Origin: Nitrososphaerota archaeon
Lineage (GTDB): Archaea > Thermoproteota > Nitrososphaeria > Nitrososphaerales > Gagatemarchaeaceae
Assembly: GCA_029785085.1 (NCBI GenBank)
Contig: JAFMAI010000005.1
Coordinates: forward strand, 1-64,000
Length of the DNA: 64,000 bases
Reading direction: 5' to 3'
Numbering within the stretch: the stretch's first letter is position 1; each line of letters starts with the position of its first letter. Of the stretch, positions 1 to 64,000 are shown piece after piece. Both the position numbers and the translations under genes were made by a program. The notes under the pieces are model-generated. The model did not search any database, had not been told where the DNA came from, and saw only the letters and a list, made by a program, of their open reading frames with translations.

Positions 1-62
1 ATGACTTCCCGAGTTAGTAGCGTGGCAGGCTACTGTCCTGGACCAGGCTAGACGACCACCGC
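1..62 (-). tRNA. tRNA-Gly(GCC), 3' part cut by window edge
   Basis: Read on the minus strand, a 7-base acceptor strand (GCGGTGG, 62 to 56) is followed by TC, a D arm (GTCT paired with GGAC), an anticodon stem GTAGC/GCTAC and loop CTGCCAC, giving anticodon GCC. The 3' half runs off the window. The bases after the anticodon stem do not reach a normal T arm before the edge, so an intron there cannot be excluded. Confidence 0.8.
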
Positions 63-110
63 TCGTTTCAGGTCGCATGATCATGGAGGTTAAAAAGTTG
101 CGGGGCGAAC

Positions 111-440
111 TCAACTGACCTTCGAGCCGACTTTGACTGGCCGTTCCGGCGCCAGGAGAGACAGCTCGTCCCCGTTGGATGCGGCCAACAACATGCACTC
201 TGACACTACACCCACCACAGACTTGGGCTCTAGGTTGACGACCGCCACCACCAACTTCCCCAGTAGGTCATCTTTGGAGTAGTTGCCTTTGATTCCTGCC
301 GCGCACTGCCGGGTCACTCCCTCATCGAACTCCACTTGCAGCTTGTACATCGGCTTGCGGGCCCCTGGGATGTCCTCGACCGAAACGATCTTCCCGACCT
401 TCATCTCCACCTTTGCGAAGTCTGCGATTGGGATGGGCAA
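111..440 (-). CDS. tRNA-binding domain protein (CsaA / MetRS C-terminal domain type)
   Basis: A 109-residue protein made almost entirely of one EMAP/Arc1p-like OB-fold. The N-terminal stretch VEMKVGKIVSVEDIPGARK is typical of the tRNA-binding module found as stand-alone CsaA or as the C-terminal domain of methionyl-tRNA synthetase. It probably binds tRNA non-specifically or acts as a trans-acting helper of a synthetase; the partner is not visible here. A TATA-like stretch at about 464-472 lies 28 bases upstream of the ATG at 440, which fits a leaderless transcript. It is divergent from the antiporter gene. Confidence 0.85.
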   Translation of the reverse strand: MPIPIADFAKVEMKVGKIVSVEDIPGARKPMYKLQVEFDEGVTRQCAAGIKGNYSKDDLLGKLVVAVVNLEPKSVVGVVSECMLLAASNGDELSLLAPERPVKVGSKVS

Positions 441-472
441 CTGCCCTTCGAGCCTCGCGTTGGTGAGTTAAG

Positions 473-517
473 CGTTAGCCAAGGACGCATCATCGCCGTG
501 CGTCCTATGAGCTAACG
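473..517. promoter_or_regulatory. Nested inverted repeat upstream of the antiporter gene
   Basis: Outer arms CGTTAGC (473-479) and GCTAACG (511-517) enclose inner arms AGGACGCA (482-489) and TGCGTCCT (499-506). The element sits between the two divergent genes and just before a TATA-like box (about 523-531) that is about 28 bases ahead of the TTG start at 555. It could be an operator, or an RNA hairpin if transcription starts further upstream. Confidence 0.5.
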
Positions 518-554
518 GAGAGCACATATCAAGGAGGTCAGCGCGAGAGAGGCA

Positions 555-1805
555 TTGATCGATACGGCGTCGATTTTCACGTTCGTAGCGGCTATCATAG
601 TAACCGGTTTTCTCGGCGAACTCCTCTTCAAGAAGACAGGGGTCCCGATGCTCGTTTTCTTGATTCTCATGGGTATAATGATTGGCCCTGTGCTGAAGTT
701 CCTACCCCGGACGTCCCTCCTCCCCTCCCTTGGCGTCTTCGCAGAGCTGACGCTCCTGATGGTGCTCTTCTATGGCGGGATTGACACCGGCCTCGAGTCT
801 GTCATCAAGGGCGGAGGAAGAGCATTCCTCCAAGTGCTAGTGTACGTACTCGGAAGTACCGCCGCCATCGCGTTCACCGTGAACGCCTTCCTTGGCTGGA
901 ACCTCATCTCTTCGTTCATTTTCGCGTCCATGGTGGGGGGAGAGACCGCCGCCGCCGTCGTGATCCCGCTCTCGAGGTCGCTCAAGCTGCCCGAAGCGAC
1001 GGTCGCATTCCTTGCACTGGAGTCCGCGATGAACTCAATCCTATCAATCGTCCTGTTCTTCGCTTTCGTCGGCATATACCGGACAGGTGTCACGAACTTA
1101 GCGTCCACCCTGACCACGATATCGGCCAACTTCTCCGTCGGCATCGTCCTCGGCGGTATCTTGTCCATCGCCTGGGTGTTCATCCTCAACAAGTTCCAAC
1201 AGCGGAAGTACACCTACGTTCTCACCCTAGGTCTTGTCTTCATCACTTATGTGATCAGCTACAAGCTAGGCGGTAGCGGGGAGCTCTCTGTCCTGATATT
1301 CGGCATCGTGCTGGGCAACTATGCGCTGATAAGCAGGGTGACCAACTGGCATTTGAGCATGGATTTCCTCCAGCAAAGACTCGGCCTGTTCCAAGAAGAG
1401 ATTACATTCCTCATGGAGACGTTGTTCTTCGTGTTCCTAGGGCTGACGTTCGAGATAAACCCGTCGAGTGTGGTCGAATTTCTGGCTGTGGGAGCAATCG
1501 TGGTCGCCGTTCTGATGCTGTTCAGGGTGCTGGCTACAACCGCATCCACTGTGGGTTCTCCCCTGGCTCAAAACAGGCGGGACATCATAATGATGTGCGC
1601 TCAAGGACTTGTGCCGGCGACCCTTGCCATCATCGCCGTCAACGACGGTCTCCCCCACGCAAACTCGTTCCTGAACGCGGTCACGTATGTGATTATCCTA
1701 ACGAACATGATTGCGGCCATCGGGGCCGTGTGGAGGATAAGGAACCAGAAGAGCAGTTTCAAGGAGTTCATGGAAGGACTCGACACCGCCTACAAAGCGA
1801 AGTGA
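555..1805 (+). CDS. Cation:proton antiporter (CPA family, Na+/H+ exchanger domain)
   Basis: A 416-residue polytopic membrane protein with about 12 hydrophobic segments. It has the Na+/H+ exchanger fold: an N-terminal GELLFKKTGVPMLVFLILMG stretch and a central GGETAAAVVIPL segment resembling the unwound helix of NhaP/NapA-like exchangers. It should move Na+ or K+ out against protons across the cell membrane. The usual ND or DD ion-binding pair reads NS here (ESAMNSI, about residue 159), which is odd and may alter stoichiometry or ion choice. There is no cytoplasmic TrkA-N domain. The TTG start at 555 agrees with a TATA-like box 28 bases upstream; an AGGAGGT lies at 532-538. Confidence 0.85.
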   Translation: MIDTASIFTFVAAIIVTGFLGELLFKKTGVPMLVFLILMGIMIGPVLKFLPRTSLLPSLGVFAELTLLMVLFYGGIDTGLESVIKGGGRAFLQVLVYVLGSTAAIAFTVNAFLGWNLISSFIFASMVGGETAAAVVIPLSRSLKLPEATVAFLALESAMNSILSIVLFFAFVGIYRTGVTNLASTLTTISANFSVGIVLGGILSIAWVFILNKFQQRKYTYVLTLGLVFITYVISYKLGGSGELSVLIFGIVLGNYALISRVTNWHLSMDFLQQRLGLFQEEITFLMETLFFVFLGLTFEINPSSVVEFLAVGAIVVAVLMLFRVLATTASTVGSPLAQNRRDIIMMCAQGLVPATLAIIAVNDGLPHANSFLNAVTYVIILTNMIAAIGAVWRIRNQKSSFKEFMEGLDTAYKAK

Positions 1806-1905
1806 GTACCTTTCACAGCCATCCACGGCGATGGACCCGCCAACCTTTCGTAATCGACGAACCCGAAAGTCATTTAGGCTCGGACAAACAGCAAAATCGA
1901 ACTCG

Positions 1906-2445
1906 ATGATGGAGTTCGTCATTAAGGCGACAGAAAGACAGTCCGCGAGGATACTCGTCGACGGGAAAGAGGTTGCGACGATAGGTCCTAGCGGGAAGGC
2001 GATATTCAGCATCCGTTCGGCGTCTCTTGGAGACTGGAAGGTCGAGCTCCGTGACGATGGGCAGATCAGGCCATTCTCAGCAGAGATCACCAGCGCAGAC
2101 ACGAACGGGGTGGCGGTCAAAATCAAGAACCACCTGTTCTTCTACAAGGAGGCCGCCTACCTTCTGACTGGCATACCCGAAGGGGTCAGGCCAGCAGACC
2201 ATGTCCTTGGAAAACGCCATGTCAGCCGGCTTGACTCGTTTCCTTTCTCGAGACTAGACACGGTGGACCTGGAAACCTGGGGGCGCCTCAGGTTGCATAG
2301 AGGCACATCGGTAGGGGAGATCGATGGGACAAGCCCACAGGAGTTCAGGGTTACGCTCTCCGGCGAGCTTCTTGAGATTGGACTCCCGCTTTCGGCGACG
2401 CTATATCTGCTCTACAACTCGGCTCAGGGCGCACGTGATTGGTAG
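1906..2445 (+). CDS. Conserved-looking protein of unknown function
   Basis: About 179 residues from the ATG at 1906; an upstream in-frame ATG at 1831 gives a basic, less protein-like extension. I do not recognise it. The sequence alternates short polar and hydrophobic strands with many glycines (LVDGKEVATIGPSGKAIF, SLGDWKVELRDDG), suggesting an all-beta fold, loosely like tubby/LURP-type proteins, though this is only an impression. It has no signal peptide or membrane helix. Its end overlaps the start of the GltD-like gene by 7 bases, so the two are probably translated from one transcript. Confidence 0.6.
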   Translation: MMEFVIKATERQSARILVDGKEVATIGPSGKAIFSIRSASLGDWKVELRDDGQIRPFSAEITSADTNGVAVKIKNHLFFYKEAAYLLTGIPEGVRPADHVLGKRHVSRLDSFPFSRLDTVDLETWGRLRLHRGTSVGEIDGTSPQEFRVTLSGELLEIGLPLSATLYLLYNSAQGARDW

Positions 2446-3935
2446 TAATCAAGCCTAACCGGGTCGGCCCGTTCCCTTTTCCGAAATCTGACCCCGAGGA
2501 GAGGAAGAACGACTTCTCGGAAGTCGAGCAGCCGTACACCAAAGAGGAAGTGATGCTGGAGGCGGACCGTTGCCTTAGATGTGGGACCCCCGTCTGCATC
2601 GACGCGTGCCCTGTGCAATTGGACGTAAGGGGGATGATGGACGCGGTCGCGAACGGAGACTTCCGAAGGGCGTACCACCGCATCAGGGAGACCAATCCTC
2701 TGCTTGGAGTTACTGCCAGATGCTGCCCTCAACTTCAGGGCCTCTGTGAAGACGCCTGCGTAGTCAGATGGGGGGGCCAGCCTCTATCCATCGGCATGGT
2801 CCAGAGGTTCGTCGCAGACTGGGAACAGACAGGGTCGAGACAACCGGACCCTGGGTCGGAACCTCTCACCGGGAAGAGGGTCGCAATCGTCGGTGCAGGG
2901 CCGGCTGGACTCGCTGCGGCAGAGCTGCTCCTCCGCTATGGTCACAGCGTGACGATTTACGAGGAGGCGCAAAATCTCGGAGGAACTGCATGGTATGGCA
3001 TACCTGACTACCACTTACCCAAGGATGTCCTGACCTACGAGGCTGAGCGGATAGTAGCTCAAGGCGCGAAGGTCGTGAAGGGAGTCAAGGTCGGCCGAGA
3101 CATATCCATCACCTCGCTTCTGTCGGAGTCTGACGCCATCTTGGTCGCCACAGGCTCGAGGGATGTGAAGAAGCTCGATACGCCAGGCTCCGACCTTGAC
3201 GGCGTGCTGGATGGTTACGAGTTCCTTCGCGAGGTATACGGGGGTGGACTCGAATCCTACATCCGTGAAAAGCACCGAAACCTGGGGAAGGAAATCCTGG
3301 TAGTAGGAGGGGGAGACACCGCTCTTGATTGTGCTCGGACCGCCCTCAGACTCACCCGGGGACACGTTTCGATTCTTTATCGGAGAGATGAGAAAGAGAT
3401 GCCCGCGGACCCGATAATGGTGAAAGAGGCTCAGGAGGAGGGAGTCGAGTTCAAGTTTCTGTCAGATCCCTCTGAATACCAGGGCCTGGAAGGGAAGCTC
3501 GTCGGAGCGATGGTGCAGTCTATGCGGCTAGGCGCCCCCGACTCGACGGGGAGGAAGCGTCCTGAGCCCGTCCCCGGGGAGACAGCCATCGTGAAATGCG
3601 ACAGCGTACTCCTTGCGGTGGGTAGGGGCCCTGATTCTTTTCTGGAGAAGAAAGAAGGGCTCAGGTCAGGGCCAAGAGGGGCTATCGCAATCGACGCTCG
3701 TTATATGACCTCGATGGCCAAGGTCTTTGCTACGGGCGACGCGACTACTGGAGAGACGTTGGTGGTGAAAGCCATGGGACACGGGAGAGAGGCGGCGCAA
3801 ATGATTCACGAATACTTGGTAGGACTCGAAGACAGACACGTATCGCTTTACGAGCAGTACTACACCAAACGCGCCACCGAGGATTCCTACCAAGACATGT
3901 TGAGTGGCAGAGAAGTGGAGCAACCTCCCGACTGA
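2439..3935 (+). CDS. GltD-like NAD(P)H:acceptor oxidoreductase (glutamate synthase small-subunit family)
   Basis: A 498-residue iron-sulfur flavoprotein. Residues about 45-110 hold the N-terminal cysteine cluster (CLRCGTPVCIDAC, then CCPQLQGLCEDAC) of the GltD/NfnB/dihydropyrimidine dehydrogenase family. An FAD-binding motif GAGPAGLAAAELL follows at about 150, an NADPH-site motif GGGDTALDCA at about 290, and the C-terminal FAD motif ATGDATTGE. The family feeds electrons from NAD(P)H to a partner. No large GltB subunit is nearby, so it may be a stand-alone archaeal glutamate synthase-like enzyme or another NADPH-dependent reductase. The TTG start lies inside the end of the preceding gene. Confidence 0.85.
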   Translation: MVVIKPNRVGPFPFPKSDPEERKNDFSEVEQPYTKEEVMLEADRCLRCGTPVCIDACPVQLDVRGMMDAVANGDFRRAYHRIRETNPLLGVTARCCPQLQGLCEDACVVRWGGQPLSIGMVQRFVADWEQTGSRQPDPGSEPLTGKRVAIVGAGPAGLAAAELLLRYGHSVTIYEEAQNLGGTAWYGIPDYHLPKDVLTYEAERIVAQGAKVVKGVKVGRDISITSLLSESDAILVATGSRDVKKLDTPGSDLDGVLDGYEFLREVYGGGLESYIREKHRNLGKEILVVGGGDTALDCARTALRLTRGHVSILYRRDEKEMPADPIMVKEAQEEGVEFKFLSDPSEYQGLEGKLVGAMVQSMRLGAPDSTGRKRPEPVPGETAIVKCDSVLLAVGRGPDSFLEKKEGLRSGPRGAIAIDARYMTSMAKVFATGDATTGETLVVKAMGHGREAAQMIHEYLVGLEDRHVSLYEQYYTKRATEDSYQDMLSGREVEQPPD

Positions 3936-3987
3936 GATTTAGGTGCCCGAGGTGGACGCGGCGGGCGGCCGTCCCTTGCCTGCCTCT

Positions 3988-4581
3988 TCACCCTGAATCA
4001 AGCCGACGAACAAGTTTAGAGAGCGCTCTGGAGTAGATCTCGTTCGTCTGTTCTTCGCCTTTCCCCTGGAAGACCTCTTTCCCGACATATTCTTCTGCAA
4101 CTTCCACGATTTCCTTGGCCAGGTCTTCCGCCAACGTGTCGACGTCACGCCTTAGAAGCATAGGCAACTGACTCTTGGCGGCGCTGAGAACTCCTCTGAC
4201 CCGCTCGATGTTCACAGGATAGTAATATCTCGCAACCTCCAGGGGCAGCGACGCGACATCGGGGAGATAGAGGTACGCAGTGGGGGCGTAGAATTTCTGC
4301 AATATGCCATGCTCCTCCATCTCTACCCTGGCGACTTTCAGAAAGCCTGCCTTCCGAAGGAGCCCCAGGTGATAGTTCACCGTCCCGTCGGTGAGTCCCA
4401 GGCTCTGTGCCAACCCGGACTGGGACATAGCCCCGCGCCGAAGGAGGTTCAGAATGGCTCGCCGCATGGGGTCTGAAATCAGCTTTGCTGCTTCGCTGTC
4501 TCGGATTATCTCGACCAGCTTGATTTTGGTCTGCGGTTGATGACTGCTTGGTCTCGTACCCTTCCTCAGAGTGCTAGTCAC
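3988..4581 (-). CDS. ArsR-type winged-helix transcriptional regulator
   Basis: A 197-residue soluble protein. Residues about 30-90 form an ArsR/HTH_20 winged helix (SDPMRRAILNLLRRGAMSQSGLAQSLGLTDGTVNYHLGLL), in which the second helix of the motif is followed by a typical lysine-rich turn into the wing. The C-terminal half is helical and carries no obvious metal-binding cysteines, so it is more likely a dimerisation or ligand domain than an arsenic sensor. It is followed downstream by nothing on its strand. The cupin gene lies upstream on the same strand, 98 bases away, and could share its regulation. Confidence 0.8.
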   Translation of the reverse strand: MTSTLRKGTRPSSHQPQTKIKLVEIIRDSEAAKLISDPMRRAILNLLRRGAMSQSGLAQSLGLTDGTVNYHLGLLRKAGFLKVARVEMEEHGILQKFYAPTAYLYLPDVASLPLEVARYYYPVNIERVRGVLSAAKSQLPMLLRRDVDTLAEDLAKEIVEVAEEYVGKEVFQGKGEEQTNEIYSRALSKLVRRLDSG

Positions 4582-4679
4582 AGCATGTGCCCCCTATGGT
4601 TGTTCCCAGGTCGGCGCCGAGGGAGAGCATCCTGAGGCGGACCTGACCAAGACAGGAGACAACTCAGCTCTCTTTGCAC

Positions 4680-5099
4680 CTAGGTGGCGTCGGATGGTTC
4701 ACTGTCGCCGAGGGAACTATGCCTGCGTGCCTCGCTTGCCTTCGCGCCCCTGGAGTATCGTGCGTTCGAACTCTCCCTCTTTCCCGGGAAGACAGAAACG
4801 AACTCGAGTTCCGAGTCATCGGACAGGTTCAGCACCCTGTGGAATTCACCCTTGGGTATGAGGACTACGCCCTCGTCGATGCCGACCTTCTCGTCGCCTA
4901 TCTCCATCTCCGCCTTCCCGCCTGGGAAGAAATAGGCCTCGGCGTTTGAATCGTGGGCGTGGCCGCGGGTCCCCTGGCCCTTCTTCAGCTCAGTCAGCGA
5001 CACGGTCAAATCATCGAGGTCGTAGTCACGGACTCGGTATCGCTCGTTGTCTGCAACGAGCCTTCCCTTGGATCTGACTTCGTCTATCGTCAGAAGCAT
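4680..5099 (-). CDS. Small cupin-domain protein
   Basis: About 139 residues with a single cupin barrel: HAHDSNAEAYFFPGGKAEMEIGD is motif 1 (metal-ligand His, His, Glu) and PKGEFHRVLNLSDD is motif 2. It could be a small dioxygenase, isomerase or sugar-binding protein; no substrate can be named. Two ATG codons exist, at 5111 and 5099. The second is preferred because a TATA-like box (TTTTAAAT, minus strand, centred near 5128) lies 29 bases before it, right for a leaderless mRNA. The C-terminal tail is basic and low in complexity. Confidence 0.8.
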   Translation of the reverse strand: MLLTIDEVRSKGRLVADNERYRVRDYDLDDLTVSLTELKKGQGTRGHAHDSNAEAYFFPGGKAEMEIGDEKVGIDEGVVLIPKGEFHRVLNLSDDSELEFVSVFPGKRESSNARYSRGAKASEARRHSSLGDSEPSDAT

Positions 5100-5120
5100 G
5101 ACGAAAGTCATCTTAGAGCG

Positions 5121-5172
5121 CGTATTTAAAAGTTCGACATATCATAATGATTTGATATACAAAAGATATAAG
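5121..5172. promoter_or_regulatory. Divergent promoter region, cupin and HAD phosphatase
   Basis: AT-rich gap in GC-rich DNA. One TATA-like box (5124-5132, minus strand) serves the cupin gene. Another (GATATAAG, 5165-5172, plus strand) sits about 30 bases before the ATG at 5200. A partial palindrome (ATATCATAATGATTTGATAT, 5139-5158) lies between them and may be an operator. Confidence 0.55.
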
Positions 5173-5199
5173 TGCAGGCCAGCGCCTGACTGCAGGCAC

Positions 5200-5880
5200 A
5201 TGGAAAGGCGGGCCTCCGGTTTACAGATTGACGCTTTCGCGATGGATTTGGACGGCACACTCACCTCAGGGGGGCAACCACTGAAGCCTGAGCTGGTGGA
5301 TGCGATGAAGAGGATGAGGGAGCGTGGCGTCAAACTGATCCTGGTGACCGGCCGGTGCTCCGGGGAAGCGATGAAGATCACCGGAGATGGACTGTTTGAC
5401 GCCATCGTCTCTGAGAACGGGGCGATGCTCACCGTAGGGTCAGCAAGAGAGCCGCAAGCGCCCGATGGATGGGCTGAGGAGAGGGCCCGACTGCTGCCTC
5501 GGTTCGAGAAGGGGTGCGAAGAGGTGATAATCTCTTCCTCAATCGAAAACCTGGCTCTCGCACGGAGTCTGGTCTCTGGATTGTCCAGTGTCCAAGTCAA
5601 CAAGGACAGGCTGATGATTGTACCCATGGGAGTGGAGAAGGGCTCTGGACTCGCTTCCGTCCTGAAGATGCTTAATCTTTCCCCCGACCGGACTGTCTGC
5701 GTAGGGGACGGGGAGAACGATGTACCCATGTTCGACGTATCGGGATTCAAAGTCGCGCTTGCCAACTCAGTAGATGCACTCAAACAGAGGGCTGACTACA
5801 TCGCAGGCAGCAGCGATGGAGAGGGCACCATGGAAGCCATTAGGGATCTGTTTCGCGGGAGCGCTGATTCGACACCGTGA
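5200..5880 (+). CDS. HAD-superfamily sugar-phosphate phosphatase (Cof / archaeal phosphoglycolate phosphatase type)
   Basis: About 226 residues from the ATG at 5200; the longer open frame back to 5047 runs over the promoter. Motif I is MDLDGTLTSGG, motif II VTGR, and motif III/IV GDGENDVPMFDVSG, with a small C2B-type cap between. These give Mg-dependent dephosphorylation of a phosphorylated sugar or glycolate. The next gene, a GT4 glycosyltransferase, overlaps it by 4 bases. Such pairs often make a disaccharide or glycoside in two steps (transfer to a sugar phosphate, then dephosphorylation), so a role in compatible-solute synthesis is plausible but not shown. Confidence 0.85.
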   Translation: MERRASGLQIDAFAMDLDGTLTSGGQPLKPELVDAMKRMRERGVKLILVTGRCSGEAMKITGDGLFDAIVSENGAMLTVGSAREPQAPDGWAEERARLLPRFEKGCEEVIISSSIENLALARSLVSGLSSVQVNKDRLMIVPMGVEKGSGLASVLKMLNLSPDRTVCVGDGENDVPMFDVSGFKVALANSVDALKQRADYIAGSSDGEGTMEAIRDLFRGSADSTP

Positions 5881-7223
5881 GAATCTGTATCAACACCCAG
5901 ACCCCCCCAGTGAGGTTCAAGGTCGATTATGCCGAGTTACAGAAGAAGTACGGTGAGTTGGATGACCCAGTCGACCTGAAGTCCCTGCAGCAGGGAGTCG
6001 ACTATGTGTTTGCCCCCGGAGGTGTCACGGCGATGGTCCTCCCCCTGATATCGCACCTTACGAAGTCAGGATTTGCCAAAGATTCTGTCTGGATTAGCCT
6101 GGGAATCAAATACCCGCCGCGGGTCAAGCTTGATGACGTTGTGGTCTCGCATGTGGAGCTCGGAGAGCGGCACCTCAAAGACTATGGATCGTTCAAAGAA
6201 GAATTCTGGTCCATCATACATGGGTTGGGGGCCCGCCCGTTCAACAGGAAGGAGTATCTAGCGTACGTGCACTATAACTGGGCGAACACCGAGAAGCTCT
6301 TCCACTACGTCGGAGACGTCGATATCTTCTATATCCATGACTTTCAACTGATACAGACCGGGCAGCTTATCGGGATATCCGCGCCCGCCGTGCTTCGGTG
6401 GCACGTCCCATTCAGGCCCGAGAACCTCGGCCGCCTTGGAGGCTTCGTGCGGAGGGCGCTCGAAGGTTTCGACTCGGTCGTGGTCAGCACGAAGAAGGAT
6501 CTTGAGGGCCTGGCCAAGACTGGATACAGGGGGCATGCCCACCAGCTCTACCCATACATAGACGAGAAGGAATGGAAGGCTCCATCCTCGGCTGCGAAGG
6601 AGGCGCTAAGGGAGAAGATCGGCCTCAAGGCAGACGAAAAGCTCCTGCTCACGGTCGCACGGATGGACCCTGTGAAGTCCCAGGATGTCGCGATTCGAGC
6701 CACTGCGAAGATGAAGAACAAGGCAAAGGTCAGGCTGTTGCTGGTGGGTAACGGGAGCTTCTCTTCGAGCAGGACGGGCGGCCTGGGGAGGGACAAGGGG
6801 ATGGTCTGGAAGGAACACCTCATCGAGACGGCGAAGCGGCTCAAGGTGAGCGACAGGACAGTCTTCCTAGGCTATGCGCCTGTAGAAGATGTCAGGGCGG
6901 CCTATGCCCTGGCTTCAGCAGTCTTGCTGCCGTCAAGAATCGAGGGGTTCGGCATCACGGTACTTGAAGGGTGGCTAAACAAGAAGCCGGCAGTGGTCAG
7001 CAAGGGGGCGGGGGTGTCGGAGCTGGTAATCGAAGGGTCGAACGGGTATACCTTTGAACCAGACGATGACGCGGGGCTTGCCGAAGGAGCACTCAAGGCC
7101 ATTGGCCCCGGCGGCGAGCATCTTGGGGACAACGGAGCCGTGACTGTGAAGAGGTGCCTGGTTGGCGACGCGGCAAAGGAAGTGAAAGCGGTTCTTGAAG
7201 AGGCCGCGTCTGGGTACCGCTGA
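5877..7223 (+). CDS. GT4-type glycosyltransferase, possibly trehalose/disaccharide synthase
   Basis: 448 residues with a GT-B fold. The N-terminal domain contains YIHDFQLIQTGQL and a nearby RWHVPF, recalling the acceptor site of trehalose synthases (TreT, TPS). The C-terminal domain has LLTVARMDPVKSQD, LLVGNG and the donor-binding segment PSRIEGFGITVLEGW with the conserved glutamates of GT4 enzymes. It is cytoplasmic, with no membrane helix. The GTG start overlaps the phosphatase stop (GTGA). Convergent to it is a GH15 enzyme of the family that includes archaeal trehalases, so trehalose turnover is a reasonable hypothesis; another glycoside is equally possible. Confidence 0.75.
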   Translation: MRICINTQTPPVRFKVDYAELQKKYGELDDPVDLKSLQQGVDYVFAPGGVTAMVLPLISHLTKSGFAKDSVWISLGIKYPPRVKLDDVVVSHVELGERHLKDYGSFKEEFWSIIHGLGARPFNRKEYLAYVHYNWANTEKLFHYVGDVDIFYIHDFQLIQTGQLIGISAPAVLRWHVPFRPENLGRLGGFVRRALEGFDSVVVSTKKDLEGLAKTGYRGHAHQLYPYIDEKEWKAPSSAAKEALREKIGLKADEKLLLTVARMDPVKSQDVAIRATAKMKNKAKVRLLLVGNGSFSSSRTGGLGRDKGMVWKEHLIETAKRLKVSDRTVFLGYAPVEDVRAAYALASAVLLPSRIEGFGITVLEGWLNKKPAVVSKGAGVSELVIEGSNGYTFEPDDDAGLAEGALKAIGPGGEHLGDNGAVTVKRCLVGDAAKEVKAVLEEAASGYR

Positions 7224-7241
7224 GCCGGGCTACTCGATAGA

Positions 7242-9104
7242 CTATTCGGTCCTCATCATGGCGTCTTCGATCTCTTTGGCCGCGAGTATGAGCCCCATGT
7301 GGCTGAAGGCCTGTGGGAAGTTGCCGAGGGCCTCTCCGGTCTTGGGGTCGACCTCCTCAGAATAGAGGCCCAGGTGGTTCGCATGGCCCAGGAGTTCCTC
7401 GAAGTTCTTTGTGGCCTCCTCGACCCTGCCAAGCCTAGCAAGACAGGCGACCAACCAGAAACCGCATAGCGCGAACGCGCCTTCCTCCCCCTCAAGGCCA
7501 TCATCAGTCTTGTACCTGTAGACGAGGGCCCCCTCTGAAAGCTCTCTTCTGACGGCTTCAATAGTCGCTCTCATCTTCTCGTCGTTCGCAGGTAGGAAAC
7601 CGATGAGCGGGAACATCAGCGTCGCCGCATCCAGAAATTCCGACCCATAGTGCATGACGAAGGAACCTCTCTTAGCGTTCCAGCCATCGCGGAGTACTTC
7701 GCCCTTGATCTGCCTCATGGTAGCCTTCCATGATGGTATGTCGTCCTCGTGCCCTGCTGTCTCGGCTATCTTGACGGCCCTCTTCAGGCCTGCATGGCAC
7801 CACACCTTCGTGTAGACGTAGTGCTTCTGTACGCCTCTGAATTCCCAGATTCCGTTCCCCGGTTCGGACCAGTGTTCGACGATGAAGTTGGCAAGGGGTT
7901 TTACGAACCTGTAGTACATTTCGTTGTCAACCTGGCGGCCATGCCTAGTTGAGAAGTAGAGGGCGTCCAGCATGTATCCATAGGCGTCATACTGCACCTG
8001 TCTGACTGCCTGGTTCCCTATCCTGACGGGGTGCGACTTTCTGTATCCCTCGAGTTGGTCGAGGACCTTTTCCTTTATCCTGCTGCTCCCGTCAATGTCA
8101 TACATCAATCTGAGGTCCATATCCAGAGATGGGTTGTTGTCAATCAACCAGCGAAGGTACGCTTCACTTTCGCTCCTGTAGCCTATGTTGTGAAACGCCC
8201 AGAGGGCGCTAGCCGAATCCCGGAGCCAAGAATATCTGTAGTCCCAGTTCCGCCCGTTGCCTATCGACTCTGGAAGTGAGGTGGTCGGTGCGGCGACCAT
8301 CGCTCCCGTCGGCGAATAGATGAGAAGTTTCAGCGTGAGGGCAGACCTCACTACTGCATCTCTCCACCTTCCCCTGTACCTCAGCAGCGACACCCAGTCC
8401 ATCCAGAACACCTCGGTCTTGGCCCGCTGCCTCTCGGTGTGGTACTCGTTCACCTTTCGCGGCTCGTCCTCGCCGTAGCTCAGCACGAATGCCCTCTTTT
8501 CCCCTTGGGCCAGGGTGAACTCTGCTGACGCTCCGGACCCGGATACTTGGAATGGGATGGAACTCGAGAGGGCGATCTCCTCCTTCCTGCTCTTCACCTT
8601 GACCCCGAAATCAGTCGCGGCGAACTTGGGCATCACGTAGCCGTAGTTGAAGACTGGATTGAATTCTAGTTTGAGTTGCATCGTGCCGCTCAAGCACTGT
8701 ACCACCCTGTGGATCTCTGGCGGCGCAGACCAGGCTTCTTGGGTGAGGGAACAGGGCATGAAGTCGGTCAGGACGACGCGGGAGGTCACGTTACGAAACT
8801 CGGTCCTAAGTATGTTCGTGTCCTCCAGGTAGGACTGAGTCGAAATCGCGGTGGCAGACGGCTGTATCACCCATCGTCCTCCCTTGCCGCGATCAAGAAT
8901 GGCGGCGAAGATGCTTGGAGAGCTGAACTTAGGCATGCAACACCAGTCTATGGAACCGTCGTATCCGACCAAGGCGGCTGTTCTGGTGTTCCCGATGATT
9001 CCGTACCCGGAAATCGGTTTGTAGCTGTCTGGCGGGGGCAAAGAGAAGGGCTTCGGACTGACTCCCCCCTGTATCTCTCCACCGTCAGTCGTGTGTTGAG
9101 ACAC
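7242..9104 (-). CDS. GH15 glycoside hydrolase (glucoamylase/trehalase family)
   Basis: 620 residues, full length for the archaeal and actinobacterial GH15 group. A beta-rich N-terminal domain (GYGIIGNTRTAALVGYDGSIDW) is followed by the (alpha/alpha)6 barrel with WDYRYSWLRDSA, the general-acid region GIWEFRG and the catalytic-base region EEGAFALCGFWLV. There is no signal peptide, so it acts in the cytoplasm. Members of this clade hydrolyse trehalose or malto-oligosaccharides; the neighbouring phosphatase and GT4 pair favours trehalose. The GTG start at 9104 has a TATA-like box at about 9126-9140, fitting a leaderless start. The 219 bases after it, up to the next gene, hold nothing else that I can see. 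Confidence 0.88.
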   Translation of the reverse strand: MSQHTTDGGEIQGGVSPKPFSLPPPDSYKPISGYGIIGNTRTAALVGYDGSIDWCCMPKFSSPSIFAAILDRGKGGRWVIQPSATAISTQSYLEDTNILRTEFRNVTSRVVLTDFMPCSLTQEAWSAPPEIHRVVQCLSGTMQLKLEFNPVFNYGYVMPKFAATDFGVKVKSRKEEIALSSSIPFQVSGSGASAEFTLAQGEKRAFVLSYGEDEPRKVNEYHTERQRAKTEVFWMDWVSLLRYRGRWRDAVVRSALTLKLLIYSPTGAMVAAPTTSLPESIGNGRNWDYRYSWLRDSASALWAFHNIGYRSESEAYLRWLIDNNPSLDMDLRLMYDIDGSSRIKEKVLDQLEGYRKSHPVRIGNQAVRQVQYDAYGYMLDALYFSTRHGRQVDNEMYYRFVKPLANFIVEHWSEPGNGIWEFRGVQKHYVYTKVWCHAGLKRAVKIAETAGHEDDIPSWKATMRQIKGEVLRDGWNAKRGSFVMHYGSEFLDAATLMFPLIGFLPANDEKMRATIEAVRRELSEGALVYRYKTDDGLEGEEGAFALCGFWLVACLARLGRVEEATKNFEELLGHANHLGLYSEEVDPKTGEALGNFPQAFSHMGLILAAKEIEDAMMRTE

Positions 9105-9323
9105 CTTGGCGTAGCCCGGCGGCCCAGCAGATGATAATCATATTGGTGAATCGACTACCTCCTGCCCTACTTCTGGATGGCTGATTGCGCTTTTGGGAGA
9201 TATGTTGATGCAAGTACGAACGTTCCCGAAGTCGCGCCGCCGACCGGTATTTACGTTTCACGACTCACGTTTCAGGACTCGCGCGTGCGCGGCCACTGGT
9301 GTCAGAAACGCGGATTTTGGGAG

Positions 9324-10394
9324 TCATTCCATTTCCAAGACGGTTTTGACATCGTCTTCTCCCTTGGGGACGTAGGCTGACTCCGCCTCCGCCAGAGGTA
9401 TATGGTTGGTCAATATCCCTTCGAGGAAACCATTCCATTTCCTCCTGATTTTAACCAAGTCAGATGCTCCCTGCCGGAAGTATGAGATGTTGGCGTTGAC
9501 AGAACCGAAGTAGACGCGGTTCCCCAGTACTAGATTAGTGAACACCTTCCCCGCATCTTCTGTCTCGGCCTGCGATTTGTAAATCCCTATGAATGAGACC
9601 ACGCCATTGGTACCGCAGAGATTCTGAGCCTCCAGGGCCACCGACGTAGAACCAGTCGCTTCAAAGACTAGGTCGAACTTGTCCTCCATGGACGACAATG
9701 GCCTGGCCTGGACATCGACGTAGGTCGCACCAGTGGAAGAGGCCAACCTTGCCTTGGGGGTGTCTGCGGGCTTCCTGGCAACGGTGGTCACAGCCAGCCC
9801 CATCTGCCGTAAGAGCGCAGTAGCCAGGAGTCCGACTGGCCCGGACCCCAGTACTAGCGCTGTACTCGGCTTCCACTTCATCCGCGCATTCTGAATGCGG
9901 AAGGCCTGCTCGATTCCCTTCTCCACTATTGTAAGCGGTTCGAGGAGAACACCCACCTCCGATAGGGACTCAGGGAGCTTGACGACGAATCGTGAATCGC
10001 TGACTGTCAACTCGCTTGCGAACCCATGGAGGCCCTTGATTCCATGCTCTTTGTAGTGCCCTGTGAGACACATGTCGGACTCCCCGTTTCTGCAGTTGAG
10101 ACAGTTCTCCAGACAGCCTCTCCGTACCGTGGGAACCACCAAGTCCCCTTTCTTGAAACCCTTGCAGCCTGGGCCAATGCTTTCTACTCTGGACAGTGAC
10201 TCGTGGCCAAGGATCAGGTATGGGGACCCCGGTGGGGCCTCCCCATAGAACCCGTTTACGATATCCATGTCGGTGCCGCAGATTCCAACTTTCAGGACCT
10301 TGAGGAGAAGCTGTCGAGGTTTCGGGGTAGGCTCCGGGACTTCTTTCAGCGAAACCGAACCCGCAGTCCCTGGCGTAACAGTTATCGCTTTCAT
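9324..10394 (-). CDS. gdh: Glucose 1-dehydrogenase (zinc-dependent MDR family)
   Basis: 356 residues of the archaeal glucose dehydrogenase type. Catalytic zinc ligands are in GICGTD and GHES, the structural zinc lobe is CLENCLNCRNGESDMC, and the Rossmann motif is GSGPVGLLAT. It oxidises glucose (and perhaps galactose) to the gluconolactone with NAD(P)+, the first step of the archaeal Entner-Doudoroff route. It lies 6 bases downstream of the aldehyde dehydrogenase gene on the same strand, so the two form an operon. Gluconate dehydratase, KDG aldolase and glycerate kinase are all within 6 kb, which makes the assignment firm. Confidence 0.9.
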   Translation of the reverse strand: MKAITVTPGTAGSVSLKEVPEPTPKPRQLLLKVLKVGICGTDMDIVNGFYGEAPPGSPYLILGHESLSRVESIGPGCKGFKKGDLVVPTVRRGCLENCLNCRNGESDMCLTGHYKEHGIKGLHGFASELTVSDSRFVVKLPESLSEVGVLLEPLTIVEKGIEQAFRIQNARMKWKPSTALVLGSGPVGLLATALLRQMGLAVTTVARKPADTPKARLASSTGATYVDVQARPLSSMEDKFDLVFEATGSTSVALEAQNLCGTNGVVSFIGIYKSQAETEDAGKVFTNLVLGNRVYFGSVNANISYFRQGASDLVKIRRKWNGFLEGILTNHIPLAEAESAYVPKGEDDVKTVLEME

Positions 10395-10400
10395 AGTAGC

Positions 10401-11879
10401 TCAGCTGTAGGGGAACAAGTATGAGAGGGAAGGCTTGTCGCTCCAATCCACATAGCATGTTTTCAGTTGGGTGTAGAGGCCGAGGCCGTGCCTGGAGCCT
10501 TCGGCTCCGAGTCCGGACATCCTGAAGCCTGTGTGAGCCCCCTGGAGCTGCTCGGGCCCCACCTGGTTGATGTACGTCTCACCAAACTTGATCTCGTGCA
10601 TCGCCTTCATCACGTTGCGGTTGTCCCTGGTGAAGACGTAGGAGGCCAGTCCGTAATCGGAGTCGTTGGCCATTTCGACGGCACGGTCGAATGACTCCAC
10701 CTCCAGCACCGGTACGACCGGCCCGAAAATCTCCTTCTGCACGAGCGGCGAACTCTGGTCGACACCGTCGATTATGGTTGGCTCGAGGTACCATCCCTTG
10801 GGCATCGAAGGAGGGCGCACGCCGCCCAGTACGAGAGTCGATCCTGCGCCTCGGGCAAGGTCGATGAACTTCTCGCTGGTCTCCCGCTCACGGGCGCTCA
10901 CCATCGGGCCGAGGTCCGTCCCGGGGGATGCAGGGTTGCCTATCCTGAGCCTCTTCGACATCTCCACGAACTTCGACATGAATTTCTCCTTAACCTCCTT
11001 GTCAAGATACATCCTTTCTGCACTTATGCAGGTCTGGCCGCAGTTCCAATACCTTGCCCATAGTGCGCATTTCAACGCCCACTCCAGGTCGGCGTCCCGC
11101 CACACGATCAGGGGGGCTTTCCCGCCAAGCTCGAGGATGAGCTTCCCAATCTGGGCCGATGCCCGCTGCATTATCTTCCTCCCCGCCTCCGTGCTCCCGG
11201 TCATAGTCACTAGACCCGTCTTCTTATTCCCGCAGAGCTCATCTCCTGCCTCTGACCCGTCCCCGGTCACGAGGTTTACGACCCCCTTTGGTATCCCGGC
11301 TCGTTGCGCAATCTTGACGATTTCGATGGCACTGAGCGGGGTGTTACTCGATGGCTTTATCACGACTGTGTTGCCTGTGATAAGCGCAGGCGCCAGCTTC
11401 CTTGCCACCATAGCCGATGGGAAGTTCCACGGCGTAATCGCAGCCACTACGCCTATGGGGAGCCTGAGTATCATGACCGTCTGCCTCGGGTTGTCGCTGG
11501 GGAGGATATCTCCCTCGATTCTGCGCGCGAACTCCGCGTAGTACTCGAAGTGTGCTGCCGAGCCTTCTACCTCCTGCCTTGCCTCGAAGAGGGGCTTGCC
11601 CTGCTCCGATGTGAGCACCTCCGCAAGGCTCTCGCTATTTTCCCTGATGAGTTCAGCCATGGTCTTTAGGTAAGATGCGCGCTCGAGGGGAGCTAGTCTC
11701 TCCCACCCCCTCTGCGCGTCAGCGGCCGAATCCAACGCACTTTTGGCATCCTCCCTGGAACCTCGGGGGACCGTGGCAAAGATCTGCTCTGTCGCCGGGT
11801 TGACCACTTTAATTGTCTCTTCGCGCGAACCGCGTACCCACTCGCCGTCGATGTACATCATCTCGGCGATATGCGACAA
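10401..11879 (-). CDS. NAD(P)-dependent aldehyde dehydrogenase, probably glyceraldehyde dehydrogenase
   Basis: 492 residues, a complete ALDH. It has the NAD-binding PWNFPSAM segment, the catalytic glutamate in LELGGKAPL and the nucleophilic cysteine in NCGQTCISAERM. The family covers many aldehydes. Here it is co-transcribed with glucose dehydrogenase and divergent from glycerate 2-kinase, so oxidation of D-glyceraldehyde (from KDG cleavage) to glycerate is the obvious role, as for the ALDH-type enzymes of Thermoplasma and Picrophilus. Lactaldehyde or another short aldehyde is an alternative. Confidence 0.82.
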   Translation of the reverse strand: MSHIAEMMYIDGEWVRGSREETIKVVNPATEQIFATVPRGSREDAKSALDSAADAQRGWERLAPLERASYLKTMAELIRENSESLAEVLTSEQGKPLFEARQEVEGSAAHFEYYAEFARRIEGDILPSDNPRQTVMILRLPIGVVAAITPWNFPSAMVARKLAPALITGNTVVIKPSSNTPLSAIEIVKIAQRAGIPKGVVNLVTGDGSEAGDELCGNKKTGLVTMTGSTEAGRKIMQRASAQIGKLILELGGKAPLIVWRDADLEWALKCALWARYWNCGQTCISAERMYLDKEVKEKFMSKFVEMSKRLRIGNPASPGTDLGPMVSARERETSEKFIDLARGAGSTLVLGGVRPPSMPKGWYLEPTIIDGVDQSSPLVQKEIFGPVVPVLEVESFDRAVEMANDSDYGLASYVFTRDNRNVMKAMHEIKFGETYINQVGPEQLQGAHTGFRMSGLGAEGSRHGLGLYTQLKTCYVDWSDKPSLSYLFPYS

Positions 11880-11905
11880 ACTAAGAGAACAATTGGCCGG
11901 GCATC

Positions 11906-11915
11906 GTATTTACAT
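11906..11915. promoter_or_regulatory. Single TATA-like element centred between two divergent sugar genes
   Basis: The 60-base gap between the ALDH start (11879, minus) and the kinase start (11940, plus) contains one clear AT-rich block, CGTATTTACA. Its centre (about 11910) is 30 bases from each start codon. It reads as a TATA box on both strands (TATTTACA and TGTAAATA). Confidence 0.55.
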
Positions 11916-11939
11916 GTTAGGGTGCGATGCCGTCAGTTC

Positions 11940-13289
11940 GTGACCACTGGGGATTTGGAAGAAGCCATCGATGCAGCGCGGGGAATCAGAAGGGACGCCC
12001 TCTTCGCGGTCAAAGCCGCCCTAGAGGCTGCTGATCCAGCCCTGCTCGTGAGGAAAGCCGTCCGGGTTCATGGGGGAGAACTAGAGGTCAATGGCGTTGG
12101 TCACCGACTGGCGGACTTTCACAAGGTCGTGGTGGTAGGAGGAGGGAAGGCATCAGGGCTCATGGCCGCTGAGTTGGAACACCTGCTGGGACGGAAGCTA
12201 GATCGGGGCGTCGTGGTTGTCCCAGACTATCAGACGTTCCTCCCGAAGCTGGAGAAGATAAGGTTCGTGGCGTCGACCCACCCGCTCCCGTCCGAGAGGG
12301 GGCTGAGAGGCGTGCGGCGCATGCTCGGTGCGCTGAAAGGAACGTCGGAAGATGACTTAGTGATTGTCCTGCTGTCCGGGGGAGGGTCAGCGCTGATGCC
12401 GGCGCCGCTTGAAGGTTTGACCATGAAAGAGCTTGACATGACCACCAGCCTCCTCTTGAAGTCCGGCGCGGAGATAAGAGAGATGAACTGCGTGAGGAAG
12501 CATCTGTCCCAGATAGCGGGAGGCCGCCTAGTCGAGAAAGCAGGCGGGGCCCAGGTCCTTGGCCTGATAATTTCGGACGTCGTAGGGGACGATTTGAGTT
12601 CCGTGGCGTCTGGTCCGACTGCGGCGGACCCGACCACCTTCGCTGAAGCGGCAAAGGTCCTTAGGGCTAGGAAAGTATGGGGAAGGATTCCGGCGTCTGT
12701 CAGGGAGTTAATCACTTCAGGCACCGAGGGACACATCAGAGAAACGCCAAAGCCGGGCGACCCCGTATTCAAGAGGGTCACAAATGTCCTGATAGGCACC
12801 AATGCCACCGCCTCTTCGGCGGCCAAGGACTCCCTGCAACGCTTTGGGTACAAGGTTCGGGCGGCTGGCGCGGTCGCCGGCGAAGCGAGGGAGGTTGGCG
12901 CGCGATTGGTTCGTCAGGTTCAGTCTATGCCAGGGAAGCGCATCGCAGTGGTCTGGGGAGGAGAGACGACGGTCACGGCCAGAGGAAGAGGGACCGGAGG
13001 GAGGAACCAGGAACTGGCCCTTGCTGCGGCCCTCCGCCTTAGACGCGCATCTGATACTGCGGTGGTGTCCTTCGGCACAGATGGAGTCGACGGGTCAACG
13101 ACTGCGGCCGGAGCATACGCAGATTCCATGACAGTCGAGAGAGCTCTGGCGATGGGGCTCGACCCTCAACGATACCTTGACGACAACGACTCAAACACCT
13201 TCTTTCGGGCTCTGGGCGACCTCATCATGACCGGTCCTACCGGGACCAACGTCAATGATATCATGATTGCGATGCGCAACGGCCTCTAG
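11940..13289 (+). CDS. Glycerate 2-kinase (MOFRL family)
   Basis: About 449 residues from the GTG at 11940. An open frame continues upstream to 11871, but the TATA-like box at 11906-11915 is 30 bases before the GTG and the extra residues are not conserved-looking. An N-terminal DUF4147 domain has VVVVGGGKASGLMA and LLSGGGSALMPAP; the C-terminal MOFRL domain has GGRNQELALAAAL and FGTDGVDGSTTAAGAY. It phosphorylates glycerate to 2-phosphoglycerate with ATP, feeding enolase (encoded at about 47.7 kb). Its stop overlaps the convergent gluconate dehydratase stop by 4 bases. Confidence 0.88.
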   Translation: MTTGDLEEAIDAARGIRRDALFAVKAALEAADPALLVRKAVRVHGGELEVNGVGHRLADFHKVVVVGGGKASGLMAAELEHLLGRKLDRGVVVVPDYQTFLPKLEKIRFVASTHPLPSERGLRGVRRMLGALKGTSEDDLVIVLLSGGGSALMPAPLEGLTMKELDMTTSLLLKSGAEIREMNCVRKHLSQIAGGRLVEKAGGAQVLGLIISDVVGDDLSSVASGPTAADPTTFAEAAKVLRARKVWGRIPASVRELITSGTEGHIRETPKPGDPVFKRVTNVLIGTNATASSAAKDSLQRFGYKVRAAGAVAGEAREVGARLVRQVQSMPGKRIAVVWGGETTVTARGRGTGGRNQELALAAALRLRRASDTAVVSFGTDGVDGSTTAAGAYADSMTVERALAMGLDPQRYLDDNDSNTFFRALGDLIMTGPTGTNVNDIMIAMRNGL

Positions 13290-14470
13290 GACTTCTTCCA
13301 AGTGTCCTTCACTATCCAGACAGGCTCGTCTGGATCGAAGGTCTCTTGACCGTCGAAGGAGTGCTCTTTCAGTATGCGTTCGTCTACTTCCACCCCGAGA
13401 CCAGGCTTGGCCGGCACCCTGGAGCACCCGTTCAATACAGGAGTCCCGCCTTTCACGAGCTTCCTCTTCCACTCTGGGAAGACGTCGTAGAACGACTCTT
13501 GGATGAGGAAATTGGGTATCGTGGCATCGACCTGAAGGGTAGCCGCGTTCTGGATGGGGCCGAAGGCGTTGTGGAAGGCCATTTCCACGCCGTAGGCCTC
13601 GGCGATGACGCTCACCTTCTTCGCCTGGGTGATCCCTCCTATGTTGGTGACGTCCGCCTGCAGGAAGTCGGTCAGATGGTTTGAGCAGACGTAGGCGGCG
13701 TGCTCTTTGGTGAGTATCCTCTCTCCGAGGGCGACGCGAATCTTGGTAGACGACCTGTACTTCCTGAGCCCCTCCACATTGTCGGGATGTATCGGCTCTT
13801 CGGCGAAGAGAGGGTCGAGTGGCTCTAGTTTCCTTGCAGCCATGATTGCTGAGTTGGGGTTGAACCTGCCATGATGCTCGATGAGGAGGTCGACCTTCCC
13901 CCGGGTTGCGTCTTTCACAGCCTTCACCCTTTCGTAGGCGAGTTCGAGGCCAGGCGAGTCAATCCAGTCATAATATCTCCCGAATGGGTCGAACTTTAGT
14001 CCCGTGTAACCCATGGCTGCGTACTTCTTTGCGCGGCTTGCGAACTGCTCGGGAGTCACGCAGTCAGAGTACCAGCCGTTGGAGTACATCCTCACAGATT
14101 CCCTGAAGGTGCCACCCAGGAGCTTACACACAGGCACCCCGTGGTGCTTCCCGAGGATGTCCCAGCAGGCTATGTCGAAGGCGCTGAGAGCCGTGGTCGA
14201 CTCGAAGGAAACCGGGAGGTAGAAGTCGTGCTTGTGCCACTCGTGCTGGTTGAGCTCGAGGTCAGCCGGGTCCTTGCCTTTGTACAGGCGCCCGACCTCG
14301 CGCAGCGACTCCACAACAGGCCTCACCCTCAGGGTCGGGACGGCCTCCCCATAGCCGACGAGTCCGTTCGAGGTAGTGAGCTTCAGGATGATGGATATCC
14401 CAGCCCAGGTGGCACCACCGGCCTTCGCGGGTTCGCCGAGGGTAAATACTTCGAAACTTGAGATTTTCAT
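13286..14470 (-). CDS. gad: Gluconate dehydratase (mandelate racemase/enolase superfamily)
   Basis: 394 residues, the size of Sulfolobus-type gluconate dehydratase. It has the N-terminal capping domain and a C-terminal barrel with the acid and metal-ligand signatures GLKFDPFG, LLIEHHGRF, FAEEPIHPDN and VALGERI, and a late histidine in MAFHNAFGPIQNAA. It removes water from gluconate (and perhaps galactonate) to give 2-keto-3-deoxygluconate. It is the last gene of a minus-strand operon (hydrolase, aldolase, dehydratase), 35 bases after the aldolase. Confidence 0.9.
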   Translation of the reverse strand: MKISSFEVFTLGEPAKAGGATWAGISIILKLTTSNGLVGYGEAVPTLRVRPVVESLREVGRLYKGKDPADLELNQHEWHKHDFYLPVSFESTTALSAFDIACWDILGKHHGVPVCKLLGGTFRESVRMYSNGWYSDCVTPEQFASRAKKYAAMGYTGLKFDPFGRYYDWIDSPGLELAYERVKAVKDATRGKVDLLIEHHGRFNPNSAIMAARKLEPLDPLFAEEPIHPDNVEGLRKYRSSTKIRVALGERILTKEHAAYVCSNHLTDFLQADVTNIGGITQAKKVSVIAEAYGVEMAFHNAFGPIQNAATLQVDATIPNFLIQESFYDVFPEWKRKLVKGGTPVLNGCSRVPAKPGLGVEVDERILKEHSFDGQETFDPDEPVWIVKDTWKKS

Positions 14471-14505
14471 CTGGCGCTCCTTCTGGCGCGCTTCAACGGC
14501 CTCAC

Positions 14506-15390
14506 CTATTTCAACCTCGCCATCCCCATCAGCCTGGCGACCTCCTTTTTCTCTTCCGGGGAGAGAGGAGTCTGCGGCTTCCTCACGTCGCCAACTGGGA
14601 AGCCTGCGACATTCATAGCCTCCTTGAGCCCTGCCGGGAAGTAACCCATCCCCACCGCTTGTATGGCAGGGAGCAGAGACTTCTGGACGGACAGGGCCTC
14701 CTTGAACTTCGAAGCCTCAACCAGGTCGAAGATGCTCGCTGCGGCCCTTGGCGCCACGTTGGACACGCTTATGACCGCGCCGGCCCCTCCAGCCTCCAGG
14801 CATGAGAAGGCCATCGCATCGGAACCGGTTAACACGGCTATCTTGTGCCCGACCGATTCTATGAACTCGGTCAGGTTGAGCATGTTGTATTCGGTGTACT
14901 TCACCCCGATGATCGCCCGCTCCTCGGCTAGGCGAGAGACTACGGGCGGCGGGACGTAGTTATGGGTCCACTCCGGGATGTTATACAAGATGAGTGGGAG
15001 GCTAACTCCCTCGTGAATCGCCTTGAAGTGCAAATACAGCCCTTCCTCGCTCACGAGGTAGTAGTATGGAGCCGTGGCCACGACCGCGTCCACTCCGGCG
15101 TCTTCTGCGTCTTTCGCGAAAGAGATGACGTTCTTGGGGGAAGGATCAGAGACACCCGCCAGGACCGGGACCTTCGAGTTCGCCCTGTCGGCGACGACCT
15201 CGAGCACGCGTTTCCGCTCGCTCCTGTCCAGGAAGGCGAACTCCCCCGTCGTCCCCAGGGGGAAGAGCCCGTCGATGCCCCCCTGGATGAGGAAGTCTGT
15301 GAGCTCCTCCAGCCTCTTCTCGTCGACGTTCCCGCTCCCGTCGAACGGTGTAGGCATGGGGGAGACTATGCCGCGGAGGCTCAGTGTCAA
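14506..15390 (-). CDS. kdgA: 2-keto-3-deoxygluconate aldolase (DHDPS family)
   Basis: 294 residues of the dihydrodipicolinate synthase/NAL family. A GTTGEF motif near residue 45 and the YNIPEWT segment with the catalytic tyrosine precede the Schiff-base lysine in GVKYTEYN (about residue 160). It cleaves 2-keto-3-deoxygluconate to pyruvate and D-glyceraldehyde. The metabolic context (dehydratase, glucose dehydrogenase, glycerate kinase alongside) decides against a lysine-biosynthesis role. The start overlaps the stop of the upstream hydrolase gene by 4 bases, indicating translational coupling. Confidence 0.87.
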   Translation of the reverse strand: MTLSLRGIVSPMPTPFDGSGNVDEKRLEELTDFLIQGGIDGLFPLGTTGEFAFLDRSERKRVLEVVADRANSKVPVLAGVSDPSPKNVISFAKDAEDAGVDAVVATAPYYYLVSEEGLYLHFKAIHEGVSLPLILYNIPEWTHNYVPPPVVSRLAEERAIIGVKYTEYNMLNLTEFIESVGHKIAVLTGSDAMAFSCLEAGGAGAVISVSNVAPRAAASIFDLVEASKFKEALSVQKSLLPAIQAVGMGYFPAGLKEAMNVAGFPVGDVRKPQTPLSPEEKKEVARLMGMARLK

Positions 15391-16061
15391 TGCCCACCCT
15401 CAATCGGGTAGGCCATGGCCCTGGCGGGTGCACCGTCGCATCCCCCCACCTTTATCGGGAGACAGACGAAGAAGACTCTCCGTCCGAGGGAAGCTATATT
15501 CTCGTTCAGAGACTCGATGATCGGTATGCCATGGGAGAGGAGGGTGACGTGCGCGACCGGTGTGCGTGCGCCAAACTCCTCGACCGAGAGATAGTCAATG
15601 CCCACCGCCTTCACTTTCTTCCTTACGAACCACTCAGCGGCGTCGCCGCCGAGGTAAGTGTACATTCTTCTCGCGCGCGGGTCGCTCCACCTCCTCCCGA
15701 AACCGGTGTTGATGAGGACTATGTCCCCCTTCTTCACCTCGTCCTCGTGTGCTTCGAGGTGCGAGGCGCGGATGGCCGATCCGGCCTTCACCCGGGAGAG
15801 GTCGAGCACGGCAGCCTCCCCGACGAAGGTCTCCACCGGGAGGTCATCCAGCGGCCTCCCCCCCTTGACGAAATGGGCTGGAGCGTCCACGTGTGTCCCT
15901 GTGTGGGACCCCAGCGTGATGACCGAGAGGTTCACACCGTCCTTCGCCAGTGTCTTGAACTTAGCCACCCGTGGAACGGCATCGCCCACGTAGACAGTCA
16001 TCCCGTTCTTGATCGTATGGGTGAGGTCGATGGCCGTCTCGGCTCTGATAGGAATACCCAT
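15387..16061 (-). CDS. Cyclase-family metal-dependent hydrolase, candidate sugar lactonase
   Basis: About 224 residues of the cyclase/kynurenine formamidase family (PF04199 type). The zinc motif HTGTHVDAPAHF is present (GSHTGTHVDAPAHFVKGG), with a further histidine near the C-terminus (HVTLLSHG). The family hydrolyses amides and esters. It is the first gene of the aldolase/dehydratase operon and overlaps kdgA by 4 bases. No recognised gluconolactonase is present in the sugar cluster, so this enzyme may open gluconolactone; that is inference. The start at 16061 is chosen because a TATA-like box (GTATTAC, minus, about 16084-16090) is 26 bases upstream; the frame is open back to 16163. Confidence 0.75.
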   Translation of the reverse strand: MGIPIRAETAIDLTHTIKNGMTVYVGDAVPRVAKFKTLAKDGVNLSVITLGSHTGTHVDAPAHFVKGGRPLDDLPVETFVGEAAVLDLSRVKAGSAIRASHLEAHEDEVKKGDIVLINTGFGRRWSDPRARRMYTYLGGDAAEWFVRKKVKAVGIDYLSVEEFGARTPVAHVTLLSHGIPIIESLNENIASLGRRVFFVCLPIKVGGCDGAPARAMAYPIEGGH

Positions 16062-16259
16062 GGTCGTACTACTGGGCCCATGGGTAATACGCCTTTTCGA
16101 CAACATGCTGTGTAAGATATCTGCATCATCACCTAAATTTCGTCGGTTGAGTTGGCGCAGCACAGCATGCCGATTAGCAAAGGGATGGTAACAACGAAGA
16201 ATTGTCTCGCAAAGCGCGACAATGGAAATCCGTAAGTGAAGCGCCCCCCACCCGTCGCC

Positions 16260-17366
16260 ATGAATCTTGATCAGAAGTTCTCTTTCGGGATAAACCTGGA
16301 CGACCCCTGGAGGTATGCCGGTGCGCAGGAGCCGAAGTCAATCATATTCCCGCACCTGCTCACCCTGAGCCTGAGAGACAGGGGGAATTTTGAGAGGGTG
16401 GAAGAGGCGACCATCGCGCTGCGTCAGCAGCCTATCCCCAAGGACGAAGCTGACAGAGCCTCTCTCTCACTCGCAGACAGCTTGAAGTCGATTGGGGTTG
16501 ATTTCGTCCGATGCTGGTTCCCCTGGAGGTACTTCGAACCACATGCTCTCCCTGTCGAGGATTTGAGTTCAGTCTTAGACAAGGGGTACGAAAAGTGGCC
16601 TATGGACAGCCTGGTGAAGGCCCTTAGGGCGCAGGGAATCTCTATCCTCCCTGTCCTAGCCTGCGGTTACCACAGGATGCTCCCAGCGGGACTGACCCCT
16701 GACATAGGAGTCGACGAGTACCTGGAGAGAGCATACCTCCACGCCAGGCTGTTGGTGAGGCACTACAAGATGGACGTTGGGTCCTGGCAGTTGGAGAACG
16801 AACCGAACTGGTGGATGATGCACGAAGCAGGGGGATGGCGCTCAGGCGCATCCTGGTTGGAGGGGAAGGGGTTCAGAGATGCGCTCCTAAGGACCCTGAA
16901 CGACGCCGTCCACGAGGAAGACCAGGGCGCCACCACGATGATAAACCTCGAGGCTGATGAAGGGAAGCTCGACGCTGCCGAGTATGTGAAGTTCTGTGAC
17001 GTGCTCGGCTTGGACTTTTATCCCAACTACAAGTCGCCAGAGCCCGTCGATGCCTCGGTGGTGAGGAGGTCGGCAGACTTCTCCAAGGTGACCGGCAAGC
17101 CAGTGCTGATAGCCGAGACGGGGTACCCCAGCGGGCCTTCCATCCTAGGCTACAGCCAGGAGAACCAGGCAGCCTATGTGGCCCAGGCGTTGAAGGAGGC
17201 CTACTCCCTGGACGGGGTGACAGGTATCAGCATATGGCGGTATCTCGACACCTCCTGGAAATCGTTCCCTCCTCAGGAAAACCATTTCGGGCTCATCGAC
17301 GAGAAGAAAGGTCCCAAGAGTGCCTGGCACAGGTACGGACAGGTCCTGAGAGAGCTCCGTGGCTGA
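16260..17366 (+). CDS. Clan GH-A glycoside hydrolase (family not assigned)
   Basis: About 368 residues from the ATG at 16260 (a GTG at 16236 is also in frame). It reads as a single TIM barrel with WQLENEPNW as the acid/base Asn-Glu-Pro motif (about residue 180) and LIAETGYPSG as the nucleophile strand (about residue 283), the two-glutamate arrangement of clan GH-A. There is no signal peptide, so an imported oligosaccharide would be the substrate. It diverges from the Entner-Doudoroff operon and could supply it with free sugar. Family 5, 17, 39 or 53 relatives are possible; I cannot choose. Confidence 0.7.
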   Translation: MNLDQKFSFGINLDDPWRYAGAQEPKSIIFPHLLTLSLRDRGNFERVEEATIALRQQPIPKDEADRASLSLADSLKSIGVDFVRCWFPWRYFEPHALPVEDLSSVLDKGYEKWPMDSLVKALRAQGISILPVLACGYHRMLPAGLTPDIGVDEYLERAYLHARLLVRHYKMDVGSWQLENEPNWWMMHEAGGWRSGASWLEGKGFRDALLRTLNDAVHEEDQGATTMINLEADEGKLDAAEYVKFCDVLGLDFYPNYKSPEPVDASVVRRSADFSKVTGKPVLIAETGYPSGPSILGYSQENQAAYVAQALKEAYSLDGVTGISIWRYLDTSWKSFPPQENHFGLIDEKKGPKSAWHRYGQVLRELRG

Positions 17367-17432
17367 AGATGGGCGCCGACCCTTCTAGCGCCTCCAACTC
17401 TTTTAATGGCGCGCTCCCAGGCCCGGAATTGC

Positions 17433-17534
17433 GGGCCGGTCGTCTAGTCTGGTAGGATACAGGGTTTCCGTCCAGTCCCTTGGCAAAGAAATCCAGACTG
17501 GGAGAGGTCGGGGGTCCAAATCCCCCCCGGTCCA
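17433..17534 (+). tRNA. tRNA-Ala(GGC) with two introns
   Basis: Acceptor strands GGGCCGG (17433-17439) and CCGGTCC (17527-17533) pair with the alanine-specific G3:U70; the discriminator is A. The cloverleaf closes only if two introns are removed. Intron 1 is 17461-17475 (15 bases, between positions 27 and 28): helix GGAT/GTCC flanked by 3-base bulges ACA and AGT. Intron 2 is 17486-17498 (13 bases, canonical 37/38): helix TTGG/CCAG with bulges CAA and ACT. The spliced tRNA is 74 bases with anticodon stem CTCCC/GGGAG and anticodon GGC. A TATA-like stretch lies at 17399-17408. Confidence 0.88.
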
Positions 17535-17543
17535 CCTTCGTTC

Positions 17544-18455
17544 CTAGCTATCCTGATGCTGACCTGTAATCTCCCTGTACCCCATGTACAGGTTCCCGAG
17601 CCCGATGATCCCCACAGTGAGGAGGACCAGAACGGAAGAGACGCCGATGGAGGACAGGTTGGGGATAGGGTTTCCGGTGCTTATGGCCAGAGAGTCGATG
17701 AACGGGAAGGCCACTATCAGGGCCCCGATGGCGGCGAATGCGAGCCCGCCGAGGTAGAGAGTTCGTGCTGCTGCAGATCTGCCGACATACTTTATCTGCT
17801 CGATTGTCAGTTTCTTGACTCTCATTATGTTCGCGAACACGGAACCGATGATGATTTGCATGAACATGGTCCCTATCCCGAAGGAGGTACCGACCAGGGC
17901 CGCATAGAATATGTTGGGCATCTGCGGCGCAAGTATGAATACGATTATGCTGGCGTAGGCGCCTATCCCCCACCCGGCGATGAAGCCGTGTGCCGTGGCC
18001 ATCTTCAATGGCACTGGCTTGGCTCTGTCCTCTGATTCGTGCATGGGGAGTCTCTCTGCTTTGGTCGTATGGTGCTCTTTGCCGCCGAGGAGCCTGTCGA
18101 GGGGGATGTGCACGTCCGTCCCCTTCAGCAGATAGTACCCTGCGAGGAGCATGCCTATCCCCACCAGGACGTAGACGTAGCCATCAAGATTGTAGGCCTC
18201 GTAGACTGTTGCCAGGCCCGCGAAGCCGAGGGCCGCTAATATGGTCCGCTGGACGGTGAATCCTCCTGAGAACATGAATCCCGCGCGCATCCCCCCCCTA
18301 GTGCTGTAGCTCCCTATGGAGTAACTGAAGGTGATCGGCCAAGTGTGCTCGTCAGGGGTCAATCCATGGAGCATCCCCAGGATGAGGGCGATCCCGAGGA
18401 CCACTGGAATAGCGAGACCTGAGGTAGGATGCAAGATGGCGCTTAGGTCAAACAT
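17544..18455 (-). CDS. Nickel/cobalt-transporter-like membrane protein (NicO/RcnA/UreH type)
   Basis: 303 residues with about seven hydrophobic segments. The N-terminal helix carries MLHGLTPDEHTW, a variant of the His-(x)4-Asp-x-His metal motif of NiCoT/RcnA-type transporters. A charged histidine-containing loop (GGKEHHTTKAERLPMHESEDR) lies between the third and fourth helices, and AHGFIAGWGIGAY repeats a histidine/glycine pattern in the second half. It should move Ni2+, Co2+ or another divalent metal; direction is not visible. The start overlaps the end of the DtxR regulator gene by 8 bases, so the pair is one operon under the operator at 18885-18901. Confidence 0.75.
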   Translation of the reverse strand: MFDLSAILHPTSGLAIPVVLGIALILGMLHGLTPDEHTWPITFSYSIGSYSTRGGMRAGFMFSGGFTVQRTILAALGFAGLATVYEAYNLDGYVYVLVGIGMLLAGYYLLKGTDVHIPLDRLLGGKEHHTTKAERLPMHESEDRAKPVPLKMATAHGFIAGWGIGAYASIIVFILAPQMPNIFYAALVGTSFGIGTMFMQIIIGSVFANIMRVKKLTIEQIKYVGRSAAARTLYLGGLAFAAIGALIVAFPFIDSLAISTGNPIPNLSSIGVSSVLVLLTVGIIGLGNLYMGYREITGQHQDS

Positions 18456-18876
18456 GCGAGGCTCCTCCGGGTATCGGCCTTCCGTGAGGGCACTTGTCTG
18501 GGTGGCTCATGTTGGCGCAAAGCTTCTCCAGGACGGTTTCGTCTATGGTGCCTGTGAGGGAGGAGGAGACCTTGCACGCGTCCTCCAGCGGGAAGCCGTT
18601 CCTGACTAGCAGAGTTTCGAAAATCCTATGTTCTCTGGTCGCCCCATTGAGATGCTCCAACCCACTCTCCGTGAGCCTGTACCCGCTGGGACCTTTCGTG
18701 ACGAGGCCTAGCTCAATCAGCTTGTCCAAGAACTGCACGGCTGTAGGTGAAGTTACCTTCATCCTGCCTGCGATGTCCTTCACTCTAGCCGGCCAGCCGC
18801 TTGAAGAGAGCGAGTAGACTGTCTCGACACAGTCCAACTCTCTCCTGCTGATTCCTGAGACAGTATTAGATTCCAC
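18448..18876 (-). CDS. DtxR/MntR-family metal-dependent repressor
   Basis: 142 residues. An N-terminal winged helix (ARVKDIAGRMKVTSPTAVQFLDKLIELGLV) is followed by the metal-binding and dimerisation domain with EHRIFETLLVRNGFPLEDA and the hallmark HPDKCPHGRPIP near residue 127. It has no SH3-like C-terminal domain, as in MntR. It binds operator DNA when loaded with metal and should repress its own operon with the transporter gene. A 17-base palindrome begins 9 bases upstream of the ATG. Confidence 0.88.
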   Translation of the reverse strand: MESNTVSGISRRELDCVETVYSLSSSGWPARVKDIAGRMKVTSPTAVQFLDKLIELGLVTKGPSGYRLTESGLEHLNGATREHRIFETLLVRNGFPLEDACKVSSSLTGTIDETVLEKLCANMSHPDKCPHGRPIPGGASHV

Positions 18877-18884
18877 CTAATGGT

Positions 18885-18901
18885 GTTAGGTAATACCTAA
18901 C
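18885..18901. promoter_or_regulatory. DtxR-type operator palindrome
   Basis: GTTAGGTAATACCTAAC is a perfect 17-base inverted repeat around one central base. It resembles DtxR/IdeR/MntR operators (TTAGGT...ACCTAA). It sits just before the regulator gene at 18876, where it would overlap the transcription start. A related site is found at 45684-45699. Confidence 0.75.
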
Positions 18902-18939
18902 TTAAGGATTCTACCAGCAGGCACCGGGCCGACTCTGAG

Positions 18940-20274
18940 TTATTGGAGGGCGCCCTCGTAGGGGCTCGATGGCGTGGGGAAGCGCCCCATCACACCCACT
19001 GCCGCGAAGAGTAGCAGTGCAGCCAGGATGAACGTCGTGTAGTAACCATCATACACCGAGACGAAGCCGGAGGCGAAGGAGCCGACCATCGAGGCTATCC
19101 CCACCACTGCAGAGTAGACGCCCAGAGCAGCCCCTGCCGACCTGCTCTGCACCGTTGTGAATATCATTGTGTTCGCTGACGTATAGTAGACTGCGAAAGC
19201 GACGCCGCCGGCCACGGGGTAGAGGACCATTGCAGGTATCAGGAACAACGGGCCAGTGAGCAGCAGAGCCGCGACCCCCAGAGCAAGATACATCCACCCC
19301 CTGAGGAGTATGCCTTGGACGAGGGAGGTCACAAGGCTCCGCGAGCTCACGTAGCGTCCGGCAACTCTGAAAGCCATGGTCTGGACGACCATCCCTACCA
19401 AGATCACTGCGAAGACGTCTTGGTCTGGGAGCGAGAAGAGATGCATCGCCGGTACGAACGACGTGTTGAACAGCCCGCTGGACGTATAGAAGAGGATGGT
19501 GGATATGTAGAACAGCGGAACGCTCCTGGTCAGGGTGGAGCGTATCCCTCGGAAGGCGCGCTTGAAGTCAGAGAGGGTAGGGATAACCACGAAGAAGACC
19601 GGGTTGGCCAGTAGCCGGCTGAAGAAACTGGGCCTCCTCGCCACTACAGTCTCCCTTTCGAGCACGAATTGAGGCTCTTTGATCATAAGCAGAGCCATCA
19701 CGGACGAAGTCAAGGACAGGGCGCCCATGGGGACGAAGAGCAGGACGAGCTGGCTCGGTAGGAGGTCAGTCCAGAGGGTGCTGACCACCAAGCCAGCGAC
19801 GTTACCGACGCTCGAGACCATTGAAAGCTTCGCGAATGCACTGGCCCATCTGCTCTTCTGCTCCGTCTCCATTATCAGTAGGCTCAGGGGCGTCGCCGAC
19901 GCGAAGGAGACGAAGGAGATGACCCCGTATCGCACGATCGTGCCGGCGGCGGACCCTCCAAAGAAGAAGGAAGCCAGCGCCACTGCTGTCAGGGCGTAGC
20001 TCAACGCTATCAGGCCCTTGCGCTTGTGCAGTCTGTCGATGGTGACCCCCCAGAATAGGGCCGCGGGTATGCTGATTCCGTTGTAGACGGCGGAAGCCAG
20101 GCCGCCGTAGATGGTCCCCAGCGCCTGCCCGTTCAGCGTGATTAGGTAGAGCAGAACCATGGTCCCCAGGGGGCCGGTGGCCACCGAGACAGGGAAGGTG
20201 CTGTAGAGCCACCTGTCCTTCCCAGAACCGGAGCCGGATGCCATGAATCCAACCCCCACGGCGAATCGGTTCAT
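18940..20274 (-). CDS. MFS-type transporter
   Basis: About 444 residues from the ATG at 20274; the longer frame to 20451 overlaps the divergent gene and is unlikely. There are twelve hydrophobic segments in two halves joined by a cytoplasmic loop (REPQFVLERETVVARRPS) and an MFS-like motif between helices 2 and 3 (GVTIDRLHKRKGL). It is a permease of unknown substrate. It shares a short intergenic region with the SPOUT methyltransferase gene, where one AT-rich block (about 20306-20313) may serve both. Confidence 0.8.
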   Translation of the reverse strand: MNRFAVGVGFMASGSGSGKDRWLYSTFPVSVATGPLGTMVLLYLITLNGQALGTIYGGLASAVYNGISIPAALFWGVTIDRLHKRKGLIALSYALTAVALASFFFGGSAAGTIVRYGVISFVSFASATPLSLLIMETEQKSRWASAFAKLSMVSSVGNVAGLVVSTLWTDLLPSQLVLLFVPMGALSLTSSVMALLMIKEPQFVLERETVVARRPSFFSRLLANPVFFVVIPTLSDFKRAFRGIRSTLTRSVPLFYISTILFYTSSGLFNTSFVPAMHLFSLPDQDVFAVILVGMVVQTMAFRVAGRYVSSRSLVTSLVQGILLRGWMYLALGVAALLLTGPLFLIPAMVLYPVAGGVAFAVYYTSANTMIFTTVQSRSAGAALGVYSAVVGIASMVGSFASGFVSVYDGYYTTFILAALLLFAAVGVMGRFPTPSSPYEGALQ

Positions 20275-20335
20275 CTGTCTTGCACAGATGGCACGCGAGC
20301 AAGACTGAATTATCGGGCGCCATGGCCGACGGTGC

Positions 20336-21160
20336 TTGACACTTCTAGGCAAGAAGCTAGCCGTTTCGATTCCGGACACCGTCCTTGAGGAGAAAGAGTC
20401 ACTCAGAGAGAAGACGGCGAAGGTTGGGACTATCGCCAGGGCGTGCGCCATCTATGGTGTAGACACCATAGAGATTTTCCGCGACCCGAGGGGGAGAGGA
20501 GAGGGGCCGTGGGTCAGGAAGATACTCGAATATCTCGAAACACCGCAGTACCTGAGACGTAGGATCTACCCCATCGACGAATCTCTGAAGTACGCCGGCA
20601 TCCTGCCGCCGCTCAGGATTCCATCCCATAAGGTCAAGGTCCGCCTCGACCAGGTGGCCGTCGGAGACGTCAGAGAGGGGGTGACCGACGAAGACGGCAC
20701 TGTCGACGTTGGATTAGATGCCAGCTTCAGACTAGAGGGGAGAGCCCCTGTCGGGAGACGCATTACAGTAAGGATCGTCCGTGTCAGTCCTCCGACTGCA
20801 GTAGCGATACCCAAGGAAGCCGCGGGAGCGTACTGGGGATACAGAGTCGAAGAGAAGGCGTACACGGACGTACTGCAGGATGGGAGGTTCGGAGTAAAGA
20901 TCGCTACCTCACGCCTGGGGCAGCCGCTGAAGAGCGCTCTCAGGGCCCTCGGCGAGGCCATTCAGGGAGCGAATGGGGCTAAGCTGATCTTCGGCCCTCC
21001 GTCGAAGGGGCTCTACGAGATCTTCGGGCGGAGGCTGACGGACGAAGCAGACTTCGTCTTGAACCTCTACCCAGAGCAGCACGCCGAGACGGTGCGGACT
21101 GAAGAAGCGATATTCGCAGGCTTAGGACTCGTTGGGACCGTCCTAACCGGGAAAGCTTAA
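20336..21160 (+). CDS. SPOUT-family RNA methyltransferase (COG2106 / SPOUT1 type)
   Basis: 274 residues. It has the split SPOUT architecture of this family: an N-terminal Rossmann part (LAVSIPDTVLEEKESLREKT, ARACAIYGVDTIEIFRD), an inserted OB-like domain (about 95-170) and a C-terminal trefoil-knot region with LIFGPPSKGLYEIF and NLYPEQHAETVRTEEAI. It is expected to methylate uridine in rRNA with S-adenosylmethionine. It lies just ahead of the L3 gene, the usual archaeal neighbour, and probably belongs to the ribosomal transcript. The start is TTG; a TATA-like box lies 27 bases upstream, and the nearby ATG at 20322 is out of frame. Confidence 0.85.
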   Translation: MTLLGKKLAVSIPDTVLEEKESLREKTAKVGTIARACAIYGVDTIEIFRDPRGRGEGPWVRKILEYLETPQYLRRRIYPIDESLKYAGILPPLRIPSHKVKVRLDQVAVGDVREGVTDEDGTVDVGLDASFRLEGRAPVGRRITVRIVRVSPPTAVAIPKEAAGAYWGYRVEEKAYTDVLQDGRFGVKIATSRLGQPLKSALRALGEAIQGANGAKLIFGPPSKGLYEIFGRRLTDEADFVLNLYPEQHAETVRTEEAIFAGLGLVGTVLTGKA

Positions 21161-21207
21161 GTGCGAACCGTAAAACGGGCCCTAGGAAAAGGCAGGTTTA
21201 GCGTGAA

Positions 21208-22161
21208 TTGGGACATAGGAAGCATTCTGCGCCTCGTAGAGGCAGTCTCGCGTACCGGCCGAGGGGACGCGCCAAGAGCCTCGTTCCCAGGGTCAGGACC
21301 TGGCCGAAGGTAGAGTCGGATAAGCCGACGCTTCTGGGTTTTCCGGGCTACAAGGCCGGCACCGCCCACGTGATTACTGTGGATGATAGAGCGAAGACCC
21401 CTAACTTCGGCAAGCCCCTCTTCAACCTCTCCAGCGTCCTCGCTCTCCCCGACTCACAAGTAATCGGCTTGAGGCTGTACAAGCACGAGAACGGCCAGGA
21501 TATAGCGATAGCAGATATCAAACAGGGGAACCAGTCCACGTCTGATAAACTGCCCGTCGACAAAGCCAGCAGGGTGGCTGCGCTGGTGTCTTCGACCCCT
21601 CGCGACGTCGGCCTCTCGCAGAAGAAGCCCATCGTGATGGAGGTGGGGGTGTCCGGGGGAGACCTCAAAGGGCAGACGGAATTCGTGCTTGGGCTGATTG
21701 GCAAGAAAGTGAAATTCACTGACATGTTCAAGGCGGGGATGTATGTGGATGTCCTCGGCATCACCAAAGGCAAGGGGTACGAGGGTCCAGTCACCAGGTT
21801 CGGGGTCAAGAGGAAGCAGCACAAGTCCAGAAAGAGCGTCAGGGCCGTCGGAGTCATAGGACCGTGGCACCCTGCAGCGGTGATGTACACCATCGCCAGG
21901 GCGGGGCAGATGGGCTTCCATCAGAGGACAGAAACCGGGAAGAGAATCCTACTCGTCGGAAATGCCTCGGCGAACCCAGTGACGCCCAGCGGCGGGTTTG
22001 GGCACTTCGGCAACGTGGCGGGGGACTACGCAGTAGTGAGAGGGTCAGTTCCTGGACCGGCGAGCAGGTTTGTCATGGTCAGGATGAAGGCGAGAGGGTT
22101 ATCGAAGAGCCAGAATCCGCCCCAGGTGATAGAAATGAGCACGATGGTGAAGAACATATGA
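21208..22161 (+). CDS. rpl3: Ribosomal protein L3 (uL3)
   Basis: 317 residues, with the archaeal N-terminus MGHRKHSAPRRGSLAYRPRGRA that fixes the TTG start at 21208. It binds 23S rRNA near the peptidyl-transferase centre; the internal loop MGFHQRTETGKRILLVG and the GHFGN segment are the conserved core. It is the first gene of the S10-type cluster here, and its stop overlaps the L4 start (ATGA). Confidence 0.97.
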   Translation: MGHRKHSAPRRGSLAYRPRGRAKSLVPRVRTWPKVESDKPTLLGFPGYKAGTAHVITVDDRAKTPNFGKPLFNLSSVLALPDSQVIGLRLYKHENGQDIAIADIKQGNQSTSDKLPVDKASRVAALVSSTPRDVGLSQKKPIVMEVGVSGGDLKGQTEFVLGLIGKKVKFTDMFKAGMYVDVLGITKGKGYEGPVTRFGVKRKQHKSRKSVRAVGVIGPWHPAAVMYTIARAGQMGFHQRTETGKRILLVGNASANPVTPSGGFGHFGNVAGDYAVVRGSVPGPASRFVMVRMKARGLSKSQNPPQVIEMSTMVKNI

Positions 22162-22952
22162 AAGCGGAAGTCCTAGACCTGAACGGGAAGCCGGCGGGGG
22201 AGGTTGAAATCCCTGTTGTGTTTTCCACCGCGCTTAGGTCTGACCTGGTGAGACGTATGTTCTGGCTGGTGGGGTCGCATCGCATCCAGCCGAAAGGGAG
22301 AGATCCTATGGCAGGCGAGAGGACGACGGCTGAGACTCACAGCCCGCCAACGGGGACAGGGCAATCGAGAATTCCTAGGGTCAAGGGAGAAAGATATTCG
22401 AAGAGCGGCCTCGCTGCCGGGGTAGCTAGCGTAGTGAAGGGGCGTCTCCCTCATCCTCCAAGGTCTGAGAAGGTGATTCACCTCGGCGTTAACAAGAAGG
22501 AGAACAGGCTAGCCACCAATTCTGCTATCGCTTTCACCGCCGACGTAGACGCAGTCAGGGCCAGGGGGCACAGAGTCACAAAGATCTCCCTTCCCCTGGT
22601 GGTCGCGGACGACCTAGAGACTGTAGAGAAGACCGGCGAGCTCGTCTCGTTCCTGGAGAAGGTCGAGCTGAAGGACGAACTCCACAGGGTCGACTCTCAC
22701 ATCAAGCGTAACTCCGGGAAGCGGCGCCTCAGGGGAAGGGCATACCGAACTGGCGTGGGGCCGCTGATTGTAGTGACGAACGATAGGGGAGTCGGGAAGG
22801 CCGCCGGAGGGATACCCGGGGTCGCGGTCACCAGGGTCGAGAGTCTGAGCGTCTTGGATCTGGCGCCAGGGGGAGTCCCTGGGAGGCTCACGATTTGGAC
22901 TGAGTCGGCGCTCAGCGCGCTGGGCTCTAGAACCAGAGGTGTGGCTTCGTAG
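22158..22952 (+). CDS. rpl4: Ribosomal protein L4 (uL4)
   Basis: 264 residues from the ATG at 22158, which overlaps the L3 stop by 4 bases. A much longer frame is open back into L3 but is only read-through. The internal loop rich in basic residues (GQSRIPRVKGERYSKSGLAAGVASVVKGRLPHPPRSEK) lines the exit tunnel, and the C-terminal half has the archaeal RLRGRAYRTGVGPLIV segment. It is co-transcribed with L3 and L23. Confidence 0.96.
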   Translation: MKAEVLDLNGKPAGEVEIPVVFSTALRSDLVRRMFWLVGSHRIQPKGRDPMAGERTTAETHSPPTGTGQSRIPRVKGERYSKSGLAAGVASVVKGRLPHPPRSEKVIHLGVNKKENRLATNSAIAFTADVDAVRARGHRVTKISLPLVVADDLETVEKTGELVSFLEKVELKDELHRVDSHIKRNSGKRRLRGRAYRTGVGPLIVVTNDRGVGKAAGGIPGVAVTRVESLSVLDLAPGGVPGRLTIWTESALSALGSRTRGVAS

Positions 22953-23219
22953 ATGCGGCTAGAAGACGCCCAGAAGATTCTGAAGAGGCCCTATGTGACA
23001 GAGCGTACTTTCGACCAGATTGAGCGCGAGAACAAGCTATGTTTCGTAGTTGACGACAGAGTGACCAAAACCCAGATAGCGAACGCAATCCAGGCCCTCT
23101 ATGAGGTCAAGGTGGACGCCGTGAACACTTCAAGGACGACCAGGGGGAAGAAAGCGTTCGTCAGGCTGGTCGAGTCAGGTAAGGCCGCCGAATTGGCCAC
23201 CAAGATGGGGCTGGTGTAA
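22953..23219 (+). CDS. rpl23: Ribosomal protein L23 (uL23)
   Basis: 88 residues, a normal archaeal length. ILKRPYVTERT at the N-terminus and QALYEVKVDAVNT are the characteristic segments. It sits at the tunnel exit and is the docking point for SRP. It starts directly after the L4 stop with no gap. Confidence 0.96.
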   Translation: MRLEDAQKILKRPYVTERTFDQIERENKLCFVVDDRVTKTQIANAIQALYEVKVDAVNTSRTTRGKKAFVRLVESGKAAELATKMGLV

Positions 23220-23221
23220 AA

Positions 23222-23962
23222 GTGGGCAAGAGGATACTTCAGCGTAGGCGTGGGAAGGCAGGGATACAGTTCAGGGCACCCATCAAGGGGAAAATTGCTC
23301 CTGTCCGGTACCCGAAACATGGGTCTGAAGGGCAGGCGACCGTGACCGCGATCTTGGACGAACGCGGCAGAAGTGCACCCTTGGCTCAGCTCAAGCTCGA
23401 CGGAGACCGGTACACCTACGTCCCTGCAGTTGCAGGCATGTCGGTGGGACAGCAGGTGTCTCTTGGGCCGGCTTCGCAGGTCAACGGGGGAAACATCATG
23501 CCGCTGTCTCGGGTCCCTGAAGGGACCCGAGTGTGTAACGTAGAAATCAGACCCGGAGATGGAGGGAGGCTAGTCAGGGCGTCTGGGACATCCGCTGTCC
23601 TCTTCTCGAAGGCGAATGGTAGGGCAATCGTCAAGCTGCCCTCGGGAAAGAACATACTGATCAGAGACACTTGCAGGGCTACAATCGGCGAGGTGGCCGG
23701 GGGCGGGAGAAGGGAGAAGCCATTCCTTATCGCAGGCGCGAGGCATCACGCCATGAGGGCCTCAGGGCGCGTCTACCCACGGATGAGAGGCATAGCGATG
23801 GCGGTGGTGTACCACCCGTTCGGGGGCGGCAGGCACCAGCATCCGGGCAAGTCGACCAGCACTTCCAGAAACGCTCCGCCTGGAAGGAAAGTAGGATTAA
23901 TAGCCCCTAGGAAGACGGGAAGGAAGAGATTGGCCAGGACCAACGCCGAGGTCTCGAAGTAG
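23222..23962 (+). CDS. rpl2: Ribosomal protein L2 (uL2)
   Basis: 246 residues. MGKRILQRRRGKAG begins the protein (GTG start at 23222). The C-terminal part has AVVYHPFGGGRHQHPGKS, which contains the conserved histidine of the peptidyl-transferase-proximal loop. It is needed for subunit joining and peptidyl-transferase assembly. Two bases separate it from L23, and S19 follows directly. Confidence 0.97.
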   Translation: MGKRILQRRRGKAGIQFRAPIKGKIAPVRYPKHGSEGQATVTAILDERGRSAPLAQLKLDGDRYTYVPAVAGMSVGQQVSLGPASQVNGGNIMPLSRVPEGTRVCNVEIRPGDGGRLVRASGTSAVLFSKANGRAIVKLPSGKNILIRDTCRATIGEVAGGGRREKPFLIAGARHHAMRASGRVYPRMRGIAMAVVYHPFGGGRHQHPGKSTSTSRNAPPGRKVGLIAPRKTGRKRLARTNAEVSK

Positions 23963-24358
23963 ATGCCGAAGGAGTTCAGGTACAGAGGGAAGACTATCGA
24001 GGAGCTCAACTCTATGTCGACCGAAGCGCTTCTCGAGCTACTGCCTTCGAGAGCGCGGCGCTCCCTCAACCGTGGGGTCTCCGAGGATAAACGGAAGCTT
24101 CTCGAGGATGCCAGGGCCACCAAGGAAGGGAAACTTCAGGACCAGATCAAGACCCACGCCAGAGACATGATCATCCTCCCGACGATGGTGGGGCTCACCA
24201 TAGCGGTCCACAACGGGAGGGAGTTCGTCCCCCTCGAGGTCAAGCCGGAGATGATCGGGAGGTACCTGGGAGAGTATGTGATTACGAACAAGAAGGTCGT
24301 CCATGGTACGCCAGGCATCGGCGCGAGTCGCTCCAGCCTTTACGTGCCGCTAAAGTGA
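23963..24358 (+). CDS. rps19: Ribosomal protein S19 (uS19)
   Basis: 131 residues. The archaeal/eukaryotic N-terminal extension (EFRYRGKTIEELNSMSTEALLELLPSRARRSLNRG) and the C-terminal signature GRYLGEYVITNKKVVHG confirm the family. It lies in the head of the 30S subunit. The usual next genes (L22, S3, L29 and so on) do not follow, so the cluster ends here in this genome. Confidence 0.97.
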   Translation: MPKEFRYRGKTIEELNSMSTEALLELLPSRARRSLNRGVSEDKRKLLEDARATKEGKLQDQIKTHARDMIILPTMVGLTIAVHNGREFVPLEVKPEMIGRYLGEYVITNKKVVHGTPGIGASRSSLYVPLK

Positions 24359-24359
24359 A

Positions 24360-24764
24360 TTGTTCGACCCTGTGGCGTTCATCAGGGTCATAGCTTTCGG
24401 GATAGTCTACGCTGGGATAGAGTACAAGTACATCAATAGGCACGAGCGGGACTGGACGAAGACCGCCGAAGGCTTCGTGGAGAAGCCAGTCTTTTGGCAG
24501 ATATCCCCCTATCACTTCTATCTGCTGCTCCCCCTGTTCGTAATCGCATCTTTCTCATCCTCCGTCACTGCATGGGCAGGGAATACGTTCTTCCTGGCGG
24601 CTCTCGAAGACATGGTTTACTTCGTCTGGAGGGGGAGCGTTGTCTCCAAGAACGACTGGACTACCACACTGATGGGGAGTTTCAGGGTGGGAAAGATGGA
24701 AGTCCCTGTGTGGTGGCCCATCGACATTGCCGCAGCCGTAGCGCTCTTCGTGCTGCCGCTCTAG
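24360..24764 (+). CDS. Small membrane protein of unknown function
   Basis: 134 residues with about four hydrophobic helices (positions about 5-20, 48-68, 73-90 and 118-134) and short aromatic-rich loops (DWTTTLMGSFRVGKMEVPVWWPID). I do not recognise a family. It begins (TTG) one base after the S19 stop and so is likely translated with the ribosomal operon, in the place where L22 normally sits. It is convergent with the P5C dehydrogenase gene, with no gap between the two stops. Confidence 0.7.
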   Translation: MFDPVAFIRVIAFGIVYAGIEYKYINRHERDWTKTAEGFVEKPVFWQISPYHFYLLLPLFVIASFSSSVTAWAGNTFFLAALEDMVYFVWRGSVVSKNDWTTTLMGSFRVGKMEVPVWWPIDIAAAVALFVLPL

Positions 24765-26366
24765 CTATACTACGTCGGTCTGCGACTGGTCCCTGAGGAA
24801 AGTCAGAAGGTAGTAGGGGCTCCCAACGCCCTTCCCCGTTACCCCGCTCGCCTTCCACCCGGTGAACGACTGCGCGCCTGGCCAGGCTCCGGTGGTCGAG
24901 CCGCCGCTCCTGTTCGCGTAGGTCACGCCGAACTTTATCCCATCGAAGAACCTCTTGATTTCCTTCTTGTCTTTGGTGAATATCCCGGCTGTGAGGCCAT
25001 AATCAGTCGAGTTCGCCATACCAAGCGCTTCGTCCAACTCGGAGAACCCGTTCACGACCACGAATGGGACGAAGAGCTCGTCTTTGACGAGCCTGCTCTT
25101 CTCGGGGAGGTCCGCCACCACCGTCGGGGAGACATAGAAGCCGCGTTCCTCCTTCTTCCCCTCGAGGACGCTGCCGCCAGCGACCAAATGCGCCCCAGAC
25201 TGCTTCGCGTCGTCGACCGCCATCCTGAAAGTATCCACGGCCTTGGCGTTGATTACTGGCCCCATGAAGGTCTGTTTCTCTCTAGGATCGCCCACAGCAA
25301 CCCTGTCCACCCTCTCCTTCAGCGCGGCGAGGAACCTGCCTTTCACCTCGTTCTGCACATAGACCCGTGAGGTCGCGCTGCACTTCTGGCCGCTGTAGCC
25401 GAAGGCCGCTCGGACTGTGCCTTCCACTGCCTTTGCGATGTCTGCCTTCGCGGTTACGATGGTCGGGTTCTTGCTACCCATCTCCAGAAGAATCGGCTTA
25501 GGGTAGGACTGCTCCGTGTGGAAGCGCCTGAAGAGCCTCATCCCGACGTCCCTCGAACCGGTGAACGCTATCCCGTCCACGTCTGGGCTGGAGACGAACT
25601 CGTCCTCGAAGTTCGCGCCCGGGCCTGTCACGTAGTTGACCGCGCCTGGAGGGACACCAGAATCTGCATAGAGGTGGTACAACATGAGCCCGGTAAGCGG
25701 CGCCGAGCTCGTCGGCTTCAGTATCACCGAGTTCCCGGTCATTAGGGCGCCCATAGCCATCCCGTTCGCGAGCATGAACGGGAAGTTGAACGGGGATATG
25801 ATAGGCCACACCCCGTGGGGCTTCAGGACATCCATGTTGCGCTCGCCTGGCCCTCCTGGCCCCATGGCGATGGCGTACCCCTTCTCCTTCCTCATCAGCC
25901 CGGCGTAGTACTTCACAGCATCCATGGCTTCCCAGCACTCAGCCAGCGCCTCGAGCCTGTTCTTCCCCACCTCGTAGGTTATCGCGGCTGCGATGTCGAA
26001 CTTCCGCTCGTCCACAAGGTTCGCGTACCTGTCGAAAGCACGCACCCTGTCCTGCCAGGGCCTCGCGCTCCAGGCCTCGAACCCCTTCTTTGCTGCGGCA
26101 ATCGAAGCCTTCGCGTGCTCTCTGGTCCCAACCTGGAACCTCCCGACCACTATGGACGTGTCTATGGGGCTCCGGACCTCGAACTCCCCTGCCTCCGACC
26201 ACGCCTCCTTTCCGCCGATGTGCATCGGGTGGCTCTGACCGAGCCCCCTTTCGAGACGCTTCAGGGCAGCCTCGTACTTCGGGTTGAGACTCTCGTCGGC
26301 GAAGAGCGTGACATAGGTGACCTTGCGAGTGGTTTTGCGTCTGGAAGAGGAAGGTTTCTTGGGCAT
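24765..26366 (-). CDS. 1-pyrroline-5-carboxylate dehydrogenase (ALDH family)
   Basis: About 533 residues. The ALDH core has SPFNFPFMLANGMAMGALMTGN, the glutamate of LLEMGSKNPTIV and the cysteine of GYSGQKCSATSR. The long N-terminal region and the GGPGERNMDVLKPHGVW segment resemble P5C dehydrogenases of the RocA/PruA type, which oxidise glutamate semialdehyde to glutamate in proline and arginine catabolism. No proline dehydrogenase is adjacent. The start at 26366 is preferred over a GTG at 26378 because a TATA-like box (centred near 26393) is 27 bases upstream. Confidence 0.8.
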   Translation of the reverse strand: MPKKPSSSRRKTTRKVTYVTLFADESLNPKYEAALKRLERGLGQSHPMHIGGKEAWSEAGEFEVRSPIDTSIVVGRFQVGTREHAKASIAAAKKGFEAWSARPWQDRVRAFDRYANLVDERKFDIAAAITYEVGKNRLEALAECWEAMDAVKYYAGLMRKEKGYAIAMGPGGPGERNMDVLKPHGVWPIISPFNFPFMLANGMAMGALMTGNSVILKPTSSAPLTGLMLYHLYADSGVPPGAVNYVTGPGANFEDEFVSSPDVDGIAFTGSRDVGMRLFRRFHTEQSYPKPILLEMGSKNPTIVTAKADIAKAVEGTVRAAFGYSGQKCSATSRVYVQNEVKGRFLAALKERVDRVAVGDPREKQTFMGPVINAKAVDTFRMAVDDAKQSGAHLVAGGSVLEGKKEERGFYVSPTVVADLPEKSRLVKDELFVPFVVVNGFSELDEALGMANSTDYGLTAGIFTKDKKEIKRFFDGIKFGVTYANRSGGSTTGAWPGAQSFTGWKASGVTGKGVGSPYYLLTFLRDQSQTDVV

Positions 26367-26404
26367 GGGTCGTGCCACCTGGCTGTGTGCTAAAATCTTG
26401 TCGC

Positions 26405-27043
26405 CTAAGGGCTCTGAGGCAGGCGCTGGCTCGAGAACTCCAGTCCTGTGGCAGCCGAGTATTCCATGACGAAGCGCGCCTTCACCTCCTCAAATGGGAG
26501 ACGCCTTCCAAGCATTTTCTGCATCGAAGTCATTGTGGAGGGATCGAGGCCGCATGGCCTGATGAGCTCGAAGTAGCTCAGGTCAGTGTTGACGTTGAGC
26601 GCGAACCCGTGGTAGGAGACCCAGTCTGCGACCGCCACGCCTATGGAAGCGAGCTTCTTCCCGCTCACCCAGACACCCGGGTGTCCTTCCAGCAACCTCC
26701 CTTCAATGCCGTAGGCGGCTGCAGACCTGATAATCGCCTCTTCGATGCTTCGGACGTGGCGGCGGACGTCGTGGTCGTTCAAGAGGAAGATGGGGTACCC
26801 GACTAGCTGGCCTGGGCCGTGGTAGGTAGCGTCGCCGCCGCGCTCCACCTGGAAGACGGGTATGCTCTGAGGCTTGAAGTTGTCAGGGGTCGTCTTCCGA
26901 CCCAAGGTGACCACGTGTGGATGCTCGACCAGTATCAGTGAATCAGGGATCTCGCCTTTGGCCCTTCTGACGGCAAGCGCCTTCTGAAACTTGAGAGCCT
27001 TGCCGTATTCCACGGTGCCGAGGTCAAAGAGGAAGCAGCTCAT
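26405..27043 (-). CDS. lipB: Lipoyl(octanoyl) transferase
   Basis: 212 residues with the family signatures GRKTTPDNF, GGDATYHGPGQLVGYPI (acyl pocket), the catalytic lysine in GKKLASIGVAV and the catalytic cysteine in RPCGLDPSTMTS. It moves octanoate from acyl carrier protein to the lipoyl domain of E2. It is the last gene of the 2-oxoacid dehydrogenase operon and overlaps the E3 stop by 4 bases. A dedicated copy beside lipA shows that the cell makes its own protein-bound lipoate. Confidence 0.93.
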   Translation of the reverse strand: MSCFLFDLGTVEYGKALKFQKALAVRRAKGEIPDSLILVEHPHVVTLGRKTTPDNFKPQSIPVFQVERGGDATYHGPGQLVGYPIFLLNDHDVRRHVRSIEEAIIRSAAAYGIEGRLLEGHPGVWVSGKKLASIGVAVADWVSYHGFALNVNTDLSYFELIRPCGLDPSTMTSMQKMLGRRLPFEEVKARFVMEYSAATGLEFSSQRLPQSP

Positions 27044-28437
27044 GTCCTGAGCTGGTGGATTGGATGCCCGGCCGCGGACTCCGACGCTTCCATGATGGCT
27101 TCCGGCAACGTGGGGTGTGGGTGGACTGTCAAGGCGATGTCATCCACTGTAGCCCCCATCTCGATTGCAAGCGCCGCCTCGCTTATCAGATTAGAGGCCT
27201 CGGGACCGACTATCTGAACCCCCAGGACGAGCCCGCTCTCTTCGCTCGAAACGACCTTGACAAAACCCTCGGGTTCCCCTGCTGAGAGCGCCCTCCCGAG
27301 GGCGGCGAACTGGAACCGGCTGCGTTTCACCTTGTATCCTGCTTCGACGGCCTTGGCTTCGGTCAGGCCGACACTCGCCACCTCAGGGTCGCAGAAGACC
27401 GCCTCCGGGACGACTTTCCAGTCTGCGGCGGAAGGGAGGCCGGCGATACACTCAGCTGCCACTATCCCTTCCTTGGACGCTTTGTGAGCCAAGAGAGGGG
27501 GCCCTCTCACGTCCCCGATGGCGTAGACCCCAGAGACGTTCGTCTGCATCCTTTCGTTGGTGATGACGTACCCCCTCGGGTCGGTCTGAACCCCTATGGC
27601 GGCAAGGTTGAGCTTTTCCGTCCTCGGCTTCCTCCCCACGCTCACAAGGACCTTGTCTGCCGTGATGACCACTCTTCCCTCTGGTGTCTCCACCTCGACC
27701 TCAGCCTCGGAACTCTTCTTCGCGATGCGAGCGACTTTCGACTTTAGATGGACTTTCGCCCCTCTCGCTTCAAGTTTTCTTTGGACTACTCTGACGACCT
27801 CGGGGTCGCTCCCCGGCAGGAGCTGATCCATTATCTCTACGACCGTGACCTGGCTTCCGAGTTTCTGAAACATCGAAGCGAACTCCAGGCCTATGGCGCC
27901 TCCGCCGACTATCACCAGCCGGCTGGGAGCACCCTTCAGTTCGAGCCCCTCCTTCGAGCTTATCACCAGGTCGCCGTCAAACTCAAGTCCCGGCAGAGCC
28001 GACGTGCGGGTCCCTGTAGCGATCACTAGGTTCTTGAACAAGACTTCCTCATTCCCCTGCGACGTAGCTACAACCAACCTGTCTTTGGACACCACCTCTG
28101 CCACCCCAGAAACGACTGTGGTGTGGTAACCTCGGAGCAACCCCTCCACCCCGCTGACGAGCTTTGAAACGACCTCGGACTTCCACTTTTGCAACTGGAT
28201 GAAGTCCACAGAGACCCCTGATGCCCTCAGGCCGAACTTCTCGGCCTCCTTGATCTTGTCGACCAGCTTCGAGACTGTTATGAGAGACTTCGATGGGATG
28301 CACCCGTAGTTCAGGCACTCTCCTCCGAGCCTGTCGGCCTCTATGACGACGGTCCTCAGGCCGAGCTGGGCGGACCTGATTCCACAGACATAGCCGCCGG
28401 GCCCTCCCCCGATTATGGCGACGTCTGCTTCCAGCAT
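27040..28437 (-). CDS. lpdA: Dihydrolipoamide dehydrogenase (E3)
   Basis: 465 residues. FAD-binding GGGPGGYVCGIRSAQLG is at the N-terminus, with redox disulfide GGECLNYGCIPSKS (residues about 40-50), NAD site GGGAIGLEFASMF and the active-site histidine in HPHPTLPEA near the C-terminus. It re-oxidises dihydrolipoamide with NAD+. It is placed between E2 and lipB in the operon. Confidence 0.95.
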   Translation of the reverse strand: MLEADVAIIGGGPGGYVCGIRSAQLGLRTVVIEADRLGGECLNYGCIPSKSLITVSKLVDKIKEAEKFGLRASGVSVDFIQLQKWKSEVVSKLVSGVEGLLRGYHTTVVSGVAEVVSKDRLVVATSQGNEEVLFKNLVIATGTRTSALPGLEFDGDLVISSKEGLELKGAPSRLVIVGGGAIGLEFASMFQKLGSQVTVVEIMDQLLPGSDPEVVRVVQRKLEARGAKVHLKSKVARIAKKSSEAEVEVETPEGRVVITADKVLVSVGRKPRTEKLNLAAIGVQTDPRGYVITNERMQTNVSGVYAIGDVRGPPLLAHKASKEGIVAAECIAGLPSAADWKVVPEAVFCDPEVASVGLTEAKAVEAGYKVKRSRFQFAALGRALSAGEPEGFVKVVSSEESGLVLGVQIVGPEASNLISEAALAIEMGATVDDIALTVHPHPTLPEAIMEASESAAGHPIHQLRT

Positions 28438-28492
28438 AGGCAGACGGGTCGAGGCGGACCGCGGGCTTAAACGTTGCTGGAGCAGGCGGAGC

Positions 28493-29704
28493 CTACAGCA
28501 CTTCGGCCAGCAGCTTCTTCGTGTCTTGTATCGTCTCGATTAACCTGGAGGTGAACCGCGCCGCGTAGGCGCCGTCCATCACCCTATGGTCGAATGAAAG
28601 AGACAGGTAGGTGGTGTCTCGGACCTCTATCTTGCCGTCACGGACGACCGGCCTCTTTGCGATCTTGTGAAGACCCAGGATGGCGGCTTCGGGAAGGTTG
28701 ATGATGGGAGTGGCGAAGAGCCCCCCTATCGCTCCCACGTTGGTGATGGTGAAAGTCGACCCCCGGACGTCGTCAAGGCCGAGCTGGCCGGTCCTAGCCT
28801 TCTCTGAGAGATTCGTTATCTCCCCAGCAAGTTCGAAGATGTCTTTCCTGTCTACGTCCTTCACCACAGGAACAACCAAGCCTTGCGCAGTGTCGGTGGC
28901 AATGCCGATGTTGTAGTACTTCTTCAGGGCGATGTTCCCGGCATGCTCGTCCAGAGACGAGTTGACGTAGGGGAACTCCTTGAGCGCGGGGACCAACGCC
29001 TTGATGATGAATGGAAGGTAGGTGAGGCGGACCCCTCTCTTCTCTGCGCTCCCCCTGAATGCCTCTCTCAGGAGCACGAGTTCTGTCATGTCTGCCTCGT
29101 CGACATGGGTGACCTGGGCGGTAGTCCTCAGGGACTTCACCATCCTGTCAGATATGGTCCTCCTCAGCCCCCTCAGAGGGACCAACTCTTCCTTTGGCCC
29201 CCCGCTGGTGAGATGGGGCTCCTGGACGGTCGCCTCTTGCGGAGCTGCTTTCAGGTCAGACTTTCTTATGTCGTCGTCGGTCACCCTGCCCTGAGGCCCT
29301 GACCCGCGAACCCTCGTGATGTCCACCCCAAGCTCTCTGGCAAGCTTCCGGGTGGCCGGGGTAGCGAGGACTGACTGAGCAGCCGTTGGAGGAGCGGGCT
29401 GGACCTGGACTGCCGCCTGGGCCGGAATTTGTTTAGGAGGCGTCGCCATAGTAGCAGTCGGAGCCCCCGCAGCCCCATCGTCGATTACTAGTATCGTCTG
29501 GCCGACCTTCGCGACATCTCCTTCCTTCACAAGCACCTTGGACACCCTCCCACTCCTGGGTGAAGGGATCTGGACGTTCACTTTGTCGGTCATGACCTCG
29601 ACGATGGGCTGGTCCTCCTTAATCTGGTCCCCCTCCTTCACCATCCACTTGAGAACCTCCCCCTCGGTGATTCCTTCGCCCAGATCGGGTAGCTTGAAGT
29701 CCAT
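28493..29704 (-). CDS. Dihydrolipoamide acyltransferase (E2) of a 2-oxoacid dehydrogenase complex
   Basis: 403 residues in three parts. There is one N-terminal lipoyl domain with the lipoylated lysine in VMTDKVNVQIPS, then a flexible Ala/Pro linker leading to a peripheral subunit-binding domain (ATRKLARELGVDITRVRGSGPQGRVTDDDI), and a C-terminal acyltransferase core ending with SFDHRVMDGAYAA, which holds the catalytic histidine and aspartate. It forms the core of the complex. The acyl group cannot be fixed: pyruvate or branched-chain oxoacids are both possible. Confidence 0.92.
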   Translation of the reverse strand: MDFKLPDLGEGITEGEVLKWMVKEGDQIKEDQPIVEVMTDKVNVQIPSPRSGRVSKVLVKEGDVAKVGQTILVIDDGAAGAPTATMATPPKQIPAQAAVQVQPAPPTAAQSVLATPATRKLARELGVDITRVRGSGPQGRVTDDDIRKSDLKAAPQEATVQEPHLTSGGPKEELVPLRGLRRTISDRMVKSLRTTAQVTHVDEADMTELVLLREAFRGSAEKRGVRLTYLPFIIKALVPALKEFPYVNSSLDEHAGNIALKKYYNIGIATDTAQGLVVPVVKDVDRKDIFELAGEITNLSEKARTGQLGLDDVRGSTFTITNVGAIGGLFATPIINLPEAAILGLHKIAKRPVVRDGKIEVRDTTYLSLSFDHRVMDGAYAARFTSRLIETIQDTKKLLAEVL

Positions 29705-29855
29705 CCGACGCCAAAGGAGCGGACGGGGGTTAAAAACTATGTAGCGTCATTCGTGTTTGATGTCGTCTGCAGGGAACATCCCGGTGGCCTGCCGCGTGCT
29801 ATGGTCCGTGGAGCGACCGCCAAGGGTCCGCCGACCCGGCGTCTCTCGGAAGGAC

Positions 29856-32009
29856 TCAGTAGTTGATTAGCTCTAGTGCAGCCTTTGCTATCCTTTCCTT
29901 GTTCGGGATGTAGCTGTCCTCGAGCTTTGCCAGAGGTATGGGAATGTCGTAACCGGTTACCCTCTTGATTGGAGCCCTCAGGTAGTCCAGGGCCATCTCA
30001 GCCACCGTAGCCGCGACCTCTGCGCCAATGCCGGAATTGCGTGGGGCTTCGTGGATGACGATCAGTCGTCCAGTCTTCTGGACCGACTCGACAACAGTCC
30101 CGAAGTCGATGGGGGAGACGGTTCGCAAATCCACCACCTCGGCCGAGACCGACCGCTCGTTCTGGAGCGCTTCCGCCGCCTGGTTGGTAGGGACCATCAT
30201 CGCGCCGTATGAGACGAGGGTGACATCTTTCCCCTCTCTGACCACTCTTGCTTTGCCTATGGGGATACGGTACTCCCCCTCCGGGACTTCGGCTTTCGGG
30301 GAGTCGTAGATCTTCTTGGGTTCCATGAACACCACGGGGTCTGGGTCGGTCAGCGCTGATGTGAGGAGGCCCTTGGCGTCGTAGGGGGTCGATGGAATCA
30401 CGACCTTCAGGCCCGGCGTGTGGGCGAAGTAGGCTTCCGGGGACTCCGAGTGGAGCTCTGGCGGCCTTATCCCGGCGCCATAGGGGAAGCGTATCACCCC
30501 TCTGAGGGCGAACCTCCCCCTCGTCCTGTTCCGCATTCTGGCTATGTGGCTGAAGATCTGGTCGAAGGCAGGAACCGTGAAGCCGTCGAACTGGAATTCG
30601 GCTACGGGGACCATGCCACCGATGGAGAGACCGACGAATATGCCGGCAATGCTGAGCTCGGCCAGAGGGGTGTCGAACACCCTGCTGGGACCGAACTCGT
30701 CAAAAAGCCCGCGCGTCACCTGAAAGACGCCGCCGTTCTTGGCCACGTCCTCCCCGAATAACACCATCTTCCCGTCCCGCTGCAGTCCTTCTCTGAGGGC
30801 CATATTGACTGCGTTCCTGATGTTGACGCCAGGCTTCCCTCCGGGGGCGGCCGTGGGTTCAGGCTTCGAAAGGACCGGGCTAATCTGCTCTCCTAGGAAC
30901 TCCGCCTTCTCTCTGGCGAGGATGGGGGTAAGCGAAGAGTACGTGTAGTCGAAAATCACCCAGGGGTCGGCTGGTGGCATCCCCCTGTAAGCCGCGACGG
31001 CCTCGTTCATCTTCTCCTGGGCGGCGGCAGCTACGGCTTCCTTCGCGCTCCCGTCCAGCAGGCCCCGGGACGTCAGGTACTTCTCGAACCTGACGATGGG
31101 ACTCCTCCGCTCCCACTTCACGACCTCGTCCGGCGCTTTGAGCTTGTTGGACACCAACTCGGCTGTAGTATGAGGGCCAAGGCGGTAGGTGGAGTACTCT
31201 ATCAGAGTGGGGCCCCCGCCTCGTCTGGCTTTGTCGACTGCGTACTTGGTGGCCTCGTAGGAGGCGATCACGTCGTTGCCGTCGACAAGTATGCCTTCGA
31301 AACCATAGGCCACGGCCTTCTGGGCGATGGTCTTCGATGCAGTCTGGGCTCCTCTCCTGATTGAGAGCGCCCACTGGTTGTTCTCCACCCCGAACACCAC
31401 GGGCAGGTCATAGACCCCGGCTATGTTCATGGACTCGTGGAAGTCTGCCTTGGAGGTGCCTCCGTCCCCGGTGACCACGAACACCACTGATTTTTCCCCC
31501 TGTAGGCGCTTTGCCATCGCGAGCCCCGCTGCGTGAGGGAGCTGCGTGGCCACTGGCACTGCGATGGGGAGCATGTTCAGGCCCTCAGGCATCTGCATTC
31601 CCCTCTCGTCCCCACCCCAGTATTGCAGTAGTTTGGCCGGAGGCATCCCGAAGGCGAGCATTCCAGCCGAGTCTCTGTACATGGGGACATACCAATCGTC
31701 TTGCTCCAGGGCGTCGACCGGTCCGATTTGAGCCGCCTCCTGGCCTTTGCCTGGCGCATAGGTCCCAATCTCCCTGAGGGTTGAGAGGTTGGTCGCCTTG
31801 TCGTCGAATAGGCGGCCGAAGACCAACTGCTCGTACATCCGTCTCAAGGTCTCCGGTGACAGATTGGGATCTTTCCCCCTGATGGTCCCGTCAGGGGACA
31901 GCCTCTGGAAGAGGAAATCCTCAGGAGTAGCGTAGTTGAACTCTGACTCGCTAAAGACTCGGGGACCTATCTCCGAGTCGGATCTCTTCATGGAGTCGAC
32001 TTCGGTCAA
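29856..32009 (-). CDS. 2-oxoacid dehydrogenase E1, fused alpha and beta subunits
   Basis: 717 residues in one chain. The first about 375 are E1-alpha (VVTGDGGTSKADFHESMNIAGVYDLPVVF holds the thiamine-diphosphate motif; NNQWALS follows). A short Pro/Gly linker (EPTAAPGGKPG) leads into E1-beta (LFGEDVAKNGGVFQVT, VAEFQFDGF, HSESPEAYFAHTPGLKVVIPS). Most archaeal and bacterial complexes of this heterotetrameric type encode the two subunits separately. It decarboxylates pyruvate or a branched-chain oxoacid and passes the acyl group to E2. It lies 3 bases after lipA. The 151 bases between E1 and E2 hold no other gene that I can see. Confidence 0.92.
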   Translation of the reverse strand: MTEVDSMKRSDSEIGPRVFSESEFNYATPEDFLFQRLSPDGTIRGKDPNLSPETLRRMYEQLVFGRLFDDKATNLSTLREIGTYAPGKGQEAAQIGPVDALEQDDWYVPMYRDSAGMLAFGMPPAKLLQYWGGDERGMQMPEGLNMLPIAVPVATQLPHAAGLAMAKRLQGEKSVVFVVTGDGGTSKADFHESMNIAGVYDLPVVFGVENNQWALSIRRGAQTASKTIAQKAVAYGFEGILVDGNDVIASYEATKYAVDKARRGGGPTLIEYSTYRLGPHTTAELVSNKLKAPDEVVKWERRSPIVRFEKYLTSRGLLDGSAKEAVAAAAQEKMNEAVAAYRGMPPADPWVIFDYTYSSLTPILAREKAEFLGEQISPVLSKPEPTAAPGGKPGVNIRNAVNMALREGLQRDGKMVLFGEDVAKNGGVFQVTRGLFDEFGPSRVFDTPLAELSIAGIFVGLSIGGMVPVAEFQFDGFTVPAFDQIFSHIARMRNRTRGRFALRGVIRFPYGAGIRPPELHSESPEAYFAHTPGLKVVIPSTPYDAKGLLTSALTDPDPVVFMEPKKIYDSPKAEVPEGEYRIPIGKARVVREGKDVTLVSYGAMMVPTNQAAEALQNERSVSAEVVDLRTVSPIDFGTVVESVQKTGRLIVIHEAPRNSGIGAEVAATVAEMALDYLRAPIKRVTGYDIPIPLAKLEDSYIPNKERIAKAALELINY

Positions 32010-32012
32010 GGA

Positions 32013-32933
32013 CTACTTTCGGGGCCTGGCGCCCATATAAGAGTGGTGGGTTCTTGAGCCGTTTTTGATGGCTGTCCTGATGAAGAACTCCCCTGCTCGG
32101 TAGCTGCTCCTGACGAGAGGGCCCGAGGCCACATAGAGGAATCCAAGTCCTTCGCCTAGGGCCCGGTACCGTCCGAACTGCGCCGGGTCAACGTACTCTG
32201 CAACTTTCAGGTGACGGACTGAAGGGCGGAGATATTGCCCCACAGTGAGGAAGTCCACATCAGCGCGTCGCAGATGTGTCATCGCCTGGAAGACTTCTTC
32301 TTCCGATTCTCCAAGGCCGACCATGATTGACGACTTCGTATAGACGCGGCCGTCCAGCTTCTTTGCGTTTCTCAGTACCGACAGCGACTGCCAATAGTTC
32401 GCCCGGGGATCCCTGACCCTGCCTGTGAGAGAGATGGTAGTCTCGACGTTGTGGGCTATGACGTCAGGTCGGGCTTCGACCACCTCCCTCAGTCCGTCGA
32501 GCTCTCCCTGGAAATCTGGAATCAGAACTTCGACGAGCATCCCTGGGTTCTTCTCCTTAACGAGCCTGATTGTGCGGGCTATGTGAGACGCCCCGCCGTC
32601 TGGGAGGTCGTCTCTGTCCACTGAGGTCAGCACCACGTATGTCAGGCCCATTTGAGAGAGCGCGAACGCCACGTTCTCTGGCTCGAGCCCATCCAGAACG
32701 CCCCGAGGTTTTCCGGGTGTGACCATGCAGAACCTGCACGCACGCGAGCAGACATCCCCCATCAGCATTAGTGTGGCCGTCCCGCCCCCCCAACACTCCT
32801 GGACGTTCGGACAGTGAGCCTCCTCGCAGACTGTGTGAAGGTTCAGGCGGCTGAAGAGACCTTTCAGGTCACTGTAGCGCTCCCCTTCCGGAGGTTTGAC
32901 CGTGAGCCATCTGGGCTTCGGGCTGGCTAGCAA
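32013..32933 (-). CDS. lipA: Lipoyl synthase (radical SAM)
   Basis: 306 residues. It carries the two iron-sulfur motifs of LipA: the N-terminal auxiliary cluster CEEAHCPNVQEC and the radical-SAM motif CSRACRFCMV. A C-terminal serine motif (VRSSYRAGE) supplies the unusual ligand of the auxiliary cluster. It inserts two sulfurs into octanoyl-E2. It is two bases after the HTH regulator gene and three before E1, so regulator, cofactor enzyme and complex are one unit. Confidence 0.94.
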   Translation of the reverse strand: MLASPKPRWLTVKPPEGERYSDLKGLFSRLNLHTVCEEAHCPNVQECWGGGTATLMLMGDVCSRACRFCMVTPGKPRGVLDGLEPENVAFALSQMGLTYVVLTSVDRDDLPDGGASHIARTIRLVKEKNPGMLVEVLIPDFQGELDGLREVVEARPDVIAHNVETTISLTGRVRDPRANYWQSLSVLRNAKKLDGRVYTKSSIMVGLGESEEEVFQAMTHLRRADVDFLTVGQYLRPSVRHLKVAEYVDPAQFGRYRALGEGLGFLYVASGPLVRSSYRAGEFFIRTAIKNGSRTHHSYMGARPRK

Positions 32934-32935
32934 GT

Positions 32936-33370
32936 TCAGTTGCCGACTAGCAACTTCAGCCTGTCAAAATCCTTTACGGAGAATGTGCCTTCGCAGGCGT
33001 AACACCCTTCCACCTTGAATTCAGGTTCCAAGTCACCGTGAAGTATACACATCATCTTGTTGAAACGGATGTAGTCGAGCACTTCGGTCATCGACCGGAG
33101 CGCCTCCCTAGTGTCAGGTTGGTCCAAGGAAAGCTCCTTGGCGATCCCGTCCGCCGCCTTGACCACCGTCGAATCCCCTTCGAGGTTCACCATTATCCCC
33201 CTCGTCTTCCTCGCGTAGTTGCTTACCGAGGCCTGGGTGACCCCGAGGCGCCTCGCGACTTCTTGCTGCGTGAGATGGTACTCCTCCTGCAGCCTCCTGG
33301 CCACCATAGCCCTGAGGGCGGGCAGAGCAGATTTCGCGACTATCTCATATGGGCTGATGAGTCGGGGCAT
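32936..33370 (-). CDS. XRE-type HTH regulator (COG2522-like) heading the lipoate/E1-E2-E3 operon
   Basis: 144 residues. Helix-turn-helix at about 27-55 (YHLTQQEVARRLGVTQASVSNYARKTRG), then a helical linker and a C-terminal part with three cysteines (MMCILHGDLEPE, EGCYACEG) that may bind metal or sense redox state. As first gene of the lipA-E1-E2-E3-lipB operon it is probably a local regulator, possibly autoregulatory through the palindrome at 33381-33394 that overlaps its own TATA-like box. Confidence 0.8.
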   Translation of the reverse strand: MPRLISPYEIVAKSALPALRAMVARRLQEEYHLTQQEVARRLGVTQASVSNYARKTRGIMVNLEGDSTVVKAADGIAKELSLDQPDTREALRSMTEVLDYIRFNKMMCILHGDLEPEFKVEGCYACEGTFSVKDFDRLKLLVGN

Positions 33371-33380
33371 CCGGTTTTCA

Positions 33381-33394
33381 ATAACTTATGTTAT
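33381..33394. promoter_or_regulatory. Palindrome overlapping the HTH gene promoter
   Basis: ATAAC-TTAT-GTTAT forms a 5-base inverted repeat with a 4-base centre, 11 to 24 bases upstream of the regulator ATG at 33370. It overlaps the likely TATA box (CTATAAC, minus strand, about 33390-33396), a natural place for an autorepressor. A separate plus-strand TATA-like box (CTATTTAAG, 33401-33409) follows. Confidence 0.5.
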
Positions 33395-33545
33395 AGTCTG
33401 CTATTTAAGGCGATATTCAGGGGACAGGTTCACTTCCGCCGACCGAGGGCTTTCGGCATTCGAATCTACCGCAAACTTATTGGATGAGACATGGGTCTTG
33501 TGCCAATTCTTGGCTTCGCACCCAGAAGACCCAGGGAGCAGAAGG

Positions 33546-36416
33546 GTGGTGCAGGAACAGAATGCTTTCCAGGCGCTGTCGCCTCCTCTCCTTGCAGCCT
33601 TGAAGGAGCGGGGCTTCGATTCCCCAACAGACCCTCAGGAGAGGTTACTCCCCATTATCAGCGAAGGGAAGAACGCCCTTCTCATGGCCCCTACCGGGAC
33701 AGGGAAGACTGAAGCAGCTCTGCTCCCGATCTTGGACGCGATCATTCGGGAGGGCGAATATAGGGAGAAAGGCACCAAGTTGCTGTACATCACGCCGCTG
33801 AGGGCCCTCAACAGGGATATGCTCGACCGGATGCAGTGGTGGTGCAAACGTTTCGACATCAGGCTCGGCGTGAGGCACGGGGACAGCAGCCAGGCAGAGA
33901 GGACCAATCTGAGCCTCGCCCCTCCTGACATACTCATCACCACCCCCGAAACCCTTCAGATCCTCCTCGTAGGAAGAAGAATCAGACAGAACCTGGCGAA
34001 GTTGAGGTGGGTTGTGGTGGACGAGGTTCACGAACTCTCGGAAGACAAACGCGGGGCCCAACTGAGCGTAGGTCTCGAGAGGCTGAGGGACGTGGCAGAA
34101 AAGGAGTTCCAGGTCATCGGACTGTCGGCCACGGTCGGCTCCCCGGAGAAAATCGCTCAGTTTCTAGTCGGGTCAGGGAGACGATGCGAAGTGGTGCGGG
34201 TCCCCGTAGAGAAGAGCTTGTCGTTGAGAGTGGAAGCGCCAAGGGCAACGGGAGACGACAGGATCCTCGCTGATGCAATCTACTCCTACCCCGAAGTCGC
34301 GGCGAGGCTCAGGACGGTAAGAGAGCTGGTTGAGAAGTACCGGTCCGTCCTCGTCTTCACAAACACCAGGTCGGAAGCAGAAGCCCTGTCGAGTCGTTTC
34401 AGAGTGTGGGACCCCAAGTTCGCTATAGCCGTCCACCACAGCTCTCTGTCCAAGGCTACCCGGGAGGCAGTCGAAAGAGGTCTCAAGGAGGGGAAGCTCC
34501 TGGGGGTCATCTGCACGAGCAGTCTCGAACTCGGGATAGACATAGGGTTCCTGGAGTACGTGGTCCAGTACAACTCACCGAGACAGGTAACCAGGCTGAT
34601 CCAGAGGGTAGGACGCAGCGGGCACAAGGTGGGCGAAGTCTCCAACGGGCTGGTAATCACCCAGGATTCTGACGACACGCTCGAAGCTGCTGTTCTCTGC
34701 AGGAAGGCAGTGATGGGCGAGCTAGAGCCTCTCGAGCCTATCTTCAACCCCTACGACGTCGCAATCCACCAGGTCTCTGGGCTTCTGATCGAGCAACCCA
34801 ATTGGAACTTCGACGATTTGGTGGCGCTCTTTAGGAGGAGCTATGCTTATGCAGAACTCGACAGGGAGAGGCTGAAGAAGACCCTCACGTACATGAGAGA
34901 GCGCTATCCCCGCCTGGCCTACTACAGCGAATCTGACGGCAAGGTGTTTCGGGCCAGGGACGTCAAGCCACTCTTCCAGTATTATTTCGATAACCTTTCG
35001 ATGATCCCCGACGAAAAGCAGTACTTGGTCATAGAGGGAGGGACATTCGTCGGCACCCTGGACGAGGCGTTCGTTTCAGAGTACGGGGAGGTCGGGGTCA
35101 AGTTCGTGGAAGCAGGGAGATGCTGGAAGATAGAACAGATCTATGGCAACAAGGTATACGTCAAATCAGAGGACGACCCTACAGGTGCCGTCCCCCACTG
35201 GGTGGGTGACGAGATACCCGTCCCGAGGGAGGTAGCGGCTGAGGTGGGGGCCCTACGTAGGAGATATGCCGAGGCGCTGGAGATGACGAAGGATGATGAG
35301 TACCTCGATGAGCTCATCATGACGTACCCGGTGCCGAAGGACACCATCAGGGAGGCGCTGAAGGAGGTCGCGGAGCAGCATGAGGCGAAGCTCCCCATAC
35401 CTTCTGAGAGGCTGGTCACCGTCGAGAAGTGGGACAAGTATGTTGTCATACAAGCAGCCTTCGGGCACAGGGTGAACAGGCTGCTCGCCCGGGTGATTGG
35501 ACACCTCATATCAGAGCAGATAGGCCAGTCGGTGGCCGTCCACCAGGACCCCTATAGGATAGTGATCGAGGCCGAGACAACCCCCGCTGCCGTCTTCTCA
35601 GTGATCGGGGAGCTCCACAAGCTCGACCTGAAGGCTACGACGGAAAAGGCCGTGGAAAGGAGTGGCATCTTCAAGCGTCGGCTCATCCACGCAGGCAAGA
35701 AGTGCGGCGCCATTGCCAAGGACGCAGATTATGGCAGCGTCTCCATTTCCGGGATAATCGAGGCTCTCCGGGACACCCCGGTGTATGAAGAAGCAATGAG
35801 CATGATATTCCACGACGACTTCGACATCTCCGGCGCGACGGACGTGGTGGAGAAGATTAACGCCGGAGCCATAGACGTGAAGCTGGTGGAATATGGAGGG
35901 CTCACCCCCATCGCCAGAATCGGAGTGGAAGAGATCAGCAGGAGAGGCGAGATAGTCTCGCCGGAGCGGCTCAGGGCGCTCCTCAAGCAGTCTACCAGAG
36001 CCAGAATCAACGAGACATTCGTCGTCGCGGTTTGCACCAGCTGCTGGAACTTCCTGGAGCTGAGGAAAGTCGCCGACCTCGACGCCCTCGATGCCTGCCC
36101 CGCGTGTGGGAAGCAGGCGCTAGGGCTCTCGACCGACTCCTACGAGAACGTCTTCTCGCTGGCCATGAAGGCGAGAAGCAGGGCCGCACTGACCGGAGCC
36201 AAGCTGAAGCTTGTGGAGATGCTCAAGAAGTCCTCTGAGCTCAGGAGGGAATACGGCCACGCCGCAGATGTGCTCATGGCCGGCAGAGGGATCAGGCTGG
36301 CAGAGGCCAGCGCGCTTGCTGCGAAGATGAGGAAGGAAGGGACAGACGTCGTAGAACTCGTCATCGAAGGGGAGAGGGAAGCACTGCGCAGGCGCTATTT
36401 CTTCGCCGCTTCCTGA
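33546..36416 (+). CDS. Lhr-type superfamily 2 DNA helicase (first of two)
   Basis: About 956 residues from the GTG at 33546. The frame is open back to 33219, but that part overlaps the divergent regulator gene and is not helicase-like. Motifs: Q-motif region GFDSPTDPQ, Walker A APTGTGKTEA, DEVH box VVDEVHEL, SAT in LSATVG, and motif VI LIQRVGRSGHKVG. A C-terminal zinc-ribbon-like pair (CTSC ... CPAC, near residue 868) follows the Lhr-specific winged-helix and beta domains. Lhr enzymes translocate 3' to 5' on single-stranded DNA and act in repair. Its end overlaps the convergent Nse3-like gene by 22 bases. Confidence 0.88.
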   Translation: MVQEQNAFQALSPPLLAALKERGFDSPTDPQERLLPIISEGKNALLMAPTGTGKTEAALLPILDAIIREGEYREKGTKLLYITPLRALNRDMLDRMQWWCKRFDIRLGVRHGDSSQAERTNLSLAPPDILITTPETLQILLVGRRIRQNLAKLRWVVVDEVHELSEDKRGAQLSVGLERLRDVAEKEFQVIGLSATVGSPEKIAQFLVGSGRRCEVVRVPVEKSLSLRVEAPRATGDDRILADAIYSYPEVAARLRTVRELVEKYRSVLVFTNTRSEAEALSSRFRVWDPKFAIAVHHSSLSKATREAVERGLKEGKLLGVICTSSLELGIDIGFLEYVVQYNSPRQVTRLIQRVGRSGHKVGEVSNGLVITQDSDDTLEAAVLCRKAVMGELEPLEPIFNPYDVAIHQVSGLLIEQPNWNFDDLVALFRRSYAYAELDRERLKKTLTYMRERYPRLAYYSESDGKVFRARDVKPLFQYYFDNLSMIPDEKQYLVIEGGTFVGTLDEAFVSEYGEVGVKFVEAGRCWKIEQIYGNKVYVKSEDDPTGAVPHWVGDEIPVPREVAAEVGALRRRYAEALEMTKDDEYLDELIMTYPVPKDTIREALKEVAEQHEAKLPIPSERLVTVEKWDKYVVIQAAFGHRVNRLLARVIGHLISEQIGQSVAVHQDPYRIVIEAETTPAAVFSVIGELHKLDLKATTEKAVERSGIFKRRLIHAGKKCGAIAKDADYGSVSISGIIEALRDTPVYEEAMSMIFHDDFDISGATDVVEKINAGAIDVKLVEYGGLTPIARIGVEEISRRGEIVSPERLRALLKQSTRARINETFVVAVCTSCWNFLELRKVADLDALDACPACGKQALGLSTDSYENVFSLAMKARSRAALTGAKLKLVEMLKKSSELRREYGHAADVLMAGRGIRLAEASALAAKMRKEGTDVVELVIEGEREALRRRYFFAAS

Positions 36417-36958
36417 GCTCGCGAGAGTATCAGCGTCATCAGGGTCTTCTCGTCCACTTCCGCCCGAGTCCTCCACCCTATGTGCATCATGGTCCTCTCG
36501 TCCTGCTCAAGGTAACCGCGTTTCACGTACCGGTCTAGCGAGTAGTCGACCCTCCATCTGGGGAACTTCTCCCTGAGAAATTGCTCGACCTCGCGCCTGG
36601 CGGCTCTGCCGGTCTTGGAGTTGACAAAGGCTATGGTGGCTGCGAGGACGGCCAAGTCGTCTATCCTGATCCCGGCCGTCTCCGCTTCGGTCACCGTGGG
36701 CGGATCCTTGAACCTCAGGAGGAAGCGGGAAGAGTCATCAGTCCCGTCTATCCCTTTGACCTCGAACACTTCGAGGCCCATGGGCGCCATGTCTTCGGAG
36801 AGTACTTCGATTATCTTGCGGTAGTCCCTCCCTAGGTGGCGTTTCATCTCCCACCCCTTGACCCCAGGGTTCCGCCCCCGCTGGAGAACCAATACTTGGA
36901 AAGCCCGCCTGACTTTCCTCTCGAGCAGCGCCCTGTCTGCGTTGTCTGACTCCGTCAA
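36395..36958 (-). CDS. Nse3/MAGE-like winged-helix protein (SMC-complex kite subunit)
   Basis: 187 residues, soluble. The N-terminal half (LERKVRRAFQVLVLQRGRNP, GWEMKRHLGRDYRKIIEVLSEDM, GLEVFEVKG) follows the pattern of the first winged helix of MAGE/Nse3 proteins. The second half (IDDLAVLAATIAFVNSKTGR, VEQFLREKF, LDRYVKRGYLEQ) follows the second winged helix and ends with MMHIGWRTRAEVDEKTLMTLI, which parallels the conserved Trp-Gly-x-Arg-Ala-x-x-Glu segment of eukaryotic MAGE domains. This is my reading by eye. The TTG start overlaps the Nse4-like stop by 4 bases, and the trio with the SMC ATPase is one operon. Confidence 0.65.
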   Translation of the reverse strand: MTESDNADRALLERKVRRAFQVLVLQRGRNPGVKGWEMKRHLGRDYRKIIEVLSEDMAPMGLEVFEVKGIDGTDDSSRFLLRFKDPPTVTEAETAGIRIDDLAVLAATIAFVNSKTGRAARREVEQFLREKFPRWRVDYSLDRYVKRGYLEQDERTMMHIGWRTRAEVDEKTLMTLILSRAQEAAKK

Positions 36959-37713
36959 CTCTCACCTGTGATTGATATTGCGACCGACTTCGGAATTCCC
37001 TTGGTCTTTTCGGTGAGGCCCATGGTCCATATTCTCCCAGTGAGTGGCTCGGTCTTCAGTAGAGCCCTCCCCTCGCTTATGAGGAAAGCGAGTAGGTATG
37101 CCCTTCTCACCTTGGTCTCGAAGCTTTCGCCCTCTATGAACTGGCGATAGTCGACCCAGTCTCCGTTGGACTTGGCCAGCAGCTCGTCATGTAGTTGCGT
37201 AAGCCCGACCTCGAACTGCTCCTTGGTGAATACCCCCAGGCTGACCAGGTCTGTGTACTCGGCGGTCCCGGGCCTGACGCCATAACTCCCGAACTGGTCC
37301 TTGAACCTCTCTGAAATCGGGACGAGCTCGCGCCAGTAGATGAAGGCCTTCTCCAGCCCCCTGGGGGACAGCTGGTCCACCTGGGCGATTGGATGCCAGC
37401 TCTTGACAAACGACTCCGTGAGGGACTCTTTGGACAGTAGCTTCACTTTGAGCTGAATCAGCAGAGGGTCGATGAAGAGGGCAGAAGCCCTGGACTTCAG
37501 CCACTGGTCCTGCAGCTTCACTATCTGCGCCAGCTCGAGCATCGCCTCCGAGTCCACGAGGAGTTCATCCAAGAGCTTGAGCTCCGGGAGCCTCTTCTTC
37601 AGTAGGAGTATCTTTTCCCTTATGTCCACGTCGAAGGGGTTGGCGCTGCTTGTCTCGACGTCTCGACATAGCTCAATCACCCTGAGATAGTCATCAAGCC
37701 TGGTCTGCTCCAT
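36955..37713 (-). CDS. Nse4-like kleisin candidate
   Basis: 252 residues, mostly helical. An N-terminal region with LLVDSEAMLELAQIVKLQDQ resembles the kleisin/Nse4 segment that binds the SMC neck. The C-terminal region (SFETKVRRAYLLAFLISEGRALL, residues 197-219, then GRIWTMGL) resembles the Nse4 C-terminal winged helix that contacts the SMC head. Gene order (ATPase, kleisin, kite) and one-base spacing from the ATPase gene support a complex. The similarity was judged by eye, so a different helical partner is possible. Confidence 0.6.
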   Translation of the reverse strand: MEQTRLDDYLRVIELCRDVETSSANPFDVDIREKILLLKKRLPELKLLDELLVDSEAMLELAQIVKLQDQWLKSRASALFIDPLLIQLKVKLLSKESLTESFVKSWHPIAQVDQLSPRGLEKAFIYWRELVPISERFKDQFGSYGVRPGTAEYTDLVSLGVFTKEQFEVGLTQLHDELLAKSNGDWVDYRQFIEGESFETKVRRAYLLAFLISEGRALLKTEPLTGRIWTMGLTEKTKGIPKSVAISITGES

Positions 37714-37714
37714 G

Positions 37715-39721
37715 TTATTTCAGCTCTTTGACCTCCGACGAGCCGTGGACCGCCTGGACAGTAATGACGTGTGCGCTTCTGTCGAACACGGTCAGGATCG
37801 ATGGGGTAATCACGATGTACTGCGACGCCTCCCTCTGTTTCATCTGCGAGAGAATCATCTTGAACATCGCTTCCCTGTTCTTGGGGTCCATGTGTATGTC
37901 GAACTCATCCATTGCTCTCAGGGGAGAGACTATCCTCGCCTGCAGAGACAGGATGAAAGCCATCAGAGCCACCGACCTCTCCCCACCGCTCTGGGTGAAC
38001 GGGTCGAGGGTTGTAGGAGCGCCGCCTCTGAACCCGACATACAGGTCGAGGCCGGCGTCTTCTATCGTATCCGCCTGCTCGAGCTTGACGAAGCCGCTGG
38101 CGTCCGCTGCCGACAGGACTACCTGGTAGGGCGGGTCGACAGCCTCGACGAGGTCTTCCATCGCCTTCCGCCAGACGCCCTTGCGTGAATCCAGCTCGGA
38201 GAGCATGAACTTCTTGTTATCTTGCAATTTGGCGAGCTTCACTTTCAACTCCTCGATGTTGCCCGAATAGTCGTTGTAGATTTTTTCAGCGTCGTCTGGA
38301 ACATCCTGCATCCTTTGGATGTGCGCTGACACGAGCTTCAGCTCTTCTGAGACCTCGTACGGCTGGCGAGCGGTCTCCATCCTGGACCCCGCCCGTTCCA
38401 GGTCCAGGGCCATTTTGTCGAGCTCGGCCTTGTACTCCCGGGCCGTCCTCTCGAGGTCGCGGAGGTCTGACTCGGTGACCCTGATACGATACGAAAGGAC
38501 CTCCGCCTTGACCTTGAAGGAGATGTGGCTGTCGGTTGTGCTCCTGATCACGTCCTCCATCTTGGTAATCTCAGGCTGCAGAGAAGAGACTTCCCTGTCT
38601 AACTCCGCCTTGCGGCGCCCGGCGTCCTCTTCGGCTGACGAGCTCTTTTGTTCTATGTAGACAGCGAGCTCTTTGAGCCTCTTAGCGTTCTTGTCGCCTC
38701 CCTTGGACAGGAGTTCGTCAATGGTGCTTGACAGTCCTAGGAGGTCTTCTTTTATCGAGCGATAGGCGTTGCGCGCTGACTCGTCCTTCGCCTTCTCCGA
38801 CTCGGCTCTAACCAGGGCGTAGTAGAGCTTCCGCAGCTCCACCTGCTTGTCCATGAGGGTCTGATGGGTGTGCTCTGCGTCTGATGATACCTCCGCCTGC
38901 TGTGACTTCAGGTCGTCCAAGGCCCTGGACTTCGACGAAATCTTCTCCTCAGCCACCTGCAGAGACTTGCTGAGCCTTCCTTCGGTGCTCCAGAGGAGCT
39001 CCTTCGACAGGAGGTCCCTGTGCTCGATGAGCCTCCGTTTCTCCTGGTAGCGGTCGTAAATCTGCTTCCAGTACTCAAGGGCCTGGTTAGCGTTGTCCAT
39101 GAGCTGGAGGAGAGAGCTCTCTTCGCCTACCAGCCCGCTCAGCTCCTGCTCGGCCGATATGATCCTTTGTCTGTACTCTAAGAATCCGACGGCCTCCTCC
39201 ACCATCCTCAGCCGTTCCTGGGGCGTGACGGCGCCCAGTTCCTCTATCATACCCTGGTGCATGATGATGAGCAGGTTGTCAGGATTGATTCCGAACTCAC
39301 GGAGGAGCCTCACAACCTCGCTCTTGTCAATCTCCTTGTAGTCGGCCTCGAACCAGTACGACCCGTCGCGCCTCAGATATCTGCTGAGCATGAAGGTGTC
39401 AGACTTTGAGTATGGTATTGGTCGCAGCCCAGCCTTCTGGGAGTTGTCGAAGACAAGCGAGACACGGGCGATCTCCTTCCCGCGTCTGATGAGGTCCGAA
39501 AGCTTCCTTGACCTTTCGGTGTACGCCTGTCCGAAGGCCACGGAGATAGCCAGGAGAACGGACGACTTTCCGGCTCCGTTGGGGCCGACGATGAGGTTCA
39601 GCCCCTCACGGAGGGGGATTCTTGCGTACTCGTAACTCATGAAGTTCTCTAGTATGATTTCTTTTACTGTAGTAAGATGAGACGGCCTCTCCTGGGAGGC
39701 CTCCCTGACGCCTTGGGACAA
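37715..39721 (-). CDS. Compact SMC/Rad50-like ATPase, Smc5/6-like head
   Basis: 668 residues, about half the length of ordinary SMC proteins. Head: IILENFMSYEYARIPL, Walker A GPNGAGKS (46-53), HQGMIEELGAVTPQERLRMVEEAVG; signature QSGGERS (577-583); Walker B region PLRAMDEFDIHMDPKNRE with MDEFD at 604-608, then YIVITPS. The DEFD-x-x-MD-x-x-NR and TP-S pattern is close to Smc6. Between about 190 and 530 the chain is coiled coil with no visible glycine-rich hinge and no zinc-hook CxxC. It should bind and organise DNA with its two partners. It diverges from the second Lhr gene. Confidence 0.85.
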   Translation of the reverse strand: MSQGVREASQERPSHLTTVKEIILENFMSYEYARIPLREGLNLIVGPNGAGKSSVLLAISVAFGQAYTERSRKLSDLIRRGKEIARVSLVFDNSQKAGLRPIPYSKSDTFMLSRYLRRDGSYWFEADYKEIDKSEVVRLLREFGINPDNLLIIMHQGMIEELGAVTPQERLRMVEEAVGFLEYRQRIISAEQELSGLVGEESSLLQLMDNANQALEYWKQIYDRYQEKRRLIEHRDLLSKELLWSTEGRLSKSLQVAEEKISSKSRALDDLKSQQAEVSSDAEHTHQTLMDKQVELRKLYYALVRAESEKAKDESARNAYRSIKEDLLGLSSTIDELLSKGGDKNAKRLKELAVYIEQKSSSAEEDAGRRKAELDREVSSLQPEITKMEDVIRSTTDSHISFKVKAEVLSYRIRVTESDLRDLERTAREYKAELDKMALDLERAGSRMETARQPYEVSEELKLVSAHIQRMQDVPDDAEKIYNDYSGNIEELKVKLAKLQDNKKFMLSELDSRKGVWRKAMEDLVEAVDPPYQVVLSAADASGFVKLEQADTIEDAGLDLYVGFRGGAPTTLDPFTQSGGERSVALMAFILSLQARIVSPLRAMDEFDIHMDPKNREAMFKMILSQMKQREASQYIVITPSILTVFDRSAHVITVQAVHGSSEVKELK

Positions 39722-39838
39722 GCTTCGAGCCTCCGCGGGCTTGTCGCGCTTTTAGCCATTACCCCTTGGGAGGGCACTATTCAGTTTCACCGACCCCCCT
39801 CCGGTGACACCTTAAATCGGCGAGCACCGCTCTCAGAA

Positions 39839-42685
39839 GTGTTGCCTGCTCAGTCTGCGTTCGAAGCGCTCGCTCCGGCCGTGCGGGGGTTTCTAGCAGA
39901 CACAGGGATGGTTGAACCCACGCCTCCCCAGGTCGAGGCATGGCCCCTCGTCTCGCGGGGAGCAGACGTACTCGTGGTTGCACCCACCGGGTCTGGGAAG
40001 ACCGAAGCCGCAATTCTACCGCTGTTGAGTAGGCTGGTGTCAGAGGGGCACGGGGATGGGATATCTTTGCTGTACATCACCCCGATGCGAGCCCTGAACC
40101 GCGACATGCAGAGGCGACTGCAGGCATGGTGCACCAGACTCGGGCTCACGGTGGACATCAGGCATGGAGACACCCCCCAATCCCAGAGGGCGAAGCAGTC
40201 AAGCCACCCCCCAGACGTCATGGTCACGACCCCAGAGACGCTTCAGGCAATACTCCCAGGGCGAAGGATGCGAGACAACCTGTCACCGCTGAAGGCTGTG
40301 GTGGTGGATGAGCTCCACAACCTAGTAGAAAGCAAACGAGGGGTGCAGCTCTGTGTAGGACTGGAGCGGCTGAGGAAGGTTGCCCCGAAATTCCAGCTGG
40401 TCGCGCTCTCTGCCACCATCGGGACACCGGCTGTGGCTGCCAAGTTTCTCTTCGGGGAGAGGGAAGTGAAGATTGTGAAAGCAGATGCACCCAAGGAGTT
40501 TGCCTACGCCATAGAGTATCCTGTGCCCGATCCAGCGAGCCAATCTGCGGCCAAGGAGACGTACTCTGCACCTGACTTGGCGGCCAGACTCGCCAGAATC
40601 AATTCCCTGATCGACGGCCATGTGTCCACCCTCATCTTCGTCAATAGCAGGACGCTCGCCGAGATGCTGGGGGAGAAGCTGGCGAGGCTCAGGAAAGACG
40701 TTGGAGTCCACCATGGTTCCCTCCCCAGAGAAGAAAGAGAGCGGGTTGAACAGGCATTCAAAGCCGGAGAGCTGAAGGCCCTGGTCTGCACCAGCACCCT
40801 GGAACTGGGCATCGACGTAGGGTCGGTTGATCTGGTGGTCCAATACATGTCACCAAGGCAGGTGACCAGTCTCGTGCAGCGCGTCGGCAGGAGCGGCCAC
40901 CGGCTCGGCAAGGTCTCCAAGGGCGTCCTAGTTACCGTATCAGCGGATGACATTCTGGAATCGTCAGCCAGCATACGTTCTGCCGCCCAGAGGAAGATCG
41001 AGCCCACCAGGCCATATTCGAATTCCTTGGACGTCTTGGCCCACCAAGTTGCCGGCTATCTCATGGACTTCGAGACGATGGAAGCGGACACGATGCTCAC
41101 CGAGGTGAGGAAAGCGGAACCGTTCGAAAGCCTCTCCGATGACTCCTTCCTCCGGACCGTGAGCTTTCTGGCCGAGCTCCGGAAGCTCAGGTTCGACGGG
41201 AAGACGCTGTCCAGGACCAGGCTTACGCGGGAGTACTACTACGAGAACCTGTCAATGATCCCCGACGAGACGAGGTACCTAGTCGTGGACGTGTCGACCA
41301 ACCAGACAGTAGGGATACTGGGTGAAGAGTTCGTCCTTCTGAAGGCGAGGGTCGGCATTCATTTCGTAATCAAGGGACGAGTATGGCAGGTAGAGCAGAT
41401 AGCTGATGACAGGAAGATCTACGTGACCCCAGTGGAAGATCCACTCGCAGCCGTCCCCGGCTGGGATGGCGAGATGCTCCCAATCCCCTACGAACTCGCG
41501 AAAGATACAGGAAGGTTGAGGAGAGAAGTCTCAGAAGCGCTGGATGCCGGTCAAGACGCGGTCGAGACGGTCGAAGTGCACATCCCCGGGGACGCGGCCG
41601 CCCGCGCGCTCGTGGTGGACCAGATCGCGGAGCAGAAGAAGATGGGAGCGCCAGTCCCCTCGGACAGGCTGGTCCTCTTCGAAGGGTTCGGCCGGTATCT
41701 TGTAGTTCACCTCTGCTTCGGAGAGTCGATCAATAGGACGTTCGCCTACGTATTCGAAGAGATCCTGTCCAAGAAGGGGCTGGTGAGGGTCTGGTGGCTC
41801 GACGGATACAGGCTGCTGATGGAACTCACAGTGGAGACGGAGGAACTAGACCTGAAAGCCATCGCCAGAGGGCTGATGGGCATGGCACCGGATGAGTTCG
41901 AGAGGACCTACGCGGTAGCCGCCCAGAGGAACTTCCCGTTCCCAGCGAGGGTCAAATTCGTTGCGGAGAGGTTCGGGGCATTGAGACGAGGCAAGCTCAT
42001 CGCCCACCCCAACCTCTGCTCGCTCCCCACCCGCTTCGAAAAGACCCCGATCTTCGAAGAAGCCCTGCAGGAGACTGGGAGGGACCTCATCGACATGGAG
42101 CACTCGAAGGAGATCCTCGTGGCGGTTGCCGATGGCGAGGTTTCGGTAGAGACGTTCATGGCTGGCGAGAGGCCAACCCCCATCGCATACAGTCTCCTCT
42201 ACAGGTACCTGGAGGTGCCGGAGGCCGTAGCTCCAGATTCGCTTGGAAAGTCATCCTACCAGAGGATGAAGACGACCATATTCGGCGCCAGCGTGAGCCT
42301 CCTTTGTGTCAAGTGCGGCGGGGACCAGGGAGAGACGACGGTAGGCGAAGTCCCGGATGAGCCCAGATGTAGAAACTGCGGTTCGGGATTGCTGGCCCCC
42401 TGCTACTGGGGGACAGCCAAGCTGTCTGAACTGGTAAAGAGGAGAGAGGCCAAGGCGCAGCTGAACGAGGAGGAGCGGTCGGAGCTCTCACGAGCCAGGC
42501 GGGGAGCAGACCTCGTCTTGTCTTACGGCAAGAAGGCGGTCGTTGCCCAGACCGTTTATGGTGTTGGCCCCCAGACCGCATCTAGGATTCTGGCCGAGAT
42601 GCACGATGATGAGGAAGCATTCTACAGGGACCTTCTGGAAGCGAAGATCCGCTTCGTCACGACCCGCCAGTACTGGGGGAGCTGA
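39839..42685 (+). CDS. Lhr-type superfamily 2 DNA helicase (second of two)
   Basis: About 948 residues from the GTG at 39839. The frame is open back to 39677, but a TATA-like box (CTTAAAT, 39809-39815) lies 27 bases before the GTG. Motifs: TPPQVEAW, Walker A APTGSGKTEA, VVDELHNL, LSATIG and LVQRVGRSGHRLG. A C-terminal four-cysteine zinc ribbon (CVKC ... CRNC, about 825-850) and a helical tail (GVGPQTASRILAEM, helix-hairpin-helix-like) differ from the first copy. A helicase role in DNA repair is expected. It is followed by a protein of unknown function and a metallophosphoesterase on the same strand. Confidence 0.88.
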   Translation: MLPAQSAFEALAPAVRGFLADTGMVEPTPPQVEAWPLVSRGADVLVVAPTGSGKTEAAILPLLSRLVSEGHGDGISLLYITPMRALNRDMQRRLQAWCTRLGLTVDIRHGDTPQSQRAKQSSHPPDVMVTTPETLQAILPGRRMRDNLSPLKAVVVDELHNLVESKRGVQLCVGLERLRKVAPKFQLVALSATIGTPAVAAKFLFGEREVKIVKADAPKEFAYAIEYPVPDPASQSAAKETYSAPDLAARLARINSLIDGHVSTLIFVNSRTLAEMLGEKLARLRKDVGVHHGSLPREERERVEQAFKAGELKALVCTSTLELGIDVGSVDLVVQYMSPRQVTSLVQRVGRSGHRLGKVSKGVLVTVSADDILESSASIRSAAQRKIEPTRPYSNSLDVLAHQVAGYLMDFETMEADTMLTEVRKAEPFESLSDDSFLRTVSFLAELRKLRFDGKTLSRTRLTREYYYENLSMIPDETRYLVVDVSTNQTVGILGEEFVLLKARVGIHFVIKGRVWQVEQIADDRKIYVTPVEDPLAAVPGWDGEMLPIPYELAKDTGRLRREVSEALDAGQDAVETVEVHIPGDAAARALVVDQIAEQKKMGAPVPSDRLVLFEGFGRYLVVHLCFGESINRTFAYVFEEILSKKGLVRVWWLDGYRLLMELTVETEELDLKAIARGLMGMAPDEFERTYAVAAQRNFPFPARVKFVAERFGALRRGKLIAHPNLCSLPTRFEKTPIFEEALQETGRDLIDMEHSKEILVAVADGEVSVETFMAGERPTPIAYSLLYRYLEVPEAVAPDSLGKSSYQRMKTTIFGASVSLLCVKCGGDQGETTVGEVPDEPRCRNCGSGLLAPCYWGTAKLSELVKRREAKAQLNEEERSELSRARRGADLVLSYGKKAVVAQTVYGVGPQTASRILAEMHDDEEAFYRDLLEAKIRFVTTRQYWGS

Positions 42686-42721
42686 AAGCCAAATAACAGG
42701 ATTCTGGAGGGTCCAGACAGA

Positions 42722-43405
42722 GTGGTACTAGCTGGAAAAGTATTCCTCGTGAGGGAGAACTATGAAATCGACACCCTCGCGGAGAAGCTGAAGGCGTTCA
42801 GGATTGAGACGGAGACGAGCGTAGAAGGGAAGGAGTTCAAGCTCGTATCGGAGATTACTGATCTGAGCGTGGGCAAAGGGTCCCTCGACGGGAAGTTCTC
42901 GTTCGATTCAGTCTTCGTCGTCCCTCACCGGGGGGAGTCGGTCCCCGTCCCGAGAACCTACGAGGCGCCTTTCACGTTCAGCATGCACAAAGACAGAATG
43001 TTCCTTGCTGTCTACGACAAGAAGACCAGGGCGAACAATATAGCCAATGAGATGAGCAAAGCAGTCTTCATGAGCCTGGGTCAGGTGGTCGAGGCAAGGA
43101 TAGATCCAGAGACGCTGCGGAAGTTTCATGAGGCAAACTTCGACGATACCAAAGTGATATTCTACTCCGACGTCGATCTGCCGAATATCACCAAGCTGTC
43201 CCTCTACGGGGCAGAACTAGGCAACACCAGCCTCTACACCGACTACCTTGCCCACGGGAAGCTGTGGTACATCGTCTTCAAGAGCAGAGAATATGGCTAT
43301 GTCTTCGGGCTCACGAGGAACTGCATTCTGACCGGGTTCAGCAAGATGGAACTTTCGGAGTTCAAGAACTTCGTGGGAAACCAGGTCCTCCCGCTGATAG
43401 CGTAG
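42722..43405 (+). CDS. Protein of unknown function between Lhr helicase and phosphoesterase
   Basis: 227 residues, GTG start, with no signal peptide or membrane helix. I do not recognise a family. The N-terminal part is beta-rich (FLVRENYEIDTLAEKL, FSFDSVFVVPHRGESVPV) and the middle reads EAPFTFSMHKDRMFLAVYDKKTRANNIANEMSK, then NFDDTKVIFYSDVDLPNITKLSLYGAEL. It sits 36 bases after the second helicase and one base before the phosphoesterase, so it is probably part of the same repair-type operon and may be a DNA- or complex-binding accessory protein. Confidence 0.6.
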   Translation: MVLAGKVFLVRENYEIDTLAEKLKAFRIETETSVEGKEFKLVSEITDLSVGKGSLDGKFSFDSVFVVPHRGESVPVPRTYEAPFTFSMHKDRMFLAVYDKKTRANNIANEMSKAVFMSLGQVVEARIDPETLRKFHEANFDDTKVIFYSDVDLPNITKLSLYGAELGNTSLYTDYLAHGKLWYIVFKSREYGYVFGLTRNCILTGFSKMELSEFKNFVGNQVLPLIA

Positions 43406-43406
43406 C

Positions 43407-44165
43407 TTGCTGAAGATAGTCCCCGGCGAGGCAGCCCTGGTGTTCTCCACAGCGGAGAACACGACCTTGCTAGTGTCAGACCTGCACCTCGGCCTGGAGA
43501 AAGAGATGGCGAAGAAGGGTTTTCGCCTCCCCGCTTATTCTGTGAAGATGGTGGAAAGGGTGAAACGCACGGCCGAGGGGCATGGGGCGACAAGGCTAGT
43601 GGTGCTCGGTGACGTCAAGCACACGGTAGGCAAAGTAGAAGATATTGACTGGGGCGTCGTCCCGTGGTTCTTCGACACCATGCTAGACATATTCGAGGTC
43701 GTGGAAGTGGTCCCCGGGAATCACGATGGGAACATAAGGACCGTCCTGCCTCCGCGAGTGCGACTGGACAAATCACAAGGGACAGTGCTTGGTCATGGGA
43801 GGACACGAATCGGCGTGGCCCACGGGCACGCCTGGCCCTCGCAGGAGGCAATAGCTACCAGGGAACTCGTGATAGGTCACTCTCACTTCACCTATGAGAT
43901 GCGCGACGCCCTGGGTGCTCGGACGAGGGAATCAGTGTGGGTTACTGCAGATTATGACGTCGCCAAGTTGATGGATGGAGCAGGGTACCCCTCGAAGGCC
44001 AAGGGGAAAGGCAGACTGACCGTCATGCCTCCATTCAATAGGCTGGTTGGCGGGCAGCCGATAAACAGGAGTAGCTCGTTCGAGTTCGGGCCGGTTCTAT
44101 CCTCGAGGTCTATAAGCCTCGAAGAGGCCGACATATTCCTGACAGACGGGACCCGGGTGACCTAG
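43407..44165 (+). CDS. Metallophosphoesterase (COG1407-type, Lhr-associated)
   Basis: 252 residues. The calcineurin-like motifs are complete: SDLHLG, LGDVKH, GNHDGN, GHGRTRIGVAHGHAWP and GHSH, together giving a two-metal site. Members of this group are often encoded next to Lhr or DNA ligase genes and are nuclease or phosphodiesterase candidates for DNA-end processing. It follows the unknown 227-residue protein with a 1-base gap and is convergent with thioredoxin. Confidence 0.85.
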   Translation: MLKIVPGEAALVFSTAENTTLLVSDLHLGLEKEMAKKGFRLPAYSVKMVERVKRTAEGHGATRLVVLGDVKHTVGKVEDIDWGVVPWFFDTMLDIFEVVEVVPGNHDGNIRTVLPPRVRLDKSQGTVLGHGRTRIGVAHGHAWPSQEAIATRELVIGHSHFTYEMRDALGARTRESVWVTADYDVAKLMDGAGYPSKAKGKGRLTVMPPFNRLVGGQPINRSSSFEFGPVLSSRSISLEEADIFLTDGTRVT

Positions 44166-44166
44166 G

Positions 44167-44535
44167 TCAGGACATGCCTGTACCAAGGGCGCCAGCGATG
44201 AGCCGCTCAAGAGAAGCCTCGCCCACGGCTCCGATTACCGCGTCCATCGGCTGCCCGTTCCTGAACACCATGAACGTCGGGATGGAGAAGACCTGGTATC
44301 GAGAAGAGATATTCATCTCTTCGTCGACGTTCACTTTCCCGAAGAGTATGCTCTCAGAGTACTTGGCCGCGAGCTTCTCGACAACTGGGTCCATGACTCT
44401 GCATGGGCCGCACCATACTGCCCAGTAGTCTACGAACACGGGCTTCGGGCCTGAAACCACCTCGTCGAAGTTCTCTTCCGTCAGTTTCACGGTAAGTTCA
44501 GTACTACTGGATTCGCGAGACATGATATCTGACAA
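44167..44535 (-). CDS. Thioredoxin
   Basis: 122 residues. One thioredoxin fold with the active site WCGPCRVMD (WAVWCGPC) and the cis-proline segment SIPTFMVF. It is a cytoplasmic disulfide reductase. The ATG at 44535 has a TATA-like box (TTTTAAATAT, minus strand, about 44558-44567) 27 bases upstream. The same AT-rich block faces the Nudix gene on the other strand. Confidence 0.93.
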   Translation of the reverse strand: MSDIMSRESSSTELTVKLTEENFDEVVSGPKPVFVDYWAVWCGPCRVMDPVVEKLAAKYSESILFGKVNVDEEMNISSRYQVFSIPTFMVFRNGQPMDAVIGAVGEASLERLIAGALGTGMS

Positions 44536-44576
44536 CTCTCCGCGGGACGGACTGCATATTTAAAATTGGAGGAGCG

Positions 44577-45134
44577 TTGCGTCGCCTCGGGTTGGATGGA
44601 TATGTTGCGAAAGTCGTGAGGGGCCTGGCCAAGAGCGAGCCTTTCCTGAAGCCTAGCTCGGCGTCTGTGGCGATTATACTGCGCGATGAAGAGCCGCCCA
44701 GCGTCCTCCTCATCAGGAGAGCCGAGCGGTCTGGGGATCCATGGTCCGGTCAAATCGCCCTACCTGGCGGGAGATCGTCGCCCAAGGACAGAGATCCCCG
44801 TGACACTGCGGCTCGAGAGACCTTCGAAGAGGTGGGGATTGACCTCAACGCCAAGGCCGAGTTCCTCGGATACGGAAAGACGGCGACCACCTACGCCGGA
44901 GCCATGGAGGTCGTGCCGGTAGTCTTTGGGCTGAATGGCGAGGTTGGGATAAAGCCCAACGACGAGGTGGCGTCCTACCGCTGGGTCGGACTGCAGGAGC
45001 TCCAGGCCCCCCGGGCCAAATCGATATACAGATTCGAGTCTCTCGGGAGGTCTGTGGAGATGCCTGCATATCTCGTTGAAGACTACGTGGTCTGGGGCCT
45101 CACCCACCGGATTCTGAGTTCGGTTTTCGTCTGA
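44577..45134 (+). CDS. Nudix hydrolase, CoA pyrophosphatase type
   Basis: 185 residues. The Nudix box reads GGRSSPKDRDPRDTAARETFEEVGI, preceded by QIALPG, the combination seen in NUDT7/8-like coenzyme A diphosphatases. These cleave CoA or its acyl/disulfide forms to phosphopantetheine and ADP. Another nucleotide substrate is possible. TTG at 44577 is used, with GGAGG just before it; a second in-frame TTG at 44592 fits the TATA distance slightly better. Confidence 0.83.
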   Translation: MRRLGLDGYVAKVVRGLAKSEPFLKPSSASVAIILRDEEPPSVLLIRRAERSGDPWSGQIALPGGRSSPKDRDPRDTAARETFEEVGIDLNAKAEFLGYGKTATTYAGAMEVVPVVFGLNGEVGIKPNDEVASYRWVGLQELQAPRAKSIYRFESLGRSVEMPAYLVEDYVVWGLTHRILSSVFV

Positions 45135-45153
45135 GCCCAGGGCATCTGAACGG

Positions 45154-45591
45154 CTATCTGCCTTCCACGAACTCGCGTATCGCCTTGAGCGTCTGGGGGT
45201 TCTCGCGGAGATATTCGGCGAGCCTCTCTAGTCGCTTCAGGGTGCTAGAGTGCACGTGGTGCTCTATTCCTTCCGTGTCGACGTAGGCCGTCTGCTCATC
45301 CACCCCGAGCATGGAGATGAAACCAGAGATGACCTGATGCCTTTTGATGACAGACCTTGCCACTCTCTCGCCCGCTGGGGTCAGGCGCATCCCCCGGTAC
45401 TTCTCGTGCTCGAGGAAGCCCTTCCGGGTGAGGTTCCTCACCATGCTGGACACCGTCGGTGGCTTCACCCCCAGTCGCTCAGAGACGTCGGCGGCGCTGA
45501 CGTACCCCTTCTCAGAATCGAGGTTGTAAATCGCTTCTAGATAGTCCTCGAGTCGTGAAATGTCGCGTTTTGATTGTAGCACCGCGGCCAT
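45154..45591 (-). CDS. DtxR/MntR-family metal-dependent repressor
   Basis: 145 residues. An N-terminal winged helix (YVSAADVSERLGVKPPTVSSMVRNLTRKGFLEHEKYRGMRLT) and a metal-binding domain with ERVARSVIKRHQVISGFISMLGVDEQTAYVDTEGIEHHVH. Without an SH3 domain, it resembles MntR more than DtxR. It is divergent from an NRAMP transporter; the gap contains an operator-like palindrome, so it most likely represses Mn2+/Fe2+ uptake. It is not the same protein as the regulator at 18.5 kb. Confidence 0.88.
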   Translation of the reverse strand: MAAVLQSKRDISRLEDYLEAIYNLDSEKGYVSAADVSERLGVKPPTVSSMVRNLTRKGFLEHEKYRGMRLTPAGERVARSVIKRHQVISGFISMLGVDEQTAYVDTEGIEHHVHSSTLKRLERLAEYLRENPQTLKAIREFVEGR

Positions 45592-45683
45592 GCCTGCATG
45601 GGCGAGGCCAGCGTTCCAGATAAAAGGATTCTCGAGCTTGGGTGAGTTTCTGGCTTGGACACTTGTGAGATAGATACAGTCTT

Positions 45684-45699
45684 GTTAGAGATATCTAAC
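45684..45699. promoter_or_regulatory. DtxR/MntR-type operator between regulator and NRAMP genes
   Basis: GTTAGA-GATA-TCTAAC has 6-base inverted arms. It shares the GTTAG...CTAAC ends with the palindrome at 18885-18901 and lies 33 bases before the NRAMP start at 45732, over the expected TATA region. Confidence 0.65.
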
Positions 45700-45731
45700 T
45701 TTAATTAGCCACTGCGGCGCTGGCATCAAGG

Positions 45732-46973
45732 ATGAAATGGAGTTCGGTCCGGGAGTTCACCGCTTACCTCGGGCCCGCGCTAATCGTGAGCATGGCATAC
45801 ATGGATCCGGGGAACTACGGGACTGCCATTCAGAGCGGCGCACTCTTCCAGAACAAGCTTGTCTGGGCAGTCTGGTTGGCCAGTATCATGGCGATGGAGC
45901 TTCAGTACCTCTCGGGGAAGCTGGGGATTGCCACCGGGCAGAGCCTGACGGAGCTCCTTAGGAGCTCTCTCCGCTCAAGGTACTACAGAGTCACATACTG
46001 GCTGGCGGCCGAGGCAGCTGCTGCCGCGACCGACCTGGCCGAGTATTTGGGCACGGTTCTGGCCCTCAACATACTCTTCGGGATACCTTTGCTCTACGCA
46101 GCGCTGCTAGGGGCATTGGACGTCTTGCTCATCCTAGCTTTTGCTTCGCGAAGGTTCAGGGTGATAGAGTATATGTTCATGGTCTTCGTTTCGGTGATAA
46201 GCGTTGGTTTCCTCTATGAGATATACGTCTTCGGCCCCAACTTTGCCGACATTGTCAGGCACACCTTCGTCCCCACGCTGAATCGAGAGAACATCCCCTT
46301 TGTGGTCGGGATTGTCGGCGCCACTGTCATGCCTCACGCGTTGTTCCTGCACTCGCATCTCACCAAAGATAAGGTCAAGGGCAACACCCTCGAAGAAAGG
46401 CGGAGGGTAAGGAAACTCCACCTGATAGAATCAGTCTTGACATTGACTGTGGCAGCGCTAGTGAACGTTGCTATACTAGTCGTCGCCGGGAGGGCTCTCT
46501 GCCCCACATATGGCTGCGTCGGTAATATGAACATCAACGCGCTGACGGTCACCGGTGCGGCCAAGGTGATGGACGGACTCTATGGGCCGCTGGCTGGTGT
46601 CGTCTTCGGAGTCACGCTCCTGGCGTCCGGAATCGCATCGTCCACCACAGGTACCCTCGCAGGACAGGCGATCATGGAAGGGATGCTCGGAACCAGGGTT
46701 AACGTCTATGCGCGCAGGGTAGTCACCAGGGTCATCAATGTGTTCCCCACGGTCGTGGCGATACTCGTAGGCCTGAGCCCACTTTCGCTCCTGGTGTACA
46801 GCCAGGTGGTACTAAGCATAATGATCCCGCTCCCCATGGTTCCGCTCATCTACTACACCGCTAAGAGGGACCTGATGGGCGAGTTCGTCAACAGAAGATC
46901 CACTACGCTCGTAGCCCTAGTCATAGGCGGGACCATCGTGGCCCTGAACGCCTATCTGCTGGTCACTCTCTAG
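45732..46973 (+). CDS. NRAMP-family divalent metal transporter (MntH-like)
   Basis: 413 residues with about eleven membrane helices. It carries the two NRAMP hallmarks: MDPGNYGT in helix 1 (metal-binding Asp and Asn) and VMPHALFLHSH in helix 6 (metal-binding Met and the proton-coupling histidine). It imports Mn2+ or Fe2+ with protons. The divergent DtxR-family gene and the palindrome between them indicate metal-dependent repression. Its end overlaps the convergent phosphoribosyltransferase gene by 11 bases. Confidence 0.92.
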   Translation: MKWSSVREFTAYLGPALIVSMAYMDPGNYGTAIQSGALFQNKLVWAVWLASIMAMELQYLSGKLGIATGQSLTELLRSSLRSRYYRVTYWLAAEAAAAATDLAEYLGTVLALNILFGIPLLYAALLGALDVLLILAFASRRFRVIEYMFMVFVSVISVGFLYEIYVFGPNFADIVRHTFVPTLNRENIPFVVGIVGATVMPHALFLHSHLTKDKVKGNTLEERRRVRKLHLIESVLTLTVAALVNVAILVVAGRALCPTYGCVGNMNINALTVTGAAKVMDGLYGPLAGVVFGVTLLASGIASSTTGTLAGQAIMEGMLGTRVNVYARRVVTRVINVFPTVVAILVGLSPLSLLVYSQVVLSIMIPLPMVPLIYYTAKRDLMGEFVNRRSTTLVALVIGGTIVALNAYLLVTL

Positions 46974-47454
46974 TCTGTGCTTCCAAGGAAGCTCGCTGCC
47001 TCCCCACCTCTCCTAGCTCGAAGGGGAAGACGACCCATTCGGACACCGTCTCGAGGGAGTAGTCAGGTTCCGCCTTGCTCCAAGGCTTCTTGAACATCAC
47101 GGCGGTCTCCAGAGACCTGGGTCTTTGGTCTTCGAGGTACTTCTTGAGGAAGACGATTGTGTCTCCCTGATCCACGAGGTCGTCGACCAGCAGCACGTCC
47201 TTACCCTCGACCCCCTCAACGAGGGTGGAAAGGATCCGTGGAGCTGTCCGCTGGCCGATGCTGCTGTAGGACTTCACGTTCACGAAATCTATCTTGACGT
47301 TCAGATGGTCTGACACGACCATGGCTACGGGGATGCCTCCTCTTGCGATGCCAACCACGAGATCATAGTGCTTTCCGTTGGCTCTGACCTTCTCTGCCAG
47401 CGCCTCGGCCAGATTACCGTACTCGGACCAACTGATGTACCTGAAGTTTGGCAT
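46963..47454 (-). CDS. Purine phosphoribosyltransferase (xanthine/guanine type)
   Basis: About 163 residues from the ATG at 47454. The frame stays open back through tRNA-Val, which is not coding. A TATA-like box (GTTATCTAT, minus, centred near 47483) is 29 bases upstream. The PRPP-binding motif is VLLVDDLVDQGDT; the N-terminal part has DLVVGIARGGIPVA. It salvages a free purine base (xanthine, guanine or hypoxanthine) to its nucleotide. Confidence 0.83.
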   Translation of the reverse strand: MPNFRYISWSEYGNLAEALAEKVRANGKHYDLVVGIARGGIPVAMVVSDHLNVKIDFVNVKSYSSIGQRTAPRILSTLVEGVEGKDVLLVDDLVDQGDTIVFLKKYLEDQRPRSLETAVMFKKPWSKAEPDYSLETVSEWVVFPFELGEVGRQRASLEAQTRE

Positions 47455-47520
47455 TGTTGATGGGCCGAAGCCTCTGGATAGATAACTATTCGAGGACGAC
47501 TTCGCTGGCATCTGCAAAGA

Positions 47521-47611
47521 TGGGCCGGGGCGGATTCGAACCACCGACCCTGGCGCGCTGTGCGTTTCGCCGTGTAAGGGCGACGTCCTAACCATGCTAG
47601 ACGACCGGCCC
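47521..47611 (-). tRNA. tRNA-Val(TAC) with an intron at 44/45
   Basis: Acceptor GGGCCGG/CCGGCCC with discriminator A, D arm GTCT/GGAC, anticodon stem TCGCC/GGCGA and loop CTTACAC, giving anticodon TAC. The variable region is 16 bases too long. Removing 47550-47565 leaves the normal 5-base AGGTC. The junction has a good bulge-helix-bulge: helix GGCG/CGCC with bulges AAA and AGG. T arm GGTGG/CCGCC. Spliced length is 75 bases. Confidence 0.9.
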
Positions 47612-47708
47612 ATTTTCATCTGGGATTTCGACGTGTAATAAGCCTTGGAGGCTCAGACCAAGAGAGTCAGGTTTTAACGCCCCTCGGAGGCGCCTCTGGG
47701 CGAGATTC

Positions 47709-48986
47709 ATGTCGGTCAAGACAGCGATCATACAAGTCAGGGCGAGGCAGGTTCTGGATTCGCGTGGAAACCCCACCGTGGAGGCAGAGGTCACATCAGG
47801 TAGAGCCATGGGGAGGGCGAGCGTCCCCTCAGGCGCCTCGAAGGGGAAGCATGAAGCCCTCGAGTTGAGGGATGCCGGTGAAGAGTTTCACGGCAAGGGG
47901 GTTACGAAGGCAGTGGCCAACGTCAACGGGGTGCTCCGACGTGGGCTCCTGGGGCTCAGAGTAGACGACCAAAGGAGGCTGGACCAGAAGATGATCTCGC
48001 TGGATGGCACGCCAGACAAGAGCAGACTGGGGGCCAACGCTATACTAGCTGCTTCCATGGCCTCCGCGAGGGCGGCTGCCAACTCCAACGGGGTGAGCCT
48101 CTTTGCCCAACTAAGGAAGTCGAATCGGTACATTCTCCCTGTGCCTATGATGAACGTTATCAACGGAGGAGAGCACGCGGGGAACAACCTGGCGATACAG
48201 GAATTCCATATCGAGCCCGTGGGGGCGTCGTCTTGTACGGAGGCGATCCGTATGGGGTCAGAGGTCTATCAATCACTGAAGTCGATTCTTGTGTCGGAGC
48301 ATGGGAAAGGGGCCATCAACGTAGGTGATGAGGGGGGATTCGCCCCGCCGTTCAGTCTGACCCGCGATGCGCTGAGGTCCATAAGGAAAGCCATCTCGGT
48401 TTCAGGCTACGGCGAAAAGGATGTGAGATTAGGTATTGACGCGGCGTCTTCGGTCTTCTACAGTGAGAAGAGCGGGGATTACAGACTAGACGGCAAGACG
48501 ATGAGTGATGCGTCACTGGAAGACTACTATGCGCAACTCAGGGACGAGTTCGGCCTCCTCACGATTGAAGACCCGTTCCATGAAGAAGCATTCGAAGCGT
48601 TCGCGTCTATCACGAAGAGACTGGGAGACAAGACCAAAGTGATTGGCGACGATATCTACGTGACAAACGTGAAGAGAATGAGGCGGGGCATCGAGAAAAA
48701 GGCAACCAATGCCGTCTTGATCAAGCTCAACCAGATAGGCACGGTCTCCGAGACCGAGGACGCCATCGGACTAGCCCGCAAGGCTAGGTGGACTACGATA
48801 GTCTCGCATCGGTCAGGAGACACCGAAGACCCTTTCATCGCGCACCTTGCGACGGCTTACGGGGCGGACTTCATCAAGACAGGGGCCCCCGCAAGGGGCG
48901 AGAGGGTGGCAAAGTACAACGAGCTACTTCGAATCGAAGAAGAGCTGAAGCCAAAGGCCCGTTATGCCGGCAAGGGCCTCGGCTGA
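47709..48986 (+). CDS. eno: Enolase
   Basis: 425 residues, full length. It has SRGNPTVEAEV at the N-terminus, the phosphate/metal-binding SGASKGKHEALELRD loop, the general-acid region DEGGFAPPF, metal ligands in IEDPF and GDDIYVTN, and KLNQIGTVSET and SHRSGDTED near the C-terminus. It converts 2-phosphoglycerate to phosphoenolpyruvate and is the direct next step after the glycerate 2-kinase of the sugar cluster. Confidence 0.97.
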   Translation: MSVKTAIIQVRARQVLDSRGNPTVEAEVTSGRAMGRASVPSGASKGKHEALELRDAGEEFHGKGVTKAVANVNGVLRRGLLGLRVDDQRRLDQKMISLDGTPDKSRLGANAILAASMASARAAANSNGVSLFAQLRKSNRYILPVPMMNVINGGEHAGNNLAIQEFHIEPVGASSCTEAIRMGSEVYQSLKSILVSEHGKGAINVGDEGGFAPPFSLTRDALRSIRKAISVSGYGEKDVRLGIDAASSVFYSEKSGDYRLDGKTMSDASLEDYYAQLRDEFGLLTIEDPFHEEAFEAFASITKRLGDKTKVIGDDIYVTNVKRMRRGIEKKATNAVLIKLNQIGTVSETEDAIGLARKARWTTIVSHRSGDTEDPFIAHLATAYGADFIKTGAPARGERVAKYNELLRIEEELKPKARYAGKGLG

Positions 48987-49063
48987 CCCTGGTTAGACGC
49001 TTCGCCGCAGGTCGTAGGCGCAATCAGCGGAGCGGCAGACACAGCGGGCATCCCATGAAAGAG

Positions 49064-49197
49064 CGCAGGGGGTGGGACTTCCGCCCCTTCCGGGATTCGA
49101 ACCCACGAGTCCCGTTAGAGACACAGGCTTAGCAAGCTTGCGCCCATCAGGCTGCGCCTTACCAGGCTCCCCGTCAAGGACTCTAGGCTACCCCTGC
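49064..49197 (-). tRNA. tRNA-Ser(GCT) with three introns
   Basis: Acceptor GCAGGGG (49197-49191) pairs with CCCCTGC (49071-49065), discriminator G. The class II cloverleaf needs three removals. (1) D loop, about 49167-49182 (16 bases; boundaries least certain, only a 3-pair helix seen). (2) Anticodon stem 29/30, 49138-49151 (14 bases): helix GCGC/GCGC with bulges AGC and AAG. (3) T loop 59/60, 49078-49095 (18 bases): helix TTCG/CGGA with bulges AAT and AGT. Spliced: 86 bases, anticodon stem CAGGC/GCCTG, loop TTGCTAA, variable arm GTCTC/GGGAC and T stem GTGGG/CCCAC. Confidence 0.85.
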
Positions 49198-49227
49198 GCA
49201 AGGTGACCAGCGAATTCAGACTGTTAA

Positions 49228-49460
49228 AAATGTGAGCGGCGGTAGTTCCCTCGGAGTTCACCATCGCTCTCCGACCCCTTCTCGCCGAGACGGGAATCCC
49301 CCACGTAGACGGGGCAGCGTGGCCACGTTGCCATAGGGCTGCTCCCTCCCGGACCTCGCCCGGTTCGGCAATCAAGAGTCAGGCCCTCTCCTTCGAGAGG
49401 GCTGCCCCTCATGACCGCCCACCCCGGCGTGAGTTCGTCTTCCCAGCCCAACGCGGGTGA
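49228..49460 (-). ncRNA. Signal recognition particle RNA (7S RNA)
   Basis: On the minus strand the helix 8 core is clear: GAACCGGGCGAGG, then GTCCGGGAGGGAGCAGCC with a GGGA tetraloop, closed by TTGCC/GGCAA. Next to it is helix 6, CCCTCTC-GAAG-GAGAGGG, with a GNAR tetraloop, the SRP19 site. The arms of helix 5 flank both. A T-run (about 49225-49230) marks the 3' end. The 5' end in the Alu domain is approximate. Confidence 0.87.
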
Positions 49461-49543
49461 CGAGGAAGATGGTTTTACCCGAGGGTTGCTGGCCGCTGCG
49501 TAAAGCCGGTTTCAGCTTAGCGAGGACGGCTATCCCCCGGACC

Positions 49544-50500
49544 CTACCCACCGCCGAAGGCGCTTGGCTTGGCTCGGCTTTTAACGTGTTCCTCTACGGC
49601 CGCTCTCATCCTGCACACGTTGCAAAGGCCGCTGGACGAGGTCCTCCCGCACTGTGTGCAGGGAGCAGAGTGTTTCTCGCTGTTGTCTGCGTAGTGAGAG
49701 ATTACGTCGAGGCTGCTGTGGAGTAGGACATTCTTGAAGCCGGGATGGTTCGCCTCCATCATGTTGAGGTAGTCCCTGACCTCGCTCCTGAGCCCTTCGT
49801 GCATGTAGGGGCAGCTCACGCTCTGGAGGGGGACCCCTGCCTGGTGGGCGTAGAGGGCGACCTCTTCCTCGTAGAGTTCCATGAAGGGCTTGACCCTCCT
49901 CAAAGGGAACGAGCGGTCGGTGTGACTTGGGTCGAGCCATCCGAGTCGAGCGACGTCACCGTGCATAAGATTCATCATGAACGTCTGGACAAAGTCATCG
50001 AGGTTATGGGCTGTCGCCACGACTGATGCACCGGCCCTCTGCGCCGCCTCGTCTATGGCTCTACGCCTGAAGACCCCGCAGAAGCTGCAGGAGGACGCCT
50101 CGCGTTCCTCCTCCCAGTCAAGAGCCTCGTCGAGGGAGAACCCGAACATCTCTTTGTATGATACCACCAAGTGTTCGACCCCCAGCTCGCCCGCGAGCGA
50201 ACGGGCATGAGACAGCGCCTCGTCTCTATATCCAGCTACCCCTTCGTCCACCGAGACAGCCACAATGCTGTTCCCCCTGGGAGCGTAGAGCCCGACGAGC
50301 ACCTTGAGTAACGAAAGGCTGTCTTTTCCCCCGGAGACTGCGATTGCCACCCTCTCATGCGGCCCTATCATGCTGTACTTCGAGATGGTTTTGCGGGTCT
50401 TTTCCACAATCGAGTCATCGAAGCACGAGGCGCAGAGAGCTTGACCGGAGTAGCGTCGTGTGTAGAAGGGCGTCCCTCCGCAGGCCGAGCACCGGTCCAT
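49544..50500 (-). CDS. tRNA 2-thiolation ATPase (TtuA/Ncs6 family)
   Basis: 318 residues. An N-terminal zinc finger (CSACGG ... CASC), PP-loop SGGKDSLSLL, the CSFC pair plus a later cysteine (SCPYMHEG) that hold the iron-sulfur cluster, and a second zinc finger at the C-terminus (CTQCGRTSSSGLCNVC). It activates uridine (position 34 or 54) in tRNA for sulfur transfer. It is encoded beside SRP RNA and tRNA-Ser. The gene starts at an ATG with the AT-rich gap to the protease gene upstream. Confidence 0.9.
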   Translation of the reverse strand: MDRCSACGGTPFYTRRYSGQALCASCFDDSIVEKTRKTISKYSMIGPHERVAIAVSGGKDSLSLLKVLVGLYAPRGNSIVAVSVDEGVAGYRDEALSHARSLAGELGVEHLVVSYKEMFGFSLDEALDWEEEREASSCSFCGVFRRRAIDEAAQRAGASVVATAHNLDDFVQTFMMNLMHGDVARLGWLDPSHTDRSFPLRRVKPFMELYEEEVALYAHQAGVPLQSVSCPYMHEGLRSEVRDYLNMMEANHPGFKNVLLHSSLDVISHYADNSEKHSAPCTQCGRTSSSGLCNVCRMRAAVEEHVKSRAKPSAFGGG

Positions 50501-50572
50501 TCGGCTGGAACCGAGGCAGCCTCGATTTAAGGTATCAACCCTTAAAGCGAGAATGCCCGCGGCGCCTTCAAA

Positions 50573-51853
50573 ATGGGGCAGGAGAGCTTCAAGCGGTTCG
50601 AGCTACATTACGGCGTAGTACTGATGCTCAGGACCAGGAGGTTTCTCAACGCGATGGACCGGATGGGGCGCAGCCGCATCTCAAGGCCGATGAGTTGGGT
50701 CATGCTCTACCTGATGCCCGTCTCGGCAGCGGTGGCCTTCTTCATCTTCATCAGTGTGTTCAGGGGGCTGGTCTCTTCGAGGGGCCCACAGATAGCTCAA
50801 AACATCGTGAGCCTCGGTCCCTTGGTCAACCTTGGGATACCTGGCCTGAACCCGTACATTCCTATCCTGTACGGCTGGATCGCCCTGGTCATCGGCATGA
50901 TCGTTCACGAGGGCGCCCATGGGGTGATAGCCCGAAGTCTCGGCATCCCCGTCAAGAACTCCGGGCTCATTCTGCTCTTCTTCGTGATACCGATTGGTGC
51001 TTTTGTCGACATCGAAGAGTCAGCCATCAAGCAGGCGCCCAAGAGGCACTCGGCCAGAGTCCTCGCGGCAGGCGCGGGGACCAACCTGGTGCTGGCGGTG
51101 TTCTGCCTGCTGCTGCTCGTGGGAGTCGTCAGCACCATGTCTCCAGCCGTAAGCGGGGCGGCGATAACGGCGGTCGGCCAAGGGACCCCTGCATACATCC
51201 AGGGAGTGCACCCGGGGGACGTAGTGACTGCGGTCGACGGGAAGCCAATAACCAACCTCGACACCATACTCGGCCCGAACACGAACCTGACGGCGGGTCA
51301 GACAATCAACTTCACGGTCTACAGGCACGGCCAGACAATAGAAATCGACAACATCAGGCTCGTCTGCTGCACTAAGATCATAGACACGAGCACCAACCAG
51401 ACGCTGGCGAGCTACCCATACATTGGCGTGGACTCGGTCTCAGAGGCGAACCTCCGTTCTGCTGTCTCGAGGTACACCAATGTCTTCGGGAACCCCCTGT
51501 TGTACATCGGGTGCATTCCGACGCTCAACATCGGGAACTGTCAGCAGGCGGTGCCGTTCTCTAATTCGGATTCCATATTCTACGCCTCCCCACTGGGGAG
51601 CGCCATGGTCCCCATAGCCGACTTGCTCTACTGGTTGTTCTTCCTCAACTTCAACCTCGCCATTTTCAACTCGCTCCCGATCTTTCCGCTTGACGGCGGC
51701 CAGGCGTTCGGCGTCGGGGTCGAAGCACTCGGCAGAGGCCGCCTGTCCGAAGCTGGCACCATGAGGATCACCATGGGAGCGACGATAGCCGTGTTGATCT
51801 TCCTGCTCGTGATAATCGTGGGACCCTACTTCTACGTGTACGCGTTCGGCTGA
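50573..51853 (+). CDS. Site-2 type membrane metalloprotease (M50) with PDZ domain
   Basis: 426 residues. Membrane helices surround the zinc motif HEGAH (VHEGAHGVIARSLG, about residue 113). A PDZ domain (VGQGTPAYIQGVHPGDVVTAVDGKPI) is inserted after the second catalytic helix, and the third zinc ligand is in PLDGGQAF near the C-terminus. It cleaves proteins within the membrane, typically for regulated release of anti-sigma-like or signalling factors. Two cysteine pairs (CC and CIPTLNIGNC) in the extracytoplasmic part may form disulfides. Confidence 0.87.
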   Translation: MGQESFKRFELHYGVVLMLRTRRFLNAMDRMGRSRISRPMSWVMLYLMPVSAAVAFFIFISVFRGLVSSRGPQIAQNIVSLGPLVNLGIPGLNPYIPILYGWIALVIGMIVHEGAHGVIARSLGIPVKNSGLILLFFVIPIGAFVDIEESAIKQAPKRHSARVLAAGAGTNLVLAVFCLLLLVGVVSTMSPAVSGAAITAVGQGTPAYIQGVHPGDVVTAVDGKPITNLDTILGPNTNLTAGQTINFTVYRHGQTIEIDNIRLVCCTKIIDTSTNQTLASYPYIGVDSVSEANLRSAVSRYTNVFGNPLLYIGCIPTLNIGNCQQAVPFSNSDSIFYASPLGSAMVPIADLLYWLFFLNFNLAIFNSLPIFPLDGGQAFGVGVEALGRGRLSEAGTMRITMGATIAVLIFLLVIIVGPYFYVYAFG

Positions 51854-51932
51854 GGGCGCGCGGTGCGCGCGCATGACATCCGGCGAGCGAAGACGCGGGG
51901 GGCGTTAAATATGAAACTCGGGTTGTCTTCTG

Positions 51933-52199
51933 ATGTCGAGCGTCCAGCCTCTGGGTGGGGTCGAGCCTCAGATTCAGCAGTTCGCGCAGCAGTTCACTTC
52001 GTCCATGACCTTTCTCCTTTCGATTGTCGACACCACTGTGATAGACCTGATGAGAATCGTCTACATCTCGCTCCTGATAGTCGGCATTCTCCTGTACTAT
52101 TCCCACGTCGCCCAGAGGCTCGGAAAGGACCTAATCAAAGGAGGCATAACACTAGCGATAATCTCAGAATTCGTGGTCCCGTGGCTGGTCAAGCTCTGA
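51933..52199 (+). CDS. Small membrane protein of unknown function
   Basis: 88 residues with two hydrophobic segments (about 24-55 and 68-88) split by a short basic loop (HVAQRLGKDLIKGG). Not recognised. A TATA-like box (TTAAATAT, about 51905-51912) is 25 bases before the ATG, supporting a real leaderless gene. Its end overlaps the convergent pelota stop by 11 bases. Confidence 0.65.
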   Translation: MSSVQPLGGVEPQIQQFAQQFTSSMTFLLSIVDTTVIDLMRIVYISLLIVGILLYYSHVAQRLGKDLIKGGITLAIISEFVVPWLVKL

Positions 52200-53241
52200 G
52201 GGCGTACCTGAGGAGAGCCGCGATCCCTCCGAACGAGGAGATCTGTTTGCCGAACTCCATCGACGAGTCGACTAGGAATACCCGTCCGCCCTTCTCCTCT
52301 ATTGCGTTTAGAGTGTCGACAAGCCGGGACTCGTCTACTCCTAGCGAGAAGACATCGTCTGATACCGCGCACGCCTCCACGGCTCCTGCGACTGCAGCCT
52401 CGGACACCCTCGGTAGGGCGTAGGCCACCTTTGGGTCACCCATGGAAACCCTCGTCACTATCTCCCCCACCAGCTGCTGCATCTCCACGGCCACTGACCC
52501 CTTGGCGAGTGCTTGGAAGGTTGGTGATTTGATCATGGCTCGAACCCCGTCTCCTCCCGTCAGGTCGGGACCTTCGACCACGCTCACTTCCTCTGGTTTC
52601 AGCGTCTCTCTGAGCTGGTTTGCCACCGAGTTCTTGAAGTTACCAGGCCCGGCTACGACGACCTTGTCTCCGTGCTGGGATAGTTGGGAGACGGTCTCAG
52701 CCACCTTGGAGAGGTAAGGACGAGGGCTACGCTCCTCACCCATCTTTCCCCCAAGGCCAGACTCGATGGTCGTGACGACCGAGAGATGCGAGCCGGCAAG
52801 GAAGCCTATCCCTGCCTCGCGCCTGTCGACGGCCACCAGGATGAACCTGGAGGACGGCTCCGTGGGACGGACTAACCCTATGTCAAGCTGTGACCAGTGG
52901 TGTTTCCTTAGCGTCAGCGCGTGTCCCGGAGACAAGGTCACCGAATGCGAGCCCGCCTTCGTCACGCCCTCGTCGCTGGCTTCGATGATGGTCCCCCTCA
53001 CCCTGATTCTTTCGATGCTGCTGTCCAGGTGCACCTCGTCTACCATCAGTGCCATAGTGACCTTGATCCGCTCTCCCTTGTCTGGCCTAGAGTATTCGTC
53101 TTCCCTTTTGACCACCCTCGACCCCCTGGTGACAACCACGTCCCCCTTTGCGATGAGTCTCCGTAGTGTCCAGAGATCCTCCGACGATTCGACAGTCAGA
53201 GAACAGTAGCCGTGTTTGGGATTGAAGTCGCTGACTTTCAA
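52189..53241 (-). CDS. pelA: Pelota (aPelota / Dom34) ribosome rescue factor
   Basis: 350 residues in the three pelota domains: an N-terminal Sm-like fold (GYCSLTVESSEDLWTLRRLIAKGD), a central domain (VAVDRREAGIGFLAGSHLS, VVVAGPGNFKN), and a C-terminal domain (GGRVFLVDSSMEFGKQISSFGGIAALLRY). It has no GGQ loop, as expected. With aEF1A it splits stalled archaeal ribosomes. It lies 9 bases downstream of dnaG in one operon. Confidence 0.95.
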   Translation of the reverse strand: MKVSDFNPKHGYCSLTVESSEDLWTLRRLIAKGDVVVTRGSRVVKREDEYSRPDKGERIKVTMALMVDEVHLDSSIERIRVRGTIIEASDEGVTKAGSHSVTLSPGHALTLRKHHWSQLDIGLVRPTEPSSRFILVAVDRREAGIGFLAGSHLSVVTTIESGLGGKMGEERSPRPYLSKVAETVSQLSQHGDKVVVAGPGNFKNSVANQLRETLKPEEVSVVEGPDLTGGDGVRAMIKSPTFQALAKGSVAVEMQQLVGEIVTRVSMGDPKVAYALPRVSEAAVAGAVEACAVSDDVFSLGVDESRLVDTLNAIEEKGGRVFLVDSSMEFGKQISSFGGIAALLRYALRA

Positions 53242-53250
53242 CAGACCCGG

Positions 53251-54423
53251 CTACTCGAGCCCCAGATCCCTGAAAGTTCCTATTCTGACGTCGCTGGGGA
53301 CTTGTCCTAGCTCTCCTGTGCGGTGCCCGATGATACCTTTGACCCCTACCCGCGCCGCAGACTCGACCAACCTCTGGGTCACTATGCCGTCGAAGATTAG
53401 GTATAGGGCGCTGTTGGTCCCCTCCATCTTCTGCACCAGCTCGCTGATAGGGAACCTGCCGACTTCCTGCAGCCCCTGGTCGAGCAGTATAGCCTCCAAG
53501 GTGCCGTTGAGGGTCGGAAAGAGTTCCCTGGTCTTCAAAACTATTGGTTCGTCTGCTTCCTCACGCTGACGGGGAGGGGCGCTCTCGGCGGCCCTCTGTC
53601 TTCTTGAGACTAGCTGCGCCGCGTCGACCTTCTCCGCCCTCAGCATGTTGATCACGTCTATCGGAGTGAGGTCTTCGACCTCCTTCCCCTGGGGCGCGTG
53701 AATTACCTTCTCCACGTGCATCACCTGGCCTAGCTCCTTCTCGATGAGCTCCCCGCCCCTATCGCCGTCCAAGACTGCTATCAGTCTCTTCTTCTTGCCG
53801 AGCTCTATTATCGAGTCTGGGATGCTGGTGCCTTCGAGCGCGACAACGTTTTCGATGCCTGCCCTCAGGAAGAGCACGACGTCGGCCCTCCCTTCGACCA
53901 GGTAGACCAAATCAGATGAGTGCACGCCTGGACCCGCCGGAAGGTTCTCCATCCCATAGCTGATCACCTTGGCTCTCCTGGTGGACTCGGTGACGTCTTT
54001 GAGAAGGTTCTCGCCTTCGCTGGAAGTCTTTGAGCTCCAGTCCCTCACGATTAGCTTCGCCCTGTCGACAATCTGCTTGCGCTTGACCGCTCTCACGTCT
54101 TCGATGTTGCCCACTGTGAAGCGGGCGCTGCACGGGCCGACTTTGTCCACGCTCTCAACGGCTGCGGCGATGAGTGCCGCTGTGCCGATATCAGTGGACA
54201 TAGGTATAATCACCTCTCCCCTTGTCCGGTCGTCCTTCGACTCCAGGTTGATCTCTATCCTGCCGACCTTCCAGCTCTTCTGGAGTTCGTTCAGGTTCAT
54301 CTCAGGACCGAAGAGACCCTCGGTCTGACCGAAGATCGCCCCGATCACGTCGGCCCTTTCAACGACCCCGTCTACTTCAAACCTCAGTCTGACTAGATAC
54401 TTTACTATACCTGAATCTGGCAA
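53251..54423 (-). CDS. dnaG: Archaeal DnaG-type primase
   Basis: 390 residues. The N-terminal archaeal region (FGQTEGLFGPEMNL, SWKVGRIEINLES) is followed by a TOPRIM domain (LVYLVEGRADVVLFLRAGIENV, then VAVLDGDRGGELIEKEL) and a variable C-terminal region. In archaea this protein associates with the exosome and may prime DNA. It begins the dnaG-pelA operon. A TATA-like box (TTTATAT, minus, about 54514-54521) predicts a leader of about 65 bases. Confidence 0.93.
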   Translation of the reverse strand: MPDSGIVKYLVRLRFEVDGVVERADVIGAIFGQTEGLFGPEMNLNELQKSWKVGRIEINLESKDDRTRGEVIIPMSTDIGTAALIAAAVESVDKVGPCSARFTVGNIEDVRAVKRKQIVDRAKLIVRDWSSKTSSEGENLLKDVTESTRRAKVISYGMENLPAGPGVHSSDLVYLVEGRADVVLFLRAGIENVVALEGTSIPDSIIELGKKKRLIAVLDGDRGGELIEKELGQVMHVEKVIHAPQGKEVEDLTPIDVINMLRAEKVDAAQLVSRRQRAAESAPPRQREEADEPIVLKTRELFPTLNGTLEAILLDQGLQEVGRFPISELVQKMEGTNSALYLIFDGIVTQRLVESAARVGVKGIIGHRTGELGQVPSDVRIGTFRDLGLE

Positions 54424-54460
54424 TTTCTTTCTCTCCGACCAATTTCTGGTTCACTCGTCC

Positions 54461-54480
54461 TTAACGGTGTTAATCGTTAA
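54461..54480. repeat. Inverted repeat upstream of dnaG
   Basis: TTAACG (54461-54466) and CGTTAA (54475-54480) flank an 8-base spacer. They lie in the probable leader or promoter of dnaG. An 11-base direct repeat, TTTCTGGTTCA, also occurs nearby, starting at about 54444 and 54521. Possible operator. Confidence 0.35.
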
Positions 54481-54564
54481 TTGCTTCCCACCAAATTTGT
54501 CGGGGATATAAACTTCGTGGTTTCTGGTTCATTGGGCGAGGCGATCTTCTTTCCCGGCTCGCCT

Positions 54565-54933
54565 TCAGAGGTCTTTGGTGGCTGGTGCATGCGAGTCTTC
54601 GGTTCCACGAAGATGGCCGTCGAGCTCCAGGTTGCTGGTCCCTGACTTCGAGAACCTCCCCAGATTCTCGATGTGGAGGAAGATCCCCCGCGACGCGAGC
54701 CTGAGCCTCCTCCGCTCGCCAAGTGACGTCACAATCCCTTCATGGGTGAGGAGCCTGAGGTATCTCGATGTGAGGAACACGCCCTCCCTGTCCAAATCTG
54801 TGAGGATGACCACCTTTTCCACCCTGCGAAGGGCGGCGGAGCCACGCCTGCCTAGGGTTGAGACAGCCAGGATGCGTCCTCTGTAACCTAGCGCCCTCAG
54901 AGCCATGGAATCGCGCTTCCCCTCCACAAGCAC
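54565..54933 (-). CDS. Small TOPRIM-domain protein (start uncertain)
   Basis: 122 residues from the GTG at 54933. A TOPRIM fold is clear: VLVEGKRDSMALRALG with the catalytic glutamate, and VVILTDLDREG with the DxD motif. Related archaeal proteins are small RNase M5- or primase-like enzymes. The same frame stays open upstream to 55041 and reads like the usual N-terminal helix (NEKRERIYEDFGGFVSDFVRDLNDKSEDGWT), but contains no ATG, GTG or TTG. The true start may be a CTG near 55029, or the sequence may hold an error. Confidence 0.75.
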   Translation of the reverse strand: MLVEGKRDSMALRALGYRGRILAVSTLGRRGSAALRRVEKVVILTDLDREGVFLTSRYLRLLTHEGIVTSLGERRRLRLASRGIFLHIENLGRFSKSGTSNLELDGHLRGTEDSHAPATKDL

Positions 54934-55044
54934 CGTCCACCCGTCCTCCGACTTGTCGTTGAGGTCGCGGACGAAGTCAGATACGAATCCGCCGAAGTCC
55001 TCATAGATTCTTTCTCGCTTTTCGTTCAGGCCATCTTCACCTTT

Positions 55045-55250
55045 TCATTGAATGTTGCCCGTCTCTGACGAGCACGGATCATATCCCAGCTTTAAGCGGG
55101 GAGCATCACCGAGCCTCTTCAACGGGCAAACGGCCTCCGTCTGTCGCACGCCTGGGTAAACCATCCGCTCATCAAAGCGTTTCCGCCTTCGCAGGTGGCC
55201 GTTTGGCGCGCTTTAGAACGAAAGCCGTCTATCCCGGAGGAAGTGCCGTT
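55045..55250 (-). other. Gap with possible structured RNA between pheT and the TOPRIM gene
   Basis: No gene-like frame. On the minus strand CAAACGGCC and GGCCGTTTG form a 9-pair stem around about 60 bases that include CGCT-TTGATG-AGCG and other short helices, and two TGATG k-turn-like motifs. It could be a guide RNA, a 3' UTR structure or a decayed gene. No known RNA family was recognised. Confidence 0.35.
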
Positions 55251-56885
55251 CTATTTTAGCAGTTCGTAGAGTTTCGAAAGGTCGATTTCGAGCCCGGACA
55301 CTGGGACTCCGATTCCGAAGGCGTCGATGGCGCCAGGAGTCAGCTCTCCGATGTTTCCCAGTCCTTCCTCTTTCATGGTGACTGATGCGCACCGACCTGG
55401 CGAGAACGCCCAATGTTCGGCCGCTTCGGTGACGACATCTAGCCCAGCCACCAGCCTGCAAGCCGCGTCCAGGTACATTTTCGCCTCGGTATAGGAAGCC
55501 TGCGAGTGGGCGATGAGGCAGCCCAGGTGCCAGGACTCTTTGACGTCGTCGTGCGCCCGAGTGTATACTCTGCCGATCTCGAAGACCCGCTGGGGGTAAT
55601 CGGACTTCACGTTTCCTGACAGAGCAGCCAGCAAGGACGGGATGAGGGCATCCCTGAGCATCGAGTGGTCGAGGCTCTTTGGGTTCTGGACCGCAACCAT
55701 CTCAGAAGACGGCCGCTCGAAGGAGTCATAGAGGGACTTCCTGTCTGTCAGCTCGTAGGTCATCATCTCTATCATCCCAGCCCCGGCCATCACGGTAGAC
55801 ACCGACTCGAGGAAGTCCTCGAAGTGGTTGAACGCCCCGGGAGCCTTGCTCGGGGGATACACGGGTTTGATCCGGTCTATCCCGTAGCCCAGGGCGACTT
55901 CCTCGGCTACATCAACCGGATGCAAGAGGTCTATTCTGTATCTGGGCCCCAGCGCCCTGTTCCCCTTGACCTCCATCCGACTTCTAGCTAGACAAGCAAG
56001 CATCTCCTTTCGTGAGAGGTCTAGCCCGATGACTGACTTCACCAGATCGAAGTCGAAATGAAGCTCAGCTGGTGTGAGGTCAGGCGTAACTCTGACCTTG
56101 TTTGGATACCTTACTGCGACAGTCCTCAGCCTCCCTCCCGCCTCAGAGAGGGTGGTCGCCATGATAGCAAGTACGTCGTCCCCAGCCTTCTGGCTGGTGC
56201 TCGTGACGTCGACGAACATCCTTCTGGTCCTTGTCGTAACCCTCGTGGCATCCCCGTTGATTATCGGAGGGAAAGAGAGTACAGTCTCCTTCGAGTCGAC
56301 GATTACAGGGAAGACCTTACTGCTGCCGAAGATGTGCCCATATGCCTTTCCCTCGTAGGTGTCAGACAGTGTGGATCGGATGGATGAAGCAGTCTTCCTC
56401 CCCAATGGTGTGAACTCGAAGGTGGACGGGACCGCCCTGTAGGATATAGGAGGAGAGATTCGGTCGAGGTCATGGAGGCCGATTGCAACGGTCCTCCGCT
56501 TTCGCCCCAGACCGTTGTGCAGGTCTTCCTGGAGCGAAATTATCTGTCGAACGTCTTCGTCGTCGAGGTCGAGTCCCGTCGCCACGCAGCAGGCTATGTA
56601 CGGCCTGACCTTGGAGAGCCGGCGGTCCACGGTTACGGTGATTCCCGTGGGCTCTGTCTGGAATTCTGGGAGCCCTGTCTCTGTTCCAAGAAGCCCTCTG
56701 AGAGCGCGCGCGATTCCATAATCTGTTCCGAGGTCTGGCCTGTTGGGGCTGTACTCTATGCGCACTGACCTGCTATCCGCGCTCTCGATGTCGAGGCCGA
56801 TGTATGGGAGACGGTCGAGTATCTCCTTCCTACTGGCACCTATCATCTCGGTGAGGCGTGAGAGCTCCAGCCTAACTACCGGCAA
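55251..56885 (-). CDS. pheT: Phenylalanyl-tRNA synthetase beta subunit
   Basis: About 544 residues from the TTG at 56885, which overlaps the pheS stop by 14 bases and has GGGGAG just before it; the frame is open back to 56945. B3/B4 and B5 domains are visible (PNRPDLGTDYGIARALRG, LLHPVDVAEEVALGYGIDRI), then the catalytic-like B6/B7 module (MTYELTDRKSLYDS, VFEIGRVYTR). Archaeal-length beta subunits lack the bacterial tRNA-binding extensions, as here. It pairs with PheS to charge tRNA-Phe. Confidence 0.93.
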   Translation of the reverse strand: MPVVRLELSRLTEMIGASRKEILDRLPYIGLDIESADSRSVRIEYSPNRPDLGTDYGIARALRGLLGTETGLPEFQTEPTGITVTVDRRLSKVRPYIACCVATGLDLDDEDVRQIISLQEDLHNGLGRKRRTVAIGLHDLDRISPPISYRAVPSTFEFTPLGRKTASSIRSTLSDTYEGKAYGHIFGSSKVFPVIVDSKETVLSFPPIINGDATRVTTRTRRMFVDVTSTSQKAGDDVLAIMATTLSEAGGRLRTVAVRYPNKVRVTPDLTPAELHFDFDLVKSVIGLDLSRKEMLACLARSRMEVKGNRALGPRYRIDLLHPVDVAEEVALGYGIDRIKPVYPPSKAPGAFNHFEDFLESVSTVMAGAGMIEMMTYELTDRKSLYDSFERPSSEMVAVQNPKSLDHSMLRDALIPSLLAALSGNVKSDYPQRVFEIGRVYTRAHDDVKESWHLGCLIAHSQASYTEAKMYLDAACRLVAGLDVVTEAAEHWAFSPGRCASVTMKEEGLGNIGELTPGAIDAFGIGVPVSGLEIDLSKLYELLK

Positions 56886-58353
56886 GTTCTCCCCTGTTTC
56901 TGAGCCAGGATAGGTCTGAGCCATACAGTGTACGCATATCTTCAAGGCCGAACCGCATGAGCATCAGCCTCTCGATTCCAGGCCCCCAGGCAAGGACTGG
57001 GACACTGACGCCGAGCGGCTGCGTGACCTCGGGTCGGAACACGCCAGATCCGCCAAGCTCAATCCAGCTCTTGAAAGCCTTCGAGTAACCAACCACCTGC
57101 AAGGATGGCTCTGTGTAGGGGAAGTAGGTTGGCCAGAGTTTCACGTCGGCCATCCCTAGCTTCTTGTAGAACTCGGTGAGGAACCCCATGAGGTGCCTGA
57201 TGTTGAGGCCTTGGCCCACCATTATCCCATCCATCTGGTAGAATTCTGCCAGGTGCTTGTAATCGAGGTTTTCGTTCCTGTAAACCTTTGACACGGCAAA
57301 GACCCTGGTTTCCTTTTCCTTCGACTCAGACAACGCCTTCACGGAGAGGACGGTGTTGTGGGTCCTGAGTACCAGCCGCCTGGCCTCCTCTACGCGCCAG
57401 CGATATCCCCACCCCCTGCTCCCGGTCGTCCAGCCGTCCTCGTGGACCGAAGCCACCCTCGCTACTACGCCAGAACGTTTGAGCGCTGTGTCTGACAGCC
57501 CTTCCAGATAGAAGGTGTCTTGCATCTCCCGCCCCGGGTGGTCCTGGGGGATGAACAGAGCATCAAAATTCCAGAAAGCTGGATGGACGCTATCGCCTTG
57601 GAGTTCGGTGAAGCCCATGGAGACATAGACTTCCCGCACTTCTCGGATGAAGTCACGGACAGGGTGGCGTCTACCGGGGAAGAATCTCGGCGCTTTCGCT
57701 TCGACGTCGATGGACCGCAGCCTTCTGCCCTTCCAGGCCCCCGAGGCCAAGATATCTGGGGTCAGCCTGTCGATGAGGCCTTCGTCCGCCGCCAGCAAGG
57801 AAGAGCGTCTGCCTTCGTCTGTGATGGCTACGGTGGTCGTGCGAGTCTCGACGCGTCGGACTATCCCTCGTTTCAGCAGATCTGATACAGTATCCATCTC
57901 TTCGCTGGTCATACTCCCCTCAGTCTTGCCTGAGGCAATCGACCGCACGAGAGACCGGAGAGACTCCGCCCCCGCTATCTCGACCATCCGTACGACCTGC
58001 GCCGCCCCGCCTTCAACAGCTATCCAACCGGAGCTCCTCGCCCTCCCAAAGGCGGCGGAGAATTCCTCAGGCGACCCGAATTTGCCCCTCAGCTGACCTA
58101 TCGTGAGTGGTGCGGTCGCCTGGCTGACTTGGCTCACCAGTTCCAGCTCTGGTGGCTCCCGGACTAGTTCCAGCCTACTCTCAACGGAGCCGCCTACGGA
58201 GACAAGCCTCTTCGATGCGAGCCACTGGAGGGCTCGTCTGACCTGGTCTTCGTTAAGCGAAGCGGCTGCTACCAGCGCCTCGAATGGGGCCGACCCCAGG
58301 GGCGCAAGCGCGGAGAGTATCTTGCGTTCAATCGGATGGAGGGCGCTCGACAT
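56872..58353 (-). CDS. pheS: Phenylalanyl-tRNA synthetase alpha subunit
   Basis: 493 residues. An N-terminal winged-helix region of the archaeal/eukaryotic type (residues about 1-200) leads into the class II catalytic domain: HPVRDFIREVREVYVSMGF (motif 1), FAVSKVYRNENLDYKHLAEFYQMDG (motif 2) and GVSVPVLAWGPGIERLMLMRFGLEDMR (motif 3). It lies 7 bases after trpS and overlaps pheT, so trpS-pheS-pheT form one unit. Confidence 0.96.
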   Translation of the reverse strand: MSSALHPIERKILSALAPLGSAPFEALVAAASLNEDQVRRALQWLASKRLVSVGGSVESRLELVREPPELELVSQVSQATAPLTIGQLRGKFGSPEEFSAAFGRARSSGWIAVEGGAAQVVRMVEIAGAESLRSLVRSIASGKTEGSMTSEEMDTVSDLLKRGIVRRVETRTTTVAITDEGRRSSLLAADEGLIDRLTPDILASGAWKGRRLRSIDVEAKAPRFFPGRRHPVRDFIREVREVYVSMGFTELQGDSVHPAFWNFDALFIPQDHPGREMQDTFYLEGLSDTALKRSGVVARVASVHEDGWTTGSRGWGYRWRVEEARRLVLRTHNTVLSVKALSESKEKETRVFAVSKVYRNENLDYKHLAEFYQMDGIMVGQGLNIRHLMGFLTEFYKKLGMADVKLWPTYFPYTEPSLQVVGYSKAFKSWIELGGSGVFRPEVTQPLGVSVPVLAWGPGIERLMLMRFGLEDMRTLYGSDLSWLRNRGELAGS

Positions 58354-58360
58354 TTCGGAC

Positions 58361-59491
58361 CTATTTCCCCCCAGAGAAGAGGTACGCTCTGTTCTTGGCC
58401 AGGAGCTCAGCCGCGTCCTCCATCAAGGCCTCACGCTTCTTGTGGTGCTCGTCCAAGAACGCCTTGACCGTTCCTATCACTTCCTGTTTGCATTCGCCGC
58501 AAAGGCGTATGCCTTCGGTACACTCGTGGTTGACCTTCTGGACATGCTCGTCATCCTTGGCGAAGTGGAAACGATAGAGGTCATAGATGGGGCAGATGTC
58601 AGGTCTGCCTCCGAGCCTGCGTTGCTCTTCCACTGTGTCCCTTCCCCCCGTGAAGGCTGACCTAATCCGCTTCGACGCGTCAGCGGACGTGTCGTCCAGA
58701 GTGAAGCCAGACTCAGGGTCCCGCTTTGACATTTTCTGCCCTCCTGTGAGCGCCAACTCGAGCCGATGGTAGATGGCAGACGGAGGCATGAACCCAAACT
58801 CGGAACGATAACGGTTGGCAAGGTCCCTGGATAGCCTGATGTGTGGGTCTTGGTCGGCGCCCACCGGGACGAGGACCGGCTTGGGCCCCCCGAACTCCGG
58901 GAGCTGTGGCATGAGGATGTCCCCCGCCTGTATGAGCGCGGACATGTAGAGCCCTAGCTGCCGTTCTCCGTAAATCGCTTTCATCATGTTGTTGGTCACT
59001 CCGCGGGAAAAGATCGTCGACATCTTCATCACCCTCATCTCTTCGCTCTGCTTGTACACGACCGCACGGTCAGGATCCAAGCCCAGGGCGAGAATGTCGG
59101 CCACATTTCTTACTGCCGTCTTGGATGACTCGTTGAATGAAAGGCCGTTGTCTGTGTAGGCCTCCACGTCCGCGATGGAATAGTAGACGGTCCCTTTCTT
59201 AGAGAGGGACTGGAAATAGATCATGTCGTCGGCAGTCATCTTGTTTCCCAGGTGGAAGACCCCATCGGGCTTGATGCCGCTCATCACGGCATAGGGTTTG
59301 TGGTCATCTATGGCGTCGAGGACTCTGGCCAGATCCCTCTGTCCGAAGTCTATCCCCCGGCTTATGTGATGGCTCGGCGCCTTGAAACGGGGGACGAGAG
59401 GGGCGAGTGGCTCAATCCCGAACTCAGATTGCAGACGGTCGTAGTCCTTGACCACGCTCGTGCCCCACGGGTCGAGTCTGTCCTTGTCCAC
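58361..59491 (-). CDS. trpS: Tryptophanyl-tRNA synthetase
   Basis: 376 residues of the archaeal/eukaryotic TrpRS type. The HIGH-like element is in DGVFHLGNKM, preceded by the archaeal N-terminal part (HHISRGIDFGQRDL). The KMSKS loop reads KMSKRDPES. The C-terminal region has a cysteine pair (RLCGECK). It charges tRNA-Trp, whose intron-containing gene lies at 62.9 kb. The GTG start at 59491 has a TATA-like box at about 59509-59520, inside the end of coaD. Confidence 0.95.
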   Translation of the reverse strand: MDKDRLDPWGTSVVKDYDRLQSEFGIEPLAPLVPRFKAPSHHISRGIDFGQRDLARVLDAIDDHKPYAVMSGIKPDGVFHLGNKMTADDMIYFQSLSKKGTVYYSIADVEAYTDNGLSFNESSKTAVRNVADILALGLDPDRAVVYKQSEEMRVMKMSTIFSRGVTNNMMKAIYGERQLGLYMSALIQAGDILMPQLPEFGGPKPVLVPVGADQDPHIRLSRDLANRYRSEFGFMPPSAIYHRLELALTGGQKMSKRDPESGFTLDDTSADASKRIRSAFTGGRDTVEEQRRLGGRPDICPIYDLYRFHFAKDDEHVQKVNHECTEGIRLCGECKQEVIGTVKAFLDEHHKKREALMEDAAELLAKNRAYLFSGGK

Positions 59492-59517
59492 ACTGACTCG
59501 CCTACAGGCATTCTGAT

Positions 59518-60021
59518 TTAACTACTCGGGAGAGGACGTTTCCCATGGAGCCCCGACCGCCTCGCGAGCCTCCCTTCGGCGTCTATCTCTCCCAATCTGA
59601 TTCTGGTTGACGATATCGGTCTTGAGTCGTCGGCGAGGACATAGTCCACGACGACGACTTCTAGTGGGGAGTAGCCGTTGGCCGCCCTCAGTCTGTTGGC
59701 GATGGGAACTCGCTTGGCTGTCTCTCGGCTCACCACGATCGCCTCCACATCTGGGGACACAATACCCGGGCCGAAGTAGTCGTCGAGTTTCGCGACAATG
59801 AAGTTCCTGCCGGGGAATCTCTCCTTAATCACAGCGTCTAAGGCGCTGGTGCGCTCTTCGTAGCTCTGGTCGGGGTTCTTGCCTTCCTTGAGCGCGAACT
59901 CGTCTGAAGTGACGCCTATCACCACGCGATCTCCGACCTCGAAGCTCTTGGTTAGGAGTGCGATGTGGCCCCTGTGGATGTGGTCGAACGTCCCCCCCGT
60001 CGCTACGGTCTTGTACCTCAC
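59518..60021 (-). CDS. coaD: Phosphopantetheine adenylyltransferase (archaeal type)
   Basis: 167 residues. Nucleotidyltransferase motifs are GGTFDHIHRGH at the N-terminus and SSTRIRLGEID near the C-terminus (ISSTR in place of the bacterial form). It makes dephospho-CoA from phosphopantetheine and ATP. The GTG start at 60021 has a TATA-like box (TATTTCAA, minus, centred near 60048) 27 bases upstream. It is divergent from the methionine aminopeptidase gene. Confidence 0.93.
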   Translation of the reverse strand: MRYKTVATGGTFDHIHRGHIALLTKSFEVGDRVVIGVTSDEFALKEGKNPDQSYEERTSALDAVIKERFPGRNFIVAKLDDYFGPGIVSPDVEAIVVSRETAKRVPIANRLRAANGYSPLEVVVVDYVLADDSRPISSTRIRLGEIDAEGRLARRSGLHGKRPLPSS

Positions 60022-60094
60022 TAATGCAACATCTCACAAATCAATTGAAATACCACGTGCGCACCCGCTGACCCAGTAACTGCATAAAGGATTT

Positions 60095-60997
60095 GTGAGC
60101 AAGTTGGGGCTGATTCCTGAAGGATACAGAAAATCTGGGAAGATAACCAGTGAAGTGAAATCGGTCGTGAAGTCGGCCGTCAAGCCTGGTGTGGCGTATC
60201 TCGAAATCTGCGACCTGGTGAAGAGAGAGGTAGAGTCGCGGGGAGGCAGGTTGGCATTCCCCACCGGAATCGGAGTCAATGAAGTAACTGCCCACTACGC
60301 CCCCCCGAACGGTGTCGACTCGGTCTTTCGTGAAGGTGACCTCGTAAAGGTTGACTTCGGGGTCCATATCGACGGGTATGTCACCGACACCTCGGTAAGC
60401 GTCACCTATAACCCGGACTACAACCTACTCCTCGAAGCGACGGAGAGATCTCTGGATGCAGCGATGGCGGCCGCGAGGAAGGACCAGAGGACTGGCGAGA
60501 TCGGGAGAGAGATTCACAGGGAAGCGGCGCGCTTTGGGTTCAAGACAATTGAGAACCTCACCGGGCATACTGTAGACAGATACATAGTGCATGCCGGGAA
60601 GAGCATACCGAATCTGTACATGCCGGGCATGCAGACGTTGAAGAAGGGGGAGGTGTTCGCCATCGAGCCGTTCCTGACGTTCGGGACCGCGGCTGGCTAC
60701 GTCATCGACGGTTCGTCGAGGACCATATTCTCCATTGTAGCGAGGAAGAAGACCGGGGCCCAGGAGTTGGACTCGTTCGCCGACATGGTATGGAATGAGC
60801 GCAAGACACTCCCGTTCACCCCACAGTGGTACGCTGCTGATCTGGGCGCAAAGAGGGCGGTTGAATTAGCTGACAGGCTTGTGGCCAGGAAGATAGCTAG
60901 AGCGTACCCAACGTTGGTGGAGGCATCTGGCAACCCGGTGGCTCAGTTCGAACACACCATGGCCCTCGACGAGGGCGGCCTCGTGGTGCTAACGTGA
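60095..60997 (+). CDS. map: Methionine aminopeptidase (archaeal, type II)
   Basis: 300 residues. The pita-bread fold supplies metal ligands in KVDFGVHIDGYVTDTS (two aspartates), the histidine of GHTVDRYIVHAGKS and glutamates in FAIEPFLTFG and the C-terminal AQFEHTMALDEGG. It removes the first methionine from new proteins. The GTG at 60095 is used; a TTG at 60104 is also possible because the only TATA-like box (about 60080-60088) is close. The last 9 bases overlap the convergent zinc-ribbon gene. Confidence 0.94.
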   Translation: MSKLGLIPEGYRKSGKITSEVKSVVKSAVKPGVAYLEICDLVKREVESRGGRLAFPTGIGVNEVTAHYAPPNGVDSVFREGDLVKVDFGVHIDGYVTDTSVSVTYNPDYNLLLEATERSLDAAMAAARKDQRTGEIGREIHREAARFGFKTIENLTGHTVDRYIVHAGKSIPNLYMPGMQTLKKGEVFAIEPFLTFGTAAGYVIDGSSRTIFSIVARKKTGAQELDSFADMVWNERKTLPFTPQWYAADLGAKRAVELADRLVARKIARAYPTLVEASGNPVAQFEHTMALDEGGLVVLT

Positions 60998-61192
60998 TGG
61001 CTTCATGCTTTCGGCGTAAACCAGGCCTATCCTAGTAGGGTTCCCGCACTTCGAGCATTTCGCGGCCTCTTTCGTCACGTAGTCCCCAACGGCGAATGCG
61101 CGTTTGGTCTTTTGCCCACAGACGGGGCACTCCTCGATTGTGTAGACGAGCAGCTTCGACTTCTTGTCTGAGCCCGGAACAGAACTCATCAT
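60989..61192 (-). CDS. Small zinc-ribbon protein
   Basis: 67 residues with two CxxC knuckles (CPVCGQK and CSKCGNP), 22 residues apart, forming one zinc ribbon. It is too short for an enzyme and is likely an RNA- or protein-binding adaptor. The start overlaps the stop of the DUF1512 gene by 4 bases, so the two are co-translated. Confidence 0.8.
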   Translation of the reverse strand: MMSSVPGSDKKSKLLVYTIEECPVCGQKTKRAFAVGDYVTKEAAKCSKCGNPTRIGLVYAESMKPSR

Positions 61193-62313
61193 TGCGCTAC
61201 ACCCAGCGTGTTACCTATCCCGGCGACCACTATTTCGTCCCCTTCCTTCGTTTTCTCTTCGATGACCCTGTTCAGCACCTGCGTGACCTTGTCCGCCGCC
61301 TCTGCAATCTCCTTTCTCATCACTGTGATTGCCTCGAGGATACTCTGCTTCACGAGTATGGCATATAGCGGGACCTTGACCCTGGTTGCTGCCTCCTCTA
61401 TCTGGAATTTCTCAACGCCGATTCCGCCTATCGCGGCGCCGACGCCCTCAGCTATCTCTCCTGTCTTTTCCCCCTCAAGCTTCAACGCCGCGTCAATCAT
61501 CACGATGGCGCTAGGTTTGACGCCCATCTCCCCAACAATTTTCTGGATGGCTACCCCGGGCTGCCCCACGTAGGCCATAGGCCCGTCAGCCTTCAAGACG
61601 TAGAGCTTTCGCCCTTTGTACTCAGTTATTGCCATCACAGTGTCCTTGGCTATGACGCGCTTCTCCTTCCCGGCCATGAACCTGGAAACCACAATGGGGC
61701 CAATCCCGTCGCCGACCGGCTGTCCCAACTTGAATGAGTCGACGGCGTTGAGGAGGGCGTCCGCTTCCTGGATTATCATCGGCATGAGCATCTGCAACTG
61801 GACGAGGGTGAAGTATGAGTTCGTCTTCTTCCCGAGGAGATAGTAGTGGCGGACAATCTTGTGAATCTGGTTGAGCGATGTAGCTACCTCTAACAGGTTC
61901 TCGCTGATTGACACCGTGACGGGGTTGTTCTGGTTGAGCAAGGCGCCGACTTCCGCCCTTACCCTGTCATTATTGGTCGTCACGATGTGATCAATCTTCC
62001 CCACTATGCCAGCCGGGTCCATGTCCACAGGCATGATGGCGACATAGTCTAGGAATTGGTCTACCCTCGGTGAAGGATCGTTCGTGGCCTTACCGACATT
62101 GACAAGATAGTCTATGGTGTCCTTCCGTGCCTTGTCCTTCATCACCTTGAGCTTGTTGAGGCCCCTGCTGATTTCGCTCAGCGCCAGGTATGACTGTATC
62201 CTAGTCTGGTAGAGGAAAGTGAGCGCGAAGAAGCCAATCCATACGAGGGTGACAAGGTCTGACGCATTGACCCCTGGGAACAACTGAAGGACCCCACCCT
62301 CAAGGACGGACAT
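61189..62313 (-). CDS. DUF1512-like archaeal protein
   Basis: 374 residues. One N-terminal membrane segment (LVTLVWIGFFALTFLYQTRIQ) anchors a long soluble domain with LPMIIQEADALLNAVDSFK and a glycine-rich part (VGDGIGPIVVSRFM, GAAIGGIGVEKFQIEEAA). It matches my memory of the archaeal DUF1512 family of unknown function. It forms a two-gene unit with the zinc-ribbon protein. The region KRVIAKDTVMAITEYKGRKLYVLKADGP suggests a ligand-binding alpha/beta fold. Confidence 0.75.
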   Translation of the reverse strand: MSVLEGGVLQLFPGVNASDLVTLVWIGFFALTFLYQTRIQSYLALSEISRGLNKLKVMKDKARKDTIDYLVNVGKATNDPSPRVDQFLDYVAIMPVDMDPAGIVGKIDHIVTTNNDRVRAEVGALLNQNNPVTVSISENLLEVATSLNQIHKIVRHYYLLGKKTNSYFTLVQLQMLMPMIIQEADALLNAVDSFKLGQPVGDGIGPIVVSRFMAGKEKRVIAKDTVMAITEYKGRKLYVLKADGPMAYVGQPGVAIQKIVGEMGVKPSAIVMIDAALKLEGEKTGEIAEGVGAAIGGIGVEKFQIEEAATRVKVPLYAILVKQSILEAITVMRKEIAEAADKVTQVLNRVIEEKTKEGDEIVVAGIGNTLGVAQ

Positions 62314-62399
62314 GAGACTACCTGATTTGATGTCGTAAACCCGGACTTAAACGTTCTGTAAGACATCTCCGGTGTAAGCAGGCGTTTTTAGAAGAAGGC

Positions 62400-62512
62400 G
62401 CCGGCACCTCGGCTTCCCGACTCCTTTCGGAAGTCAGTAGCACCGGGGCGACGCGTGGTTTGACTGCCAGGATCGGAACGAGTCTGGGTCGGACCCACGC
62501 GCTATGGCCGGC
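62400..62512 (-). rRNA. 5S ribosomal RNA
   Basis: Minus-strand RNA of about 113 bases. Helix I GCCGGC/GCCGGC, helix II GCGTGG/CCACGC, the loop B/helix III core GTTCCGATCCTGGCAGTCAAACC and the helix IV/V hairpin CTACTGACTTCCGAAAGGAGTCGG are all in place. Ends are accurate to a few bases. A TATA-like box (GTTAATC, minus, about 62536-62543) precedes it. It stands alone, away from 16S and 23S genes. Confidence 0.9.
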
Positions 62513-62594
62513 TGGAATCAAGGGGTTCTCCAGCGGTAGATTAACGTTTCCCGCCCGCCAAGTGTTTTTTACATGACCTCAAGCGTCCGAAGGC

Positions 62595-62873
62595 ATGCAG
62601 AGGAAGCTTCTGGACATACTCGCCTGTCCCATGGACAAGCACTACCCCCTGGAAATGCTCGAGTTCAGCGTCAGAGAGCCCGATGTAGTGGTCAACGGCA
62701 TCCTCCTCTGTTCTCAGTGCGGAAGGTACTACCCCATCATTGATGAGATTCCGGTGATGCTCCCTGACAACCTGAGAAACAAGAAGGAAGACATTGGGTT
62801 CCTCGAGAAGTGGGGCTCGAGGCTGCCAGAGAGCGTGGTCCGGGGGGGGAAGCCGTGGAACCTCACCGGGTGA
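62595..62873 (+). CDS. Trm112-like zinc-ribbon protein
   Basis: 92 residues: LLDILACPMDKHYPLEML with the first cysteine, LLCSQCGRYYPIIDEIPVMLPD with the CxxC and the family tail. Archaeal Trm112 homologues activate several methyltransferases that act on tRNA, rRNA and release factors. One of the first cysteine pair is not obvious (only CPMD), so zinc may be absent or differently held. A TATA-like run (TTTTTTACAT) is centred about 27 bases before the ATG at 62595. Confidence 0.85.
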   Translation: MQRKLLDILACPMDKHYPLEMLEFSVREPDVVVNGILLCSQCGRYYPIIDEIPVMLPDNLRNKKEDIGFLEKWGSRLPESVVRGGKPWNLTG

Positions 62874-62920
62874 CCTGGGAAACTCTAAAGGCACCTGCCG
62901 GTCGACCTAGAGGCCGTGTT

Positions 62921-63051
62921 GGGGGTATAGCCCAGCCAGGCAGGGCGACAGGCTCCAGTGACACCAATGGCTGACACGGAAACGTGGATGACTTGACATT
63001 GGAGCTGCCTAAGAAACCTGTAGACCGTCGGTTCAAATCCGACTACCCCCA
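62921..63051 (+). tRNA. tRNA-Trp(CCA) with a long intron
   Basis: Acceptor GGGGGTA/TACCCCC with discriminator A, D arm GCCC/GGGC, anticodon stem ACAGG/CCTGT, anticodon CCA (62955-62957), T arm GTCGG/CCGAC. The first exon ends at 62958 (position 37); helix CTCC can pair with GGAG (63001-63004) with 5' bulge AGT. The 3' boundary is unclear: the canonical junction at 63015/63016 removes 57 bases but leaves an oversized 3' bulge; an alternative removes the interval to about 63006 plus a further 9 bases within CCTAAGAAACCT. The intron holds CTGA and GGATGA motifs. Confidence 0.9.
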
Positions 63052-63081
63052 CCTAATTATAGCATTAGCTCTCATTGCGTA

Positions 63082-63094
63082 CGGCTAAATAGCC
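63082..63094 (+). promoter_or_regulatory. TATA-like box of the integrase gene within a short palindrome
   Basis: GGCTAAATAGCC (63083-63094) contains TAAATA about 27 bases before the GTG start at 63114. It fits a leaderless start and its symmetry could serve a repressor. Confidence 0.45.
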
Positions 63095-63113
63095 CTGGAG
63101 TACCTCGCCGTCT

Positions 63114-64000
63114 GTGAAGACGGTAGACTTCTCCGAGAGGAATGTTGACGCGTTCCTGCATCGGATGTACAGGAAGAAAAAGTCCCTCCAGACGAAGAGG
63201 TTCTACAAGGCAGGCGTCGACAAGCTCAGAGAATTCTGCGAACTTAAGGGGATTCAGATCAATAAGAGGAATGTCATCGACGTTCTCGATAGATACGTTG
63301 ACTGGTTAGACACTGAAGGCAAGCTCCTGAAGGATGGCAAGAGGACGGGGCTCAAGGCGAAGTCAGTAGTAGACTACTTCAGCGGTGCGAAACGCTTCAT
63401 AGTGGCGAATGATATCCCCCTCAATAATGACAAGCTGAGGAATAAGGTGGTCCTGCCGGGTGTCACTCTCATAGACGAGGAACCAATGCGTGCTGACACG
63501 GCCAGAAGGCTCCTGACCGCTGGGAGGCCTGGTCCATACATGCGAGCTCTGATCCTAGTCATGTGGACAGGGGGCATGAGGCTGGCTGAAGCACTTCAGA
63601 TGGCGGTAGGTGATGTTGATTTCAAGACTACCCCTGTCAAAGTGACCCTGAGACAGGAGATAACCAAGAATGGGCGAAAGCGTATCACTTTCATCACAGA
63701 TGAAGCGGCAGCCGCCCTGAAGGAGGTTATTCCAAGTGGGACGTCGAAAGAGAGGTTGCTCTTCGATATATCAAAAGGCGACATTCTGGCCAGATCCAAG
63801 TGGGCTGAGGCTGCGTTCGGGCGAGTCCGTAGGAGGGCGGGCTTGAACGACCTCGTTCCGAACCACAGAGTTCACCAGGTGCACCTGCATAACATGAGGA
63901 AGTTCTGGCTGACCAAGGGGAGCGACGTGATGGGATTTGCCGCTGCTCATGCCATTGCTGGGCACGGGCTGTACATGGACACATATTACTCAAAGACCGA
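63114..64000 (+). CDS. Tyrosine recombinase/integrase, 3' end outside the window
   Basis: At least 295 residues, GTG start. The N-terminal SAM-like core-binding domain (MYRKKKSLQTKRFYKAGVDKLREFCE) leads to the catalytic domain. Visible active-site residues are the first Arg in TGGMRLAEAL, a lysine in ITKNGRKR, His and Arg in VHLHNMRKFW, a third His in GHGLYMDTYY, and the nucleophilic tyrosine in the same stretch (DTYYS). It catalyses site-specific recombination. It begins 62 bases after tRNA-Trp, the usual arrangement for an element integrated at a tRNA gene; the element itself would lie beyond the window. Confidence 0.9.
   Translation, partial: MKTVDFSERNVDAFLHRMYRKKKSLQTKRFYKAGVDKLREFCELKGIQINKRNVIDVLDRYVDWLDTEGKLLKDGKRTGLKAKSVVDYFSGAKRFIVANDIPLNNDKLRNKVVLPGVTLIDEEPMRADTARRLLTAGRPGPYMRALILVMWTGGMRLAEALQMAVGDVDFKTTPVKVTLRQEITKNGRKRITFITDEAAAALKEVIPSGTSKERLLFDISKGDILARSKWAEAAFGRVRRRAGLNDLVPNHRVHQVHLHNMRKFWLTKGSDVMGFAAAHAIAGHGLYMDTYYSKT

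Follow-up and report, generated by a model that had tools for sequence, protein, structure and literature searches.

Three linked genes of Thermoproteota archaea probably encode a compact Smc5/6-type SMC–kleisin–kite complex

The DNA analyzed here, referred to as the window, is a stretch of 64,000 nucleotides from contig JAFMAI010000005.1 of a Nitrososphaerota archaeon (assembly GCA_029785085.1; 0.9 Mb, 66% complete). It contains three adjacent minus-strand open reading frames (ORFs) of 668, 252, and 187 aa, the first two separated by a 1-base gap and the last two sharing a 4-base overlap. These genes encode a compact SMC ATPase of the Smc5/6 type (37715..39721, minus strand; 668 aa, with a TTG start and no detectable hinge domain), a kleisin of the Nse4 type (36955..37713, minus strand; 252 aa, with an N-terminal helical domain, a linker, and a C-terminal winged helix), and a kite protein of the Nse1/Nse3 (MAGE) type (36395..36958, minus strand; 187 aa, with a tandem winged helix). 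A preliminary description of the same DNA had proposed an archaeal trio of this kind, and its gene coordinates and spacing were reproduced when the ORFs were checked. All the motifs that it quoted were also found, i.e., MDEFDIHMDPKNRE and ITPS in the ATPase, SFETKVRRAYLLAFLISEGRALL in the kleisin, and HIGWRTRAEVDEKTLMTLI in the kite. The three proteins could be aligned with their relatives over their full length down to ~20–40% identity.

We analyzed the family placement of the ATPase by searching the PDB. With the window ATPase as query, Smc5 (1.5e-29) and Smc6 (2.5e-22) preceded every other SMC. When a profile of the whole ATPase family was used (A5; 37 members of 581–701 aa), the 10 Smc5/6 chains among the PDB chains listed scored 174–223 bits, while Smc1–4 and bacterial chains scored 152 bits or less. 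Conversely, a control profile built from the ~1,190-aa canonical SMCs of these or related genomes (A6) matched full-length Smc1–4 chains at 198–343 bits, but Smc5/6 chains at no more than 63 bits, which is under some myosins. The profiles thus split cleanly both ways and place the ATPase in the Smc5/6 half of the SMC family. In a tree of the ATPase heads, Smc5 and Smc6 formed a pair (98/98) that joined the trio side amid poorly resolved trio branches, with the exact attachment of the pair supported at 45/28 only. Since the eukaryotic rows of this tree numbered only three and all had long branches, no finer reading was drawn from it. Together, the reciprocal profiles and the head tree bear out the earlier claim of an SMC ATPase of the Smc5/6 kind. 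The Walker B region, LRAMDEFDIHMDP (residues 601–613; 37883..37921, minus strand), which that description had called closer to Smc6 than to bacterial SMC, matches 'ALDEFDVFMD' and 'CLDEFDVYMD' of Smc6; by profile score, the family is about equally close to Smc5 and Smc6.

The other catalytic motifs of the ATPase comprise a Walker A, GPNGAGKS (residues 46–53; 39563..39586, minus strand), which is near-invariant across the 37 relatives, and an ABC signature, SGGER (residues 578–582; 37976..37990, minus strand), placed by alignment. In the family alignment, Walker A, SGGER, and the acidic residues of Walker B were invariant or almost so. The coiled-coil arms extend over about residues 195–535 (38117..39139, minus strand), with limits inferred from the alignment, and the arm tip (about residues 300–400) showed the lowest conservation and the most gaps. 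SMC_hinge was not among the 25 Pfam families listed (27 matched) for the 37 ATPase members; two canonical SMCs, analyzed as a hinge control, scored SMC_hinge at 8e-19 and 4e-18. A CxxC zinc hook, the mark of the Rad50 tip, was likewise absent from all 37 aligned members. Genomes carried one trio-type ATPase gene each, with no second distinct SMC that would represent a split into Smc5 and Smc6; the exception was G009, which had two trio-type copies in an assembly with 8% contamination. An Smc6-like RxET motif in the C-terminal arm was suggestive but not general in the family and was left unused.

The kleisin could be classified through its family. Alone, the window protein gave a weak match to the Pfam family Nse4_C (0.16), so the Nse4 assignment would fail on this one sequence. 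Across the family, Nse4_C matched 25 of 37 kleisin members (best 5.6e-9), and in a six-frame search of 151 genomes (E ≤ 0.01), every one of the 37 Nse4_C matches fell on the trio kleisin gene, four of them above the curated cut-off. In the window, the matching segment (residues 192–223; 37045..37140, minus strand) lies inside the C-terminal winged helix. The kleisin profile searched against the PDB placed Nse4 on top (2e-4), followed by EID3 (9e-4) and the N terminus of ScpA (0.003), while the ScpA profile itself gave no match on the trio kleisin. A predicted model of moderate quality (pLDDT 76, pTM 0.38) comprised N-terminal helices, a linker, and a C-terminal winged helix, and a fold search with it returned Nse4 of Smc5/6 first, then the ScpA C terminus and cohesin kleisins, none reaching 0.001. 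Of the known kleisins, Nse4 is thus the closest to the 252-aa protein; the Nse4-like subunit proposed earlier is therefore upheld by the Nse4_C matches and by the top rank of Nse4 in both the profile and the fold searches of the PDB.

We then examined the 187-aa protein, for which Pfam gave no significant match with the window sequence alone. Among the 37 kite members, seven matched the MAGE profile (best 3.6e-4) and one matched SMC_Nse1 (1.3e-3). In a whole-genome search with MAGE, 15 of the 18 matches fell on the trio kite gene, and the Pfam MAGE matches to kite genes covered profile positions 118–206; matches to the ScpB profile never fell on this gene. An AF2 model of the kite (pLDDT 88, pTM 0.74) consisted of two winged helices, and Foldseek against the whole PDB retrieved Nse1, Nse3, and MAGE-G1 first (3.6e-6 to 8e-5), followed by MukE, JetB, and ScpB. 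The second wing is followed by a conserved GWRTRAEVD motif (36428..36484, minus strand), and W162, R163, and E167 of its GWRTRAE portion were invariant in the kite alignment. The MAGE family carries Trp-Gly-x-Arg-Ala at the corresponding position. No RING profile was detected on the kite, and its two winged helices use up all 187 aa. Judged mainly by its modeled fold, the protein is a kite closest to Nse1/Nse3, as had been proposed from the Nse3/MAGE likeness, with MAGE matches that are weak by sequence. As a separate observation, kleisin matches in G045, G054, G070, G078, G116, G062, and G086 cross one in-frame stop (TAG/TAA), and some kite matches likewise contain apparent stops; these may reflect alignment past the true stop or a genuine feature.

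To describe how the three genes are inherited, we combined several searches. With the 252-aa protein as query, matches were obtained in 27 of 41 relatives, and the same three genes stood in the same order in all 28 loci. In a scan of genome contigs that reached essentially Thermoproteota alone, the kleisin profile was found in 157 of 398 Thermoproteota genomes, representing 78 of 163 genera; the trio was also carried by records titled Bathyarchaeota. A scan of viral contigs returned no relatives of the kleisin and weak matches of the ATPase, mostly at its N-terminal (Walker A) side, and a plasmid scan gave remote ATPase matches only. Among 151 genomes searched for all three genes, the ATPase was present in 70, the kite in 68, and the kleisin in 69. 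Thus, 67 of the 71 Thermoproteota genomes having any of the genes had all three, and the other 80 of the 151 had none. The incomplete trios were those of G074, G123, G175, and G102, the last two of which are at contig ends. In five genomes (G054 [L176], G077, G094, G124, and G045), the ATPase gene lay on a different contig or was oriented differently, yet it was retained, and where it had moved away, the kleisin and kite genes mostly remained adjacent. This co-retention even after relocation of the ATPase argues that the three genes form a functional unit rather than being chance neighbors. Separately, the trio was missing from all listed members of f10, a large family belonging to this order; its near-complete genomes measure 1.2–1.8 Mb, which makes them probably those of ammonia oxidizers, and the absence likely reflects loss in that lineage.

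The trio coexists in genomes with a canonical SMC and ScpB; ScpB was detected in 33 of the 41 relatives, often adjoining the canonical SMC gene. ScpA (PF02616) gave no match at 0.001 in these 41 genomes but was found in nine control genomes, and therefore the kleisin of the canonical SMC is divergent or absent there. Considering all the searches, we think it very likely that the trio forms a second, dedicated SMC–kleisin–kite complex of the Smc5/6 type, apart from the canonical SMC of the cell.

The genes on both sides of the trio include helicases. A gene for an Lhr-type, aLhr1-like helicase with a C-terminal Cys-rich motif (33219..36416, plus strand) is convergent with the kite gene and lies outside the operon; the 3' ends of the two genes overlap by 22 bases in the window and often by ~20 bases in relatives. 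A convergent Lhr helicase was present within 1.2 kb of the trio in 46 of the 66 loci with enough sequence, very divergent ones included, and was not found beside it in the other 20. A second Lhr-type helicase gene (39677..42685, plus strand), also encoding a C-terminal Cys-rich motif, is divergent from the ATPase gene; its true start probably lies downstream of 39677, and a second Lhr helicase upstream of the trio is a feature of the window's group. Beyond it are genes for a conserved 227-aa protein (42722–43405, plus strand) and a metallophosphoesterase related to PdeM and SbcD (43407..44165, plus strand). The window copy of the 227-aa protein had no Pfam match, and its profile had no PDB match. 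Its gene recurs beside the PdeM-like phosphoesterase and in front of the SMC gene, and in many cases no second helicase separates it from the latter. A C-terminal Cys-rich motif is also carried by the published aLhr1 group, and the accompanying survey of Lhr gene neighbors reports the phosphoesterase, with SMC not mentioned (PMC8301817). Archaeal Lhr is known to act on replication forks, and the DNA-repair context of the Lhr helicase family has been said to be not known (PMC7437997).

When compared with the core of eukaryotic Smc5/6 (Smc5, Smc6, Nse4, Nse1, and Nse3), the trio shares the ATPase head family, the kleisin type, and the kite type. It differs, however, in having one ATPase gene and one kite gene where Smc5/6 has two of each, in an ATPase of slightly over half the length whose hinge domain is undetectable, and in a kite without a RING; neither the Nse2 SUMO ligase nor Nse5/6 was recognized among the annotated neighbors of the trio. 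The canonical archaeal SMC–ScpA(–ScpB) system has the plan of SMC, kleisin, and kite in common with the trio, but its SMC is ~1,190 aa long with a hinge and an Smc1–4-type profile and its kite is of the ScpB type, and the trio differs in all of these. An assignment to canonical SMC–ScpAB was rejected on the lack of SMC_hinge, ScpA, and ScpB matches in the trio and on its ATPase profile, which falls on the Smc5/6 side. MukBEF and Wadjet (JetABC) are represented by MukE and JetB next to Nse1/Nse3 among the fold matches of the trio kite; their kleisin and kite profiles were nevertheless unmatched and their ATPases matched weakly, and the trio has neither an adjacent JetD nor a hinge. This assignment was also rejected, there being no MukF/JetA-type profile on the kleisin or kite and a weak JetC match (36 bits). 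ASRP, coalescin, and Sph are, like the trio ATPase, compact archaeal ATPases of the SMC superfamily, but the ASRP score of the trio was poor, and the ASRP survey reports no consistent gene neighbors for that family (PMC9389158). Finally, archaeal 'SMC5/6-related' SMCs likewise group with Smc5/6 in the SMC tree, and the trio ATPase probably belongs to the same family.

In Smc5/6, Nse4 reaches from the neck of Smc6 to the head of Smc5, and its linker is shaped by the kites (PMC7297730). A complex built by analogy from the trio would contain an ATPase homodimer, which we infer from the single ATPase gene. The N-terminal helices of the kleisin would sit on the neck of one ATPase and its C-terminal winged helix would cap the head of the other, while the kite, probably itself a homodimer, would bind the kleisin linker near the heads and aid the grip on double-stranded DNA. 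ATP binding would then unite the heads and clamp the DNA, and hydrolysis would free or move it. Since the arms span only ~150–190 residues and lack a hinge, distal ring closure is doubtful and clamping close to the heads likelier; the complex would thus probably be a short-range clamp shut by the kleisin, and perhaps by contacts at the arm tips, rather than a large loop-extruding ring. As for its job, the aLhr1-like helicase and phosphoesterase neighbors, together with the fork activity of Lhr, suggest that the complex may act on replication forks that have stalled or broken, holding or processing them with the aLhr1-like helicase, and perhaps with the PdeM-like nuclease. We regard this role as about an even proposition; it is deduced from guilt by association, with a helicase gene that is convergent and not co-transcribed with the trio.

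An Smc5/6-like complex might instead have the limiting of foreign or extrachromosomal DNA as its main task, and not fork repair. In bacteria, Wadjet restricts foreign DNA, and eukaryotic Smc5/6 acts against viral episomes; both act on circular foreign DNA, and the kite fold of the trio also matches JetB. However, the trio is a stable and broadly distributed chromosomal set whose adjoining genes are of the repair type rather than the defense type, a JetD-like nuclease gene was not found beside it, and PADLOC returned nothing for the kleisin or kite. The kleisin also had no viral relative, and the plasmid matches of the ATPase were remote only. On this evidence, a foreign-DNA role appears unlikely.

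The likeness to Smc5/6 could also have arisen by convergence in an independent archaeal offshoot of SMC–ScpAB or MukBEF, as might be argued from the match of the kleisin N terminus to ScpA, which is a general kleisin feature, and from a hinge-less SMC, which Smc5/6 does not have. This is very improbable, given ATPase profiles that split cleanly and reciprocally, matches to the Nse4_C and MAGE/Nse1 profiles but not to those of ScpA or ScpB, and the indication of Smc5/6 by all three separate subunits. Transfer of the trio into archaea from a eukaryote would explain why each of the three proteins resembles a eukaryotic subunit, but it fits poorly with a single ATPase, a single kite, and a missing hinge, or with the deep diversity of the trio (78 of 163 sampled genera), and it is the pair of Smc5 and Smc6 that branches at or within the archaeal diversity, not vice versa; we give it hardly any credence. 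Equally implausible is that the ATPase is a repair enzyme of the Rad50 or ASRP type and that its neighbors are unrelated to it. The size and short arms do resemble ASRP, and a phosphoesterase gene is close by, but the NCBIfam scores were 35 bits for ASRP (34.9, against a cut-off of 300) and 60 for Rad50, compared to 162 for SMC_prok_A, the CxxC hook is missing, and the ATPase is strictly co-inherited with the kleisin and kite.

Smc5/6 protects DNA in eukaryotic cells; among the SMC complexes of eukaryotes it is the one understood least, and where it came from is an open question. The preferred reading, a dedicated Smc5/6-type complex, also bears on this origin. The preliminary description had called the trio an ancestor or relative of the Smc5/6 core. 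Relative is appropriate, but the direction of descent is unproven; the tree fits eukaryotic Smc5/6 branching at or within the archaeal group. The presence of the three-gene set suggests that an Smc5/6 core existed in archaea before eukaryotes. Its remark that no description of the trio was known goes too far where the ATPase is concerned, since Yoshinaga and Inagaki (2021), as cited in PMC9389158, had named archaeal 'SMC5/6-related' SMCs. In its accessible portions, that 2022 paper treats the ATPase only and mentions neither the kleisin, the kite, the missing hinge, nor the helicase link (PMC9389158). Our literature search, outside which most subscription papers fell, likewise found no account of a kleisin or kite as partner of this ATPase, of its lack of a hinge, or of a connection to the helicase, and this coverage makes the result weak evidence of novelty. 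The ATPase alone is probably known, and more of the trio may already have been described. A study by van Hooff et al. (Cell Rep 2025) reportedly deals, judging by its title, with SMC evolution from archaea to eukaryotes. We propose only tentatively that the trio represents a complete, previously undescribed Smc5/6 core of Thermoproteota, which has three subunits, no hinge, a homodimeric ATPase, and a link to aLhr1-like helicases, and that the combination of kleisin, kite, and dedicated SMC was in place in archaea before the eukaryotic Smc5/Smc6 and Nse1/Nse3 duplications. A minimal archaeal version with three genes would allow the core mechanism to be tested free of Nse2, Nse5/6, and RING, and its missing hinge raises the question of whether head clamping of DNA, and not loop extrusion by a large ring, was the ancestral activity. 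Equally, the conserved link offers a candidate partner for the Lhr helicase family.

The DNA past the first helicase (28493–33370, minus strand) encodes a lipoyl synthase, a fused pyruvate-dehydrogenase-type E1 alpha/beta, an E2 acyltransferase, and a small HTH protein, and the order of the HTH, lipoyl synthase, and E1 genes is kept in close relatives.

Follow-up and report, generated by a model that had tools for sequence, protein, structure and literature searches.

Gene organization of the island

The DNA analysed (the window) is a 64,000-nt stretch from a Nitrososphaerota archaeon (GCA_029785085.1), corresponding to positions 1 to 64,000 of the forward strand of contig JAFMAI010000005.1, within which the island described here occupies positions 33546–44165. 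The island opens with Lhr1, a forward-strand gene for an Lhr-type SF2 helicase (33546..36416, GTG start). This gene is convergent with a reverse-strand operon, which we call the trio, that encodes a kite subunit (36395..36958), an Nse4-like kleisin (36955..37713, ATG start) and a short SMC5/6-related SMC of 668 residues (37715..39721). The TTG start of the kite gene overlaps the stop codon of the kleisin gene, the two sharing four bases (TTGA), and the 3′ ends of Lhr1 and the kite gene overlap by 22 bases. The convergent Lhr1/kite junction was found again in many families, and the arrangement is therefore far beyond chance.

Three further genes follow on the forward strand: Lhr2, a second Lhr-type helicase (39839..42685); D227, an unannotated family represented here by a 227-residue protein (42722..43405); and a COG1407/TIGR00024-like metallophosphoesterase (43407..44165), which begins one base past D227. 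The start of Lhr2 is uncertain: its frame is open from an ATG at 39677, GTG at 39839 is most likely the true start, and position 39776, which was used in part of the searches, is an in-frame point only. All the genes named in the preliminary description of this DNA were found where it had placed them. It had missed the conserved D227 gene between Lhr2 and the phosphoesterase, which is the most telling partner of the trio. Base composition is even, and an Rfam scan of the window identified only an SRP RNA, a 5S RNA and two tRNAs, none of them inside the island.

The SMC, kleisin and kite subunits

In the window SMC, the Walker A, signature and Walker B motifs can be read from the sequence, and SMC_N matches it at E 4e-36. 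A profile of the trio SMC scored 6e-71 against Smc6, 3e-67 against Smc5 and 1e-50 against bacterial Smc, while as a control canonical SMC scored 4e-88 against bacterial Smc and matched no Smc5/6 chain at 1e-20. By this comparison of scores, as distinct from a tree with eukaryotic sequences, the trio SMC is SMC5/6-like, with Smc5 and Smc6 nearest to it. No PF06470 hinge was found in the window SMC; a canonical SMC from this genus does contain one. The region between the two halves of the head is low in G+P and lacks CxxC (107 sequences); there is no zinc hook. The trio-type SMC is between 570 and 701 residues long (110 sequences).

One trio-type SMC gene is present in 39 of 40 neighbourhoods and none contains two; weaker matches to the SMC superfamily also occur in neighbourhoods L156, L161 and L178. 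The genome rows listed each have one strong trio-SMC place, or split pieces of one. An SMC match was found in 99 of the 101 genomes sampled from the order, and nearly all of these are full-length canonical SMCs. The best reading is that the SMC5/6-type complex is a second SMC complex, present beside the canonical one.

The kleisin profile matches an Nse4 chain at E 7e-4, and Nse4_C is detected in 17 of 24 kleisin members (best E 8e-6), the window protein falling under the Pfam cut-off; on these weak scores the kleisin is of Nse4 type. The kite profile matched no chain in the PDB, and 4 of the 25 members examined match MAGE (best E 4e-4), the window kite not among them, which weakly suggests a MAGE/Nse3-type subunit. 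The identification of the trio as SMC, Nse4-like and Nse3-like in the preliminary description agrees with these results, weakly so for the last. The complex resembles eukaryotic Smc5/6 (Smc5, Smc6, Nse4, Nse1/Nse3) in an SMC that scores nearest to Smc5/6, in the Nse4_C kleisin and, weakly and in some members only, in a kite that matches MAGE. It differs from it in having one trio-type SMC gene per cluster rather than two different SMCs, and in that no hinge was found in the archaeal SMC.

A 2025 study reportedly describes archaeal ancestors of SMC complexes together with kleisin and kite partners, and we therefore do not claim novelty for the trio itself. An SMC5/6-related SMC in archaea was reported, as regards the ATPase, by Yoshinaga and Inagaki (2021, via PMC9389158), and the trio SMC very likely belongs to the same group. 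The available part of the account in PMC9389158 does not mention kleisin, D227, Lhr or phosphoesterase partners, and the word kleisin is absent from the paper.

The two Lhr helicases

Both helicases contain DEAD, Helicase_C, WH_Lhr and DEAD_assoc (Domain 4), and so have the archaeal Lhr architecture of RecA1, RecA2, winged helix and Domain 4. Two CxxC pairs lie close to the C-terminus in all of the sequences collected (77/77 Lhr1 and 11/11 Lhr2).

The preliminary description had tied both helicases to the trio, and had proposed that this link would be undermined if the trio occurred mostly without either Lhr in related genomes. The survey shows the opposite for Lhr1, which is present in 33/33 kleisin-positive genomes among the 101 of the order, and in 0/68 trio-negative ones at E 1e-180 (setting aside G082, where the match is of Lhr2 type at 36% identity). 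In a sample of 300 genomes from the phylum, an Lhr1-type protein accompanies the trio SMC in 123 of 128 genomes and is missing from the other 5. A strict one-to-one tie holds within the order and fails in the phylum: the trio SMC is lacking from 51 of the 174 genomes with an Lhr1-type protein. The Lhr1 proteins of these genomes fall in one clade with trio-linked Lhr1, and Lhr1 therefore has an independent life as well. Lhr2 forms a separate clade, common to trio-negative genomes too, and adjoins the trio in a single family (f1). This rules out a bracket of two Lhr genes as a unit; Lhr2 is an added neighbour at family level, and its membership of the system is not supported.

D227 is predicted to have an RdgC/CENP-L fold

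The structure predicted for D227 (pLDDT 92) matches E. coli RdgC with Z 13.0 over 214 of its 227 residues (rmsd 4.8), and Foldseek gives E 1e-6 for the same pair. Iml3 (Z 9.8) and human CENP-L (Z 9.4) match over about 180 residues, so that RdgC is the better structural match. With an earlier, shallower model (pLDDT 78), RdgC again ranked first (Z 11.1), while Foldseek alone placed Iml3 and TBP on top. D227 is thus predicted to adopt an RdgC/CENP-L fold over its whole length. A relationship to RdgC at the level of sequence was considered and dropped: profile–profile comparison with hhalign gave a probability of 0.4, indicating no similarity, and Pfam/NCBIfam identified neither RdgC (PF04381) nor TBP in any of 45 family members. 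Unlike RdgC, which has 303 residues, D227 has 227, is archaeal, and is linked with an SMC complex.

The link between the RdgC and Iml3 folds has already been published, according to the parts of PMC11077077 and PMC5095916 available; among the papers covered by our literature search, none connects an RdgC or CENP-L fold with the SMC complexes of archaea.

The metallophosphoesterase

The profiles nearest to the phosphoesterase are TIGR00024 (SbcD_rel_arch) and PdeM. It scores 75 bits against TIGR00024, below the curated cut-off of 115, making it a relative rather than an equivalog. The DLH, GDxxH, GNHD and GHxH motifs are kept, and a search against the PDB gave no match. A dedicated subfamily, delimited at 125 bits (a line set after the gap was seen, between the lowest score inside, 126.7, and the highest outside, 109.1), occurs in the same 30/101 genomes of the order as D227, and the two genes often remain paired when they are away from the trio. 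In the rest of the phylum, 40 neighbourhoods contain no phosphoesterase gene. Its inclusion in the system by the preliminary description is therefore retained as an order-level partnership, and a role as core effector is ruled out for the phylum.

Lhr and metallophosphoesterase pairs are described in archaea and bacteria in the part of PMC8301817 available, and the island likewise has Lhr and a COG1407/TIGR00024 phosphoesterase as neighbours. Unlike in the classical pair, the partner of the island phosphoesterase is D227; pairs of the classical kind are still found elsewhere in the same genomes (for example G035 C4 and G006 C3).

Co-occurrence and linkage

The tests of co-occurrence ignore shared ancestry. 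Among the 101 genomes of the order, kleisin is found in 33 and D227 in 30, all within the 33; in the genus, the trio is present in 14 of 15 genomes. In the phylum sample the trio SMC is present in 128 genomes and kleisin in 126, with both in 124. D227, present in 124 of the 300, occurs with the trio SMC in 112. Counting against a module, it is found in 12 genomes without the SMC, and is absent from 16 that have it. Within 10 kb, kleisin is linked to D227 in 38/110 cases, to Lhr1 in 48/110 and to either in 67/126, and D227 adjoins the SMC gene in nine further genomes. These surveys show that the conserved core of the module is SMC–kleisin–kite together with Lhr1 and D227. At 20 loci where D227 is unlinked from the trio, no common neighbour gene was found beyond close relatives.

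Proposed function

We propose that the island encodes a chromosomal module for genome maintenance. At its base would be a second SMC complex, of SMC5/6 type, with D227 as a DNA-clamp partner and Lhr1 as a motor, acting beside the canonical SMC; we put the probability of this reading at roughly 0.58. Two SMC heads, kleisin and kites would together make a clamp, gated by ATP, in which DNA is held at junctions that have stalled or are recombining. By analogy with RdgC and CENP-L/N (Iml3-Chl4), a D227 dimer may encircle duplex DNA as a ring or horseshoe. It could mark or shield the encircled DNA, for instance by restricting the access of recombinase to it, or aid loading of the SMC clamp. Lhr1 would move 3′ to 5′, unwinding or annealing the DNA or RNA:DNA structure so held, and the phosphoesterase, where present, may trim ends or RNA. 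Lhr2 would be an extra neighbour in the host family.

To our knowledge the core activity of SMC5/6 is not settled, nor is its origin in prokaryotes. As a compact version made up of a single short SMC, a kleisin and a kite, with two partners inherited alongside, the archaeal complex offers a small system for asking what SMC5/6 does. The module hints at a genome-maintenance partnership of great age that is open to testing.

Alternative explanations

The association could reflect ancestral gene order only, old housekeeping DNA genes having been inherited and lost together with no common pathway. The association does follow clades (of the 17 families in the order sample, 8 have both the trio and Lhr1 and 9 lack both, with f4 mixed by genus), and Lhr1 exists apart from the trio SMC in the 51 phylum genomes noted above. 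However, linkage recurs in differing arrangements, with D227 beside SMC, beside Lhr1 (L165, L166) or beside an SMC split from kleisin; the D227–phosphoesterase pair often persists off the trio locus; and in loci labelled Methanophagales and Thermoplasmata, too, D227 adjoins SMC. We consider this explanation unlikely. In a chromosome-segregation or centromere-like role, D227 would mark a site or structure and the SMC complex would serve segregation or cohesion instead of repair. Such a role would suit the predicted match to CENP-L/Iml3 (Z 9 to 10), which takes in most of D227. It is made quite improbable by the better match to RdgC and by the canonical SMC already present in these organisms, and a helicase partner would seem to suit repair better.

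D227 is widespread, unannotated and has the predicted fold of RdgC and CENP-L, and hence provides a lead on the origin of the inner-kinetochore DNA-binding fold. In a bolder and rather doubtful extension of the genome-maintenance reading, D227 would be an archaeal representative of the lineage from which the eukaryotic kinetochore proteins CENP-L and CENP-N descend, acting as a DNA-encircling clamp with an SMC5/6-type complex before recruitment to centromeres, and the SMC5/6-type ring, RdgC/CENP-L-fold clamp and Lhr motor would together make up an undescribed junction-maintenance machine.

The preliminary description had suggested a repair or anti-plasmid pathway with a logic comparable to that of Wadjet. 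In a defence of this kind, small DNA circles of foreign origin would be sensed by the trio and destroyed by the phosphoesterase or by an Lhr. The SMC, kleisin and kite do parallel JetABC of Wadjet JetABCD (as presented in the available part of PMC10586767), the catalytic motifs of the phosphoesterase are kept, and in PADLOC the SMC weakly matches Mad3 and LmuB. Against this, PADLOC gives no JetA, JetB or JetD-type match, the operon has no Toprim nuclease JetD, and there is no defence context. The SMC is of the short SMC5/6 type and not JetC, its only match to that group being in the coil region, to JetC3 (E 5e-10), far poorer than its match to SMC5/6. The phosphoesterase is missing from all 40 neighbourhoods elsewhere in the phylum, the trio is carried by nearly the whole genus, unlike a patchy defence gene, GC is even, and viral contigs contain no relatives of D227. 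An anti-plasmid function is therefore highly improbable. The Lhr proteins also match BrxHI and SngC in PADLOC, which appears to be a helicase-wide effect.

Organization of the island

The central finding is an SMC5/6-like trio that occurs together with D227, an unannotated 227-residue protein, and the helicase Lhr1. The island extends from 33546 to 44165 and consists of Lhr1 (33546..36416, +), a kite (36395..36958, −), an Nse4-like kleisin (36955..37713, −), an SMC (37715..39721, −), a second helicase, Lhr2 (39839..42685, +, start uncertain), D227 (42722..43405, +) and a COG1407/TIGR00024-like metallophosphoesterase (43407..44165, +). The trio is transcribed from SMC through kleisin to kite on the minus strand, with a four-base overlap between kleisin and kite; Lhr1 and the kite meet tail-to-tail with a 22-base overlap, and a single base separates D227 from the phosphoesterase. 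Base composition is uniform over the region. The preliminary description listed these genes correctly, except that it overlooked D227. The source is contig 17 of an archaeal genome (908 kb, 66% complete). The closest named relative is an uncultured archaeon (L063) with an identical kleisin, and Nitrososphaerota/Thaumarchaeota assemblies rank alongside it.

Identity of the SMC trio

A profile of the trio SMC (668 residues in the window) built from 49 relatives matched Smc6 (6e-71) and Smc5 (3e-67), both ahead of the best bacterial Smc (1e-50). The canonical SMC encoded by a member of the window's genus served as control: it matched bacterial Smc (4e-88), and no Smc5/6 chain came up at 1e-20. 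This canonical SMC has a hinge domain, which Pfam did not find in the trio SMC of the window. Trio SMCs range from 570 to 701 residues (110 relatives), and in all of the 107 sequences examined, three having been dropped for want of the signature string, the region between the head halves is poor in glycine and proline and has no CxxC zinc hook. The kleisin profile matched yeast Nse4 (7e-4), and Nse4_C was matched by 17/24 kleisins, the window kleisin at E 0.16. The MAGE domain was matched by 4/25 kites; the window kite gave no MAGE match at E 1. On these sequence comparisons the trio appears to be SMC5/6-like, and the SMC profile, the Nse4 and Nse4_C matches and the four MAGE matches uphold the earlier guess to this effect. 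An SMC5/6-related group among archaeal SMCs has already been published (PMC9389158).

The trio is an addition to canonical SMC, since 99 of the 101 genomes sampled from the order have some SMC match, nearly all of them including a full-length canonical SMC. The trio SMC is the sole SMC detected in the window's own incomplete genome.

Distribution within the order

All searches within the order used one and the same set of 101 genomes. The kleisin occurs in 33 genomes. The Lhr1 orthologue search (E 1e-180) gave 34 matches, 33 of them in the same genomes as the kleisin. G082 was rejected as an Lhr1 carrier, its match being Lhr2-type. D227 was found in 30 genomes, all within the 33; those without it are G085, whose contig ends before the D227 position, and G017 and G029, both of family f17. 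Some phosphoesterase relative is present in 95/101 genomes, and the close subfamily (at least 126 bits; others at most 109) is restricted to the same 30 genomes as D227.

Lhr1 is close to the trio in 29 of the 33 trio loci compared, which comprise 32 fetched neighbourhoods and the window itself; the remaining four genomes carry it elsewhere. Lhr2 adjoins the trio in family f1 only, and Lhr2-type helicases are also present in trio-negative families. One member of the window's genus (G088; 85% complete, 0.9 Mb, 7 contigs) lacks kleisin, D227, both helicases and the phosphoesterase and keeps canonical SMC, reflecting either island loss or a gap.

Distribution across the phylum

In 300 genomes of the phylum, the trio SMC was found in 128 and the kleisin in 126, with both in 124. 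D227 occurs in 124 genomes, 112 with and 12 without the SMC, and 16 SMC genomes lack it. Lhr1-type helicases (cut-off E 1e-150) occur in 174, and only five SMC genomes lack one. Fisher p values with the SMC are 9e-50 for D227 and 3e-35 for Lhr1-type, which are descriptive figures because the genomes are related. In a tree of 50 Lhr proteins, trio-linked Lhr1 and Lhr1-type helicases from trio-negative lineages form one clade (100/99), separate from Lhr2. Lhr1 thus accompanies the trio almost without exception, but the reverse does not hold: 123 SMC genomes have an Lhr1-type helicase, but 51 genomes have one without the SMC. Helicases of this type have been characterised as unwinding DNA/RNA in the 3′ to 5′ direction and as able to anneal strands, in a paper that distinguishes aLhr1 and aLhr2 groups (PMC8301817).

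The kleisin lies within 10 kb of D227 in 38 of the 110 genomes carrying both, within 10 kb of the best Lhr1 match in 48 of the 110 with a listed place, and within 10 kb of either in 67/126. In nine further genomes D227 and the SMC gene are separated by 0.9 to 3.1 kb. In 40 neighbourhoods chosen by hand from the 126 kleisin genomes (one to four per family), D227 was near in 18, Lhr1 in 16 and the phosphoesterase in none. Of 60 named loci, which overlap with the other sample sets, 43 have Lhr1 close by and one more holds broken Lhr1 pieces; D227 adjoins the SMC in L110, L111 and L114 (labelled Methanophagales, Thermoplasmata and Thermoproteota) and is also near it in L118. This last locus (Methanophagales, 1832-10059) contains broken Lhr1 pieces, and a phosphoesterase gene lies immediately upstream of its three trio genes (SMC, kleisin and kite). 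In L103, L105, L106, L107, L112, L113, L117, L119 and L120 kleisin and kite are paired with no SMC gene detectable nearby; several of these records are labelled Methanophagales or Methanosarcinales.

Predicted fold and context of D227

No Pfam or NCBIfam family fits D227, scattered weak matches each appearing in one or two of 45 members. The AlphaFold2 model improved from pLDDT 78 with 19 relatives to pLDDT 91.9 and pTM 0.86 with 45. Foldseek with the better model placed E. coli RdgC top (E 1e-6, TM 0.58 to 0.60), yeast Iml3 next (1e-4) and TBP further down. A second aligner, by whose own note models lacking relatives usually reach Z 7 to 8 at best, gave RdgC Z 13.0 (214 residues, 4.8 Å), Iml3 9.8, human CENP-L 9.4 and TBP about 8.5, the last covering between a third and half of the length. 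Compared profile to profile, D227 and a set of 16 RdgC sequences gave no similarity. D227 is therefore predicted to have the RdgC/CENP-L fold, as a likeness of fold rather than demonstrated common descent. The link between the RdgC and Iml3 folds, the ring or horseshoe in which these proteins enclose DNA and its basic inner surface have been published (PMC11077077, PMC5095916). A bolder reading, of low probability, is that the CENP-L fold originated in an archaeal SMC5/6 partner.

In three f43 genomes (L196-L198) a divergent D227 occurs without the trio, and the next genes code for a Cas4-like PD-(D/E)XK nuclease and for NucS, a repair endonuclease (gene names checked in L196 alone); these neighbours point to a link with DNA repair. 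In E. coli K-12 (L183, 1109-8001) rdgC lies no more than about 3 kb from sbcC and sbcD, whose products pair an SMC-like ATPase with a phosphoesterase, an arrangement that parallels the archaeal neighbourhood.

Functional interpretation

Most likely, the trio, D227 and Lhr1 constitute a clamp-and-motor module acting at DNA junctions, because an SMC5/6-type ATPase accompanied by kleisin and kite, a fold that in other proteins encloses duplex DNA, the helicase type and long co-inheritance all fit this reading. D227 would ring DNA and contact the SMC complex, and Lhr1 would work on the same substrate. The preliminary description had likened the island to the Wadjet defence system. A defence role is less likely, because the likeness to Wadjet extends to no subunit beyond the generic SMC scheme, the trio is present in 14 of the 15 genus members, and no D227 copies were found in viral sequences. 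What the preliminary description observed is confirmed, its interpretation in part: its association of an SMC5/6-like trio with Lhr holds; Lhr2, adjacent to the trio in f1 only, is not supported as part of the system, nor is the defence logic.

Genomic surroundings

Downstream of the island, at 45154-46973, an MntR-type metal regulator (profile match) adjoins an Nramp-like transporter (assigned by eye), a pair that keeps this position after the island in several relatives. An archaeal SRP RNA lies at 49240-49553, and tRNA matches at 47521-47611 (91 bases) and 62921-63051 (131 bases, a length that could accommodate an intron).
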